Below, in pieces: positions 1 through 64,000 of a DNA stretch of 64,000 nucleotides. Numbering within the stretch: the first letter of the stretch is position 1; each line of letters opens with the position of its first letter. Below the pieces are notes generated by a model. That model was not told where the DNA came from. It made no database searches and saw only the letters and a program-made list of their open reading frames with translations. The stretch comes from Paramacrobiotus metropolitanus (lineage: Eukaryota; Tardigrada; Eutardigrada; Parachela; Macrobiotidae). The position numbers and the translations under genes were made by a program. The DNA lies in contig NW_026570308.1 of NCBI RefSeq assembly GCF_019649055.1, positions 496,001 to 560,000 on the forward strand, given 5' to 3'.

Positions 1-250
1 AACCGGCATTTTGCGTGTGTTCAACGTGGGCGTACGTAGTGCATCACATTGTGGTGATAGCATTGGTGTGGTTTGGCTGGTCTTTTGTCCCGTTTCCGGT
101 ACTGGTGTTCGGGCTACCGGAGCGACTGAAGCTTCCGGGGCTCCTCTGTTCTTTACCGGTTTAGCTGCGTGCAAGTATCGCCAATTTATTCCGGTTGTTG
201 TGGAGGTTTATCGCACGGTCTCTGAGGATCTTAAAACTGATGACAACTGA
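1..250 (+). pseudogene. 3' end of a multi-pass membrane protein gene, frameshifted paralogue of the 8.2-14.0 kb gene
   Basis: Frame 3 from the window edge reads PAFCVCSTWAY, a hydrophobic stretch and FPVLVFGLPERLKLPG, then meets a stop. The match resumes in frame 2 as CKYRQFIP and ends at TGA 248-250. This is the same order as the last exon of the minus-strand gene at 8167-8719 (PAFCVCSTWAY, FPVLVFALPERLQLPG, YKYRQFIP). Aligning the two DNA stretches puts a one-base deletion at about 143-147, in the run ctcctctg. Either the copy is a pseudogene or the assembly has an error there. The rest of the gene lies left of the window. Together with the gene at 8.2-14.0 kb it shows a local, inverted duplication. 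Function is unknown; two membrane segments are visible. Confidence 0.75.
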
Positions 251-3200
251 GGCTCAGCGCAACTAAATATGGGTACTTCTACAGCTTAAGCTAGCACCAA
301 TATTTTGCTGTATAGTATAGGTTTGCAGCAGTCACATGACTTACATTGTTTCGTATTCCAGGCTGGCTTTACGGTTGAGCCTCTACCCACAAAAATTGTT
401 TATTGCGTTTTATCGGCATTCGGCACCATATTAAGCTATCTGTGCCTGCACCCTCAACTCCTCACTTCGAAATCCTTCCGATGGAAAGAACTTAGCAGAT
501 CACAAAAAGCATTCGTTAACTGCTCTGCTCCTCGACACATTCCGTGAATGAGCTGTGTCATAAATATGCGCCATATTATCCATTACACCTAGAACATATT
601 TGGTGTTTCTTTCAAAACTGGAAGATTTTCCGTATTTCAAAACGTTAAACACTGAGTTAGTTGGGCTGTACATATTATGTGTTGTCTCTATGCTCTAAAT
701 TTCGCGGTCGCTTGATTCATTACTTTTAGCGTGCTGAACTGACGGGTACTGCCGCCGCAACTTCCCATAGTTTCAAGGGGACTGGTTGGAAAAAGTGTCG
801 GTCGGTGAGTCTTTTTAAAGTTTGAAAGCCGCTTAAATGCCCAGTGTTTTGAACACTGCGCATACTCACAGATACGCAATGTACGTGTAACCGCCGGATA
901 ATTCCTGCAGATTGTCGACTCTACAGAATTTCTTACCTAACACAAAGGAGATATCCCAGAAATTATCCCAACATCGAATTACCGCGTTGCGTATACAAGA
1001 AGGAAAATCCTTTGTGCATATTGGCTACTGCTACAAAGAAAATTATTAAAAAAAAAATCACAATCCCGAAATACAGGTAGGTGGTACGGAAATGTAGCAT
1101 GCAGCGCATATTTATTTGTATAATTTTCCGGGTGTCAATAAGCATTGAACAGGGTAACCTGGTGCGAAAGGACAATCGCTGATCGTGATTGTTTTAAAAG
1201 AATTTGCATTTGGCATCGCCGCTCCTTTTACGTGCGCAGCGACACCCTACCGGTCAGCGATGGGAAGAACAATAAAATTTCTGGCGATCTATTGGGCTGG
1301 ATCGTCGAAACTGATTGACATGGCCGGCAGGAATTGGTTGACGTACATATCAGCGGGCGCTTCTCTTAAACAGCTTTGTTTCACAGAATTTCTTTGGGCT
1401 AGCTACAGTCGCCAGCTGTGTCGATCTGTACTGGGAAAAGCTAGGTTGTTTCGAGGAGCACCAAATGAAACAGGCAAGATCACGCTTTGGCGCTATCGGG
1501 AAAGGCTTTGTGCAAACATTTTTGCCGCTTTTCTATGGTTTCGCGCGGGTTAAGGTGTCCACATGCATTGAATGAATGCATGTTTTTTCATTCAGATTTA
1601 TCATTCAGCCGACAACTATGTGTAGAAATCATCATGCATTGAATGAATTCAAAGTGTGTAGGAAACGAAAATCTGGATGAAGATCACGTGAATTCATCCA
1701 AAAATCAGTGGGAAGAGGGAGAGGAAATCCTTCCTCTTCATTCATGAATGAAGCTTTCTGGCCAACCGCTATCGCTGCATACCGCTACCGTGGGCGGTTG
1801 GATTGCCGATACACCGGGCGGGTGCCGTGCCAGTTTAGGTGCATTCGTAATTTAACAATATTTTAGAGCCTTAGAGAAGTTTTTATAAAATATATTTTTA
1901 ATGATTTTTGCGCGTACATAAATTATAGGGGTAACCGCACCCTCAATAAGTTCTGGACGGACCAAGTCGGACACTGGGAAATTGTCTTATTCATACTTTT
2001 TTTATCCAAAAACTGGATGCTTCGCTTGCTGTTTTGCGATCTCCGCTCGCGCCGCAGCTCGGCGTCGCCTGCGGCGCCGCCTTCGGTTAATAGATTAGTA
2101 GAAATACTCAACGGTGCTTTCTAAATCTGTAACTATTACTAAAATTAAATAAAGTCAGTGAATTTTAAGAAACGATAAGAATTCTAAGTGGGAGATGTAA
2201 AACTTGATTCACGCTCACAAGACAGCCGCATTTCCATGCAACAGCCAATACAGTACTTGCGGTTCAACAGTAAATACATATTTTCCTACACTATGGACGG
2301 TCAGATACGTTAAATCAAGCTTACCGCTCCCGAAGCACAGTTACCTGACCACCAACGGGTTTCGGAGTTATTACCGATTTTCCGATTGGCTGCTGCATTG
2401 TTCCGTAGACTTCGTACGTAGTGTTTCCCAAAGTTTGGCTTAAAACGTATTCGCAATTTCAAATCTAACTGATTTTGTAAAACCCTATCAAATTTGGGCT
2501 ATCGAATAATATATAAAGCTAAAAGATTGATCCATTGGGTCGTTCGGGATGGATGCGCAGACACGATGGCCAAACCTCCTCTTAATCTTTTATTATACAG
2601 GAAGGATACTTAATGATTTAATAAATGTTCTAAGCAACTGGCACTGCTACTATCCTGAAGGTCACCTTGAAAGCTTTGCCGAAGCCGGTTTGGGCGGAAC
2701 CGGCATCGGTTGGACGGGTTTAAATAATTATTTCCAGAAAATGAAATGCATGTGACACAGTTTCTGAACATGCTGAATCTAATGGCGTTTATAGTTTTTT
2801 TTTATTAAGTTCTGGTTTTTCCGATCTCGATGTCTCAGCTTTTTTTGTAGTTGTGTCATAGATCTAGTTCCTTGATACCGTATGTTTTGACTTGCGTTTG
2901 CGCTAATTAAACCTACTCACAGAATAAAGAAAACGAGAAATCTTTCTCATAAAGCAAATCGCTATGTAAAATGTCTACACGTAACTGAGCTTACACATAA
3001 AACATACATATATTTATGTTTAGAAACTCAGTTGCTAACAGATGCCTTTTGACCTTTCTGAACGACATTTGCAAAAATCATGACAATATTCGCGATTAAC
3101 GAGATAAAGTTATAACTATACCGAGTCCCGACGTTATCAGTCAGCGATGAAAGCGATTAGCATGAAACAACATGCACATTTGTGTATCACATGCCGTTTT

Positions 3201-3283
3201 TTGTGAACCATTCATCGAAAACATACAAAACTGTCGTTTCATATGAGTTAACAACTAACAACGTTAATTGAAGTTTAGGAAAA
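251..3283. other. Intergenic, no gene recognised
   Basis: No ORF here has recognisable protein features, and none keeps a splice-consistent model. Short direct and inverted ATTCATT/AATGAAT words cluster at 1565-1760. An AT-rich, low-complexity stretch lies at 1840-1925. I see nothing else. Confidence 0.5.
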
Positions 3284-3815
3284 TGGCCCGGTACATGGTG
3301 TTAAGAACGGTATATCTGTACTAAAGCTTTCGCTTTCGAGCATTCAGAATGACTTTTTAGTAATACTTTATTACTTTATGTCATTCTAAAGTTTAATAAT
3401 TTGTATACATTGCTCGGAAAACCGTTTGCACACGTAGCATCCAGTTGCCGAGATATGGCAAAATAAAATGGGCGAAAATTTTAAATGTTTTGTTGTGTAC
3501 CAAAAGTCTGGTTATTACCCGATCTTCTGGAAACTTTGCTGTAAAAGATACGTTATCATAAAGTCAAAAGTGAAACAATTTCAGCTTCATAGCACATTAC
3601 CATAATTTTAAAATGAAGCTGAAAATTTGTGAAACTGAAATCGGAAAAAAATGCTATGGACATGATACTGATTTAATTTCGACTGCAGGACCACGTGTAT
3701 TTTTACAGCAAAGTTTCAAGAAGCTCGGGTAATAATCAGACCTTTAGTACACAACAACGCGTTTAAACTTTCACCTATTTTAGTTTGCCATATCTCGGCA
3801 ACCGGAAGTTGCGCG
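3284..3815. repeat. Foldback element, degraded copy of the 10354-11040 family
   Basis: The left arm at 3441-3546 (CCAGTTGCCGAGATATGGCA to CTTTGCTGTAAAA) is matched by its reverse complement at 3701-3805, with roughly 80 percent identity by eye. A second, inner inverted pair (CAGCTTCAT and ATGAAGCTG) lies between the arms. Sequence to the left, from GCCCGGTACATGG at 3284, resembles the outer end of the big palindrome at 10.35-11.04 kb (GGCCCGGTACACAG), so the right end of this copy is truncated. Confidence 0.75.
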
Positions 3816-4289
3816 CACTTTGGAGTTTAATTCGGCTTCCACCCATTTCGGCCGTCTTCCTACGAGGCAATGTATTTTAAAGCAAACAGAAACCTTGCTA
3901 ACGGAAAGATGTGTAATGGCCACATCTGTACTTCGGTTTTTTTATATTTCGGTCAGTTTAGGTGTAAGGCGCACCAACAAGACTGAAAAGAAAGACATCG
4001 TCCGAGCTAAAAGTCACAAAATAAAACGGCCCTAATGCAGGATGGGAACTGACACAACGACAGGACGAACAGACACATAACTACACTCCAACAGAAACGA
4101 CCGGATACGAAATTAAATGCCGGCAAAAGATGCCGGATGCGATTTTACACTCAGGAAGAAACACCTACGTACAAAGTCCTTTTGTTCGCTACAGAAAACG
4201 CAAAAAAACGGTGGGAAAATTAAGGCGGTCGTTTTGGCGGCATTCGATCGCTTTGGGCAGTTTAAAGGCCACAACGACCGGCAGACGCC

Positions 4290-5090
4290 CTCCTAGTGCA
4301 TCCACTTGAGACATTTCCTATACTGTTTCCATTGGATGCACTAGGAAATTCTTCCGAAAACATTTTGGCGGAAATACCACTTTAACAATTCCGTGCCAGA
4401 AATCAACCACATGCTAATGTTGTATTGTTAATCAATATGGTACTGTTCTCGGCTCGCGCTAAATATATAATATATATGAGTAGTAAACTGTTTATATGCG
4501 TAACAGTCTTTTAATGCAATCCGTTAACATGCAGGTGCGGTAGCGGGACATGGAGCGACCTCTGGGCATTCTTCCAGTGTATACACTTGAGATTTTGCGA
4601 GGCATGCTTTCGAGACGTTACCTATACTGTTTCCATTGGATGAACTAGGAAATTCTTCCGGAAACATTTGGGCGGATATACCACTTCACACCAAACAATT
4701 CCGTGCCAGAAAACCAACCAAATGCTAATATTGTATTATTAATCAATATTGTACTGTTCTCGGTTCGCGTTAAATATATAAGATATGTATGTGAATAGTA
4801 AACTGTTTATGTGCGTAACAGTCGTTCAATGCAATACGTTAACATGCAGGTGCGGTAGCGGGACATGGAACGACCTCTGGGCATTCTCCTTGTGCATCCA
4901 CTTGAGACCTTGCACGGCATCTTTTCGAGACATTATTTGCACCGTTTCAACTGGATGCACTAGGAAATTCTTCCCGAAATATCTGGATGGATATACCACT
5001 TCCCGCCAAACAATTCTGTGCCAGGAAACCAACCCCATGCTGATATTGTATTTTTAATCAATATTATAATTTTCTCGGTTCGCGCTTGAG
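4290..5090. repeat. Tandem repeat of about 280-315 bp, nearly three copies
   Basis: The anchor CACTTGAG occurs at 4303, 4584 and 4899. Around it the three copies share GGATGCACTAGGAAATTCTT, a CAATTCCGTGCCAG-like block, AATCAATATT, CTCGGTTCGCG and GCAGGTGCGGTAGCGGGACA in the same order. Copies differ by scattered substitutions and short indels. The third copy ends at the hairpin at 5036-5160. No coding feature is seen. Confidence 0.85.
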
Positions 5091-5160
5091 AAACAAAAGG
5101 GATTTCTCAAGCGCGAACCGAGAACATTATAATATTGATTAAAAATACAATATTAGCATG
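5036..5160. repeat. 58-bp near-perfect inverted repeat with a 9-nt loop
   Basis: The left arm 5036-5093 starts CATGCTGATATTG and ends GCGCTTGAGAAA. The right arm 5103-5160 is its reverse complement with only a few mismatches. The loop is CAAAAGGGA. The left arm is the end of the last unit of the preceding tandem repeat, so the right arm looks like a snap-back copy of it. Confidence 0.9.
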
Positions 5161-7319
5161 CGGTTTTAGCCAGTCGCTATTCCGACTAACAGGCAGTTGC
5201 GGCAGAGTATAATTTTATGTAATACTAGTATAAAGGTCGTAACAGCCATTAGGGCAAGCGGGCGGCAGGATTTAATTTTGAATGTGTAAGGCATCGAATG
5301 TACTAAGTATGAACAGGTAAACACTGAAGCCACAGAACTGACCTTTGGGATTACTGCAGCTTTAAGTAAAGTGCCCGGTAGGAGTAACTGCAAGCAAAAA
5401 GTTTCGGTTTCGCATATACCCACACTTTTTACATTCTTTCATGACATTTTGCCGACAAATGATCTGAGTATACTGAAGTTAAACCCGTTTGTGGACTCGA
5501 CATCCGGTTGAAGAGTTATAGGCGATCTACAATTTCAATGAGTTGTTAAGCAAACCGGTTCTTCATCAACAGTCTCATGATGAACCAGCTTGTTCAGATT
5601 TTCTGTGTAAACAATCTGTGTTAAATAAAGTATCTGTGTTTTAACACAGATACTTTGAATCAAATCAAGATTATCTTAAGAACGGATTTCTTTATGGATT
5701 AATTTGAAAGATTGGCTAGATTTCAAGGATGTCCTGCAAGCGGTAAACTGAAGTTACCCATTCCGAAATTAAAAATTCCTGCTTTTCGCTAAGTGTAAGT
5801 AGAATAATTTATCTGACTTAGTTCCGAGAAAAGGGAAGTTTCTTTTTTTTTCACTGTAGGGAACAGCAGTTTACTGTAAAAATTAGCAGCAATATCAGCT
5901 GTGTTTGTCCATTGCAGTGATTGCACGGAATAATGGAAATTGCGCACGAATATTGCTCGTGAAATCCGCAAGTAGGTTTTTTGAAAGCAAATCCCTGACC
6001 AAGGATTTAACAGCTAACCTGTTTCGATCGGTTTCCTGCAAGTGGGATGTGTAAGCTACACTGAATTGTCAAACTGGCATTTTTTTCCCAGCTGTTAAGC
6101 AGCCAAAAATTGTAACATAATACATTTTCAAAATTTGAACTTCGTTTGCTGTTGCTGATAAGACCTTCTGAAGTTACAAAACAAACAGATAGCCATACGA
6201 ATATACCGATGTGTCATCTGCATTGCACTGCATTCTTGGAAAGCTCACGTTTACAAAATGTTTTTAAGATGTTATTCATAATATATCCTTGATTTCATGT
6301 TAATGAAAGATGCGGAAACAATTTGGAAAAACACTTTAAAAGAGGGATCCAAATTTACCAATATACAATCATTAGGCAAAACTGCTTTGAACAAATAAAA
6401 CATCAACAATATTTTGTAATCCTATTCTTGATTTGAATATATCTTACATTTAGTTATAACACCACTTATCGATTAAAATCGTAACACACATACTATACTA
6501 GTACTTTGAGTTATGAGCGATTAACTAAGAACGCAATCAGACTTCGTGTAAAATACCGTGCCGGTTATCTGACTTGCGTAAATTCCACGAAACCAGTGGA
6601 AATAAATTATTATTTTTAAAAATATTGGCACTGGTACCCTATTTAGTATGGGTGCACTTCGTATAAACTGCAGATGTCAGCTTGCGAATACTTTGCGCTG
6701 TTAAATATTTTAGGACGGGAAACTGGAGGCCACGGAAATACTACACACTACAGAGTATGAACGTGTATATCAGACAGATAATTAAATCACACCAGTGGTC
6801 CTTTAAGAAGCGCGGAACGGCAACCGCTATTTACGTATAATAATATATGAAATAGATCTACTTGATAAACCGTATATCTTTGTTCAAACCTACTGCATAG
6901 CTCCGATTAAGCAGAAAATCGAGCTTGTTCTGTGCTGACCGGTTAGGTATTTAACAGAGAAACATTAGGTTTTCCGCATAATCATAAACATCAAGCTTTG
7001 TTGCGCAAAGATAAAGATGAAGTTCATGAAATTGTAGCTACCACATAAACATATATAACGCATAAAACCTCTATACGTAATTATTAACGGCAACGCTTTT
7101 TCGTTCAGAAACTGAAAGATATTCAACAAACCATTATTTACCAACCATATAGGTAACACCTTCCACTTGTGCATTTATAAAATTCATAGCTTTTGGAACA
7201 TTTCATTTTTGTTTTGGTTGTTTACCGCTGCAGCTTAGGGAGGCCATACTGCGCCGCTGCTAATTTAAGGGACGTAACGCGGTTGGTGGAACTAAATTCG
7301 GTCACACCTACGGAAACTT
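5161..7319. other. Intergenic, no gene recognised
   Basis: AT-rich DNA with only short ORFs lacking domains, signal peptides or splice partners. I could not find a conserved motif or structured RNA by eye. Confidence 0.5.
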
Positions 7320-7600
7320 TCTCTTTTGCACACTTCCAAACACTATTTTGGATTGTACTGTGACACCCTGTAGCCAAATGATTTGCATGTATAAGCCTGA
7401 AATCCGTTTTCGCGCGCAGCTTCCGGTTGCGGAGTTATGAGGCTAACAGATTCCAAAAAGTTTGAATGCTGCAATTAGGGGCGTAGACCCAAAAGTCTCA
7501 TTATAAACCGACCTCCTTCAAATTTTGCAAGTACCGTAAATACACATAGCAAATGAAGACCGTTCTTGCGCTGATCCAGACATGTTATGAGCATTGGGTG
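7320..7600. repeat. Single-arm copy of the foldback family
   Basis: The order CTTCCAAACACT, GTAGCCAAATGATTTG, CGCGCGCAGCTTCCGGTTG, GGAGTTATGA, CAAAAGTCTCATTAT and CAAATTTTGCA matches the left arm of the palindrome at 10354-11040 (CTCCTAAACACT, GTAGCCAAAAGATTTG, CGCGCGCAACATCCGGTTC, GGAGTTATTA, TAAAAGTCTCATTAT, CAAATTTTGCA). No right arm follows. Confidence 0.75.
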
Positions 7601-8166
7601 AATGTTTTTTGAAGACCGAATTGCACTTTGTTAGCCTCATATTACTTTGTCGTTTTAGGAACGAAAGAGCTGACGATGCTGTGCGTGCAAACATTTAATA
7701 TGCTTTCAAAATAAAGTAAACGATAGAAAACTTTGTGCTTGTCGAGAATCAGTTTTAAAACGAAATTTTAACTGAGTTGTGAAACCGAAGAGGGGGTAGT
7801 CGCATACCGGAACTGTTCTCGCAGGTAAAAACTCGACAGCCACGCAATGTGACCAGGTGCTGTCACGGTACATACACAAATAAAAGACATATTTGTGCCG
7901 GAAGACATAGACACAAACTGAAAAATGTCGCTTTTCAAGGGCAACTATTCAATTAAAAGCGTAAATTTCAATTAAAGTTACATTTCAAATTGCACAAATA
8001 ATCCATTAAACGGTTTCTTGTAGCGCTGGTCATTCAGTAAAACGGGCTAAGCAGCAGCTAAATTCCTCCAGGTGTCGCAAATCTGGAATACAAAACGTTG
8101 CAACCAACAGAATCTTGGCTATTAGTATTTTCTGTACAATTACCTGTAGTGCTGGCGCGTTGAATC

Positions 8167-11100
8167 TCAGCCTGGGCACCGTTTGGTCCTTTTGTCCCTG
8201 TTACGGAAGCAGGTGCTGAAATCCTTCAGAGCGCTCGGAATGAACTGGCGGTACTTATACACTGCCAAAGCCGAAAAGAACAGAAGAATGCCAGGAAGTT
8301 GCAATCGCTCCGGTAACGCGAACACCAGCACCGGAAACGGCAAGAGCATCCAGCCCAGCAACGCCTGTACCATCGTCACAATGCAATACACTGTGTACGC
8401 CCATGTCGAACAGACACAAAATGCCGGTTGGCTGGATGAACACCGGTCGTTAGATGTGCACCGGACGATGGTGTCAGTGAAAGGTTTTTTATTGACGTCG
8501 AAATCGTACGCTGCACCGTCGCCGGCATCCTCCGATCCATATTTGTCAGCGATGTCCATTAGGAAATTGATAATGGGTTGACAATGCGAAAAAGGGAGCT
8601 TTCTAAATAAATTGAATGCAATTTTAGCTTTGGTAGCGATAGTGGAAGTGGTAAAAGTACCGATCATGGTGATCGGAATGGCCTGCTGATGGTGGTTATG
8701 GTGCGTAAAGGAGAACATACTGGTACAAGGTATTAGGTACCCATTTTAATCCAATTAGTGTATATGTACAAAACTTTCGTTATCGCTCACTTTTATACTG
8801 TCCATTTAACTGCATTTCATTGTAGCATTCTATAGCCAAGTGATTTGTACATATATACGTACATGATGTGAAAACCGTTTGTGCGCGCAACATCGGCCCG
8901 CGCTCAAGCTCGGACTTGGACTCGGACTTGGACTGCTGAAACTTGGACTTGGACCACACTTGGACTTCATAACTTGGACTTGGACTTCCTTACCTGGATT
9001 TCTAAATCGAACTTCTTAACTTGGACTTCGACATCAGAACTTCTAACTTGGACTTCTCCTCAGAAATAAACTAGTTAGCCTAAGAAACCTAAGAAATCTA
9101 AGAAACCTCAGAAATAAACTAGTTAGCCTAAGAAACTTAAGAAACATAAGAAAACTAAGAAACCTAAGAAACCCAAGAAACCTAAGAAGCCTAAGAAAGC
9201 TAAGAAACCCAAGAAAAGTCCAAGTCGAAGAGTCCGAGTCCAAGTTTAGAAGTCCAAGTGTGGTCCGAGTCCGAGTTTTAGTAGTCCAAGTCCGAGTTTG
9301 AGCATGGGCCCGCAACATCTTACTATCCACCAGTCCTCTTCAAGTTTTACACATTGACTTAAAGATGGTTTTTACACCGAACCAGGTGTCCACCATTTTC
9401 TTCAAACTGCAAAATATTTTTCAAATTTTTTGAAATTTGTTTTAAATTCCCAGAATCATGCATGGTGGAAATCTGGTTGATGCTGATATGCATTTTTATG
9501 CAAAACTTTAAGAAAGCCAGCGTACTTCCCCTTAAAAAATAAATGGCTGTTCAGTTGTTCCTTTCTCAGTTATTTCAGCATGGTTCCATTTATCGAGTCC
9601 TGAGGCTTTTTATGCTTCTGGTTTCTTAACTTGCTTGGATTTGCTAGTTTTTCTAGTTTCAGTTTTCGTAAGATTTTTGGGCTTTTTATATAGGCTCTCT
9701 TCATCTCTTGGGTGTAAGAAATTTCCTACTTTTTTATGTTAAAAGCAATGCTCTATCGAATGAAACTCAGATAACGTCAATTAAGTGTAGGACGTCATAA
9801 AGCAGACGGCCATTTTGTTCGGCCACCCGGTAGAACCCAGTGCTGTTGCGCACTGTTTGTTGACCTCAATGCTGAGGTTTGGAGCTGCGGGCTGACTGAC
9901 CAAACTCCACCTTTTTAGTCCCTTTTTTTATTACAGGACTAAAATTACAATATACTATAATCTTCACCTTTGGATTTTTGCGTCCTTCCGGTTGCGGCAT
10001 GCATCCCAGCTGGATTCGAGGATTCGCCAAACGATATATGAAATCCCAAGTAGAATAGTGAGAGCTTCAGCCAGCACCAAAAGCAGAAGAGGTAAACAAC
10101 CGGCGGCCAACACCAGGCCGTTCCACAGCACAAAACTTCCACTAACAATGGACGGATAGCCGGGATTAAAGCTGATAATAATTGGTGCATTGTAAGTGTC
10201 GGCTGATTTCAGCTCGTCAGAAGCGAGATCCACCCAGAACGACAGCATTGCGATCCGGGCGCCCAGATTCTTGAAATCCGACAATCAAACGCATTAGAAA
10301 TATGATTTATAGTGTGTATCATTCGAAAAAAAATAGAAGCCGTTTCTGTTTTTCTTAAGGGATTTGGCCCGGTACACAGTACCAAATCCGGGTACATTCA
10401 CGAGAACCTTCGCTGTCGCGCACTCCTAAACACTTTTTAGCATTGCTTTATGACATTTTGTAGCCAAAAGATTTGTATACGTAGGCGTCAAAACCGATTG
10501 CGCGCGCAACATCCGGTTCGGGAGTTATTAATGAAATAAAATTCCAAAAGTTTAAACTCGCGGAGGGTGCACTAAAAGTCTCATTATGAACCGATGCTCG
10601 TCAAATTTTGCACGAAAACACACATTACTATGAAGATCGTTTTGGTATCGAACCAGCTTTCTACCATTTTTTTCAAATTTTAAATTAATTTTAAAATTTT
10701 TGAAATTCATTTTAAAATTTGAAAAAAATGGTAGAAAGCTGGTTCGGTACCAAAACGATCTTTATAGTAATGTGCGTTTTCTTGCAAAATTTGAAGAGCA
10801 TCGGTCCATAATAAGACTTTTGGTTCACCTCCGCGCGTTTAAACTTTGGGAATTTTATTTCACTAACATCTCCCGAACCGGAATGTGCGCGCACAAACGG
10901 TTTTTTCGCCTATGTATACGAATCCTTTGGCTACAAAATATCATAAAGCAATGCAAAAACGTGTTTGGGAGTGCGCGACAGCGAAAGTTGCCGTGGATGT
11001 ATACAAATTTGGTACTATGTACCGGGCCAAATCCCTTAAGGAAATGGCGTGTCCATGCACGTAAACTCGTTCTCTCGCACATTCCAGATATTTTTCTCGT

Positions 11101-13997
11101 TGTTTTATGATATTCAGCAACCAAATAATTTGCTCACACCGGTATGAAAACGCAACAACTGGTTGCAGGGTCATATGAATCTGGACTTCCCAACAAGCTG
11201 ATAAAAATTTGCCAAGAATTTGTAACGTAGCAAACAGTAAATTTTATATTCCATTTCGTTTAAAATATGCGAACGCTTGCTGATTTTGAAATAACATCCA
11301 TTCATTTACATTTACTTAAGCTTTCGGTTTCTGGAACTCGCTTAATTCATAAAAGCGGTCACCAGTAACATTCGAATACCTACCGTTCCGTAGGTTCTGC
11401 ACCGAGTAGTGCGGTTGCTTTCAGTCCAGTAAGTTTTACTGGAGGCCGGGGACGCGGATGATGCAGCGGAACCACTACTCCAGTGCGAGCCCAGGCTGTT
11501 CATCCCGTAGCGAATAATAGGAAATCCCTCCCAGATTGGGCCCGTATTACTTACTATACCCGCAGTGACGGCGTAGAACAAGAATCCCTTCAGAAACACT
11601 GATTCAAACGACGGCATTGACTTCTTGGCGGCCGGCGTTATTTTGGCGGACGGGAAACATTTTTCCGGTGTTGACTCTATCATATTGTCGGAATATTTCT
11701 CAACCACCAGCATATCCACCCCAAACGTTTTCCTATAAAACAACCGCAGGTTCAGCAGTACCACGACCACATGTTAAATTACCAAAACGCACGGGGAAAA
11801 TGTTATTTAATTGCTTTTACATGATCGGAGAGTGGCTCTCCGCTCTGGTCCGCTCGCGATAATAAAGTGAAAAATGAATGCAACATGAATGAAGATGTCT
11901 TGCAGCTGACCATACGGTTTCTAATCTACGTATGGCTATAGCTGTACGTACACCGTAATGTGTACAAATAATTATTTTAAAACGAATTTCAAAAATGTGG
12001 AACTCATTGTTGAAATGTTAAAAAAAACTTTGGAAATCTGGTTCGGTAAGATCGCGCTTCATATTAATGTATGTTTTTGTGAAACACAAAAATAGCATTG
12101 GTTTTTAATGAGACTTCCGGTACACGTGTTTGTCTAACATTAACATTAACATTAACATTAACATTAACATTTTGCTATTCTACGAGTATATAATCTTTCA
12201 TAACTCACCAAGCGGATATGGTGAGCCCAAACGATTTTCATAATTAGGCACGCAAATTATTTGGCTACATAATACTAAAATGGCTTTGCGAGTGCACGAA
12301 AGCGAAATTTCCCTTACGAATACCAATTTGGTACCATGTACCGACCGCTTCGTTAACAGCTGCGCCACGTTCTACTAGCGCTCACATTGGCGAAACAACC
12401 CAACACCTAGCATCAACGCAATAATTATGCATCAAGCATCATCAAAATAAAAAGGGTGTGGCTATTGCCACCACCTCGCACCTCCACCTCTTGATTGTAT
12501 TTACTGCATTTTACAGCGGTCACAAATGTCGTGAGAATTGCAACGGCTTTTTTGTAGACCGGAAGAAAGCTTCGATAAAACTGTTTCACTGCTGTAAGTC
12601 CTGAAGCAATGTCGGAACATTATTTTCTCAACGGTTGTATCAATGAATTACTTCTGTAGTACTTAGTTTTCTCCGAATAAATCCGCATTTCTTCCGCCAG
12701 AAGTGGATTACATACAGATCTGCATTGCACAATTTTGTTCAAAAGTTTTATCCGACACACTGTACAACATGATGCCGACTGACGTTCGTAGCAACTTAAA
12801 CTGTAGAAGTTATCTATAAAGATTAGCCAGTAAGAATAGGGAGTAGCCAATTGGGAATGCGGTGAGGCTCTACTGGGTAGGGGCTAAAACAGCCAAAAGT
12901 GGTGTAAAACTTATTTTAAAAAAGTTCGTGCGAATAGCCAAAAAGTGGTGAAAGATGGTGTCAGTAGCCAAAGGTGATGTTAGGGCAGTGAGAATAGCCA
13001 CTTCCAGTAAAACAATTGCATGAAAAATCTCAACACAGCAGCGCAACATGCATCTATAATAATTGGCTTACTTAATCTTTGATTGGCTTACATACTTAAT
13101 TTTCCGATGTATCCGCATAAAGTACGTCTCCTGCATCCATAATCCATAGATTCTCCCCGAACAGTAAACAGCCAGGAAACAGACGGAAATTACACAGCAC
13201 GGGAATAGCGCTATCAGTCCGTAAATGTTGATGACTACCGCCATAACGGCTCCGGTTACCAACACAACCGGCAGTGCACATAAGAGGAACCATACAACCG
13301 CAGCGCAGCACAACTGGACACCCGTGGCAGCTATCACTAAGAGCCCACAGGACACTGTTTCATAGGCTAAGCCGACGGTGTAGTCCCCGTTGTCGTCTTT
13401 TCCATAGCCGAACAGTCTGGTGATTTTATTGCAGCTGCGCAGATGCTGACGAAAGCGCGGATACCGCCAGTTACGGTAGACGTATAAGGAGCCGGCCACG
13501 GAGATGGTAAGAATGGCCGTTGTGCAGACGGTCACGAAGGCACCGACGTACCCCATGGTTCCTACCGTGGGCGACGTGAAAAGCGTTGCCACTGATTGTA
13601 TAACGGCAATTTCGTCAGGTGCCTTCCAGAACGATACTACATCATTCCAAACACATCCAGTCATTTCCTGTAATTCAAGGGCTGTTTATTCCTAATATTC
13701 ATAGCTATTAATCTACCATTTTTAGCGATGATTGCCAAATGCTGCGAAAGAAATTTAAAGAAAAATGAAATGTGAAGGATTTACCAGTCCGATCCATCCA
13801 AGGAACCGGTCCAGCTGGGTCGATATAGCCGGATCGGTACGACTTGTCTGCCATTCGGCAAATATGCGCGAGCCGAATTTTACGGAAAGCTGAGCAGCAA
13901 ACCAAAGAACCACAACGGCTTCGGTTATGATTTCCTGATAAGCCCATTCCCGATCTTTGTTAAGGAAATTGTGAAAGCTCCTGCGAAACTTTCCCAT
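8167..13997 (-). CDS. Multi-pass membrane protein, 662 aa, five exons
   Basis: Exons on the minus strand: 13785-13997, 13096-13667, 11384-11732, 9968-10269 and 8167-8719. Donors are GTAAAT, GTATGT, GTAGGT and GTGAAG; every acceptor ends in AG, and phases 0, 2, 0, 2 close to an open frame of 663 codons. The start is the ATG at 13997; an in-frame TAG lies upstream. Hydrophobic segments: one in exon 1, about four in exon 2 (including a long stretch from GLLVIAATG to CFLAVYC), possibly one in exon 3, two in exon 4 and two or three in exon 5, giving roughly eight to ten. Exon 3 has a Ser/Ala-rich low-complexity linker. No signal peptide or catalytic motif is visible and I do not recognise the family. 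A frameshifted paralogue of the last exon lies at 1-250. The introns hold foldback elements, including the ~690-bp palindrome. A transporter or receptor role is possible but unsupported. Confidence 0.75.
8830..9500. repeat. Foldback-family left arm split by an inserted element
   Basis: The stretch 8825-8894 (ATAGCCAAGTGATTTG, TGCGCGCAACATC) and the stretch from 9311 onward (CGCAACATC, then ACCGAACCAGGTGTCCACCATTTT) together follow the order of the left arm of the 10354-11040 palindrome. They are separated by the 416-bp element at 8895-9310. All of this lies in intron 4 of the membrane-protein gene. Confidence 0.65.
8895..9310. mobile_element. Non-autonomous foldback transposon, GGCCC ends, 9-bp target duplication
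   Basis: The element begins GGCCCGCGCTCAAGCTCGG and ends with an inverted match, CCGAGTTTGAGCATGGGCC (21-bp ends, three mismatches by eye). CGCAACATC stands directly on each side (8886-8894 and 9311-9319), as expected of a target-site duplication. Inside, the outer parts are degenerate ACTTGG repeats (GGACTTGG on the left, CCAAGTCC on the right), and the centre is a run of about 15 CCTAAGAAA-like units at 9075-9215. There is no coding capacity. A 9-bp duplication is typical of Mutator-like (MULE) elements, so a MULE-derived MITE is my inference; no transposase copy is in the window. Confidence 0.8.
10354..11040. repeat. Large near-perfect palindrome (~690 bp) in an intron
   Basis: Left end CTTAAGGGATTTGGCCCGG; right end CCGGGCCAAATCCCTTAAG. 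The two arms of about 330 bp match as reverse complements along their full length, with scattered mismatches, around an AT-rich centre near 10680-10715 (TTTCAAATTTTAAA against TTTAAAATTTGAAA). Partial copies of the same sequence lie at 3.3-3.8, 7.3-7.6, 8.8-9.5 and 12.0-12.35 kb. It lies wholly within intron 3 of the membrane-protein gene. It is a foldback or MITE-like element with no visible transposase; I found no clear target duplication. Confidence 0.9.
12020..12345. repeat. Right-arm copy of the foldback family with an internal hexanucleotide repeat
   Basis: CTGGTTCGGTAAGATCG, TTTTTAATGAGACTT, TTTGGCTACATAATA, GCGAGTGCACGAAAGCGAAA and TTTGGTACCATGTACCG follow the order of the right arm of the 10354-11040 palindrome. 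The hexamer TAACAT is repeated six times at 12135-12170, in the middle of the copy. It lies in intron 2 of the membrane-protein gene. Confidence 0.7.
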
Positions 13998-14036
13998 TGC
14001 GTTTACTGATATTTCGTGGGTAGTGAATAGTAACAA

Positions 14037-17000
14037 GTACTAACAACACATGGCCAAAGAGCGGAATGCCAGCATTAATGTGGGCCTAGAGTAGGGCCAA
14101 ACCCCGTTAGCTTTAATACTATTGTAATTTCATGGGCGAATGTAGTTGATGCTTCGGTTTACGGAGGGCAAAGGCTGATCGATAAAACGCTAGCGTGTTT
14201 GTGATATCGATATCGTAAACACCCTACTCGGTAGGCACTACCAGAGCCAGTTCTGGCTTCTGACAGACGTACAATACACGGAAATGTTCTTGTACCGTAC
14301 AAGAAAAGCAAACTAGTTCTACGGTAAGTGTTTTATTGACGTGAAATGAAGCTGACAACAGGGCGAAATCAAAGACATTGTCAAATCATGACCCGACTTA
14401 TAAATATTGGCCTTACTTCACGTTAAATGCAGATGCTCGATTGGGTGTTTAATTCGCCCTTGTTGGTATGATCAAAACAATTTTTGCAATCAAGTGAATC
14501 AACAGTATAAATAAAACTTCTTCTGTTACTTTATTTGGAGAAAAAAATACTTTAAAGACGAAAAAAAAGTTGGCAATATGAATGCTGCGTAGTACATAAT
14601 GTAAATGGAAACATTGGCAACGTAATTGAATAACCTGTGGTTGATCTAAGCGGGCGACAAAAGCACCCAACACCGATGTACCTTTGAAGTATTAACCTAT
14701 AGATAGTGTTTTTTATTAACTATAACTTTGCTAAAAGAAACGACAAATCGTTTTCTCTACTATATTAAATCATCCCGAACACTTAAGCCTCAATCAGTAC
14801 TCTGAGACAAATAAAATAGATTAAAACAATAAAATACTTCCAGCAACAACATTATCACTGCATACTATAGTGGCATCATGGGCTAAGTATGCAGCGAATA
14901 CTGCAATAACGTAATCTGCTTGTGACCAAACCTCGCTTTACGGCTCATCAAGCGAGAATATTGGTGATAAACTTTGTTTTAAGATAGCGCTACCGCCGTT
15001 CTCATTTTCAAGGTCGATTCAGTGTCGCCACCCTCAGAGCAGCTTCGAAGGTAACCTTACCTAAAATCACATGTGTCAGTGGCGCCGGCGCGCTTTCCCC
15101 TGTCTCACTGAGTCATTGTTGTCAGTACCGGGTCACTTCCCTTAATGCAGAAAGAAAGTTTCAAGAGCGTGTATGCCCTTAGTCTCCACCGCAAAAGCTT
15201 TCGTCTTATAAAAATTTTTGCTCTTAATTTGGAAGTAAGGATGACATCTGTTTTAAAAATCGTTTTTTTCAAAATTTTGACGCATTTTCGAAATATGTAC
15301 TCGTTTTTTGTTTTAACTACTGGCGTTACGCCCAATAGGCGGTTCTTTTCTAACCTAACACCGTTAGCCACTAAACGAAGCACATGTTCACCTTTTTGCA
15401 TCTGTTAATTTCTAAATTTTCTGTGAAAAAGGGGCCATTCAGTCTGATTAATACTAAGACGGTCTTTCAATACAGAACATTGCCATGCCTACTGTACAGA
15501 CTTGTACGTAACCGAAGATTTATAGAAAAGAGACTGTTTTTACTGTAGAAGATTTTTCGCTAGAGAACTAAACAGTGCTTAGTAGGTGCTAAGCCCTAGT
15601 TGTTAATAAGTGCTTTAGGAGCGTGACCGACGGACAGACAAAAGTCCTAATTTCTTGAACATAGAGAACCTTCGATTCGCTTCGGTCGATTATCTAAATC
15701 TAGAATAATTTTCGATTTTTCTCAGCAACGGATCTACTGATCTGTACCCCTTACATTTCTGAATAACGGATCACCCACCTCCTTAAATATCTTGATAGTA
15801 GGTACAAGGATTTCAAAATGAGCCAGTTTACATAGTTAGTGCTATCACCACTTCCGTCTCAATTTTATACATAGATATGCAAATCATAAATCCTCATCTT
15901 AAACACTCTTCGGGGATGTACTGTGGATCGCAATTCCAGGAACATGCCTTCATGCAGACTGGCTGAGAGCGTTTAATCCCGCTGACTTTGTTTTCCGGGT
16001 GAGATTGCCATGTATTTGTGACTTGTACTTGTACATTTACGTGCAAACGTTAGAAAAGGTGGCACCTCTGAGAAATATGTAGTTGAAATACGTAGTTTTA
16101 CCATCGGGATATTTGGATACGTGGGTGATCCTTTGATCAGAATGTACAGTTAAACCGCAAGCTGATCCGTTGTACAAAAGTCGTAGTGTATAATTAGATC
16201 GTACAAGAACAATTATGCGCAGTACATTTCCCAAATGCCAAATTAATCACAATTTCGGCTACACCCGATCAGCTGTTGTAAGACGGCTACCAGACCCAAA
16301 AAAACTGTGCCGATTGATAAGAGCAATAACTGTTTTTATGTCAAAAATATCAGTTATGCAGTGTTGTATATCAACAATACGATGAGGTGCCGGGTAGTAC
16401 ATTTACATTACCATACTTACTATAAAAGATATCATTTTGCGCTCTGCCTGGGGATTTCCCTGTCACGCAAACGTGGTTTCTTATCTGCGTAAAATAAATC
16501 ACCCATGCTTTGTATCCATGACCGCTACATTGGATTTTGTATGCCCTCTAATTCTGTTTTACTAAATAATTTACGAAATTGCGTGTGCCAGTATATACAT
16601 AATTACCAAATGGCTTCTACATGCGCCAGACATACGTATTTACAATATGATTCTTGCTTTGACAGTATGCCGCTATGTAAGCAGATTCTTTCTTGCACTT
16701 ATTGACAACCTGCGTAACGGCTAGGTAGGTACAGTACCTAATACAGTACTCATAACGATCCTTGTACTTAACCGCAAATTGCGGCGAATTTTGTCACCTT
16801 TCTAGTCGTCTGCAGGTTACTAGTACTATGTTTCAACCAAAACGATATCGTAAATTCGCATTCGCTGAATATTGTAGTTTCTTTAACTGTCTAAGCTACC
16901 AAGATGAACTGCTATAATTTTTTTTGGTCTAACATCTATCTAGGCGGGTGCCATTCTAAACTCAGCCATAATCTTATGTCTTGACCGTTCGACTTTCATT

Positions 17001-17214
17001 TACATTGCGCTTCTTCTTTCGATTGGGTATTATATTACGCGACTGTATGTTTTTTCTCAAGCAAACAACAAAGACATGGCCGATGGAGCTGGTTCAATAA
17101 AATTAATCGCTCACAATAATTACGTGTACAGTGTATACGTAATGGTTTCAGTTAGCCGTGTGGGGATTTTTTTCTTAACGATGATTTAGATCAAGATGCA
17201 AACGTATGTACTTG
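14037..17214. other. Intergenic, no gene recognised
   Basis: At 15105-15408 both strands stay open for nearly 100 codons, but neither product has a recognisable domain, so I do not call a gene. A motif GGTAGGTAC followed by TAATAC and ACTCATAA occurs at 16720-16760 and again near 19578-19615, suggesting a dispersed repeat. Confidence 0.5.
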
Positions 17215-17217
17215 ATT

Positions 17218-17223
17218 TTTATT
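17218..17223 (-). terminator. Polyadenylation signal of the chitin-binding gene
   Basis: AATAAA on the minus strand (tttatt as printed), about 80 bases past the stop codon at 17303. Confidence 0.6.
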
Positions 17224-17302
17224 GATTCTGATCGAGATCTGCAGTTATATCGAATTAACATCAGCGAGCTTTCTGCTTCGTTAATCGTAAAGGTACAAAT
17301 CA

Positions 17303-17588
17303 CTACGCAGAGACTCCTTTTTTGCCGCCCGCGGCTGCCTTCTTGGGCGTGGCACGGGATGCGGCCGCACGTGGAGCAGCAGGCTGCGCAGCCAAAATCT
17401 GAGGGGCACCCACACCGGGCGGGACATAATCATTAGGTGGTGTGTCAAAGAGAGGCTGGTCAGTGTAAAGACGGGAATTCGCGAAATTCTCGTACGAGGC
17501 AAATCTGCAATGAACAAAGTCTATATCAGCACAGCAATTCAAATTTTCATTTGTTCTTCTGGCTATTTTATTAGTATATATATATATA

Positions 17589-17632
<44 letters not shown>

Positions 17633-18421
17633 AACAATATATATGGTTTAACTATAAGAATATAAGAATTGGTGATTTAGTATACTGTACAGAGTACTAC
17701 TATTTCATTTCTTTGACTTTTTAAACTAGAAATCAAAGGTATCAGTTGCAGGCCAGTAGAGAAAAAGGCTAATTTATAACTAATTATATTTTTTTGATGT
17801 TAAATATTTTTAGATACTGCTATATACAGTACAATGGACGACAAAAATAAATTGAAATCGACCTGTCGGTCCGCGGTCACGCCTCATCAACTTGTTTTTA
17901 CAGGCATTGTACCTTCAGTTTAGACTGTTTTATTTAGTATACTCGTATAAGAATTATGGAAGGAATGAAAAAAATATTAATGTATATGTTTGGCGAAATA
18001 ATAAAATAAATGTTTTGCGAAAAACCTTAAGGATAATTTTGAAATAAAAAGACCTTGCAGAATAAACTGCGGCTTACTTTTGGCAGTCGACATTGAAGAA
18101 ATAATCGCAAATGAGCGTCACTTGGTTGAAGACTGTGCTGTTAACGCACAGATAGCTGGTCTGGTTTCCGTTAATGTCGCAGCGGTGGAACACCTGGCAC
18201 TGGGCTTCCGTATCGGCATAGAATCCCGGCTGTTTCTTGCTGGCACAGTTGAAGCCGGTCTGCGGAATGGTGTTGTAGTTAGGATACTGGTTGGCATCGC
18301 GGTTGGCCAGGATCGCCTGTACTTCCGCCGCATTCAGCGCCGGCTTCAATAAATCCCACACAAACTGCTGTTGGGCGGCCGCCATAGCGGCAAGGCACAT
18401 AATTACTACGGCTTTCATCAT
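17303..18421 (-). CDS. Secreted chitin-binding type 2 (peritrophin-A) protein, 181 aa
   Basis: Exon 1 is 18078-18421 and exon 2 is 17303-17504, joined in phase 2 across a GTAAGC donor and a CATTGCAG acceptor. Residues 1-16 (MMKAVVIMCLAAMAAA) form a signal peptide. A CBM14/peritrophin-A domain follows at about residues 55-113: GFYAD, QCQVFHRC, FLC-like YLC, and CDYFFNVDC give the six-cysteine pattern of the family. The C-terminal part is low in cysteine, with a Pro/Ala-rich, Lys-rich end. Single-domain proteins with this layout bind chitin in arthropod cuticle or peritrophic matrix, so a structural role in cuticle or gut lining is the likely job. The frame of exon 2 from RFASYENFANSRLYTDQPL onward also fits the family. 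The intron contains an AT dinucleotide repeat. Confidence 0.92.
17572..17630. repeat. (TA)n microsatellite
   Basis: About 55 bases of almost pure alternating TA, inside the single intron of the chitin-binding gene. Confidence 0.95.
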
Positions 18422-20439
18422 TTTTGCCGGTATTGAGATTCTTCTACGGGAAATTTGTTAACTTGCGTTCAGAACGTATCTCCGTGGTGAAAGTAAGCAC
18501 TCTACGGCTCTTATACGAACAACAGGGATCTGGTGAACAACAAGGAAAGTGATTATGTAGCCTTCGGCAGTTTTTACATAATGATCCGTATAGAAAAATC
18601 AACGATTAACGGTTATGAAATCAATGGAAGGAAGTCCGACCAAGGAATTTCCGAAACTTTGAACTGTGTATTTAACAACAAAATTAATGTATATATTGCG
18701 GTTGCCCAGCGGTGATAAGAAAACGCGGATTACTGACGTGAGTGAGACTGTAGCTCAGTGAATGTGGTACAATAAACCGATATTGTTACAATAAGCGATG
18801 TCCATAAACAAGTTATAGATATTTCTTCCGTGTGGTTCAGTTTTTCCCTTTGTTAGTAGCACAATTGTATTCTTGGCACTGTCACGGGAATACAGCAGGA
18901 AATGAATACTTTACTGGGACATCCGTTGCAGGTGTTCGTGGCAGATGAGTCATGTGTGGATGTTTAGCAGTCGTCTAACAAAGAAAATTTCTTGAATAGC
19001 TGACAGAAAAAAGAATCACGTGTAACATGTTCCGCTTTACAGACGATTTCAGAGACGCTGGAACAAATCAATTATTCCTTTGCGACGGATGCGCATGCCT
19101 TGCGGCGACATGCTGTCACTTATGGGATTTGCTGCAGAATACCTGGGTTGTCAGCATTTTGACAGAGACAGCGGGATTAACTGCTTAGCTTGACGGAAAT
19201 AAAACGGTTAACTAGATTATTTTTGCGAACTGTATCCGTCTGTTTGGAAATTTTAACATGAATATGAACTGTTTCCACAATGAACATAAGTTCCAGCATA
19301 CTTAACCCAGTTGAAAATGATTTTAAAAAATTGTGTTGCTGGAATGGATTTTTTTCCTTAGTTAGGTCGACATAGAAAAAAGTTGTATGTTGATGTGATA
19401 GTTTCAAATTATGTTCGTGCAGCGTAGTATATCTTTTATTACGGTGCACATCTTAATATCCACTAGGTGAGTTTTGTAAAAAAATGCGTGATTACCATGC
19501 GATCGACCGGAAGTACCGATAAACAATATACGTCTGTAATCGCGACAATGTAAGCAGTATACGTCTGTACCGTTACGCAGGGTTAGGTAGGTACCTACGT
19601 AATACTCATAAAAACGGTTCTCATACTCATAATCCTACTCCTAATTCAGAATGCATACCCATATTGGCTCTCATAATCATAACCATACTTTGGTCCTACC
19701 GCCCATCATACTTTTGTTCATAATCATAACTCATATTTTTGTCAATACTCATACCAGTTTGTCAAAGATAGTACAATTTTGCTTTAGCGAATGCAAAATA
19801 CATAAAGCCGGAAAAAGCTAAGCAAGGTCATATATGTAAAGAAGATGATCATTTTATAAAATCCATATTCGGCTATCCACCCGTCAACTATCGCCCACTC
19901 GCTAAAATTATTGCATTTTGACCTTAAATCGGAAAATCACTGCGCCCGGTTACTTAAAAGCGTAGCTAGCTTCATACGGTTGCTCAACCGCACGAGATGG
20001 TTGTATGCAGTACGTATACATACACGGTTCGCGAAGCCATCTCAAGAAGTAAATTTGTGGTATTTTATCTAGATTCCCTTCGAAGTTCAAACGCAACCTT
20101 ATAAAAGGAGATAACAGCGGCAGTAATAACTGTACTGTTGGTATCACGAGGCAGTTGACACATTCTGATAAACATCAGTATGTTTTTGTTTGTACCACAC
20201 TCCATTTAAGTACAAGCATTAAATTCACAAATTAATACTCTGCCAGGTAGTCGATTCCGTACTCGTACAGACCAATTAGATCATACGCTTTTGAAGTGCT
20301 GGTACGATTACGCATGTACGTATATCTCGGCATGTGTCTATAGTCCTCTTTGAAGTTGCATAATCAGGCGCATGCACTGTTTAATAGCCAGTGAAAGACA
20401 AAGAAAATATTAAAAATTATGCCTTATTGACGGTAAAAA
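18422..20439. other. Intergenic, with a degenerate CTCATA-rich repeat
   Basis: Between 19605 and 19750 the words CTCATA and TCATAATCATA recur about a dozen times, in imperfect tandem. The remaining sequence shows no ORF with domain features. Confidence 0.55.
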
Positions 20440-20449
20440 AACTGGAGGT

Positions 20450-21431
20450 ATACCTGGTCAGTGGTGAGAGCTGCTATCACAGAGACAATGAAGAAGGACC
20501 ATAGGATGTTTGCTGGACCGACGCAGTCGGATGCAAAGATTGTCTAGCGCGAAAAACCACCATAAACAGCTGGTTTGCACAGATTATCGAGTATCCAAAC
20601 AGTGCAAACAAGTACCACTCATATCGGCGGCTTATTTTTCTAGCAAAAACAATAAACGTTTGTAGCGCTTTATCTGGCGCAAAATATCGGCTCGTTCGGT
20701 TTGCCAGTTTCGATGCCCTTTAAAACCGGCCGCTGCTGTATCCTGAATGCAGGACACTTCTGCGGCTTGTTTGTCCGCCTCGAGAGCGCGCATCGCTTCT
20801 TGGGCCAGATTAGCCAGTGCCAACCGTATCTGTCGGAAAGCAAAACCAAGATGGGAAAAAATTATGGAAAGCGTGCCGATTACAAAGGCATTTGTCGCAT
20901 ATCCCATGCCGGTAAACAATCCAATCAACGCCACATAATGTCGGCGTGTACAGGGAATCCCTCCCGGGACGATGAACAATTTTTTGCCACATGCCAATCA
21001 ATCGGATGATCCTCCTCCAAATCGAACACACAGTACTCTAGACCGACCAACGCGAACACCTATAAGGCGGATCCGAGACTTCCGATCATCCAGATCGAAC
21101 GACTCAACCATTTGTTGATGTTGACGTTTAAAGTGAAACGGTCTACGATATCGTCCATCTGGTATTCGGCCATATGAATAAGAAATCGAGTATGAAAGGG
21201 TTGTAAATATGTGCAGACCTCCCACACCAAATACAGTAACTGAATCTGGTTCCGTTCTTTTATCTCCATGGAAATTCTTTTCGTGTTTGATGCACCGCAA
21301 AGCAGCAAGAAAGCTGTAAATAAAATTGGCCAAACAGCGCACCAGCGCCGCACCGTACGGTTACCGTACAAAGAACGCAGGCCCGCGGTGACTAGCCAGA
21401 TGGACACAAAAGCCTTGACAATCGGTTCCAT
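20450..21431 (-). pseudogene. Broken multi-pass chemoreceptor-like gene
   Basis: The first block starts at ATG 21431 (MEPIVKAFVSIWLV) and reads through several hydrophobic segments to GSLGSAL, where a TAG at 21060-21062 interrupts it. The same frame continues with VFALVGLEYCVFDLEEDHP and HVAKN, then loses frame near 20985-21000, in a run of A. The next block (YVALIGLFTGMGYATNAFVIG and a long charged loop) ends at TAA near 20632. A third frame carries YEWYLFALFGYSIICANQLF down to about 20520. One stop and at least two frame changes make it a likely pseudogene. The general shape (about seven hydrophobic segments with a C-terminal segment after a long loop) resembles insect gustatory-type receptors, but this is a weak resemblance. 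An extra 5' exon near 21770-21951 is possible. Confidence 0.5.
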
Positions 21432-21982
21432 ATTGTTGAAAATCTGGAGAACACTTTATACTAACTAACACTAAATTACGGAAAGTGTTTAAGATCGATG
21501 TAAAGCGCGAATTTAGATGACTAACGGTGGCATATACAAATAATATTATGGTGAGACGCGAACATTTAGTGCGACCGTCATGTTGTACCCGTTGGATACG
21601 TCATTTGTAAACGACGTTACTCGCTGTACAAGAATACTAGTGCTTTGTAATTGACGTCTTCATCTTCTTTACACGAATCGATATCCCGTTTTCGGTGCGA
21701 CGTCCATGCCAGTCTGGTCGGTGAGGTTCTGCTTGTTGACTAAAGTGCAACGTATACCAGGTGGAATGTCAAAACTTCGTAGCCTGTGTATAACCAGGCC
21801 CAGGTGCATCTTTTCTGGCACTAGTTTCGGTCCTCGTCTGTTTCTTTGTCGAACCGGAATCCGCAGGACCACTGATTGGACGCACGGCATTTTGACACAG
21901 TTTAAATAGCTGCAGGACACCCGATCGATATTCCACATTGCCCACCATCAAAATAAACTACGACAGCAACAACAGTATTTTT

Positions 21983-21988
21983 TTTATT
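21983..21988 (-). terminator. Polyadenylation signal of the GPCR at 22.0-22.9 kb
   Basis: AATAAA on the minus strand, 14 bases past the stop codon at 22002. Confidence 0.55.
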
Positions 21989-22001
21989 ATCACAAGCCAG
22001 T

Positions 22002-22895
22002 CTAACAGTTTTTATAGAAAAGGCCATTTGCAGAATTTAATAATATGATTGCACTATTTGTAGTTACCGGTGTGCCAGCAGCACCACTAGCCAAAAGTGT
22101 TCTGGCCCACATAAACACATTCCAATGCGTCTGCCACCACCATCCCATGTAAGTGGAAACTAGGCTGTTCAGCGAATAGCAACCAATATACCACAAAAAG
22201 CACAGAATGAGCAAAACCGAAGTTTTTCGTTCCTTTCGTTGTTTGCGACTTAAATTTGCTTTATTGCAGCGACAAAACGCCAGTACCACAATACTGTAAC
22301 AAAATCCCTGAATGCAAAACGGGACGGTCGTTGTAAAAGTGTTGATAATTCCGAATAAACGGGTATCGTGTGGCTTCATACCGCAATAGCCCAGAGGAAA
22401 AAACTGTCCAAACTCCGACAAAAAATCGAAAAAGTTTAAAATCGAGGCAGTTAACGGAAACAGCCAACTGAAAGCAATCATTGCGGTTACCGTCCCACGT
22501 CTGTAGCATAAGCGGAAATAATGCGGCAGTATAACGGCCGTGCAGCGGTTGAAGGCGATGAAGACGGAAAGACAGTGTGACACGCCGATTGAGAAGTACT
22601 GCATAACGAACTGCTGGCAGTTAATGCGGCGCTGGCTGCCGGATTGAGTGTAGTAAACTGCGGTATGCGAAACAACAGTTGGAACAGCTAGATTGAATCC
22701 GTCCACTAGCAGCAGCTGGATAATTAAAGGATTAATACCGTCTATAAAGTTATGCTGCTTAATTATGACGATAAACAAGATGATGCACGCCAGAGTTCCA
22801 ACTGCAGAAACAGTATCGGAGATACTATACCAGATTAGCAATTGTGTATAACCTGTTACCGGCGCGAAAGCCGCCTGGGTTGAATTGTTGCTCAT
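22002..22895 (-). CDS. Rhodopsin-like GPCR, orphan, 297 aa, intronless
   Basis: ATG at 22895 gives a short extracellular N-terminus with an N-glycosylation site (NNST at residues 3-6), then seven hydrophobic segments. Segment 2 keeps an acidic residue (LLLVDGFNLAV). Segment 3 ends FIAFNRCTAV in place of the usual DRY motif. Segment 5 (TTVPFCIQGFCYSIVVLAF) leads into a basic loop, SRKQRKERK. Segment 6 has LCFLWYIGCY without the usual proline of CWxP. Segment 7 is followed by a very short tail, LFYKNC. A cysteine pair (RINCQQF and GYCGM) could form the extracellular disulphide. The ligand cannot be guessed. The receptor differs from the two at 23.6-28.3 kb and is probably from another subfamily. 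Confidence 0.8.
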   Translation of the reverse strand: MSNNSTQAAFAPVTGYTQLLIWYSISDTVSAVGTLACIILFIVIIKQHNFIDGINPLIIQLLLVDGFNLAVPTVVSHTAVYYTQSGSQRRINCQQFVMQYFSIGVSHCLSVFIAFNRCTAVILPHYFRLCYRRGTVTAMIAFSWLFPLTASILNFFDFLSEFGQFFPLGYCGMKPHDTRLFGIINTFTTTVPFCIQGFCYSIVVLAFCRCNKANLSRKQRKERKTSVLLILCFLWYIGCYSLNSLVSTYMGWWWQTHWNVFMWARTLLASGAAGTPVTTNSAIILLNSANGLFYKNC

Positions 22896-22919
22896 ATTGG
22901 GGCGATCTGTTCCCGCGAT

Positions 22920-23045
22920 CGTTGAAAATCATAAAATCAAAAATTAATAGAAAATATAGAATTATAATAAGCAGTCCAAAATAAGCAGTTACAATAAGCA
23001 GTCCAAAATTAATAGAATTTATAATAAGCAGTCCATATGTGGCCA
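22920..23045. repeat. Short tandem repeat, AATAAGCAGTCCAAAAT-like unit
   Basis: Four or five imperfect copies of AATAAGCAGTCCA or AATAAGCAGTTACA separated by AT-rich spacers, just upstream of the GPCR start at 22895, in its presumed promoter or 5' UTR. Confidence 0.6.
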
Positions 23046-23536
23046 CAAAATAAATTATAAGAAAGTGTTTATGTAAAGCAGATCATATGAGCACATTTGA
23101 CCGGCCAGAATAAATCATGAATGACTACGTATTCTGGAGACTGGGCGTACGCGGACTTATCGAAATTATACTTCGCGCACCGATCCTGGTGACCGGTCTA
23201 TTCGCAGAAAGCTGCTGCAGCCTTTAAATCCAGTTTTGTTGAGCTGTGTATTCGTGCCGCCTAATAGCGTAATCTCGATCTTTGTTTACTAGAAGCATTT
23301 GAAACGCTATTTGAATATGTCACAAAAGCCGCCTACGTTGCCTGTCACAGTTTTCTGGAGCCAGTCATCTTTTCAATGAATTTATGTGCATGCTTCCGGT
23401 ATGAAATTTCCATGGAAATGTTCAAAACTAATCTGCTGTTTACGGATAAGTGAGATAACCATTAACCAACCCACGTAAAGGTGTCAGAATACAAAATCAC
23501 TTGGAGAAAAGCAGTTTCATAAAATTCAAAGAAATT

Positions 23537-23542
23537 TTTATT
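23537..23542 (-). terminator. Polyadenylation signal of the GPCR at 23.6-24.6 kb
   Basis: AATAAA on the minus strand, 31 bases past the stop codon at 23574. Confidence 0.6.
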
Positions 23543-23573
23543 GCCAACTGAAATTTTCTTTTTTACGGTGGAA

Positions 23574-24581
23574 TTACTTCCGGAACAGCTTCCGTATCTC
23601 CGTACGTAAATCCTTCAGCGCGATGGAAAAAAGAACGGGATCCAGCGCCGGTTCTAACGACCACAGTATTTGTCCAACTGCGTATAGTTCGGGAATGTTT
23701 CGCTTCCAGAACAGCGATACCGTAAAAAAGCTAACTAGTGGCGTCCAGCAGATCACCACAGCCACGGTCAGCAGTGTCAGCACCGTGAAGGACTTGGAGG
23801 CTTTTGCCGTTCGCTGCGGTGATGGATCAGCGGCGTACACCCCATCCAGGGAATCCCTTCTGGACGGGAAATTCACTGAGGGAAACACGGCCACCTCCAA
23901 GGTGTTGCTCTTCGGCACAATCACCATGCGGACCTTATTGCGCTGATAGCGTTTCCAGCAGATCACGGGATACGCGGACACAATGACGAAAATCGGCATA
24001 ATATACAGCAACAGCTCAATCGCAATATTCCAGTATTCTTGCGCCATGTGGCCAGGTGTGTTCAACAGGCAGTTAACGTTGTCGCCGGTACCGCGATAAT
24101 ATACTGTATCCACCAATAAACCAGGAAGGAGCAATGTACAGACAAGTAGCCAGGTTGCGAAGCAGAGCATTACAGCGGTTCTAGTGGAATGATAGCGCTG
24201 GTAAAGTATTGGGCAGCACACTGCCCAGATACGGTTGGTAGTGATCAGAATATGAGACTGCATCATCATCGCATTGGACAGGTATTCAAAATGGAGATAG
24301 ACTGCACAGAAGGATTCGGTATGCTCCGTTTCGGGATGCAGGAGAAAAATTATCTCCGTAGGTTTATAACACACAGCATGGAAGAGATTGGCTACCATTA
24401 GATTGGTTAAATAACAGATGAAAGCGTTAGAATGGAGATCGCGGTTACGACAGAACACCAGTAAAACAGTCGCGTTATTGCTTAGCGTCAGTATACACAA
24501 GATAGTCGAATATATCGCTTCGAACCGCCACACCGGCCCCGAAGCCGTGGAATTCCATTGAGAATAGTTTGATACCATCAT
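23574..24581 (-). CDS. Rhodopsin-like GPCR, orphan, 335 aa, intronless
   Basis: Two ATG codons at 24581 and 24578 begin an N-terminus with possible N-glycosylation (NYS, NST). Seven membrane segments follow. Segment 1 has LSNNATVLLVF; segment 2 has NLMVANLFHAV, so the usual sodium-site Asp is Asn; segment 3 ends TTNRIWAV, standing for DRYWAV. Segment 6 carries VVICWTPLVSFF (CWTP kept). Segment 7 has LEPALDPVLFSIALKDLR, where NPxxY is DPVLF. The third intracellular loop is long and rich in Ser and basic residues (SRRDSLDG), suitable for kinase regulation. The protein is a close paralogue of the one at 27.3-28.3 kb: the SGPVW N-terminal motif, loop landmarks and C-terminus all match. Ligand is unknown; the conserved changes mark a lineage-specific subfamily. 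Confidence 0.85.
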   Translation of the reverse strand: MMVSNYSQWNSTASGPVWRFEAIYSTILCILTLSNNATVLLVFCRNRDLHSNAFICYLTNLMVANLFHAVCYKPTEIIFLLHPETEHTESFCAVYLHFEYLSNAMMMQSHILITTNRIWAVCCPILYQRYHSTRTAVMLCFATWLLVCTLLLPGLLVDTVYYRGTGDNVNCLLNTPGHMAQEYWNIAIELLLYIMPIFVIVSAYPVICWKRYQRNKVRMVIVPKSNTLEVAVFPSVNFPSRRDSLDGVYAADPSPQRTAKASKSFTVLTLLTVAVVICWTPLVSFFTVSLFWKRNIPELYAVGQILWSLEPALDPVLFSIALKDLRTEIRKLFRK

Positions 24582-25874
24582 TGTTCGGCAAGCTCGTAAA
24601 CCGTGACGACCGATTTAGCAATAGTTATTATGGCAAACCAAGTGCAGGCAGAAATACAGTCACGAAAGCCGTAAAACGTCTGCACTAAAATTTTCATACA
24701 ATAAAGAAACATCCAAGAAAAACAGCACGCGTTGGCTTAATTTAAAGATTACTCGAAGGCTGCCAGTAGTGCAACAACTAACTGGGCAAAATTAGAAATT
24801 TATCTCTTATCTGGAAAAGGTCGCTTCCGTCTTTTGGAAGTTTCTGCCATAAATAAGCTACGCTAATAGCTGGTAGCGTTGCATCGGTTTTCGCATTGAA
24901 AAATGAACTGAGGTTGTTTACGCTTCCAGGTAAAATGGTTGTTTGCTTGTGCTGACGCTCGCTTCACTGGAGTCGCCTTAATTGCTAACTCTTGGCCGAC
25001 AGCCAAAAGATCATGCAATACTTACTTGTTTTGAGCACATACTGTAGGTTATTAGCGGTCTGGGCTGGTCACGGTAAAGCTCATTCGTGACAATTAGACG
25101 GATCGGTTTTCCTGATATGTTGATACATTAGGTCGGGATTTGGACGCCAGCAAATTTTAATAACACGCCGTAGAGAAATGATTAGAGTATCGCGCTGACC
25201 GCTATTTCGAGGAATATGATTGTCGCACACCGTTGTAATCTTGCCGAATGTGCAGAACATAGAAAGACAACGAACTGTCGGGATTACCACGCTAATCATC
25301 TTGGTTCATGTTGGCCTGCTGGTAAATAACGTAGGCCATTTGGACTATCTTTTCTAATTATTTGCAGATGCTTTAGATAATAGGCGTGGTGCAGTCTTCG
25401 GTATCGAAATTTAACGCAGTTGTGGTGTTTTAATACTTTTGTTTTGGTGCGCAGTTACTAGTTTGTACCTGTGCCGTGATACTAATTAAAGGTTGCTGTC
25501 TCTCGGGCTCAGAGTTCTACTGTATCTGTACAAGTTCGAGCTGTCAGCCGTATTTAAGTGTCTTAAAATTCTGATCAGAATTGTACATTATTAAATCAAA
25601 TTCTATACTGCATATATAACGGCAGGAAAATTGATTTTATTACCTTGCATGTTAAACGGCAAAAGCAAATCGAAAAAGTTAAAATACAAAGTTTATGCTA
25701 CCAAAATATGTTACAGAAAAGAAAACAGATTTTTACACGTAATTCAAGATTATCACAACATCGGCAGTATGGCAAGGATAGCCTGGTACGTTGGCACAGT
25801 TCGTTCAAGCATACATACGCTATGACGTTGGCAAATGGCCTAGCTCTTATCCTTGCTTTTTTGGACATGATGAG
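24582..25874. other. Spacer between paralogous GPCR genes
   Basis: No coding feature is visible; short ORFs lack domains. Confidence 0.5.
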
Positions 25875-25876
25875 TA

Positions 25877-26083
25877 CCGTAATTATCGAATTAGAGCCCC
25901 AGGGTTACAAATATTTCAAACGCCTCACGGGGTGGGCTCCAGTTACGGGCATGGGCTTGTATTTCGGAGGGGACTCAATTTTTCAAACTAACTTTTTTGG
26001 CATTGGCTAATATGGGCTGTACAACATTTAATTAAGCCCATGGGCTTATATTTCGGGGGGAGCTTCTAATTCGATAATTACGG
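25877..26083. mobile_element. MITE with CCGTAATTATCG ends, TA target duplication
   Basis: The left end CCGTAATTATCGAATTAGA is matched by an inverted right end TCTAATTCGATAATTACGG (one extra base inside). TA stands on both sides (25875-25876 and 26084-26085). The 207-bp element has G-rich inner parts (TATTTCGGAGGG and TATTTCGGGGGG) and no coding capacity. TA duplication is the habit of Tc1/mariner and some other DNA transposons. Confidence 0.8.
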
Positions 26084-27312
26084 TATCTGTATTATTCTTA
26101 TTATTATTATTATTACGGCACAAGAGCAGACAACCCCAAAGGGACTTCAAGTCTGGTCGATCAAACTATGGACGAGGTCGACCACGGTCGTATGCTCCTG
26201 GGTTACAGGTACCTGTAAATCAAGTTACATTTAGCTAAAATTTAGCTAAAAGTATGTGTATGATTTCACAAAAAAACTGCATCGCGGACCGCACAGGATG
26301 AATTGTATAATGTATCCAGTACAGAGCATTTATATGTACCTTGCAGAATGCGTGAAACATGTAAGAATTCCATCGAGAGTGGCTTTTAAAGGTTGGCCTA
26401 TTTAAAGGTTAACTTAGCTTAGCCTAAGGAAATCATATTTTTATTCACGGTGTTTGCAACGGTAAAGTTTTATTTCTAAAGCAGTATGGTATCACAGTAG
26501 CCTATGTCGATTTTTTTTCTGAACGTTGAACGAAAATTCTGCAAAGTGAGACTTCTTCAAGACGGTGGTATTTGGGACAGAAGTATGCAGATAATCCTTA
26601 GTCTTGCTTTGAAGATCTATTGTATATCCAAATTAATAATATAATAGCCAGCAGCGCTCAACATTTTTTGCGAACAGAGTTTAAAGCACGATAAGAATTT
26701 TGCTGGGCCATATGCCTTCCTCAGAAAAATCGAACCCCGTAATTCGGCAGTGCAGTCTGGTCGTTTGAGTGGAAATACGTAACAGACCAGAAAAAATTGT
26801 ATGCCAGAAGCGTATGCAAAAAAACTGTAAAGAGTCCGTTCGACTCGCAAAATCGGTACGAGTATGGAACGATGGGGTTTTTTATCTGTATACGTTTTCG
26901 CTACAACTGGCGCTACAAACAGTTGGGCAATAAGACTCGTTGCTGATGAAACGATGTTACAGCAGCAGCCTATCTTTCAACAGTAAGACAATTATTGTGA
27001 ACGAGATGTTTCGTAATACACCAAAGTGTGATACGGTTATCAAATGCTAGATTATTAAGATCACTAGTTCAAAAATGGAATTATAAGTGAAAACATCGAA
27101 TTGTGCCATATATCATATGAATAATTCACTTGTATCAACGCAAACAAATTTTAATTAATGGTAGTTTATAGTGCATTTGGTAGTGACCCCGTCCACATCC
27201 AATGAAGCGTTCGCCTTCCCGCACAGGAATTTTCAGATTAATAGAAATGATATTACTTAAATCTGTAATATTCATTTTAAAATGGAAAATCGTGGCATAA
27301 TAATCGTAATAA
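26084..27312. other. Intergenic, with a short TTA microsatellite
   Basis: TTATTA repeats occur at about 26099-26125. No gene features are seen in the remainder. Confidence 0.5.
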
Positions 27313-28314
27313 TTATGCGTGAAATAAATTTCGAATTTCGACGCGCAAATCCTTAAGCGCAATGGAAAACAGAACCGGATCCAATGCCGGCTCCAGCGCC
27401 CATAATATCTGCCCCACTTCATACAGCTCCGCAATGTAGCGCTTGGCAAACAAGGAAATCGTGAAGAAACTAACCAGCGGCGTCCAGCAGATCACAACCG
27501 CCACGGTCAACAGCGTCAACACCGTGAACGACTTGGACGTTGACGTTCGCTGCTGCGGCGAATTGTCAGCGGTGGATATGCCATCCGAGGAATCTCTCCG
27601 CGACGCCTTCGCCAGCGACGGGACAACGGCACCTTCGCCGGTGTTCAGCCGGGGCCGAATCACCATTCGCGCTTTATGCCGTTGATGGCGTTTCCAACAT
27701 ATCACCGGATAGGCAAATAGAATAATAAAAACCGGGAGAATGTACAGCAGGAATTCAATAGCCATACTCCATTTCTCCTGTAGCGGATGACCTTCCGTAG
27801 TCATCAGGCAGTTAACATTGTCGGCGGTATTGCGAATCGTCGCGTCAACCAGTAAACCGGGCAGTAAAAATAAGCAGAAAATTATCCACATTCCGACGCA
27901 TAAAAGCAGAGCGGTTTTAGTAGAATGGTGGCGCTGGTAGAACAACGGAAAACTGACCGCCCAGATGCGGTTGGTGGTGATCAAAACATGCGACTGCATC
28001 ATCATGGCGTTGAACAGGTACACCAAGTGAATGTATGCTGCACAGAATGGTCCACTGTGCAAGGTGTCCGGCGACAACAGGAAAATTATCTCTACTGGCT
28101 TATAAAACACCGCGTGAAAGAGATTAGCGATCGTTAGGTTTGTTAAATAGCAACTGAAAGCGTTTAAACGTAGACTGCGATTGCGAAGGAATGCCAGTAT
28201 AACCGTTGCATTATTAAAAATTGTAAGTATACATAAGACTGTGGAATAAATCGCTCCAAAATGCCAAACCGGCCCCGACGCCGGTGAAGTATGGTTTGTT
28301 CCGTTGAACGGCAT
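27313..28314 (-). CDS. Rhodopsin-like GPCR, orphan, 333 aa, intronless
   Basis: I place the start at ATG 28314 (MPFNGTNHTSP); the open frame extends a little further upstream but without an ATG. NGT and NHT are possible N-glycosylation sites. The motif set is that of the neighbour at 23574-24581: IFNNATVILAF, NLTIANLFHAV (Asn at the sodium site), TTNRIWAV for DRY, VVICWTPLVSFF in segment 6 and LEPALDPVLFSIALKDLR for NPxxY. The third intracellular loop again holds a basic and serine-rich patch (ASRRDSSDG). The two genes are head-to-tail on the same strand, about 2.7 kb apart, so they arose by tandem duplication. Both keep long extracellular-facing and intracellular landmarks, so both are likely functional. 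Confidence 0.85.
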   Translation of the reverse strand: MPFNGTNHTSPASGPVWHFGAIYSTVLCILTIFNNATVILAFLRNRSLRLNAFSCYLTNLTIANLFHAVFYKPVEIIFLLSPDTLHSGPFCAAYIHLVYLFNAMMMQSHVLITTNRIWAVSFPLFYQRHHSTKTALLLCVGMWIIFCLFLLPGLLVDATIRNTADNVNCLMTTEGHPLQEKWSMAIEFLLYILPVFIILFAYPVICWKRHQRHKARMVIRPRLNTGEGAVVPSLAKASRRDSSDGISTADNSPQQRTSTSKSFTVLTLLTVAVVICWTPLVSFFTISLFAKRYIAELYEVGQILWALEPALDPVLFSIALKDLRVEIRNLFHA

Positions 28315-29424
28315 CTTGAGCTTACGAGTTATCACCGTATACTGCAGCGGAACAGTTTTTATCAGGACATCGAATATCGCTTGTTGCTGCTAAACCTCCA
28401 AAACAGATTAATTAGAATTTCTTTCTGAAGTTAAGGCTAAAATTAATATTGAAACAGTACTGGTGCCGCGCCCATTAACCAAATAGATCATCAACATTTA
28501 AAGGAAAGCTCGTGCATGTGTTGCGGTATTCCAGGCAGAATGGGACGAAACACAACAGTTTAGTAGCAATTATTTCGTACCCGAACCGGATTTGGAAATG
28601 CGCACAGCAACGTGCGTGATTAAGAATTGAGTAATTAGCCACCTTGTACGGAATTCCGTCAGCGCACGTGGAACTCTCGAGAGAGTTGCATGATATCAGT
28701 TTTCAGGTGAAAATTGCGATTAGCGCGAATTCCAGCTAATGTGTGCGATCGGAGGATATAAGGTTACCAGTGCAGATACCGCGAAGACACTTTATTAGAG
28801 CCAAGGATTAGGTAATGAGCTATTAGGTTTGCCAGCCCTTCTAATGACAAACCTAATCAAGGGTGTCTAAAGGGTGCCTGTTTCACCTTGTTTTCTGAAT
28901 TAGCCGAACTATCATAATTGAAAGATTGTGATTTTGCAAAATAAATTCAGCCAGAAAGATGTTTGACCGTATGAGCGTCTTCCTGGATATCTCAGTGAGA
29001 AAGTATTATCAACAGTGATCAGTGAGAAAGTATGTCTTTGCTGTTATAAAGCGCGTGTCACTTGTGAGACCTTTATAAATTTGGTGTTCAATGAAAATTA
29101 TTTACATAATTCTCTCTACATAATCAAATCACCCACTCTCTTCGTCGTACTATGAAACTGTATAACGATAGTCTTGCAATCAAGCAATCCAATCACACAT
29201 TTCGATATCTGGAAACTTCGTCTGTGGATGTTTACTGTTACGAAGTACGGGAGCTCGTCAAGGATCGCCATGTGACACAATTTGGGCCTTCGACGATGTT
29301 ACTTGGGGGGAATTTACATGAACCCCAAGTAATGTGGGTACGTCGTTTCCTCGTTGAACGGTCGCGTTCTTATGTTCCCTAGAGCTCTTGTTCTGCCTGT
29401 GTGCTTCAATTTTGTAGCGGTCAC
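28315..29424. other. Spacer and 5' region of the non-LTR retrotransposon
   Basis: The 5' boundary of the element is not visible. No LTR, no tandem promoter repeats and no clear second ORF are seen. Base composition becomes GC-richer from about 29.4 kb. Confidence 0.4.
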
Positions 29425-32286
29425 ATGCCGTCGCAGTTATTTTCTTGCTCTGGTTGTGGCAAGCAGCTACGAGGATGGGGAAACCACAAGAACGCTTGCC
29501 CAAAAACGTTGTCCACGACTATGGAGAAGATCCCCGTCACACCTTCCACGAGCGACAATTCCTCCGCTCCTGCGCCCACGCCCCCAACAGAACCGTTTCG
29601 CCCATCGAAGGAACGAATCATGCGGCGTATCCCACATGGAGCAAGGCCTGCTGCCAGGGCGTCGCTGTTAAAGGTTCTCCAGCAGGTCGCCACCAATAAT
29701 GACAGTAACTCTTGGTCGAAGCTGCTGTCCTTCGCGCCCACGGCTCTCCGTCAGCCCGTAAAGAGCAAGTCTGGACATTCAGGGTCCCTAGCGTCCACGG
29801 TTAAGCAGAACATCGGGATTTTTGATAGTGGCGCCGCAGTCCCTCCTACACCTTCGCCGCCCGCCAGGAAGAAGCGTACAGACCAGGATGATCTTGTGCG
29901 CAAGGTTGGGCAAAAAATTGACGACGGCTCAATTTCGGGAGCGATGAGAATCGTCATGTCGACTGACGCTGTCCTCCGACCGACTCCTGACGTCCTAGCA
30001 GAACTCCGTGAAAAGCACCCCGAGAGCGACCCACCCCTTGTAGTTCGCCCCGATCCGCCTCCTCAAGCGGCCGCCCGCATTACTCGGGAGGAAGTCTTCG
30101 CTGCCGTTCACAGCTTCCCAAAGGGTTCTGCCGCTGGGCCGGATGGGTTAAGACCGCAGCACCTTGCAGATATGGTCGGAGCCAAGCTGGACGCCCAATC
30201 TGCCCCCCTTTGCGACGCTCTGGCGACCGTCATGAACATCGCCATCGACGGAAACATTCCCGTTGGAGTACGCCCTGCATTTTTTGGTGGCAAACTGATC
30301 GCCTTAAGAAAGAAGGAAGGCGGGTTGCGCCCCATCGCAGTTGGGATGACTCTCCGCCGGTTGACAGCTAAGATAATTTGCGCCCGACTAAAAGACCGTT
30401 CAGCAGCCATTTTGTCTCCGCAACAATTGGGAGTAAACGTGCGCGGCGGAGCAGAAGCGATTGTTCACGCGACCAGGAAATTTATCGAATCCACTGGCGA
30501 CACGACCAAGGTTGTTCTCAAGGTGGATTTCAAAAACGCCTTTAACACCTTGTCTCGCGAAGCCGTTTTAACCGCAGCGAAAGAACGCTTTCCAGAGTAC
30601 AGCGATTTTCTCACCGCAGCCTACGGCCATCACTCTACCCTTTACGTGGACGACCTGACACTATCGTCGGAATCCGGTGTCCAACAAGGCGACCCGCTAG
30701 GCCCGCTGCTGTTCAGCCTCGCACTACACCCACTGATATCCTCGTTGAACGCCGAACTCAACGCCTGGTTCTTGGACGATGGGACCCTGGGCGGAGCTCC
30801 GGCGACAGTGGCGGAATGTTTCAGTCGAATAATTGAACGCGCTCGTGCTATCGGACTGCAGGTTAATGAAGCCAAATGTGAACTGTTTGTTTTTGGTGGA
30901 ACACTTGAGTCGCAGGGGAATGTCACAGCGGAATACATTGATCGTTTCCCGCGATTGCGCATTTTGTCGGCGTCTACTATGTCCCTACTTGGCGCGCCTG
31001 TTCTAGATGAAGCAATTGGGCCGCTACTCATCGAGAAAGCCAGCACCTTGAAGATGGTGTGCGAACGGCTTCAACTGCTTCCCAGCCACCAAGCACTGTT
31101 CCTACTGAAGAATTGTCTCGGCGCCCCGAAAATCATTTATATGTTACGGTGCTGTAATGCATGGAAATATCCTACCCTGCTATACCAGCTGGATGAAACG
31201 ATGCGCGCTTGTTTCCAGAATTTGTCGAACGTACGAACCAACCACAACGACTACCCGCCTTGGCGTCAGGCAACCCTCCCGGTTAGCAGAGGTGGAATTG
31301 GCATTCGTCGGTCGGAAGAATTATCTTTACCAGCCTTCTTGGCTTCGATTCATTCCGTATCCGGCTTGCTCTCTTCATTACTGCCTGACCACGGTGTTGT
31401 CGATGTTTCTGGTGCAGTGGAGTCATGGAAACTGAAAGCCCGCCAGCCAGAGATTCCAGAGTTAGCATACCGGAAGTCCCAAAAGGCTTGGGACTTGCCA
31501 TTATGCAACGTTTCCCTCTCCTCCCTGCTCGAGGTGTTTCAGGGTGACGAGCTAAATAAAGCGCGCCTGCTTGCTCAGTCCAGACCTGAAGCTGGGATCT
31601 GGTTGAACGCCCTGCCATCCGCTCACATTGGTAACCTGCTGGGCGACGACGAATTGAAGATCAGCGTTGGTCTCCGCCTCGGCGCTACGATCTGTGAACC
31701 TCACGACTGCGTCAAATGTCTCAAACCCGTGGATGGTTACGGTCACCACGGGCTGTCATGTGATTTCTCCGCCGGAAGGCACCCGCGCCACGGCGGGCTT
31801 AACAGTATCATCTGCCGAGGATGTGTGTCCGTCGGTGTGCCCGCAAAACTGGAGCCGCGTGGAACCTCTCACACTACGGAACGCCGCCCAGACGGTTGCA
31901 CGACATTTGCGTGGAAACGCGGGCTGTGTCTCGCATGGGACGTGACATGTGTAGACACGGTTGCGCCGTCACATGTCAAAGCAACTTCGACCACAGTGGG
32001 AGCGGCCGCCGTGCAAGCTGAGGATAAGAAATCCAGACTCTATATTTACCTAGCTGGCCGTTACCTATTCGTTCCAATTGCCTTTGAAACCATGGGTCCA
32101 TGGGGACCGTCAGCAATCGCATTTATCAAAGAACTGGGGAAGATACTTCAGCAGCAAACTGGCGAAGCACGCTCGCATGAATTTTTAAGACAGCGCTTGT
32201 CGATAGAGATTCAGCGGGGTAACGCGGCGTCAGTGCTTGGCACGATGGAAGGGCTGGATAAATTAAATGAGATTTTCTTGTTGTAG
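29425..32286 (+). mobile_element. Non-LTR retrotransposon ORF: reverse transcriptase with restriction-like endonuclease, 953 aa
   Basis: The frame is open from before the ATG at 29425 to TAG 32284-32286. An N-terminal zinc-finger-like motif CX2CX9HX3C covers about residues 7-27. Reverse transcriptase signatures follow: GSAAGPDGLRP (about 235), VVLKVDFKNAFN (about 362), GVQQGDPLGPLLF (about 417) and WFLDDG (about 448), which keeps both catalytic aspartates but has LDD where most elements have a Tyr-x-Asp-Asp box. A cysteine/histidine cluster (CEPHDCVKC then HHGLSC, about 755) precedes RRPDG...WDV, a PD-(D/E)xK pattern. RT, then a CCHC knuckle, then this endonuclease is the layout of R2-type early-branching LINEs. 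There is no premature stop, so the copy is young, possibly active, or under selection. AATAAA lies 46 bases past the stop. The target site and clade cannot be told from here. Confidence 0.9.
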
Positions 32287-32331
32287 TATACATGTTTCTT
32301 TCTTTACTTTGCCCCCAAGTATGATTTGACC

Positions 32332-32337
32332 AATAAA
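32332..32337 (+). terminator. Polyadenylation signal of the non-LTR element
   Basis: AATAAA on the plus strand, 46 bases downstream of the ORF stop; no poly(A) tract follows within the next 60 bases. Confidence 0.5.
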
Positions 32338-32405
32338 GCTACATATATCACACATTTTGCTAACTATGTTTCGATAAAGAACATTCCCGCTCGAATTACA
32401 GCCTG

Positions 32406-35400
32406 TTAACCCTTCTTCTCCCAATTAATTTCATCCTCATTAACACATTTAGCAATTCTCGTTTCGTTCTTCTTCCGCTGTACTTCGCCGTTAACCAGCT
32501 TCTCCACTTGGTATTGCGTTTCGAATACCCGCGTAGACACTGCAAACCTCAAAGTACTGACATCCAATACGATGCCAGTGAACCCGGGATTATTTACCGT
32601 GGTATCCAAGTAATCCTTCGACTCACCTATTCAAGCAAGCACACAGTCGGATATTAGAGGCTACCCTTACTAGAATAAACAGAATAAACGCCACTTACTC
32701 GCTTCATAAGGAAACCAGTTGTAAGAGTTCAGCATGGTGTACGTCCTTAGGGTGTGAATAACAGCGCCCCCTTCTAGAGTCTGCGTTATGGACCGTCCGT
32801 AAGTCTGATTGTTGTACACCAGCACATACTGCCCTTCACGGCAGGTTTGTATTGTGCGAGTGGGGGCAATAACCGGAGGGTGGGGTAGTCCCTGTTGCGG
32901 GTTCTGCATAACCAAGCTGAAAATACGAAAATTGCTAACCCAGTTGTCGGATGTCACTATTCCCTTTACGCCAATCCTGCTGCAATGTGCTTAATGCACG
33001 GCGCATAAAAAATGCTCTTCGGGAAATTTTCGAAACAAAACGGCAGTTCTTCTTCTTTCCACGTGGTCGTGCTACCGTACGTGACAATTCTAGCCGCACA
33101 TAAAACCTTCTTTCAAAATACTTTCATTGATACTGAATCAAGAATACCTATTGACATCGTAAAAGCGCGTGCATTAGAAACATATTCAGATCTAACAGGA
33201 GAGTATTATGGTGGCCTTACATGCTTTCGTGACCTTTGGACGGGGTGTTCGTCACGATATCTTCGTCATCGGTGGGTTGTGGTGTTGTGGCTAATGTAGT
33301 TGGTTTCCTTTTCTTCGTCTTCCTGGTTGTTGTCTCTGTTGTTTCCTCGCGTACGTCAGTCTCGTCTGTTGTCACTGTAGACGGGAGGCTCGTGCTGGGT
33401 GTCGTTTTCCACACATTTCGAATCGGCGATTCAAGCCCAACGGTTACCGGTTCGACAAACTCTACCACTTCCCCAGGTTGTCTATCAGTTACCGGGATCG
33501 GTTTCCGCTCGGTTGACGTCGGTTTTGACGCTTGTGTTGTGGCTTCGGCGTCGCCTCCATCGTCATTCGGCTCGGTGGTTTTCCTGGCAGTTGCGGGTGT
33601 TTGTTGAGTGACCACACGGGGACTTTCCGCGAGTGTTGGTGTGACGATGGTTGACGTCGTCGATTTCACCGTGGATTTAGACGGCCGCACGCCGTTGCCT
33701 TCCTCATTGTCTGTTGTCGGTGTTGTAGTTGTCGGCATCGTTGTTGTAGTTGTTGTCGGTGTTGTAGTTGTTGTCGGTGTTGTAGTTGTCGGCAACGCGT
33801 TAGCAGCTAAGCTGCTAGCGCGTTTACGAGAACGGCTAGCGTTAATCGGAATGGGAGAGGTTATTTCTTTTTTCTTTGGCGTTGATTCTTCAGTTGTGGA
33901 CGTGGTTGCTGGTGGATCCGTCGGCTTAGATTTGGCTGGCAGCAGTTCTGTCAATATGTTCTATTCACATAATTACTATTTCGGATACATCAGTATATAT
34001 TGTAGTTTGAGGTGAATCAACGCTGGCGTTTTACCTCCGCAGATAAGATGCCTTAATTTCGTCGCATCACCGTCACTTAAATTGTCTCCTCCGCCGATTT
34101 TGCTAGCGCCCTTCTTCGCTGTGATTGTTGGAAGTTTGTCATCCGTCGACAAAAAGTTCGCGGCAGGATGCAGAAGCGATTCGTAGTCGTAATCGCCCGT
34201 ATCCAGGATTTTGCCTTCGATTTTGTTAAATTCTGCCTGCCTACCTAAAAAGACCCGTTTAGCGCTAATGTCGTGGATACTGATGCAGTTGATGATCTGT
34301 TTCCGTATTAAAAGGCAATCTAAACATTATTTATGCCCGAAGTTGGAAGAAGATCGTTTGACAACCGGACTTCTGATACGGAGGTTTACAAAAACCGCTC
34401 TCAAACACATACAAAATTATTCATTAAATTAATCATTTTAAATCGTCATCAAAGTTAATCATTTTTTTAGTTACAGTATGCGACAACGATCTTATAAAAG
34501 CTGTTAGATTCGCCCCATTAAAAACGTTTTCGCAACAGATCATGATGCACGTTAAGACTGCATAGTATGACTTACTTCCGCTAACGGAGGTGCATTCTGC
34601 GCGGTACTTGAGTTATTAATGAACGGATGCTAATTACAGTAGCGCAAGATTATGTACAACGTATCGTAATCCCACGTACCACAATAACTTAAAATTATAA
34701 ACATGATAATTACAAGTACGCAGATTGTTTAGTGTAAACTTTTTAAATGGTAACGTTAATGCTGATATCATACCGGGTTTTACATTGTCCAGATTGATGT
34801 TGATGTAGTCATCCCGGTCCGGTCGTACATGCTCATGTGGCAGACCCATGGCCAATAGAAACAACCGCCGCACCACAGCCACCTGTTTGCGGACGCACGT
34901 CTCATTCAAGACAATCGTGTGTTCGGCGTCCGCTGCATTTCCGCCAAATCTCGCCGCACAATGCGGACCGGACTTAATGCGCAGCATATTGAAGCTGGTA
35001 ACGATGCTTTCGACCTGATCGATGCCGCGAAAAACCGCGCACCGGTCCATGACCACTTCAATCTCCGGTAAGGCCTCCTCGATGACGAACTGGTAGAACG
35101 GCGGGTTTTCTACAGTAGCGTCATATTACTTAGAATTCTGCATATGGTATGGACCTAACTGTATAATTCGTTTGACTTCACCTGGAAAAAAATTGATGGA
35201 AAACGGAATAGTGTACTTTTCATCGTCGGGCAACTTGGGGAAAGGCGTGAGGGATGTCTGCAGCGGACATGGAGGATTCTTGGTGGCATCACATCCCAGT
35301 AGATCATCCTGATACAGCGGCTGGCCGGGTTTAGTGTCGGAATCGCTGTCCCAGTCACCATCCTCTGCAGACACTACACGACACTGTTATAGCTTCGGAG

Positions 35401-35629
35401 TACTGCATTTTGGAAGCACCTAAGTTATGTGCACACAGTGCACATTTTGACGACAAAGTACCTCTGATGACCATTAAATAACAAGGTACGTTACAAGTAT
35501 TGTTAATATGTTATATATTGTCATATTGGCATCCTTACCTAAACGCGTCCCATACACCAGGAATATACACACAGCAATGCTTGAAACGGCAGTTCGCACC
35601 GAGCATAAACCGTCTTTGCTGAAGCACAT
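32406..35629 (-). CDS. Secreted pseudo-astacin with Thr-rich mucin-like tail, 661 aa (copy 1, intact)
   Basis: Seven exons: 35539-35629, 35182-35364, 34774-35109, 34035-34244, 33221-33947, 32699-32916 and 32406-32626. All phases close and the frame is open. Exon 1 encodes a signal peptide (SSIAVCIFLVYG). Exons 2-4 give an astacin-like domain: EKYTIPFSINF, CAARFGG, GLPHEHVRPDRDDYI and DYDYESLLHP. The zinc site is destroyed: by alignment to HExxHxxGxxHE the first three key residues are Arg173, Leu174 and Leu177, and the Met-turn SxMHY is SLLHP. It therefore cannot be an active metalloprotease. Exon 5 (about 240 residues) is a Thr/Pro-rich, O-glycosylation-type tail with runs of PTTTTT. Exons 6-7 hold a C-terminal domain with KDYL, STRVFETQYQV and KKNETR, shared with the two genes downstream on the map. 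Likely an extracellular structural or binding protein. Confidence 0.85.
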
Positions 35630-37059
35630 AGTGTTAATGTGCGGTATATTCATGTGTAATCTACTGCGTGCAAGACAATCTCCATATGCTGTTATTGCTA
35701 ACTTCCAGAAATTTGCTACATTCTCAAGTTTCTTGTTAAATGTATCAACGTACGTACGAATCTGCGAATGAGACATAACCGGTTGATATTGCTAAAGGCG
35801 AAATTAATCTTTTTCATTTCCACCAGTTCCGCGCAGTACAATTGTTGTCTTCTAAATTATTATTAATTTTCCACATACGCTTATGGTTAATATTTTATGA
35901 CACACACACCAAAATAAAGCGCGGAAAACGCACCTAATACGCAACTGTAATTTAAAGGGAGCACAGTTAATCATCTGCATAAACTTCCTTATACATTTCC
36001 CAATAAGAAAATGTATGTATCTGCATTCATCGATGACTGCGCAGTATACACCACAATTTTATTAGCCCAGTGCCGCGGGGATAACAGTACAACGGACCAA
36101 ATGCTCGTTTTCCGTTACGGTTGTTCATTTGACAATACACGTGCACATGCTCATATTGACGTCAGATTTTATACTTCCGGCAGCATGTGTTCTGCGTTTT
36201 AGAGTATTTTGCCCAAAATATAAATCAGCAGTCTCACATTGCAGAGTCCGGCAGCCATTAATTTTATAATGTTATCAATTTATGAAAAACATGCATCTTG
36301 GGTTATTACGTACATAATTTGTACGTCGTCTCGTACATACTCTAATTTGCTCGTACATACTCCATAATTTACATGCACACTAGATAGGTATGATTCACGT
36401 GAGATGTCAAATAAAGCTTTTAACCTAAATTAATACTTTCACTGTGTTGTATTAATATTTTGACTGCTCTTGTAACTGTGCCATTACGCAAAGTGTATGC
36501 CCTATAATACCCCATTGCTTTCAACTGGCAGTTTGCTACATTCAAAATTGCCACAGCAAGAAATATTTCCGGCCCGGTTTACTAAACCAAGTTTAACCAG
36601 TAAAAAGTTGTTATACGTACTAAATGTCAAACAGTAAACTGTTCGAGTACTCACATTATTGTCCCAGCAGTTACGGTCGAAACTTTTGAAAACGGCTGAA
36701 CTAAACCTGGACAATAACGACGAAAATAAAATATATAAGAAGTTTGAAGAGCTTTGGATCCATCGAAAGCCACCATTTTTTTTCTCTAAACTTTTGCTGT
36801 GTAAAGGTCATACAGTTATGAAGGCGATTCTTGAACAAAGACAGGCTATTAGCCTTGTTCAAAAAAATGATAAAAAGAATTTAAATCTTTTAATTTTGTT
36901 TTACTCTGACAACTGCATGGAGAAATTCATAAAAGTGCTGTGCTCGTCTCGATCTTTTTATTGTGCGTAGCAGCCTCGTGCATCAACAATTGTCTCTTCG
37001 CACGGCCTCTTATATATAGACGCCAAAACGTACGAAAATCACCACCAGAATGCAAACGG
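35630..37059. other. Spacer between pseudo-astacin genes
   Basis: An ORF at 36659-36970 (plus) has charged residues but no ATG at its start and no recognisable domain, so I do not call it. Nothing else is seen. Confidence 0.5.
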
Positions 37060-37492
37060 TCATCTCCTTACATGTTCATCAACATAATCAGCACACTCAA
37101 CATAACGCGTTTCGTTCTTTTTCCGCATTAAACTGCCACCGTTCGGCAACTGCTGGATTCTGTATTTTGTGGAAAAGACCCGTGTTGAAGCCTCGAATTT
37201 CATTGTTCTAACCGTCGCAATGGCACCGTTAAACAATGGATAGTGAACGGTGTACGCTAAATAATCCCTTTCATCCTCTGCAAAAGAGAATCGCCGTAAG
37301 ATCTACCGCCTTTGAAAAACTGAGTCCCTGCTACGACTAAATAATATTCCATGAACAAAATAGAAACTGTCTTGACTATTATGATTGAACTCGTTAATTG
37401 TTCGGAAAAACCAGGCAGCGCAGAAGCTTGGTAATCTACTTCAAGCGTCTGCACACAAAAGTCTTCTTGGTGGTTGTGTAATAAGCAATATA

Positions 37493-37615
37493 CCGTAAAA
37501 CCCGATATTAACGCCCTGGGCCTTTATTTTTTCGAGAGCTTCGGGAGGGGGCGTTTAAAACCACAGGGGGCGTTTATTACGGGGGGGGGGGGGGCGTTAA
37601 TATCGGGTTTTACGG
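37493..37615. mobile_element. MITE with CCGTAAAACCCG ends, TA target duplication
   Basis: Perfect inverted ends CCGTAAAACCCGATATTAAC and GTTAATATCGGGTTTTACGG bound a 123-bp element flanked by TA (37491-37492, 37616-37617). The interior has a G14 run and GGGGGCGTTT repeats. It sits in the last intron of pseudo-astacin copy 2. The CCGTAA ends resemble those of the element at 25877-26083. Confidence 0.9.
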
Positions 37616-39874
37616 TACTCCATTACCTGCGTCTGGTGTAAACCAGTTCCAGTAGTAATAATTAGAATAATCTCGGATGGTGTGCGTGTGCAGACCGTCG
37701 ACCAGTATAGACGTGCGGGCCAGTGTCTGGTTAATGTACAGTTTCATCATTTGTCGAGCTGGGCAGTTCTGTGTGGGAGTGGGTAGGATTGCCATTTCCG
37801 GTATGGGGATCCCTGCAGGCAGTGCCGACGTTTCCGGCATGTCGCTGCAAATTGCAGTAAACCATTTGCAGTTTTATTCGTTGTACAAAGATTCTGAAAA
37901 GAAACACTTGTACTTACAAATTCTGAGTGGTGGTGTCTGGTACTTCGGTGGTTGTCGGTCTCTTAGGCCGTCTGCTGACTACTGTACTATGTACAACATC
38001 CTGGGTTTTCGTTATGGGAAACATTTTGTCCGTAACCTTGTTATCGTCCACCCGCATGGTTGTCACCTGTGTCATCGTTTCTGTCACGGTTTTTGTAACG
38101 GTCACAGTCCGCATATCTGTCTTGCTTCTTCTCTCGTCATCAGTCGGTTCCTCTGGATTCACTGAAACGAATGGCAAAGTGGCCACATCTGGTTTGGTAT
38201 CTAACGACGGTGTGGTGTTTTCGGATAGTGGGATTGCCGTGATGGCGGATGGCTGAATGGTATCGCTCCCATCGTTATCCGTAACCACTAGATCCCCAAC
38301 GGACGGGGAAATGAAACTGCTTTTTCCGTCTGTTCTCCGGTTGAGTTTCCGTGGAAGATGGAAGAGCCTCTTTGTGACAGAAGTGGAAGTGGCGTCCCCA
38401 TTCATGCTGCTGGCAGTTGTGGCTTTGCTGGTGGACGGCAGCTTTTCTACAAAATTATCATTGCAATGGAATAATTTGAATTAATTTGCAGTTTTTCAGC
38501 TGTAAATAAGTTATTCTACAGGTAACATGTAATTATAACTGGGCGGCGAGACGATGTTTTCGTTCTACAGAGTAGTTAGCAGCCGAAACAACACAGCTGA
38601 CATAAAAAGTAAGACATATAGCACTAATAACAAAATTCTGAATTAATTTTGAAACTATAATCATTTATACATACTAAGTTTTATTTTAAGTGCTTGCTGC
38701 TACCTCCACACAGTAGGTGCTTTAGTTTGATGACATCCTTGTCACTTAATTTGGTCGCTCCCCAAATCTTAAAATTTTTATTTTTGGCGGAAATTGTCGG
38801 CAATGTTTTATCCAGTGCGAGAAAATTTGAATCCGGATGCAGAAGCGATTCGTAATCATAATCACCCATATCGAGAGCAGCTGTACCGATTTTATCAAAT
38901 TCCGTTCTTCTTTCTATAAGACAAGTAGCAACACTGCATCACGATCCGGTAAGTATCAATCCAGTGAGGATAAAGTCCATTGAGATATTTACCTGGTGGA
39001 ACGTTTTCCAGGTTTATGCTAATGTTATCATCCCGGTCTGGTCGGACATGCTCATGCGGTAGTCCGATGGCCAACATGAACAAACGCTGAATTACCGCGG
39101 ACTGGTTGCCCACGCACAGCTCATTCAGGTGATTTCGTGTTCGGCGTCGGCTTCGGTACCCCCGAATCGTGCCGCACAAAAGGGACCCGCGTGAGCGGTT
39201 ACACGCAGCATGTTAAACTGCACGTCGCCCATCATGCTCTCCACATCGGCAGTTTGTCGGAAGGTGGCACAACGGTCAATGCTCAACTCGATGTTGGCCA
39301 GGGCTTCGATTATAAACTGATAGAACGGAGAAAGATCTACAGAGAACAGGATACAAGCTTTAAAATCGAACATATAATGGCTAGCAAGTTGGACAAGTTG
39401 TTCCTCGCTTTACTGCAGTTTTTCTGCAGTAAACAGTAAACACTGTTCACATTGAGCCTGTTTGCTTTGAACGACCTGGAGGCAACTGGACGAACTGTAC
39501 CTTTCGGACGGCTTTCTTCGAGCAGGTTGTCAAAATTGATGGTAAAAGGTATTATGTACTGCCCGTTATCAGGTGACGCAATAAAAGGAGTGAGCCGTGA
39601 CTGAAACCGACACGGCGGACTGCTGCTGGCGTCGCATCCTAAGAGATCATCCTGGAACAGTCGCGGAGCAGTCGCAGGTCCAGTTGCATCTCCCTCGTCT
39701 CCATTGGACTCATCTCCTGTTACAAACACTCATTAGGTTTGCACTCAGAAAAGTACCAACTTTGCACAGAACGAATTTTTGCGCCTGTAACAACTTCCAA
39801 TTTGATCCAACACACCAAACTCAAGATTACGTAGATTGAATACGTTGAATTACTGTAGTTGAATATAGATATTC

Positions 39875-39978
39875 GGACTATGAAAGTATTTTCAAGACAG
39901 CCGACTTTTTTGTTCATTGAACAAAAAAGTCGGCAATGAACAAGAAAGTCGGCTGTCTTGAAAATACTTTCATAGTCC
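39875..39978. repeat. 45-bp near-perfect inverted repeat (hairpin) in intron 1 of copy 2
   Basis: The arm 39875-39919 starts GGACTATGAAAGTATTTTC; the arm 39934-39978 is its reverse complement with one mismatch or so, ending GAAAATACTTTCATAGTCC. The spacer is 14 bases and itself repeats part of the arm. Confidence 0.9.
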
Positions 39979-40761
39979 AAAAGAAACAGTGTAAACAGTG
40001 TTCGGTACACCTTAAAATCAGCCGAAAATTCATAAGTATAAAGAGTTACCTGAAAGTGGTGCTGCAAGGATGACAATCCATACCGCGACGGTCGACAAGG
40101 AAATGTGATAAGGCGCAAAACTACCGCGACTGCTACGCATAGTGCCAAGTACGATCTGCTTTGGACTGTTGTAGCAGCGGCTGCACCAATTCAACTGTTC
40201 TTTGATATAAAAAGTTGCTGCCTTTGTGAAACTGACACCATAATTAATGTGTTGCAGTTCCATGCAAGAACCGGTTGGTACCGCTTGTGGCAACGCCGAT
40301 CCAGCGCGGCACATGCCATTGCTACTAAACTAGCGGGTTTGTATCTAACTGCATACAAGTGACGAACACGTGACGCATGAGTATTAGATGACAAGTTTTC
40401 AACATTTTATTCTTTTTCGATGTACGTTTGTATACAGTAATTTCGAAACCTGACAGGGAGAAAAAGTTAACGGATGGAGCTGATTTGAGAATTTTAAAGG
40501 AGGTCAAGACAAATACGCAATTTTCTTCCTTAACCTCAGTCATCAGTGCATCCACTCACTATCAAGTTAGCTTGATAAAATCGTTTTGCCTGCAAAAAAT
40601 AGTTTGTGTACCAATTATAATACGCTGTATCGACGACGTGGCGGCAAAAAAAATGACAAAAGCAACACCGGAACTTGTGTGGGTTTTTTTATTTTCCGGA
40701 ATTTGCTAAACTTTCTAGCCGAATCAGATTCAGACTTTGCGAACAAAAATCTGTCGCTGTC

Positions 40762-42676
40762 TCAGACTTTACGATAATTTGGCGAGTCCGTAAAATCTAC
40801 ACATTCCACGTATCTTGTCTCCGCTTTGGTTCGATACACTTCTCCATTGAAGATGCTCTGGACTTTGTATTCAGTTTGAAATATTCGTGTCGATGGTAGC
40901 AACGTCAGAGTAGCCACTGCCTGGACATCTCCAGCGAACTGTCGATGTACGATGGTCGATGCTAAATAGTCTTTTGTTTCCCCTGCAGGACACCATCCCG
41001 TTATCAGAACCGTATATTTACCGGTTACGGTCAAGAAATTGTCTTCATAAAACCTACCGCGACTCGGCATAGACCACACTTTGGAGTAGATCATGGAGGT
41101 CTTCATAAAGGTCTTTGTGCCCTCCTCGTCTGTGGTGATGGAGGACTGCGTAAACCACTGCCGATTGTGAATTTTCACTAGTTTGTTGCTGGGACATCGT
41201 TGCGTACGCGAGGGGTCGATGGCTCCTCGTGGAACAGGTGGTGGAGCTTCGGTCGTCTCTTCTTCCCTGCATACAAAGGCGTCATTAGGTTTGTCTATAC
41301 TTTACTGATGTTGCAGATGTAAAAGGCAAAACCGTCCGCTCGGTTTCTCTTGTACTTTTCCTTATTGGAAAAGAACCGCAAGGCCAATTTTCAGGCAAAC
41401 TGTTTCGCCGGGTAATTTTCTCGTAAACGAACGAACGAAACGTGTCAGGGAACCAGTTTGGGTTGATACTCTTCCAGCATCGAGAAAGGCCAAAAAAACA
41501 AGCGGGAAAATTTGACGCTGCACAATTTTATCATTCTACACATTTTTTGTCGGTTGAAGGTGTTATTCGCCAGATACCCAAGTCACCGGTTTTCTGCAGC
41601 GAAGCGCCGAAGCGGATTGCAGGCGCTTCATATTACCGCGTGGTAGTCTCCAGAGTGGTTCGCCTTCGGGTTTTCCGGGAACGCCGTCTGGTGGTGGTTG
41701 TCACTGTGGTCGGCTCATCTTCACAGTCGTCGTCGTCGCAATAATCCGGACTCGAGGTCGTCGTTGTGGTTGTGGGCGTTGTTGCTCTCCGTTTTCTCGA
41801 CCGCCTACGTTTCGGCGTAGTAGTCGTTTCCGGTTCTTCGATAGTAGTTGGCGTAGTTGTCGTTTTTCTAGTGGTCGTCGTGGTCGGTGTTGTTGTGGGC
41901 TCTTCCGTTGTTTCTTCCGTTGCCGTCGGCGTCGTTCTTCTCGTCGTTGTCGTGGTTCGTCGTGGAGTTGTCTCATCGTCAGGTGCATCAGGCGTTGTCG
42001 CTGAAGTTCTTCTCCTAGTCGATGGCTCGTCTGGTTCGTCGTCCGGCTCGGTAACTCGGGGCGGTGGCCGTTGCGTCACAGGCCATTTTCCGGGTGTAAC
42101 GAATATTCGTCGTGTCGCTAACGGCGGAGTGGGTTTGACCTGGCAAGGAGCCGTCGCTTTTTTGAAGGACGGAACGATATCGCTGTCATCTTCGTTATCG
42201 ATATCGGTACAATCATCGTCGGGGATCGGTTGCCGCACGGATGAAATATACGGCAGCGGGAGGCTGCTGCTGATGCGCTTACCCGGTTTTCCGTGTTTGA
42301 CGTCTCTCTTGATGAGATGCAGTTTATCTGTCAATACGATTACCTGTACGTTAACTACGCTCTACGTTTGGTAAATTGTCCTTACTAAGTTCTGTACACT
42401 TTTTAGATGGAATTTGTGAAAATATAAATTACCAACCGCTTTCTGCTATGTAAGAATCGATCCCATCGTGATCATCTGGATAAAAGCATTAAAAATATGA
42501 ATCGATTGGATAAAAGCTGTAAAAATATAAATCGATGTGTAGGCAACTTATGCGCATTTCCACAAATGTAAGAGTATCCGGATTCTTGTCGTACCTTGTG
42601 CAAGAACTGCTGATTGTTTAGAGCAAGCCAACAATACTGATGAAAGCGTAATTAATAAAGGGTGCAGGTTGTTCAT
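40762..42676 (-). CDS. Secreted Thr/Arg-rich mucin-like protein, 425 aa (third family member, no astacin domain)
   Basis: Three exons: 42595-42676, 41637-42327 and 40762-41266, phases 1 and 2, all closing. Exon 1 encodes a signal peptide (PLLITLSSVLLACSKQ). Exon 2 starts with a short acidic part (DDDCTDIDNEDDSD), then runs of Thr, Pro and Arg (TTTTRRTTPT and KRRRSRKRR) that suggest O-glycosylation and polybasic clusters. Exon 3 is the C-terminal domain shared with the two pseudo-astacin genes: QRCPSNKLVKIHN, AGETKDYL, STRIFQTEYKV and KAETRYVEC. The order signal peptide, Thr-rich exon, C-terminal domain equals the neighbours minus exons 2-4. The intron phases match, so simple loss of the astacin exons, or gain of them in the neighbours, would keep the frame. 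An extracellular matrix or cuticle-surface role is a guess. Confidence 0.82.
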
Positions 42677-42679
42677 AAT

Positions 42680-43070
42680 TGTAAGAAGATCTGAGCAGTC
42701 AGCCGACTCGACAAGCCTGCTCGGTGGACGAAGAAAGTGACAATGCCAACCGCGGGGAAGGAAATTCTTTATTCGACGCGAACCGGTTTTCCTCCGTTTT
42801 TATCGCCCTAAGGCTTAAAACTGCACAAGCAATCCTTTTGTATACGATTGCTTCATTTGCTTGTAATAATTCATCGACATGTAATTATAGACAATCGCTG
42901 TCAAGTGACAAGTATCCTTTCTAAAGTTTTAAAAGTCCATTCAACTGGCACAGTGTGAAGAAAACTTTGATACTTACATGACGCGGTGCTCTTGCGAAGG
43001 CGGTGCTTTTGATCTGCGCATACCGACGTCATGCAGCGCTGCTCAGTACTAACTTGGACTATTTTTTTAG
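42680..43070. other. Spacer, nothing recognised
   Basis: Short ORFs only; no motif seen. Confidence 0.5.
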
Positions 43071-43071
43071 G

Positions 43072-43097
43072 TATGGCACGTTTTCTACACGTCAATT
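43072..43097 (+). repeat. 26-bp sequence, inverted partner at 54406-54431
   Basis: TATGGCACGTTTTCTACACG followed by TCAATT. The exact reverse complement stands at 54406-54431. Each copy lies 80-120 bases outside its minisatellite array, so the pair brackets both arrays as an inverted repeat. Confidence 0.85.
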
Positions 43098-43183
43098 TTT
43101 TAGAACGCGGAATCACGCATGTTGTTTACGTTGACCGCAGTTGTCTCCCAGTTGTCCATGAGCGTCCCTTCGTTGTTCAGTCG

Positions 43184-46086
43184 TTACCTTGCGTTGTTTG
43201 CCCGGTGTCCTGCGTTGTTTGCCCGTTGTCTTGCGTTGTCCACCCGTTGTCCTGCGTTGTTTGCCCGCTGTCCTGCGTTGTTTGCCCGTTGTCTTGCGTT
43301 GTCCACCCGTTGTCCTGCGTTGTTTGCCCGTTGTCTTGCGTTGTCCACCCGTTGTCCTGCGTTGTTTGCCCGGTGTCCTGCGTTGTTTGCCCGTTGTCTT
43401 GCGTTGTCCACCCGTTGTCCTGCGTTGTTTGCCCGTTGTCGTGCGTTGTTTGCCCGTTGTCCTGCGTTGTCCACCCGTTGTCCTGCGTTGTTTGCCCGTT
43501 GTCTTGCGTTGTCCACCCGTTGTCCTGCGTTGTTTGCCCGGTGTCCTGCTTTGTTTGCCCGTTGTCTAGCGTTGTCCACCCGTTGTCCTGCGTTGTTTGC
43601 CCGTTGTCTTGCGTTGTCCACCCGTTGTCGTGCGTTGTTTGCCCTTTGTCTTGCGTTGTCCACCCGTTGTCCTGCGTTGTTTGCCCGGTGTCCTGCTTTG
43701 TTTGCCCGTTGTCTTGCGTTGTCCACCCGTTGTCCTGCGTTGTTTGCCCGTTGTCTTGCGTTGTCCACCCGTTGTCCTGCGTTGTTTGCCCGTTGTCCTG
43801 CGTTGTCCACCCGTTGTCCTGCGTTGTTTGCCCGTTGTCTTGCGTTGTCCACCCGTTGTCCTGCGTTGTTTGCCCGTTGTCGTGCGTTGTTTGTCCGTTG
43901 TCGTGCGTTGTTTGCCCGTTGTCCTGCGTTGTCCACCCGTTGTCCTGCGTTGTCCACCCGTTGTCCTGCGTTGTTTGCCCGTTGTCTTGCGTTGTCCACC
44001 CGTTGTCCTGCGTTGTTTGCCCGTTGTCTTGCGTTGTCCACCCGTTGTCCTGCGTTGTTTGCCCATTGTCCTGCGTTGTTTGCCCGTTGTCTTGCGTTGT
44101 CCACCCGTTGTCCTGCGTTGTTTGCCCGTCGTCGTGCGTTGTTTGCCCGTTGTCCTGCGTTGTTTGCCCGTTGTCCACCCGTTGTCCTGCGTTGTCCACC
44201 CGTTGTCCTGCGTTGTTTGCCCGTTGTCTTGCGTTGTCCACCCGTTGTCCTGCGTTGTTTGCCCGTTGTCCTACGTTGTTTGCCCGTTGTCTTGCGTTGT
44301 CCACCCGTTGTCCTGCGGTGTTTGCCCGTTGTCGTGCGTTGTTTGCCCGTTGTCCTGCGATGTCCACCTGTTGTCCTGCGTTGTTTGCCCGTTGTCTTGC
44401 GTTGTCCACCCGTTGTCCTGCGTTGTTTGCCCGGTGTCCTGCGTTGTTTGCCCGTTGTCTTGCGTAGTCCACCCGTTGTCCTGCGTTGTTTGCCCGTTGT
44501 CGTGCGTTGTTTGCCCGTTGTCCTGCGTTGTCCACCCGTTGTCCTGCGTTGTTTGCCCGTTGTCTTGCGTTGTCCACCCGTTGTCCTGCGTTGTTTGCCC
44601 GGTGTCCTGCTTTGTTTGCCCGTTGTCTTGCGTTGTCCACCCGTTGTCCTGCGTTGTTTGCCCGTTGTCTTGCGTTGTCCACCCGTTGTCCTGCGTTGTT
44701 TGCCCGTTGTCGTGCGTTGTTTGCCCTTTGTCCTGCGTTGTCCACCCGTTGTCCTGCGTTGTTTGCCCGTTCTCTTGCGTTGTCCACCCGTTGTCCTGCG
44801 TTGTTTGCCCGGTGTCCTGCTTTGTTTGCCCGTTGTCTTGCGTTGTCCACCCGTTGTCCTGCGTTGTTTGCCCGTTGTCTTGCGTTGTCCACCCGTTGTC
44901 CTGCGTTGTCCACCCGTTGTCCTGCGTTGTCCACCCGTTGTCCTGCGTTGTTTGCCCGTTGTCTTGCGTTGTCCACCCGTTGTCCTGCGTTGTTTGCCCG
45001 TTGTCTTGCGTTGTTTGCCCGTTGTCTTGCGTTGTTTGCCCGTTGTCCTGCGTTGTCCACCCGTTGTCCTGCGTTGTCCACCCGTTGTCCTGCGTTGTTT
45101 GCCCGTTGTCTTGCGTTGTCCACCCGTTGTCCTGCGTTGTTTGCCCGTTGTCTTGCGTTGTCCACCCGTTGTCCTGCGTTGTTCGCCCGTTGTCCTGCGT
45201 TGTTTGCCCGTTGTCTTGCGTTGTCCACCCGTTGTCCTGCGTTGTTTGCCCGTCGTCGTGCGTTGTTTGCCCGTTGTCCTGCGTTGTTTGCCCGTTGTCC
45301 TGCGTTGTCCACCCGTTGTCCTGCGTTGTCCACCCGTTGTCCTGCGTTGTTTGCCCGTTGTCTTGCGTTGTTTGCCCGTTGTCTTGCGTTGTTTGCCCGT
45401 TGTCCTGCGTTGTCCACCCGTTGTCCTGCGTTGTTTGCCCGTTGTCTTGCGTTGTCCACCCGTTGTCCTGCGTTGTCCACCCGTTGTCCTGCGTTGTTTG
45501 CCCGTTGTCTTGCGTTGTCCACCCGTTGTCCTGCGTTGGTTGCCCGTTGTCCTGCGTTGTTTGCCCGTTGTCGTGCGTTGTCCACCCGTTGTCCTGCGTT
45601 GTTTGCCCGTTGTCCTGCGTTGTCCACCCGTTGTCCTGCGTTGTTTGCCCGTTGTCTTGCGTTGTCCACCCGTTGTCCTGCGTTGTTTGCCCGTTGTCCT
45701 GCGTTGTTTGCCCGTTGTCTTGCGTTGTCCACCCGTTGTCCTGCGTTGTCCACCCGTTGTCCTGCGTTGTTTGCCCGTTGTCTTGCGTTGTCCACCCGTT
45801 GTCCTGCGTTGTTTGCCCGTTGTCCTGCGTTGTTTGCCCGTTGTCTTGCGTTGTTTGCCCGTTGTCGTGCGTTGTTTGCCCGTTGTCCTGCGTTGTCCAC
45901 CCGTTGTCCTGCGTTGTTTGCCCGTTGTCTTGCGTTGTCCACCCGTTGTCCTGCGTTGTTTGCCCGGTGTCCTGCTTTGTTTGCCCGTTGTCTTGCGTTG
46001 TCCACCCGTTGTCCTGCGTTGTTTGCCCGTTGTCCTGCGTTGTCCAACCATTGTCCTGCGTTGCCCACCCGTTGCCCACCCGTTGC
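43184..46086 (+). repeat. Minisatellite, 21-bp unit, about 138 copies
   Basis: The unit is GTTGTCCTGC followed by GTTGTTTGCCC or GTTGTCCACCC. Variation is almost confined to two places: the sixth or seventh base (C, T or G before TGCG) and the TTG/CCA trinucleotide. Variant types recur in similar short series, hinting at higher-order repeats. As 21 is a multiple of three and the unit has no stop in any frame, several frames on both strands stay open for 500-1000 codons. These are not genes. The array decays at both ends. Confidence 0.97.
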
Positions 46087-48174
46087 AGAAAAATAATTGT
46101 TGCAATTGTTCCAATTACTGCAGAAAAATATTTGTTGCCGCAGAATGGAGACAAGCGAAGGCGTTTTTTAACCTTCCAAAGCACACTACCAGACTGGTGG
46201 GAGTTTCTTCGTGAAAACTTGGATTTTCGGATGAGAAATTTCATATTATGAAAGGGAATTTTTTATGTGCTTGTATTGACCATAAGTCACCGGCGGTGAT
46301 TTGGGTATTTAGCAACACCGTTGGGCGTAGAAGGTCCTAATCGTGAAAAGTTTAAATATGTAATAATTCGACAAACAACAACTGACCTAAACAGCATCAT
46401 ATAGTAGGCAACGAGGACTTTAAAAGGAGGTCTTTGCAGTGGTCAATTAACTGACCACCGGTGGGCAAAAGTGGAAAAAAAATAAAAGACACGGTTTTTG
46501 CATGATGTTGTAATTGGTAGAAAATTCGACACAACAAATACACCGATTTTAATACGTGATTTTTTTCTTAAAATAGCGCGTAGCAGTCTTTATGCTACGC
46601 CGCTCAGCCCTTACACTGCATGTTTGGTGCATGCTTGCGCTTTTCATGAGTTTTGCCCATGCGTTTATATCGGAAATCGCTCAAATCAGCGAATACGGTC
46701 CAGTAGCACGTGCGGTTGTGATGCGCTAAAGCTCACATCAACAGTTCTGGGAGCAGCAGCCGCCATCATGAACGCGCAGCTACAGGAGACTGACGTATTT
46801 TTGCACGCCTACACCGCTGTAGGTCCGCTTGGTGTAAACCGCAGTAGATCGCATGAGGCGCCAGGCCGACTGCAGGGTTTTGATGCCGAGTAGAGGTGAT
46901 GCGCTGCTGCAGATCATGAAACGCGGATGCCACGCTGCTGCAGATAAAAATTGTGTAACTGGTGCTGGTTCGATCGGCCTACCCACTGCTCTTCCCTGGA
47001 TTCATTTAGCTTAGAAACCAAATGTCTCCGAGACATTTCGGTGAGGACAACAAGTTGCATTAATTTTGGTCGCAGACAATTCCTTGAAAGGACATCTCGC
47101 CGCGCCACGTTTCCTCGCGGGACATTCAATCCAGAGAAAACTACGCCGCGAAACATTTCCTCACCACGCCGTTTAGACGCCGATACATTTTGCCGCGAGG
47201 CTGTTTCGACGTTTTTGCAGACACTTTTGCCATGTTTATGGAAAATGCCGTGAACACCAAAAAATTAATTGTGGTTAATTTGTATGAGCGGCAGTTGTCT
47301 TCCTAAATAGTCTACCGCTGGTTTCCTTACACATGTGTTTCCTTACACATGTGCAACGTGCTACACATGTCGCTTGTAGAGTATTTCCTTATACTGAACT
47401 GTTTTGCACATGTCGAATCATTTAATATTCGACATTTCACTTCAGCTTTGCTTGGAGTGGTGTCATTATAGCGTAAACTGCAAGTGCAAACCGTTTTGAA
47501 ACTGCTTGGAAACTGACTGCAACTTTGTGAAATTGACTAGGATCGCAAGTTTGAATCGTTCGTCTGAACTGGTCGGAAGACATTACTGACACCAGGTCCA
47601 CGTTGGAGGGGTGGGGGGGGCGGTGGGGGCGGCCGCCCCCCTCCTTTCAGATTTATGGCCGCCGGGGCGGCGCGTTTGAAAGTAACCTTACAGAAGGCCC
47701 GCCGTGGGGGCGGTCTTTATTTTTGAATATAAATTAAATTGCAATTTTTAATATTTTCATTATATTTCTAGTAGTTGGATACTACTGTACACTAACCCTT
47801 CACTTGACGGAAATTTGTACAGTGCGGCACTGTACAATATACATTTCCGTCAAGTGCAACGAGTAGCGACTGGCTGCACTGTACCAATTTCCGTCAACTG
47901 GCCACCCACTCACACTTGTACGAGCGCATTCACCATTCGGCCATTCCATACACGGCTTGCAGCTGGTGGCCTGGCGCATTGATTGCTTGCAAACTTTTAT
48001 CTGTTTTTATTTTTTGTTTTGTTATTTTGTCTCTCCTTGTGCGCCATGGCCGTTCGACGAGGATTTCGTTTTCCTCAAAAAGGTATTTTTGAACTGAAAA
48101 TTCTTATGCTACAAACTGTAACATGAAAATTTTCACAGCCCGTACAGCACAGCAGCCGTTCTGGGATACTGCGC
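46087..48174. other. Non-coding stretch between the minisatellite and the DIRS-like element
   Basis: An ORF at 46498-46893 (plus, ATG start, 131 codons) has no recognisable domain. A GC-rich tract with GGGGGCGGCCGCCCCC lies at 47608-47645. A hairpin (CACTTGACGGAAAT and its partner) lies at 47801-47856. Repeated ACACATGT words occur at 47325-47415. Confidence 0.5.
47801..47856. repeat. Imperfect 25-bp hairpin
   Basis: CACTTGACGGAAATTTGTAC and AGTGC on the left pair with GCACTGTACAATATACATTT and CCGTCAAGTG on the right, with a small bulge. A third partial copy (GCACTGTACCAATTTCCGTC) follows at 47877. Confidence 0.8.
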
Positions 48175-48175
48175 G

Positions 48176-48418
48176 ATGGCGGCACTGCTTGTGCTGCTGC
48201 TGCTGCTGCTGTTGCTGTTGCTGTACGTGGTTTCCCGATGGCTTCGCGGAAAACGAGTGCCATTGCGGGCTGCTGGCGATGGATCTCCATCCTCGTCGAC
48301 GTCCTCGTTGGATCGAGCCACCTTTGTGCCCAAAGAGGACACAGTTCTGCTGCGCCACCGACGCAGCGTGAGCGCTCCAAAGGGTGAACAATCGGAGGTC
48401 TCCCCACCGCCAGCCTGA
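48176..48418 (+). CDS. Small single-pass membrane protein candidate, 80 aa
   Basis: ATG 48176 in a fair context (GCGCGATGG). Residues 2-17 are a Leu-rich hydrophobic helix encoded by a CTG/TTG trinucleotide run, followed by a basic stop-transfer (RWLRGKR), a Ser-rich part (SPSSSTSS) and a basic-Ser motif RHRRSVS that fits a basophilic kinase site. The C-terminus is PPPA. The topology (short N-terminus, helix, basic cytosolic side) is coherent, which is unusual for a random ORF. No family is recognised. The trinucleotide run is also a microsatellite and could make the helix appear by chance. ATTAAA lies about 130 bases past the stop. It lies just upstream of the DIRS-like element. Confidence 0.4.
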   Translation: MAALLVLLLLLLLLLLYVVSRWLRGKRVPLRAAGDGSPSSSTSSLDRATFVPKEDTVLLRHRRSVSAPKGEQSEVSPPPA

Positions 48419-48559
48419 ATATTATTTTACTAATGAGTCTCTGTCTGGCGTGTAGCTTATTTCACGGTTCTAACGGTTCCAACTTCCAACCAGATACTGA
48501 CACTGTCACACAACTTTTTGTCATGTTAATGAGCGCCTTTAGCGATTATTAAATTTTTA

Positions 48560-51470
48560 TCCAAATTTGTTGTCATCAGTGTCTGACCCAGGTAATGCAG
48601 AAAATGTAAGTGCTGCTACCGACATCGCATTCACTGATAATGCCGCTACGACTCTTAGCCGTATAGCGACTGCAATTTTCGATCCTCTTCCGGAAAATGT
48701 TAAGATTCTGCTGACACCGTTGACAACCCTTTACTGTAAAAATTGTTCAGTAAGAAAGAATTCGTAACGTGGGTGACTTTTTGCCCAACATCTGCATGTC
48801 ACATGCACATGTACCATCTACTTCTAAGGCATCTGCGGCAAAGACCGAACCGATTCGCGATTTCCACCAGTGGTTTAGAGCATTTAATGTTCTTAAAATG
48901 TATCGGTGCGCATTGCATCCGGAATTGAGTTTGCCGATGTCTAAGTGCATGGATCACTTAATCACATTGTCAGACAGCTGCGTTGAAAGGCATTGCAACC
49001 AAACAATGGTTTGCTTATGACCGGCAGTTTCGGCTTGCAGTCTGTCGCAACCCTGATGACGTCTCGCAGTGTTCCCGAAAGAATGAAGATATATCTGTCT
49101 CAACCAATTTTGCATAATACTCATCATCCCGTCAGCGGTGCGAGTCGAACAAACATCATCCAGTGCTATCACTGCAGTGAATTCGGCCATACTCGACCGG
49201 AGTGTCCGTTACTGCTGCGCTGTATTGCCGGCAGCCGCCGTAACTCCTGGGTTCGGCAGTCGTTTCTCAAGCTCCCCGCCGGCAACGGGGAGTCTAAATT
49301 ATCGACAAAGTCTGCTACTTATGGAACAAAGGACACTGCACCACCGGTCTATTTTGCCGATACGGCCGCCAGCATCGATGTGTAAGCTGCGGTCAGCGCA
49401 AATACCAAGAACCGCAGTGCAAAGGAATAGCAGGCAACGGTGCCCAGTAGCATCCTTACGCTATTGAAAGCGGACGCTTTCGCGCATTTCCTAAAAATGC
49501 ATCCGGATCGGCCGTACGTCTCACTAGAACTGCACATACTACGTTACAGATGTGTAATATGGGGGGTGTCAACCGGCAGTTTTTTGGAATTTGAGTCCCC
49601 CTAATGCAAAATGTTTTTGCGCGTGGCAAATTTTTTGGATTTCAAGGGTGTCTGAAACCCACTGGCGATTCTGTCCGGTACGTTATGGAGCTGACATCGG
49701 CTGTCGCGGTCCCGTTCGTAACTTATCTACTCCTAACGCAGCGTTTGCGCGTCTGTATTCACAACACCCCCAAAATCAAATTGATACGGAAGTTTTACTA
49801 CTGCAGTCAGTTAGACCATTTACCTCTCCGCCATTAGTACATTTGTCATTAATTCGCTTGGTTTCAGGCCTAAGCCTGATGGTAGATACCGCATATTGAT
49901 GGATATGTCTCGCCCAACTGGAGAAAGCGTAAATGATTACATCAACAATGACGATTACTTGCTAACATTTTGTAGCGTGGACTATGCAGTACGTCTTCTT
50001 CTCTAGCTGGGCAGAGGTGCGTTGATGGCTAAATTCAACATTTAGCATGCGTTCCGTTTGGTGCCTGTCAGACCGGGCGGCTGGCTTTTGCTTAGCTATC
50101 CGTGTAACGGCTCTTTCTAATTTAATATTTTTCGTCCTTTCGGTTCGAGATCTTCTCCGTACCTATTTGTTCTGTTTGATATCTGATACTGTCTACTGCA
50201 TATTTTGCATAAAGTTGGTCATATTTACTTGCTTCATTATGTTGACGCCTTCTTTCTAGCCACCGCTTCCGATTTACAGCTATATTCTCAGCTGATGAAT
50301 AAATTTAGTGACCTTTGCATTTAATTGGGCGTGCCGCTTGCTACGAAAAAAAATTGAGGGCGCATCTACAAACTAAAATTTCTTGGTATTCGTCTCGGTT
50401 CGGTCTCGCTTAGTTTACTGCATGGCAAGCTGATTAAAATTATGGCTATGCTCAATATTACAGCGGAATTTTTAGAGGTCAACTGGATTCGCTGCGATGC
50501 GATTCAGTTATTCACCGATGCTTCTTCTACGCGCGTGTGCGGTGGTTATTTTAACGGCGCATGGTTTCAGCTACGATGGACACCTAGCATTCTGGATGTC
50601 TACTTTTCCATAGAGTGCCTTGAGATCATCCCCATACTTGTAGCACTTCCACCATGTGGACAACATTTCGAAAAAAAAGTAATTTTTAACTGTGAAAATC
50701 TAGGGGCATCTCAAGCGTGGGAAAATTATAAATCGCGAAGCAGAATTGTATTGGAGCTAATGCGGCGAATGGTGGCTATAGCAGCACGTGGTAATTTTAC
50801 AGTGACGATTAAGCATATATCCGGTATTGATAATAAAATTGCTGATGCTTTGTCCCGCTTTCAGATAAAAGGATTTTTCATGTAAGCGCCAAATGTAGAT
50901 TTAAGTCCAACGCCAGTACCGGAAAATGTCTTGCGCGATCTTTACGATTATCACATGATGTGTCATTAAATTCTCTTGACTCGACTATTGATATACTGCG
51001 TTCGAATCATATTGCGCCGCCTCCTGGAAAACTTATCAGAGTGCGATAAATAAATTTACTAAGTTTTGCAAAAAGTTTCACCTGTTTTCTGTAAACATCA
51101 CCAAATCTATCATACTTTGTTGCGTAGCGTTTCTCTTTAAATGTGGTCCATCTCATTCATCAACCAAAGTTTATTTATCAGCAGTCTTTAATGCACTCGG
51201 TGAAAGCGGTTTGAACTTTGAGTTTAATGCGCCGAATATCTCGCAGTGTCTCATTGGCTACAAACGTCTCTCGGTACCGTTGCTGATCATAGACTTCCAA
51301 TTACTATTGATTATAGATTTAGCACACCCGCTGCATTCGGGATTGCCAAGCTGAGCGGCACAGCGCACCGGATGTGCTTGCTGCAGCCCGTTCTCACACA
51401 ACCGACATCTTACAAACGTCCAATTCCAACACCGTCCAGCCGTATGAAAGCGAATGCAAATTGAAAATAA
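48560..51470 (+). mobile_element. Decayed DIRS-like (tyrosine-recombinase) retrotransposon
   Basis: Pieces follow in the order of DIRS-type elements, in shifting frames. A gag-like region at about 48570-49385 shows FHQWFRAFNVLKM, WFAYDRQFRLAVCRNPDD and a CCHC-like knuckle CYHCSEFGHTRPEC. A reverse transcriptase region at about 49850-50400 shows LGFRPKPDGRYRILMD, GALMAKFNI and HAFRLVPVRPGGW, with at least two stops, and the catalytic box reads YVDA. An RNase H-like region at 50442-50885 has LFTDASS, IECLEI and HISGIDNKIADALSRF. The N-terminal core-binding part of a tyrosine recombinase at about 51000-51290 has YQSAINKFTKFCKKF and VYLSAVFNALGESGLNFEF. The catalytic half of the recombinase is missing. 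The copy is dead. No inverted terminal repeats of DIRS type were found next to it. Confidence 0.85.
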
Positions 51471-51479
51471 ATTAAATTT

Positions 51480-52330
51480 ATTTATTCAGGAACCTAAAAG
51501 AAAACTCCCAAAAAATTTTACGAAAACAAAGTACGAAGTCCAAGAACCATAAGAAAAACCCGAAATACACCAGAATAACCTAAGAATAGCATAAAAACAA
51601 CCTGAAAATAACCTACCAAAAACCTAAGACTAGCTTAAAAATAACCAGAGTACTCTGTATAACTTAAGAAACCTGAGAAAATATGAGCAAAATTATATAG
51701 GACTAGCACTGATGACGTCACACAGTACTTTACAGGAGAGCGTGAAAACGGTACCGCCCGGCCACGGGGGTCGAAATCGACTTATATGCTCTATCATATG
51801 CAGAAAACAGTGCTCTACAACCAGGCTTCAAAGGGGTGGCAGTTTGAGAATCGTGCGATGTGCTGTGGTTAGGTTGCGATAACGACCCAGTATCACAATA
51901 CGTAACGCAGTTACTTTTCGAACGCGTTTTTCTCGCAAAGTGGTTTTTTAGGATTTAATCATCACAACCGCTGGCTAGTGGTCATTTACCAGCCGATTTC
52001 AAAAAATTTTTTTGCTATGTATGCAGGTCCGTAGCAACTACCATAAACAACGTTTAACTCGCTTTTGAGAGTCTACGTCATCAATTATAGAAAAAACTAA
52101 AAAACCAGAACCTAAGAAACGAAGTAACCAAAAATCCACAAGAAACCAAAGAAAACTAAGAAACCCAAAGAACCTGAAAACCCTAATACACAAACCAGAC
52201 CTAAGAAACCTAAGGAACCTAAGAAACTTAAGAAACCCAAGAAAGCCTTAACAATTCAAAAATCCCAAGAAACCAAAAAAATTTCGGAAACCTAAAAGAA
52301 TCTAATCAAACCTTCCGAGAAAACTGGAAA
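51480..52330. repeat. Degenerate AAGAAACCT-type repeats
   Basis: At 51490-51690 and 52085-52320 the words AAGAAACC, CCTAAGAA and AACCTAAGA recur with variable spacing. They resemble the centre of the GGCCC foldback element at 8895-9310 (CCTAAGAAA), so a relic of that family is possible, though no GGCCC ends were seen. The part between (51700-52080) shows nothing. Confidence 0.6.
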
Positions 52331-53500
52331 ATCAAGCCGGTCAAATCATTTTGCGGTGAAGTGTCCGCAGCTAGTTGTCCTGCGTCAGAATGTCGCAAAA
52401 TTAAAATGTATCAATGCAAACTGTCCCTAACCGAGTGCTTTAGCGTCAAAATGTCCCGCAGCGAAATGCCTTCGCGGCGAAGAGTCGTGCGTTGAATTTA
52501 ATGGCGGCAAAATGTCACACTCCCAAATGTCCTTGTGCGTGTTCAGGCACGGCACTGCGTGTTTTATTACCACTTCACTGCTTTCTAGTGCAACGGGTGA
52601 TACAGAATGCTCATCCCTGTTATTATCATACCGCTGAATCGTTTTCAAACTCTCTCAAATTAAAGTACGGATTTTTTCGACAAGAAGAAACCTTTCTTGC
52701 TAATTTTTAGTTTCGTGCCTTTTGGAAATTGAAAATTGTATCTTTAGCCGATTCTAATGCAATTTAGTTTTGCGTAAATATATTTATTTATTTGCGTTTT
52801 GCGTGCTTCTAAAATTTATTGCGAGAAATCCACAGGAATGGATGAAGAAAGCTCGAACGGACGCCTAAAAATGTGCGCAGCGAACGCACGGGCGTCAGCT
52901 GTGTGCACCGGTGATCTTTTGGATCCGCACTGTTGCTGGCTTCATGCACGGGAAGTTGCCACGGGTTTTGGCTTGGTGCACGGATTTTTGCATATACATT
53001 TAGATATCTGCTGAATATTTTTTAATTTTGCTATCGAAATTGCTGTACATATAACTCGTGACCTTTCTCTCACCTTATTTACCAATGATTAACGTGAAGA
53101 CCTATTTTATGGTATGCCATAACTGAGATATAGTCAGAGAAATCATTGTCTTCGGTGTGATGTCTCTATAAATTCTTCAGGTGGCAGGAGTGAGCGTGCA
53201 GTTTTCATGGGTTCGAATGAGGCCTTCGCATAACCTCGCACCATCTCTTTTTCAAATGTTGCCCTTCTTAGATCAAGCACGCAAATACATGTGGTCGCCG
53301 TTGCCATTTCAAAGAGCAACCGTATTCTCTCATTATTTCTATGATTTCTGGTTTTGATACTGTTCCCAGACCACATCCACCCCGATACTCGCATCCAATC
53401 TCATTAGATGAGCTCTGACTCTATTTTCGCCGTATTATTCCAACCCAATACCAGCTTAAAAAATAATTGTGGAAGAAATTTTAGTACTCAACGCAAAACA
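52331..53500. other. No gene recognised
   Basis: Words such as AAATGTC recur at 52350-52540 (AAAATGTCCCGC, AAAATGTCACAC, AAATGTCCTT), a weak degenerate repeat. Other ORFs are short and featureless. Confidence 0.5.
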
Positions 53501-53507
53501 ACGGTTG

Positions 53508-54290
53508 GACAGCGCAAGAGAATGGACAACGGGTGGACAACGGTGGACAACGGGTGGACAACGCATGATTACGGGTGGGGAACGGAGGACAACGGGTGGA
53601 CAACGCGAGACAACGGGTGGACAACGGAGGACAACAGGTGGACAACGCAAGACAACGGGTGGACAACGGTGGACAACGGGTGAATAACGCAAGATAACGG
53701 GTGGACAACGGATAGACAACGCAAGACAACGGGTGGACAACGGTGGACAACGGTGCACGACGGGTGGACAAAGGATGGACAACGCAGGACAACGGGTGGG
53801 AAACGGACGACAACAGGTGGACAACGCAAGACAACGGGTTGACAACGGATGGACAACGCAAGACAACGGGTGGACAACGCAAGACAACGGGTTGACAACG
53901 GAGGACAACAGGTGGACAACGGTGGACAACGGGTGGACAACGGATGGACAACGCAGGACAACGGGTGGGAAACGGACGACAACGGGTGGACAACGCAAGA
54001 CAACGGGTTGACAACGGAGGACAACAGGTGGACAACGGTGGACAACGGGTGGACAACGCAGGACAACGGGTGGGAAACGGACGACAACGGGTGGACAACG
54101 GAGGATAACAGGTGGACAACGCAAGACCACGGGTGGACAACGGGTGGACAACGGAGGACCACGCAAGACAACGGGTGGACAACGCAAGACAACGGGTGGA
54201 CAACGCAGAACAACGTGTGGACAACGCAAGACAACGGGTGGAAAATGGAGGACAACGGGTAAGCAACGCAAGACAACAGAGGGTAACGAA
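53508..54290 (-). repeat. Second minisatellite array, same 21-bp motif in inverse orientation
   Basis: The unit reads GGTGGACAACG followed by CAAGACAACG, the reverse complement of the unit at 43184-46086. There are about 37 units. This array is more diverged (GGAGGACAACA, GGGAAACGGACG variants) and has units of other lengths. It is flanked on the right by the inverted partner of the 26-bp sequence at 43072. Confidence 0.95.
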
Positions 54291-54405
54291 TGAGAACGAG
54301 GGCGTTGCGTGGACAGCTGGCCCAGGGGAACTGGAAGGTTACCGGTGGACAACAGAAGTCAACAGGGGGCACAGCAAACAACAGGCAGGATTTAGGTCTC
54401 CAAAT

Positions 54406-54431
54406 AATTGACGTGTAGAAAACGTGCCATA
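54406..54431 (-). repeat. 26-bp sequence, inverted partner of 43072-43097
   Basis: AATTGACGTGTAGAAAACGT followed by GCCATA, the exact reverse complement of 43072-43097. Confidence 0.85.
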
Positions 54432-55129
54432 GGTGATTTTTTAAATCCTATCTTTGACATCAGTTGCATTAAAAAATAGAACAAAATGAAGTATATCCTA
54501 AGCTTTATTTTTAGCCTAAGCACGAAGCTGAAGTTAGAGACAAAAGGGTCCTCATAAGTCTTACTTGTGAGAGTTAGTGAACAAGTCGACAGTTATTCAC
54601 CCACTCGCAAAAATCCACGTGACTGGCAGGCGCATTATCATTCATAAATTTATGAAACGTCACACTGGCTGTTGATTCCCCACAACATTCCTCAATAAAC
54701 TTGTTTCTGTTAACTTGTTCAAACATTAAGTAGAAACAAATACAGCGAAAATTAAAAAAAACCAATTTCAACCGCTTCCGGTTGGTGAACAAATGGCTGC
54801 CTCCTGGCATGGCAGCGTGCCTTCATTTCACTGGAAGCTTTGCTTTGTTTTCGATAGACTTTCAATATGTTCAGTCAACCAAATCACAAAAAACTGAGTA
54901 AACTCTTTCTTTTTTTGCATTTTTGAGGAAAAAGACGAATATAGATATGGTGTAGAAAACATTTTACATGGTTATCTGGCAGTTGTACACCAGATTTGGA
55001 CGAACTTATTGACGTCGTCTGTGTGTACAGCACGGAAATCTGTGTGTACATAAACTTCAAACCAGTGAGAGAGCTAATCAAGTCCATCTTCCTCTATCAA
55101 GATCCTGGCCTACAAGTATTTCCATTATC
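54432..55129. other. Spacer upstream of the BTB gene
   Basis: AT-rich; no TATA box or other promoter element could be assigned with confidence. Confidence 0.5.
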
Positions 55130-57026
55130 ATGCCTACCGTGAGGGTCCCAAAGTCTCTTATAAGAATTCCCGGAATCGCTAACTGCATAAAGCGGATATT
55201 AAAGACCGGAGAGCGGAGCGACATTCAATTTACCGTGGGACGCCAGCATGGTCCAGTGAAGGTTTTCGCAGCGCACCAGTACGTATCTCTACGACTCTCG
55301 CCATCGAATAATTTTCAAACCGTAGCTCGAAGTTTTTTCAGATTGGTGCTAAGCATAAGCACTGCCGTTTTTGACAAAACCTTTCCCGGGAACGTGGCGG
55401 AATGTGGGAAGGAAATCGATGTTCCTGATGTTCATCCCGAGGCCTTTTCCAACATGCTCCGGTACGTAATGTTAGTCTTCTGAATGAAATATTTTACCAA
55501 GCAAATTTAACTATTTCGTTCGTAGCTATGTATACACTGATGCCGTCGAAGATCTCAAAGTGGACAACGCAGTCTCGACCATGTACTGCGCTGAAAAATA
55601 TGAGCTCCCTGTACTGTAAGATCTGTGTGCAAAGTTCGTACTCAAAGAGCTATGTGTGGCGAACTGCTTGCTGATTTTCGAGCAGGTACTTCGCTTGAAA
55701 TACAGTACATAACGTTCGTTAATCATCTCGGAGATCGCGGTTTCAGGCGCAGAACCTGAGCGGAGCCGCTATTAATTCAATTACGGAGAAATGCCTGCAG
55801 ATTTTGGATGAAAACACCCAAGCTGTGCTGCAGTCGGACCAATGGATCAGCGTGCAGAATGCCACCCTTATCCTGATCTTGAAGCGCAGTTCGCTGGTAA
55901 TTGAGGAAGATTCTGTCTACAAAGCTGTTGAGAAGTAGGTTATTTCCTCTGCAAGCGTCTGACATTCGTGACGTTTCGAAACGTCTGGTCTAAGTTTTGG
56001 CATTCGGATGGGATGACGGTGGCCAATGAAGCCGGTTTTCTGTAGATGGGCGTTCGCCAGGTGCCGGGCGGAAAATCAGGATCCTACACCAGAAAACCGT
56101 CGGCAGGTTCTCGGCAAAGAGGCGCTTTTTCTCATCCGATTTCCCTTGATGACGGATACACAGCTGGCAGACGGTCCTATGAAGGTTCGTAGCTTTATTT
56201 TGAGCATGCTAAACCTTGCCGCGCTGCATCATCAAAATACTCTGCAGTTTAAACGTTGCTCGCGAAAATTCTTATACAAGCATATTGGCGTGTTTCGGAA
56301 GACCCCGACTTTTCTTATATGTATTTTAAGCAGGCAACTTATATTGCCTTCCGTGGCATTTAAGACAGTTTTCGGAGACGTGGGGAGTATTGCAGTTTGT
56401 GAGTGTAGCTGTGCTTAGTGGTAAATATGTGCAATCAAATGGAGGAAAAGTTGCAGTAACCATGTTTATTCTATTTAAAATCGCAGTTTCACAGCTTGAT
56501 GATTTCCAGACAGTAACACCATATTATGGTCTTCTAGAGCGGTTTACTGCTGCGTGAAGAGCTGTGGGACATCCATCTGTTCAAGCATGCCACCGTTAAA
56601 CCACGCATTGCCTTCCCGTCGCAGCCACGCATCTCCGGCATCTGTCGCATCGGTCAAACGGTGTACAACCATCATGAAAAGGTCTTCGCATCGTGGTCGG
56701 ATGGGCAGTGGTTCCCGGCGTTGATTGTCGGCATTCATCATCCCCTCCACACTCTGCTGATTGTGTGGTGCGGAAACGGCCGGCGTGTCCAGCGCAAGCT
56801 CAGCGAAATTATTCGTGCGACGGAAATCTTGCAGCATCGACAGCGAATCCATGTCTTCTCGGAGAACAGCGGCTACCAGGAGGGAACATACGAGCGACAG
56901 TATCCCTTCGATCGGCAGCGACATCTAGTTCATATCGGGCTGCATGATGTTGTGGTGAAATTTGAGGATTTAATGGTTTCGCAGGAAGTGATCAGCAAAT
57001 GGTGGGCGGCCACCAGAAAGAAATAA
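55130..57026 (+). pseudogene. BTB/POZ-BACK protein with Tudor-like C-terminus, 414 codons, one in-frame stop
   Basis: Six exons: 55130-55278, 55342-55461, 55526-55685, 55747-55934, 56046-56184 and 56538-57026. Five GT-AG introns, four of them near 60-110 bp, keep phase throughout. Exons 1-3 give a BTB fold (GERSDIQFTVG, VFAAHQLVLSISTAVFDKTF, VPDVHPEAFSNMLRYVYTD). Exons 4-5 give a BACK-like region (CLQILDENTQAVL, WAFARCRAENQDPTPENRR, VLGKEALFLIRFPLMT), as in BTBD3/BTBD6-type cullin-3 adaptors. Exon 6 adds about 120 residues with FASWSDGQWFPALIVGI and LLIVWCGNG, a Tudor-like pattern. A TAA at 55617-55619 (codon 121) breaks the frame after KYELPVL; the frame beyond it is perfect. It is a recent null, an allele, or a sequence error. 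AATAAA is at 57244. Confidence 0.8.
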
Positions 57027-57173
57027 TTGTCGCCGAGGATTAAATGCGCTTCCTCTTCTTTGCAGCGTTCCCCCCCCCATGTATTTCTTCTGATGTAATG
57101 CTTAGTATTCTCTACATACTGTTTCTGTGTATCTGTAAACGTTGCCCATGCATGCTCACTTCGTGTATCAAAT

Positions 57174-57179
57174 TTTATT
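57174..57179 (-). terminator. Polyadenylation signal of the CLIP protease gene
   Basis: AATAAA on the minus strand, about 115 bases past the protease stop codon. It lies inside the predicted 3' UTR of the convergent BTB gene. Confidence 0.5.
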
Positions 57180-57243
57180 TTTCATTGCAACAGTATTAAA
57201 TTTTCACACAAGTGTGTATCTGTAGAGCGGCGTTCAGGTCTTG

Positions 57244-57249
57244 AATAAA
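57244..57249 (+). terminator. Polyadenylation signal of the BTB gene
   Basis: AATAAA on the plus strand, about 220 bases past the BTB stop codon and only 44 bases from the protease stop codon on the other strand. Confidence 0.55.
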
Positions 57250-57292
57250 CCTTTCGAACTAGCGTACATAAAACTCTGATTAGAATTTGTTA

Positions 57293-60200
57293 TCAATCGT
57301 ATGTTTTGTGACTTTTTCCTTTATGAATCATGACCGATACATCGTTCAGCGGCGCGTGGTTAAAAATCCACGGCAGAACCGGGTGAACTTTCGTGTAGAA
57401 CGATCCGACTTCCGCACATCCCCATCCATGCGAGGTCAACCCTGCTAAATACTGCGTGCGAGTCTGCCGGTCGTAGCAGAATAACGGTCCGCCGCTGTCG
57501 CCGAAGCACACATTCTCGCCCAGTCCTCCGGCGCAGATGTAAAGGTCATAGTTTGTTAGGTTGTTGTAGCCCGGTGTGATGAAGCAAAAGTCCATCGGAT
57601 GGATGGTCTGGGGGACATATTTGAGGGGCGTTTCGGGGCGCGGCTGATCCGGGAAAGTTCCGTCTACAAAAGGAAAAAATATGGATCTCCGTTAGCTTCC
57701 ACTGTTTTAGCATTGTTTTTGGTTGTAACACTTTTATTTGAATATTAGGAATCCTTTTAATTTTACCGTGCGAAAATGCGTTGATCTTTTCTAAACGTTT
57801 TGGAACTTAAAACACTGATTTTACAATTTCTTACTGAAGTCTATTGGGATTTGCGTTTCCAGCCCGAATCCGGATGCTATACAGATATCGCCGGGTTGCG
57901 GTTCCAGCGTGTTCAGGCAGAGTTTACAAGCGCATTCTCCGTGTAAACGGAAATCAATGTCTTCATCCAATATGAGCAGAGAAACATCGTTGTTCTCTTT
58001 CACAAAGTCATACTCCTCGTGCGGGATAGGCACGGCCACATGGTAGTCACGAGCGCATCCTTCTACTCGCCCTGGGAAAGTTTCCGCGCCCTCCGAGCCA
58101 CTGACCAGCGCGGTTGTGGCCCCAATAGTCACCGTCACATTAATCGCGGAGGCGTTGAATTCCGCAGCGGAAGAAATGTTTAGCGGACCGATCAGGCAGT
58201 GGCCGGCTGTAAGGATAGTGCGCGCGCCAATAATCACCCCACCGCAGCGATATGCACCCAGGGCTGTCCGCATCAACACACCCACCTTATCCCCAAAGCA
58301 AAGAAATTCATACGGATTATACGGATTTATACGGAACTTCAGAATTGTTTTATTCATGGAATTCTGATTAAGAATAGATGTTGTGGAGGAAAAGTACAAT
58401 TGCTAAGGGCATGCATTTGTCTTTTTCTGTGCTTTGCTATTAAAAAAATCGAAGCATTGTCGAAAATGTGCGATTTAAAATCTTTAGTTTTAATTATTAT
58501 ATCGGTCACCGTTATTTTCATTATATCAAAGTTTATGCTGAACTGCTTTCTAGTACGAGTACATTTTGCCTACCGAGTAACTGTTTTACGGTGGTTGATT
58601 GGTTACTGCTTTATACATCGTAATAAGTGTAAAGTATATACTATTATTGCCATTATTTGTTGTACATATATTCCATAAATAAAAAATGCAAATCAGGTAG
58701 CTATAAATTTTAACTATAAATCAATCATTCAAAATGTGCACTTGAATAGTTTCTTTATTGACAACTACTTGCACTTTACTTTTTTACGTTACGCTTTCTC
58801 AGTTATTTTTACTTTTTAGTTATTCATAAATCTCCAAGCAATATAATTAAGGTAGTTTGATTTGCCGGTTGAAAATAAAACCGTTTTTGCATCCACAAGA
58901 GGCGTTCTTAATTAACTTTCGGGATGAAATTTATATTATGCATAAACTTGCAATATGTTTTAAAACAAGGAAATATACTTTTTAGGAGCACGCATAATCA
59001 TATACAGTTACAACGATAATCCTCGTATATAACAATAACTTTCGCTTGATGTTAAACTTCCACAGGCAAATTTTATTTTAAATTATACACTCAGTTATTT
59101 AATAGCCAGAAACAACGAACAACTTTTCTAGCTCTTTTAATCATGGTACTAATAATAACAGTAATAACATTGTGTAATAATAATTGTTGTAAGGTAATTG
59201 ATAGTATATACTTTATAACTTTTTATTATTTTTACCTGCCAGCAAATGGATGCGCTTCCATTAGGCGCGTCAAATCCCCCAACGATTCGACCAGTTGCTT
59301 TCGGTTGGGCAACGATTTGGCCGTTGAATGGTATCGGGAAGGTTGGTGGTACCAAAGGATTGGACACGGTCGGTCTGTTGGGTCTCGCCACCGGAATGAC
59401 GAAATTATTTCGTTTCCTCCGAATGACACGTCCAACGGACTGCTTCTCAAGCGCAATGAACACCTGCGGATCGATATTGGGAATACCGCACTGCATCTCC
59501 TGTACGTACGCTGAATGGGAGTGAAGAAATTCTCGCAAAATCGAATTATTCACCGGAGGCCCTGTGGGCGGCGCCACTGTAGATGTGGGCGGCACAACCG
59601 CATCTATAGTAATGAGTTGTCGCGATTATGTAAGTGTATGAAAGTGTTGCAAAACCGGGGATTAAACTTACTGTAACAGCAGATGGCGTCGCCATACCGG
59701 AAATTTGCGCAATCTTTGGAGTACTTGGATGATGACATGTTGCTGCAGAGGTAAGCTGCTTCGGATGCTACACAAAATCCGGCGTACGCGCTGCCGTGAC
59801 CAGCATCCGGTAGACATGCCGGTCCGATGATTTCTGATAGCGAATAAGACGGGGAAGGATTCGCCGGCAAATAGGCGCCATCCACATCGTTAGCGTAAGC
59901 GTCCATGTAATTAATTCCTGGCAGTCGATAAGCCGTTGGGAAAGCCTTATAGCTTCTAAAGATTGAGCCCTGTTACACGAATATTCCGTGCGTACAGATT
60001 ACATAATTATATAGAATATTATCTATATGCGGTACTAGTGTTTTACGAATTTTAAATAACTCCAAATAATGTCAACAGTTAACGATGGCCGCTTAATTAC
60101 GAGGTTTTTATATACATACTTAATATTCTGCATCTTTTAGGTCAGAATATACTGTAATAGCACGCCTTATTCTGTTCAGAGTTACGCAATGCAAGCCGCA

Positions 60201-60380
60201 TAAAGCTCGAGCAACGTTTTACCTAGTTTCGTTGCGATACAGACTGTTGCCGTATACAGGGCGAGCTGGTCCATAGACCGCATTCCCACTTCCCATCCAT
60301 GGAAAACCATCGCCTACGACCGTACCGGACAACACTACAACCCAACCAACAAAAATTGCTATAAAAAGATACGGCATCAT
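57293..60380 (-). CDS. CLIP-domain serine protease, secreted, 543 aa
   Basis: Five exons: 60223-60380, 59672-59955, 59236-59603, 57835-58285 and 57293-57663; all phases close. The start is the first of two ATGs at 60380, opening a signal peptide (YLFIAIFVGWVVVLSG). Exon 2 has six cysteines spaced as a CLIP domain (ACLPD, GFCVA, YLCSN, KDCANF, AICC). A Pro/Thr linker follows, then the activation site GR|IVGGFDAP (about residue 253). The trypsin fold has the full triad: TAGHC (His299), ENNDVSLL (Asp370) and FGDSGGP (Ser477). The residue at the base of the S1 pocket is Asn in NVCFGDSGG, where trypsins have Asp, so tryptic specificity is not expected. CLIP proteases act in extracellular cascades of immunity, melanisation or development in arthropods. 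NIS, NAS and NVT are possible glycosylation sites. Confidence 0.92.
58400..59235. other. Main part of the largest CLIP-protease intron
   Basis: AT-rich intron sequence; plus-strand ORFs here are short and without features. Confidence 0.6.
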
Positions 60381-61260
60381 TACGTTGCAATAATTTTAGG
60401 CTATCAACAATATTAATGCCGATCGATCAGAAATGAGTTACGATTTTGTGAACATCATGTACAGTGTACAGCAAATAGCGTTGTTATGTAAGAAAGATGC
60501 TCAGTTGGTTAAGTTTTGATTGGCTGTGGCGTTTACATGGATGATGGAGGTGAGATATCAGGAAGACAAAAAATATCATTCGCGTAACGGTTACGTATTG
60601 GATTACAGTGTCAGATGTATTTTTCTCTGAGAAATTTTTTGCTTCACTGCGAATGGTTGGGATCGTGACGTAACTGCTATTTACCTTTTTTGTGCTATTT
60701 GTATCGTGATACTTACTAAAGATCTTATGCCACTGTTTTGTTACTATACGCGTTTTAAACTCGTTGCACGTAGCATTTACTAATTACTGGTGAAAATATT
60801 TGTAGAAGTACTCTTTAGAGTTTAAATGTAAACTTTGATTCAGTATCACAGTGCGCTCACCCAACACAACGATTGTCGAAGAACTATACTTGAGGTACTG
60901 ATTGTTCCTACGTATTTCAGCAAAACCATGTTATTAACTTGCTTTGGTTACTTAGTTTACTTTTTCTGGTTTTAGTTTCTTTAAAATTTTTATTTTCCAT
61001 CATTTACTTACATCAACAAAATGAAATGTGTACCTGTAGACTGTAGTCACCCGTTTTACGATTACAATAACGTTTATTAATTTAATTACGCTTTAAATGC
61101 AACAGGAACATGCCGATGAGAAACATAAGAACGCAACATTAAACTCAAAATAAATACCAACACTATTCATGTTACAATGCACAACAATATTATGATGTGG
61201 TGGCAAAACATGCTTAAAAAGTAGCCATACCAATTTATATTATAATATCGTAATAGCGAT
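60381..61260. other. Upstream region of the CLIP protease, no gene recognised
   Basis: AT-rich; no convincing promoter element or second gene. Confidence 0.5.
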
Positions 61261-62270
61261 GTATTGCAAGTTTTCCACTATAAAGTACTAACGTCACATT
61301 AGTAACGTACGCCTTTTTTATGTACTTATCTGGTAAAGTACATGGCTGTTTCTTCCGTTTGAGCTTACTAATTGGTCGATTTTATGCGCCGTATAATGAC
61401 GTCGGCGCTGTTTTACGTTTTGCTAACATTCCCATGTATAAGCAGAGAAGTGATCATCTGTTTTGGATAGCGAAAGTTAGTCTAGACCAAAGTGATGTGT
61501 GAACTTGCAATTGCTAATAAAAACTTGTGTTATGAGAGCTCTCGTGTCTTCTGTAGCGAAAACATTAGTGTGTGTACCTACCGGAAGTCACAATTTTCTG
61601 GATAACTACATCATCCAGATCGTATTCGTGCACGTAGTTGGATAGCTGGTAAAGTGTTTTACTAGTTATCTGTGGATTAGGCATAAGAAATAGTTCATAG
61701 TGTTTATTTCCCACTTTATCTGCTGAGTTTGGATGGTCATCTAGTACGGTAGATGTAGTGCATCTTCCGTATAGCATGTCATGGCGCCTTCCGGAAAGTA
61801 ACAACCCCTGGGAAACTGTGAACTGTTAGTCTTGGCCGAATCTGTAGTACCACGAGGATCCTCAGAGAGTCCCGTGAGGTTACAGTTTCTAAGTGGAACT
61901 GTACACGGCGATTGTGACCCAAGTCTTCTCAGTAGAAGCTTGTGGTGGACACGGTTCCTAAGTGTGAGCCAAGTGTCAGGCACGGTTCCTTAGTGTGAGC
62001 CAAGTGCCAGGAGTCTACAGGAAGTAGATCTCCGATTGTCTGAGTGTGCCTGGACGCGGGTACGCTGGGCAGTCAAGTTTGGCGCAGTACAGTAGAAGTC
62101 TGTACTGCTGCATAGCTTAACGTTTAGTTGTACTGGGAGTCGTAGTGCGGCTCTGGCAGCAACTTCGTTAGATAGCGACTGATCTAACGCTAGTGGCGTG
62201 TGGGTCAGGTCAGTGATCTCTGTCGGGAAGTACAGAGATCTCGAGAAAGCATACTCGTATACTTATAACA
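61261..62270 (+). repeat. Candidate 5' LTR and leader of an LTR retrotransposon
   Basis: TATAAA at 61279-61284 and AATAAA at 61516-61521 fit an LTR promoter and poly(A) signal. The sequence GCATGTCA followed by TGGCGCCTTCC at 61775-61792 would fit an LTR end (CA) and a primer-binding site starting TGG, but I cannot match it to a tRNA. The 5' edge of the LTR is not seen and the 3' LTR lies beyond the window. The leader holds two 31-bp direct repeats (CACGGTTCCT at 61950 and 61981). Confidence 0.4.
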
Positions 62271-64000
62271 ATGGCTTCTGAAGCAGAAAGTACGGATGTG
62301 TCTGCGAGTGTACCATCCCAAGTATCTGCTGATATTAGAGGAACGCAGGATGAAATATCCAGCGGTAAAACTACAAGGTCCCGGAGAAAGGGCTTGGTAA
62401 ATGTGGATGATTTTGCAGAGATGCTTGCAAAATCCAATTACCAGGTACCGCCTGTAGTTCAATGGTCTGCCCCAACAGGAGGTAACATTAGTGAATTTTT
62501 TACGCGATGGAAAATTCCCTTACCTCGTACTGGTGAGTTAAGCCAAGAATGGGTGGCTTACAGTCAGGGCAAATCAGATCGCAAACCAGCAGGTTTTGAT
62601 CACTGGTCACAAACTGGGAGAAAGATTCCCACTCGGATGACAGTGCATCTGAACCTGGCTGATTATGATCAGGAATATGGAACAAATTTGGCACAAATTT
62701 GGCAAAATTATGTTGATGCCAAAAATAAAGCCACAGTTGAAACGGCAAGTGTAACTGCTGATAAAGGGGTCGATGAACCGCCGCAGACATCAGCAGAAAA
62801 ACAGCCCGTTGATACAGTCGAAACAGAACACGATACAGACAGTTTGATGGATGGCTCGCATGCAGGTAGCCAGACATCAAAAGATTCTCACGCGACAATA
62901 GTTGATCGTCTTGATTTGAGTGCGATCAATGATGTGGCAAGTCAAGTTAATTCCACAGTATCAACGTCAGAAGGAAACGTTGATCGGAATGAAGAAGATA
63001 ATGTACCGAATCCAAATGTGCTAGCAATTCTAGATAATTTTGATCTAGAAAATCAGCTAATGCTGGAAAATGGGCAATTAAAGACTGAGCTTGCAGAAGA
63101 AAAAGACAAGTACAACAGTGTGAATGAGTTGTATCAAACTCTTGTTTCTGAGCATGCTGACCTGTCAACAGTTTTCTCAGCACTAGAAGCAGGTGCTTCC
63201 GCACTGAAAGTAGAATTAAAAACTGCGGGACGTAAAATTTCTGCTTTAGAAAGCGAAAATACAAAACTGGATATTGAGAATAAAACCTTGAAAAGACTTC
63301 AAGGAACTGATCGTGAAACGATTAAGAAGGAAAAGGAAAAATTAAGTGCTGAAAAATCTACTTTTGAAAAGGATAAAGTAGATGCGCAAGCAACTTTGAA
63401 TAAGGCTGCGGAAAAATTAAAGGAACAGCACAATAAATTTTTGGCAGAAAAGGCAACGTTTGAAGCTAATGTTGCGAAATTCAATGCCGATAGGGAAAAC
63501 GCAAAATCACAGACAGTGTCAAAGGATGATCTGCGTACCCGCAGGCAGCCGTCGCCAATAAAGGAACAGATTAACCAGATATGTGGCGAAATCCAAGATG
63601 TTTTGAATCTTGGAAATCCAAGGTCAACAGTTCCTAGTCGACATGAATTGCGGAAAGAGGAGTACAAAGCCATTCGCTCAAAAGTGCATGATATGCAAGA
63701 ACAATTGGGCATTAGTCGAACTCCGTCTCCCACAATCACGGAAGCTGACACAATTGCCAATGCGCATATGGCAATAAAGCTTGCGGAAATTGAAAAGCGG
63801 CTGAAAGCCCAAGAAGAAAAAAGGGACAAACCAGAAAAAATGCAGACAGTAAAAAATGTGGATGAGGTATCCACAACTGGTCCACTGACTGCAGCTTCAC
63901 TGGCAAAGGCATTCAAAGGTATCAAGAGTGATACACTTTGGCCAGAAAAATTCAACGGTGAAACGGATTCGAATAAAGTTGAAAATTTTCTCGAGAGTGT
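62271..64000 (+). mobile_element. Gag-like ORF of an LTR retrotransposon (Ty3/gypsy type likely), partial, 576+ codons
   Basis: From ATG 62271 the frame is open to the window edge. The N-terminal 70 residues are Ser-rich and charged. Two Trp-rich blocks follow (FFTRWKIPLPRTG and FDHWSQTGRK). Residues about 250-410 are rich in Glu, Lys and Leu in heptad-like order (LENGQLKTELAEEKDKY, IKKEKEKLSAEKSTFEKD), a long coiled coil. The last residues, WPEKFNGETDSNKVENFLES, match the start of retrotransposon gag domains that capture the target with FNGE and an acidic helix. No zinc knuckle, protease or polymerase is reached before the edge. An intact frame of this length suggests a young copy. A host protein with a gag-like end is the alternative. 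Confidence 0.7.

Follow-up and report, generated by a model that had tools for sequence, protein, structure and literature searches.

The window analysed here is a 64-kb stretch of the Paramacrobiotus metropolitanus genome, to which all positions refer. On its minus strand, between 32406 and 42676, it contains three related genes, A, B and C, in which all introns are of the GT..AG type (Table 1). Intron phases are equal at the matching exons of the three genes (phase 1, except for phase 2 after the Thr-rich exon) and exons 3-4 alone matched between B and C with E=1.5e-39, far beyond chance, confirming the shared origin proposed in the initial annotation. The third gene without astacin exons described there is gene A. 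The equality of exon lengths (91, 210 and 218 bp) given as part of the same argument holds between B and C, but not for all three genes: a 210-bp exon is missing from A, whose exons corresponding to those of 91 and 218 bp measure 82 and 209 bp.

Table 1 Features of genes A, B and C in the 64-kb window (CTD, C-terminal domain)
Feature	Position	Strand	Length (bp)	Content
Gene A	42676-40762	-		Signal peptide, Thr-rich exon, CTD; without astacin exons
Gene A exon 1	42595..42676	-	82	Signal peptide
Gene A exon 2	41637..42327	-		Thr-rich; 27.1% Thr of 229 aa
Gene A exon 3	41058..41266	-	209	CTD part one
Gene A intron inside CTD	40983..41057	-	75	In-frame, stop-free; placed by homology to B and C
Gene A exon 4	40762..40982	-	221 incl. 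stop	CTD part two
Gene B	40140-37060	-		Order as gene C: signal peptide, prodomain, astacin domain, Thr-rich exon, CTD
Gene B exon 1	40050..40140	-	91	Signal peptide
Gene B exon 2	39501..39716	-		Prodomain, FQDD motif
Gene B exon 3	38993..39336	-	344	Dead astacin domain part one
Gene B exon 4	38704..38913	-	210	Dead astacin domain part two (SLLHP)
Gene B exon 5	37918..38446	-		Thr-rich; 20.0% Thr of 175 aa
Gene B exon 6	37627..37844	-	218	CTD part one
Gene B exon 7	37060..37277	-		CTD part two, incl. stop
Gene C	35629-32406	-		Signal peptide, astacin prodomain, astacin domain, Thr-rich exon, CTD
Gene C exon 1	35539..35629	-	91	Signal peptide
Gene C exon 2	35182..35364	-		Prodomain: YQDD motif and CxxxxxxPPC pair
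Gene C exon 3	34774..35109	-		Dead astacin domain part one; RLFLLAMGLPHEHVRPDRDD replaces HExxHxxGxxHE
Gene C exon 4	34035..34244	-	210	Dead astacin domain part two; SLLHP replaces SxMHY
Gene C exon 5	33221..33947	-		Thr-rich, mucin-like; 27.0% Thr of 241 aa
Gene C exon 6	32699..32916	-	218	CTD part one
Gene C exon 7	32406..32626	-	221 incl. stop	CTD part two

Signal peptides were judged from hydropathy alone (in gene C the hydrophobic core of exon 1, VSSIAVCIFLV, has a mean Kyte-Doolittle value of 2.81), and on this basis the proteins of the family would be secreted. A further in-frame ATG is found upstream of gene C at 35653. Gene B is not intact in the present assembly, in which exon 3 carries a 1-nt frameshift with an in-frame TGA at 39125-39127; the exons downstream are open in the shifted frame. 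This frameshift, located outside any homopolymer, could be genuine or a sequencing error of the nanopore-based assembly, made with Canu and ONT (PMC11191345). The short intron inside the CTD of gene A may be retained in the transcript.

Zinc site and scaffold of the astacin domain

The prodomain and astacin region of gene C matched the Pfam family Astacin (PF01400) with E=3.6e-22 and 79.4 bits, against a cut-off of 22.5. The segment at the zinc site reads RLFLLAMGLPHE in gene C and RLFMLAIGLPHE in gene B and the Met-turn is SLLHP in both, so that both the HExxH and the Met-turn methionine have been lost, as had been claimed. In an alignment of eight family members, from which the near-duplicate L002 was omitted, none has the HExxHxxGxxHE motif. 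The first zinc His is replaced by R, Q or E, and both the catalytic Glu and the second His by Leu, in all eight, while the third His is retained in seven (L006 being the one without it). The Met-turn has Leu for Met and Pro for Tyr throughout (SxLHP versus SxMHY in astacins). A search of all six frames from 32 to 43 kb found no HExxH, and an alternative exon restoring the motif is thereby rejected at the DNA level.

The four astacin Cys are present in all eight members and would form two disulphides. In the astacin family motif as given in PMC9848320, the third His is followed by a family-specific Glu and then by RxDRD. Both the Glu behind the third His and RxDRD are found in 8/8, and together with the Cys and the PF01400 match of gene C they sustain the astacin scaffold that had been recognized in B and C. 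The Asp of the FXGDI motif in astacin prodomains blocks the zinc; here the equivalent motif is [FYI]Q[DEN]D[LIV] in every member, with the Asp retained and the Gly not. An additional pair of Cys in the prodomain, new to this family, is also present in all eight.

Spacer and C-terminal domain

Thr, Ser and Pro together make up about 48% (C), 38% (B) and 46% (A) of the spacer, a mucin-like composition that, with 20-27% Thr in the linker exons of the three genes, agrees with the mucin-like tail described in the initial annotation; the spacer is probably O-glycosylated. A furin-like site was considered as a common feature of the spacer and rejected, being present in A and B and absent from C.

The CTD of gene C shares 43% identity with that of gene B and 36% with that of gene A, and two Cys are invariant in the nine aligned copies. 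None of nine members had a Pfam-A match to the CTD at E values up to 10 with the HMMER filters on, nor did NCBIfam give any for three members, in keeping with the earlier proposal of a shared domain of no known family. Among PDB sequences there was no credible match either, the best of 12 listed (C/EBP beta, E=0.066) being taken as chance. Two AlphaFold models were obtained with mean pLDDT of 73.8 and 72.5 and pTM of 0.65 and 0.66, both including an intron-derived insert of low pLDDT that comes from contiguous translation (in gene A, its 75-bp intron). Confident beta strands appear in both models, by which the CTD is predicted to be all-beta, with no clear relative. For neither model did Foldseek give a match at E<=0.001 among the 959 and 759 rows listed at E<=10. 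An ependymin/LolA-like fold or another beta barrel was considered; the best VIA Z values were 5.2 for the first model (8i34, sponge EPD-BCP1, with several LolA rows of 4.0-4.7) and 6.6 for the second (5mdo, a porin), both below the stated noise level of 8. As the top structural rows differ between the two models, we do not name a fold. One 64-aa single-protein scan of prokaryote genomes for the CTD, a weak test, gave 70 pattern matches, none of which was confirmed.

The family across the genome

Ten CTD loci and at least nine dead-astacin loci were found in the genome. The tandem array of the initial annotation is therefore only part of the family: three genes are indeed found here, but seven CTD and at least seven dead-astacin loci lie outside the array. 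Two further CTD candidates, C1:1782311 (E=0.04) and C88:194541 (E=2.6, with a stop), were dropped from the count and taken as chance or decayed. For one dead astacin (L001) no CTD was found beside it or on the same contig. Exons are open in the other modelled members. Two genes, A and L007, are CTD-only; a clade supported at 99.6/100 separates them in the tree, and they probably arose independently.

The dead astacins are under purifying selection. Maximum likelihood omega was 0.132 for the astacin domain (9 sequences, 172 codons) and 0.153 for the CTD (10 sequences, 116 codons), each being the last of two values given per run, and fixing omega at 1 (kappa 2) cost 210 and 105 log units, respectively. 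Among the dead astacin domains the closest pair, L002/L005, has dS 0.229 and dN 0.0075 and may represent two haplotypes instead of two genes; L003a/L003b has dS 1.69 and dN 0.22. In B/C and some further pairs dS has reached saturation. A dN/dS comparison between copies had been suggested as a check, and with omega of about 0.13 it does not refute the proposal of a repurposed domain. A domain without catalytic residues that is retained by selection, as found here, is one mark of a metzincin pseudopeptidase.

At least 164 astacin matches are found in this genome. We chose 120 regions outside the window family, non-randomly, from the listed matches and scored 117 of them (no call was possible for L035, L042 and L043) from the best tblastn alignment: 80 are active and 37 are without an intact HExxHxxGxxH, although some cases of apparently lost His (e.g. 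L124, L034) may be artefacts of exon edges. In a tree of 114 sequences, comprising 106 of the 120 regions (at least 100 aa) and eight members of the window family, the latter is monophyletic with an SH-like support of 0.995; L043 was labelled active there by default, having no site call. One clade of 19 sequences has lost the catalytic Glu, and an active relative adjoins 17 of the 19. A clade of 18 active sequences and this Glu-lost clade are each supported (0.935 and 0.972), and the node uniting them has a support of 0.0. Dead and active astacin domains are found side by side elsewhere in the genome, duplicated together; in the 64-kb window no active astacin was found.

The probable sister of the window family is L039/L131 (C6:237.8k, support 0.905), whose losses are confined to the Glu and the Met of the Met-turn. 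Like the window family it has Leu for Glu and an identical exon 3/4 boundary. It differs in retaining all three His (HLLMH), in the Met-turn SITHF and in an ordinary EGDI prodomain, and neither the new Cys pair nor a CTD was found in it. Since this sister has lost Glu and Met alone, a stepwise loss of the zinc site through such an intermediate state is suggested.

Known relatives and possible functions

With the astacin peptidases (MEROPS M12A) the window family shares PF01400, the four Cys, the family Glu, RxDRD and the prodomain Asp, and its nearest PDB sequence is the protease domain of Tolloid-like 1 (Tolloid-like 1/BMP1, E=3.6e-12). It departs from M12A in the absence of HExxH, of the Met-turn Met and of the Tyr ligand, in the extra Cys pair of the prodomain and in a C-terminus made of Thr-rich spacer and CTD, not of EGF, CUB or other known modules. 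Among the ADAMs, pseudopeptidases are well documented. In ADAM22 and ADAM23, for example, the zinc site is replaced and the extracellular metzincin domain is used for protein contacts (PMC11266112). The window family likewise has a metzincin domain without HExxH, which may serve in binding; unlike it, the ADAMs, another metzincin family, keep the Met-turn Met (PMC11266112), and no disintegrin or transmembrane part was recognized here. The 19 sequences of the HLxLH clade in this genome, astacin-LRR domains that have lost the Glu, are also catalytically dead and kept in many copies, but they retain the three zinc His and mostly the Met-turn and have LRR-like C-terminal parts. The accessible text of the review PMC11266112 names astacins once, as metzincins, and does not treat astacin pseudopeptidases. 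Neither does that of the review PMC9848320, which required an intact zinc motif of every sequence retained, a filter by which dead-astacin genes would have dropped out. No astacin pseudopeptidases were found in the literature searched, largely made up of papers outside subscription, and in the main text of the sexual-dimorphism paper of P. metropolitanus the words astacin, metalloprotease, mucin and protease have 0 occurrences.

We consider it fairly likely that these proteins are secreted astacin pseudopeptidases, in which a zinc-less folded domain has been kept as a binding module, followed by a Thr-rich spacer and a disulphide-bonded all-beta CTD. The dead domain would bind or scaffold an extracellular partner instead of cutting it, perhaps in the cuticle, the egg coat or the lining of the gut or pharynx, and may pair with the numerous active astacins or occupy their substrates. 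As spacer and CTD occur in two genes that have no astacin domain, it is probably the CTD that serves as the constant part, for anchoring or binding, with the dead astacin as a specificity module that can be left out.

The loss of catalytic residues in a species with such a large astacin set, and the frameshift in gene B, might suggest decaying pseudogenes, functionless remnants of an astacin expansion. This is improbable, as the exons of the other modelled members are open, dN is far below dS (omega about 0.13-0.15), the Cys and motifs are retained in 8/8, the loss is common to the family and old, and the frameshift could be an assembly error, even if outside a homopolymer. The astacin domain alone could be inert and on its way out, leaving spacer and CTD to work as structural mucin-like proteins; the placement of A and L007, both CTD-only, in different clades speaks for this possibility, which we find rather doubtful given that omega is as low in the astacin domain as in the CTD and that the astacin domain has more conserved motifs. 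A protease that would use the third His (7/8) and other residues in an atypical metal site is extremely unlikely, because the other two His, the Glu, and both Met and Tyr of the Met-turn have become hydrophobic, charged or Pro in all eight, and L006 has lost the third His as well.

Another minority possibility is that of dominant-negative regulators: by binding the inhibitors, substrates or activators of active astacins, or by dimerising with the active enzymes, the dead domains would tune proteolysis outside the cell. The family Glu (8/8) and third His (7/8) have been kept despite the lost zinc ligation, many active astacins exist in the genome (80/117 scored) and dead and active domains adjoin and were co-duplicated elsewhere; against this, no active astacin was found in the 64-kb window, and contact with active astacins is hypothetical. 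More speculatively, there might be an extracellular network of proteases and pseudoproteases, with dead domains making up about one third of the astacins and spread over several long-lived lineages, and with one lineage of active/dead astacin-LRR units that co-duplicate, possibly as one two-headed protein. In such a network the window family would have gone furthest, giving up zinc entirely and acquiring its prodomain Cys pair, mucin-like spacer and beta domain of a new family, to serve as a dedicated decoy or scaffold for astacin substrates in a matrix of the surface or gut.

The family is also a warning that astacin gene counts in tardigrades overstate proteolytic capacity. With a multi-copy astacin family kept by selection after complete loss of the zinc site, its probable half-way sister and active relatives all present in a single genome, the passage from protease to binding protein could be tested directly.

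Gene models and extent of the family

The genome searched (169.8 Mb, 533 contigs) carries the window at C88:496001-560000 (C numbers denote contigs). Three of its minus-strand genes, A, B and C, share a C-terminal domain (CTD), which in B and C is linked through a Thr-rich mucin-like exon to an astacin domain that has lost the zinc site (dead astacin). Their models were built from open frames and splice sites, and in these all introns are GT..AG and of phase 1, but of phase 2 after the Thr-rich exon. As assembled, exon 3 of gene B is out of phase by one base and contains a TGA; the break lies outside any homopolymer and the exons after it are all open in the same relative frame. According to PMC11191345, the published Paramacrobiotus metropolitanus genome is a Canu assembly that uses Oxford Nanopore (ONT) reads.

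Other family loci (L001-L007) were found by tblastn-type genome searches with the gene C astacin part and four CTD queries, after which the loci were read. In all, the CTD is present at ten loci and the dead astacin domain at at least nine, and no CTD was found joined to any active astacin in the genome searches. L001 has a dead astacin domain for which CTD searches of the genome and reading of the locus found no CTD. L002 and L005 are near-identical copies. Over 119 codons their CTD exons are identical, but between the astacin exons there are 27 differences, of which 23 are synonymous. Such a mosaic suggests that a gene conversion took place or that haplotypes were mixed.

A retroelement follows gene C immediately downstream. 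A 21-bp-unit minisatellite (matches about 88-90%) leaves very long open frames on both strands, and a related array is found 7.5 kb off in opposite orientation. Introns of gene B contain an almost perfect inverted repeat, whose 48-nt arms match with 96% complementarity across a 14-nt spacer, and a short element, noticed by eye, with a poly-G run between the inverted-repeat ends ccgtaaaacccgatattaacgcc / ggcgttaatatcgggttttacgg, perhaps a small transposable element.

Coordinates of family loci, neighbouring features and other astacin loci
Feature	Location	Content
Gene A	window 42676-40762 (-)	CTD, no astacin domain; exons 82, 691, 209, 221 bp; 401 codons including stop
Gene B	window 40140-37060 (-)	CTD + dead astacin; exons 91, 216, 344, 210, 529, 218, 215 bp + stop
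Gene C	window 35629-32406 (-)	CTD + dead astacin; exons 91, 183, 336, 210, 727, 218, 221 bp; 662 codons including stop
L001	C37:500k	dead astacin
L002	C35:106k	CTD + dead astacin
L003a, L003b	C88:187k, 191k	CTD + dead astacin
L004	C88:485k	CTD + dead astacin
L005, L006	C195:78k, 125k	CTD + dead astacin
L007	C88:177k	CTD, no astacin domain
Gene B exon 3 TGA	window 39125-39127	
Gene B intron 1 inverted repeat	window 39872-39981	
Gene B intron 6 element	window about 37492-37620	
Gene A intron in CTD	window 40983-41057	75 bp, in frame, stop-free
L006 intron in CTD	about 2927-2988	in frame, stop-free
Retroelement	window 29383-32286 (+)	967-aa open frame; reverse transcriptase domain PF00078, 65.7 bits
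Minisatellite	window 43190-46063, 53523-54260	
GPCR-like frames	window 22002-28389 (-)	resemble rhodopsin-type GPCRs
Only part of these frames scanned	window 22005-22928	7tm_1, 30.9 bits (cut-off 30.5)
CTD strands, AlphaFold model A	21-39, 42-58, 107-116, 119-126, 134-150	
CTD strands, AlphaFold model L006	20-34, 41-53, 96-105, 108-115, 125-138	
L128	C135:29500-38500	active, then dead (HLxLH) astacin-LRR-like unit
L129	C58:241500-250500	active, then dead (HLxLH) astacin-LRR-like unit
L130	C92:471000-480800	active, then dead (HLxLH) astacin-LRR-like unit
His-lost clade	C36 (about 443k-520k, 1070k, 1087k), C51:764k, C52:533k, C1:2190k	7 members

Loss of the zinc site and conservation of the framework

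By sequence, the astacin domain of this family is dead and yet has been preserved. A Pfam search with gene C hits Astacin (E=3.6e-22), and among PDB sequences gene C matches Tolloid-like 1 (E=3.6e-12). In the alignment of eight family members HExxHxxGxxH is replaced by [RQE]Lxx-L-AxG[LF]P[HR] and SxMHY by SxLHP, and all eight keep the four astacin Cys, the family Glu and RxDRD. In active astacins this Glu pairs with the mature N-terminus (PMC9848320). The prodomain of all eight retains the FXGD Asp, now in the form [FYI]Q[DEN]D, and a pair of Cys has been added to it.

In a FastTree phylogeny (114 sequences, 131 columns) the eight members formed a single clade (support 0.995). Its sister is L039 (0.905), and the active L126 branches off one step further out (0.83). 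L039 has an ordinary prodomain EGDI and reads HLLMH and SITHF, its Glu already Leu and its Met already Thr with the His still present, so that loss of Glu first and of His after is a plausible order, resting on one such sequence and a moderately supported sister relation. In the CTD tree L007 pairs with L003b (80.1/81) inside a clade at 99.6/100, and A falls on the B/C side (85.2/81); since the two sit apart, the simplest reading would be that the astacin part was lost twice separately.

The family is under purifying selection. Across 172 codons the closest pair, L002/L005, differs by 23 synonymous changes against 3 non-synonymous ones (dS 0.229, dN 0.0075), and L003a/L003b gave dS 1.69 and dN 0.22; dS was saturated for B/C and several further pairs. 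Maximum likelihood omega was 0.132 for the astacin part (last value logged; earlier 0.141) and 0.153 for the CTD (earlier 0.185), and fixing it at 1 (kappa 2) worsened the log-likelihood by 210 and 105 log units respectively.

The C-terminal domain and the possible role

The CTD has about 115-130 residues spread over two exons, with two Cys and eight other residues invariant in all nine aligned copies. No match was found in Pfam. The two AlphaFold models (A and L006), each made with a different first sequence, are both predicted as antiparallel all-beta; scores were mostly good in the strands and poor in the intron-derived insert, and structure searches with them gave nothing above noise. By the libraries searched, the CTD is a new family at the sequence level. 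The introns inside the CTD of A and L006 are in frame and without stops, so their retention would still yield protein.

We consider binding or scaffolding outside the cell, without catalysis, the most likely role of these proteins, and a reasonably probable one; the roles were weighed by judgement, not computed, and partly overlap. The composition of the Thr-rich stretch is mucin-like. The hydrophobic N-termini suggest secretion, the Thr-rich stretch may be O-glycosylated, the old astacin cleft or surface might bind a protein and the CTD could act as an anchor. One main rival is that the dead astacin serves as decoy or regulator of active astacins. The other is that the CTD alone functions and the dead astacin domain is baggage; the CTD does occur without it in A and L007. 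Pseudopeptidases are already known as a kind. The literature that the search covered yielded no astacin pseudopeptidase combining complete loss of the metal site with this order of domains.

Other dead astacins in the genome

From the matches listed, 120 other astacin sites were taken, 117 of them scorable. HExxHxxGxxH was intact in 80, the three His were kept with Glu gone in 22 and at least one His was gone in 15. Nineteen of the 22 Glu-lost sites form one clade (support 0.972), and their active relatives an 18-sequence clade (0.935); the node uniting both had support 0.0. Among fetched sites, 17 of the 19 lie at most 21 kb from an active-clade member, on the same strand in 16 cases and with the active copy 5' in all 17; for two of the 18 active sequences these sites include no dead partner. 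Tree distances of 16 pairs correlate (Mantel r=0.957, reached by none of 20,000 permutations), which shows that the active and dead halves were duplicated together. At L128 the active unit's open frame ends just 92 bases before or after the exon frame with which the dead unit starts, and this is therefore likely one two-headed gene, as the active/dead astacin-LRR-like pairs in general possibly are. LRR_8 passed the cut-off in one of the four units scanned. A second dead clade, with His lost, comprises seven sequences (support 0.903), four of them on C36, which carries active astacins as well.

Dead astacin domains have thus been retained more than once in this genome, and this repeated retention makes a retained use of the window family more plausible, without revealing the use itself.
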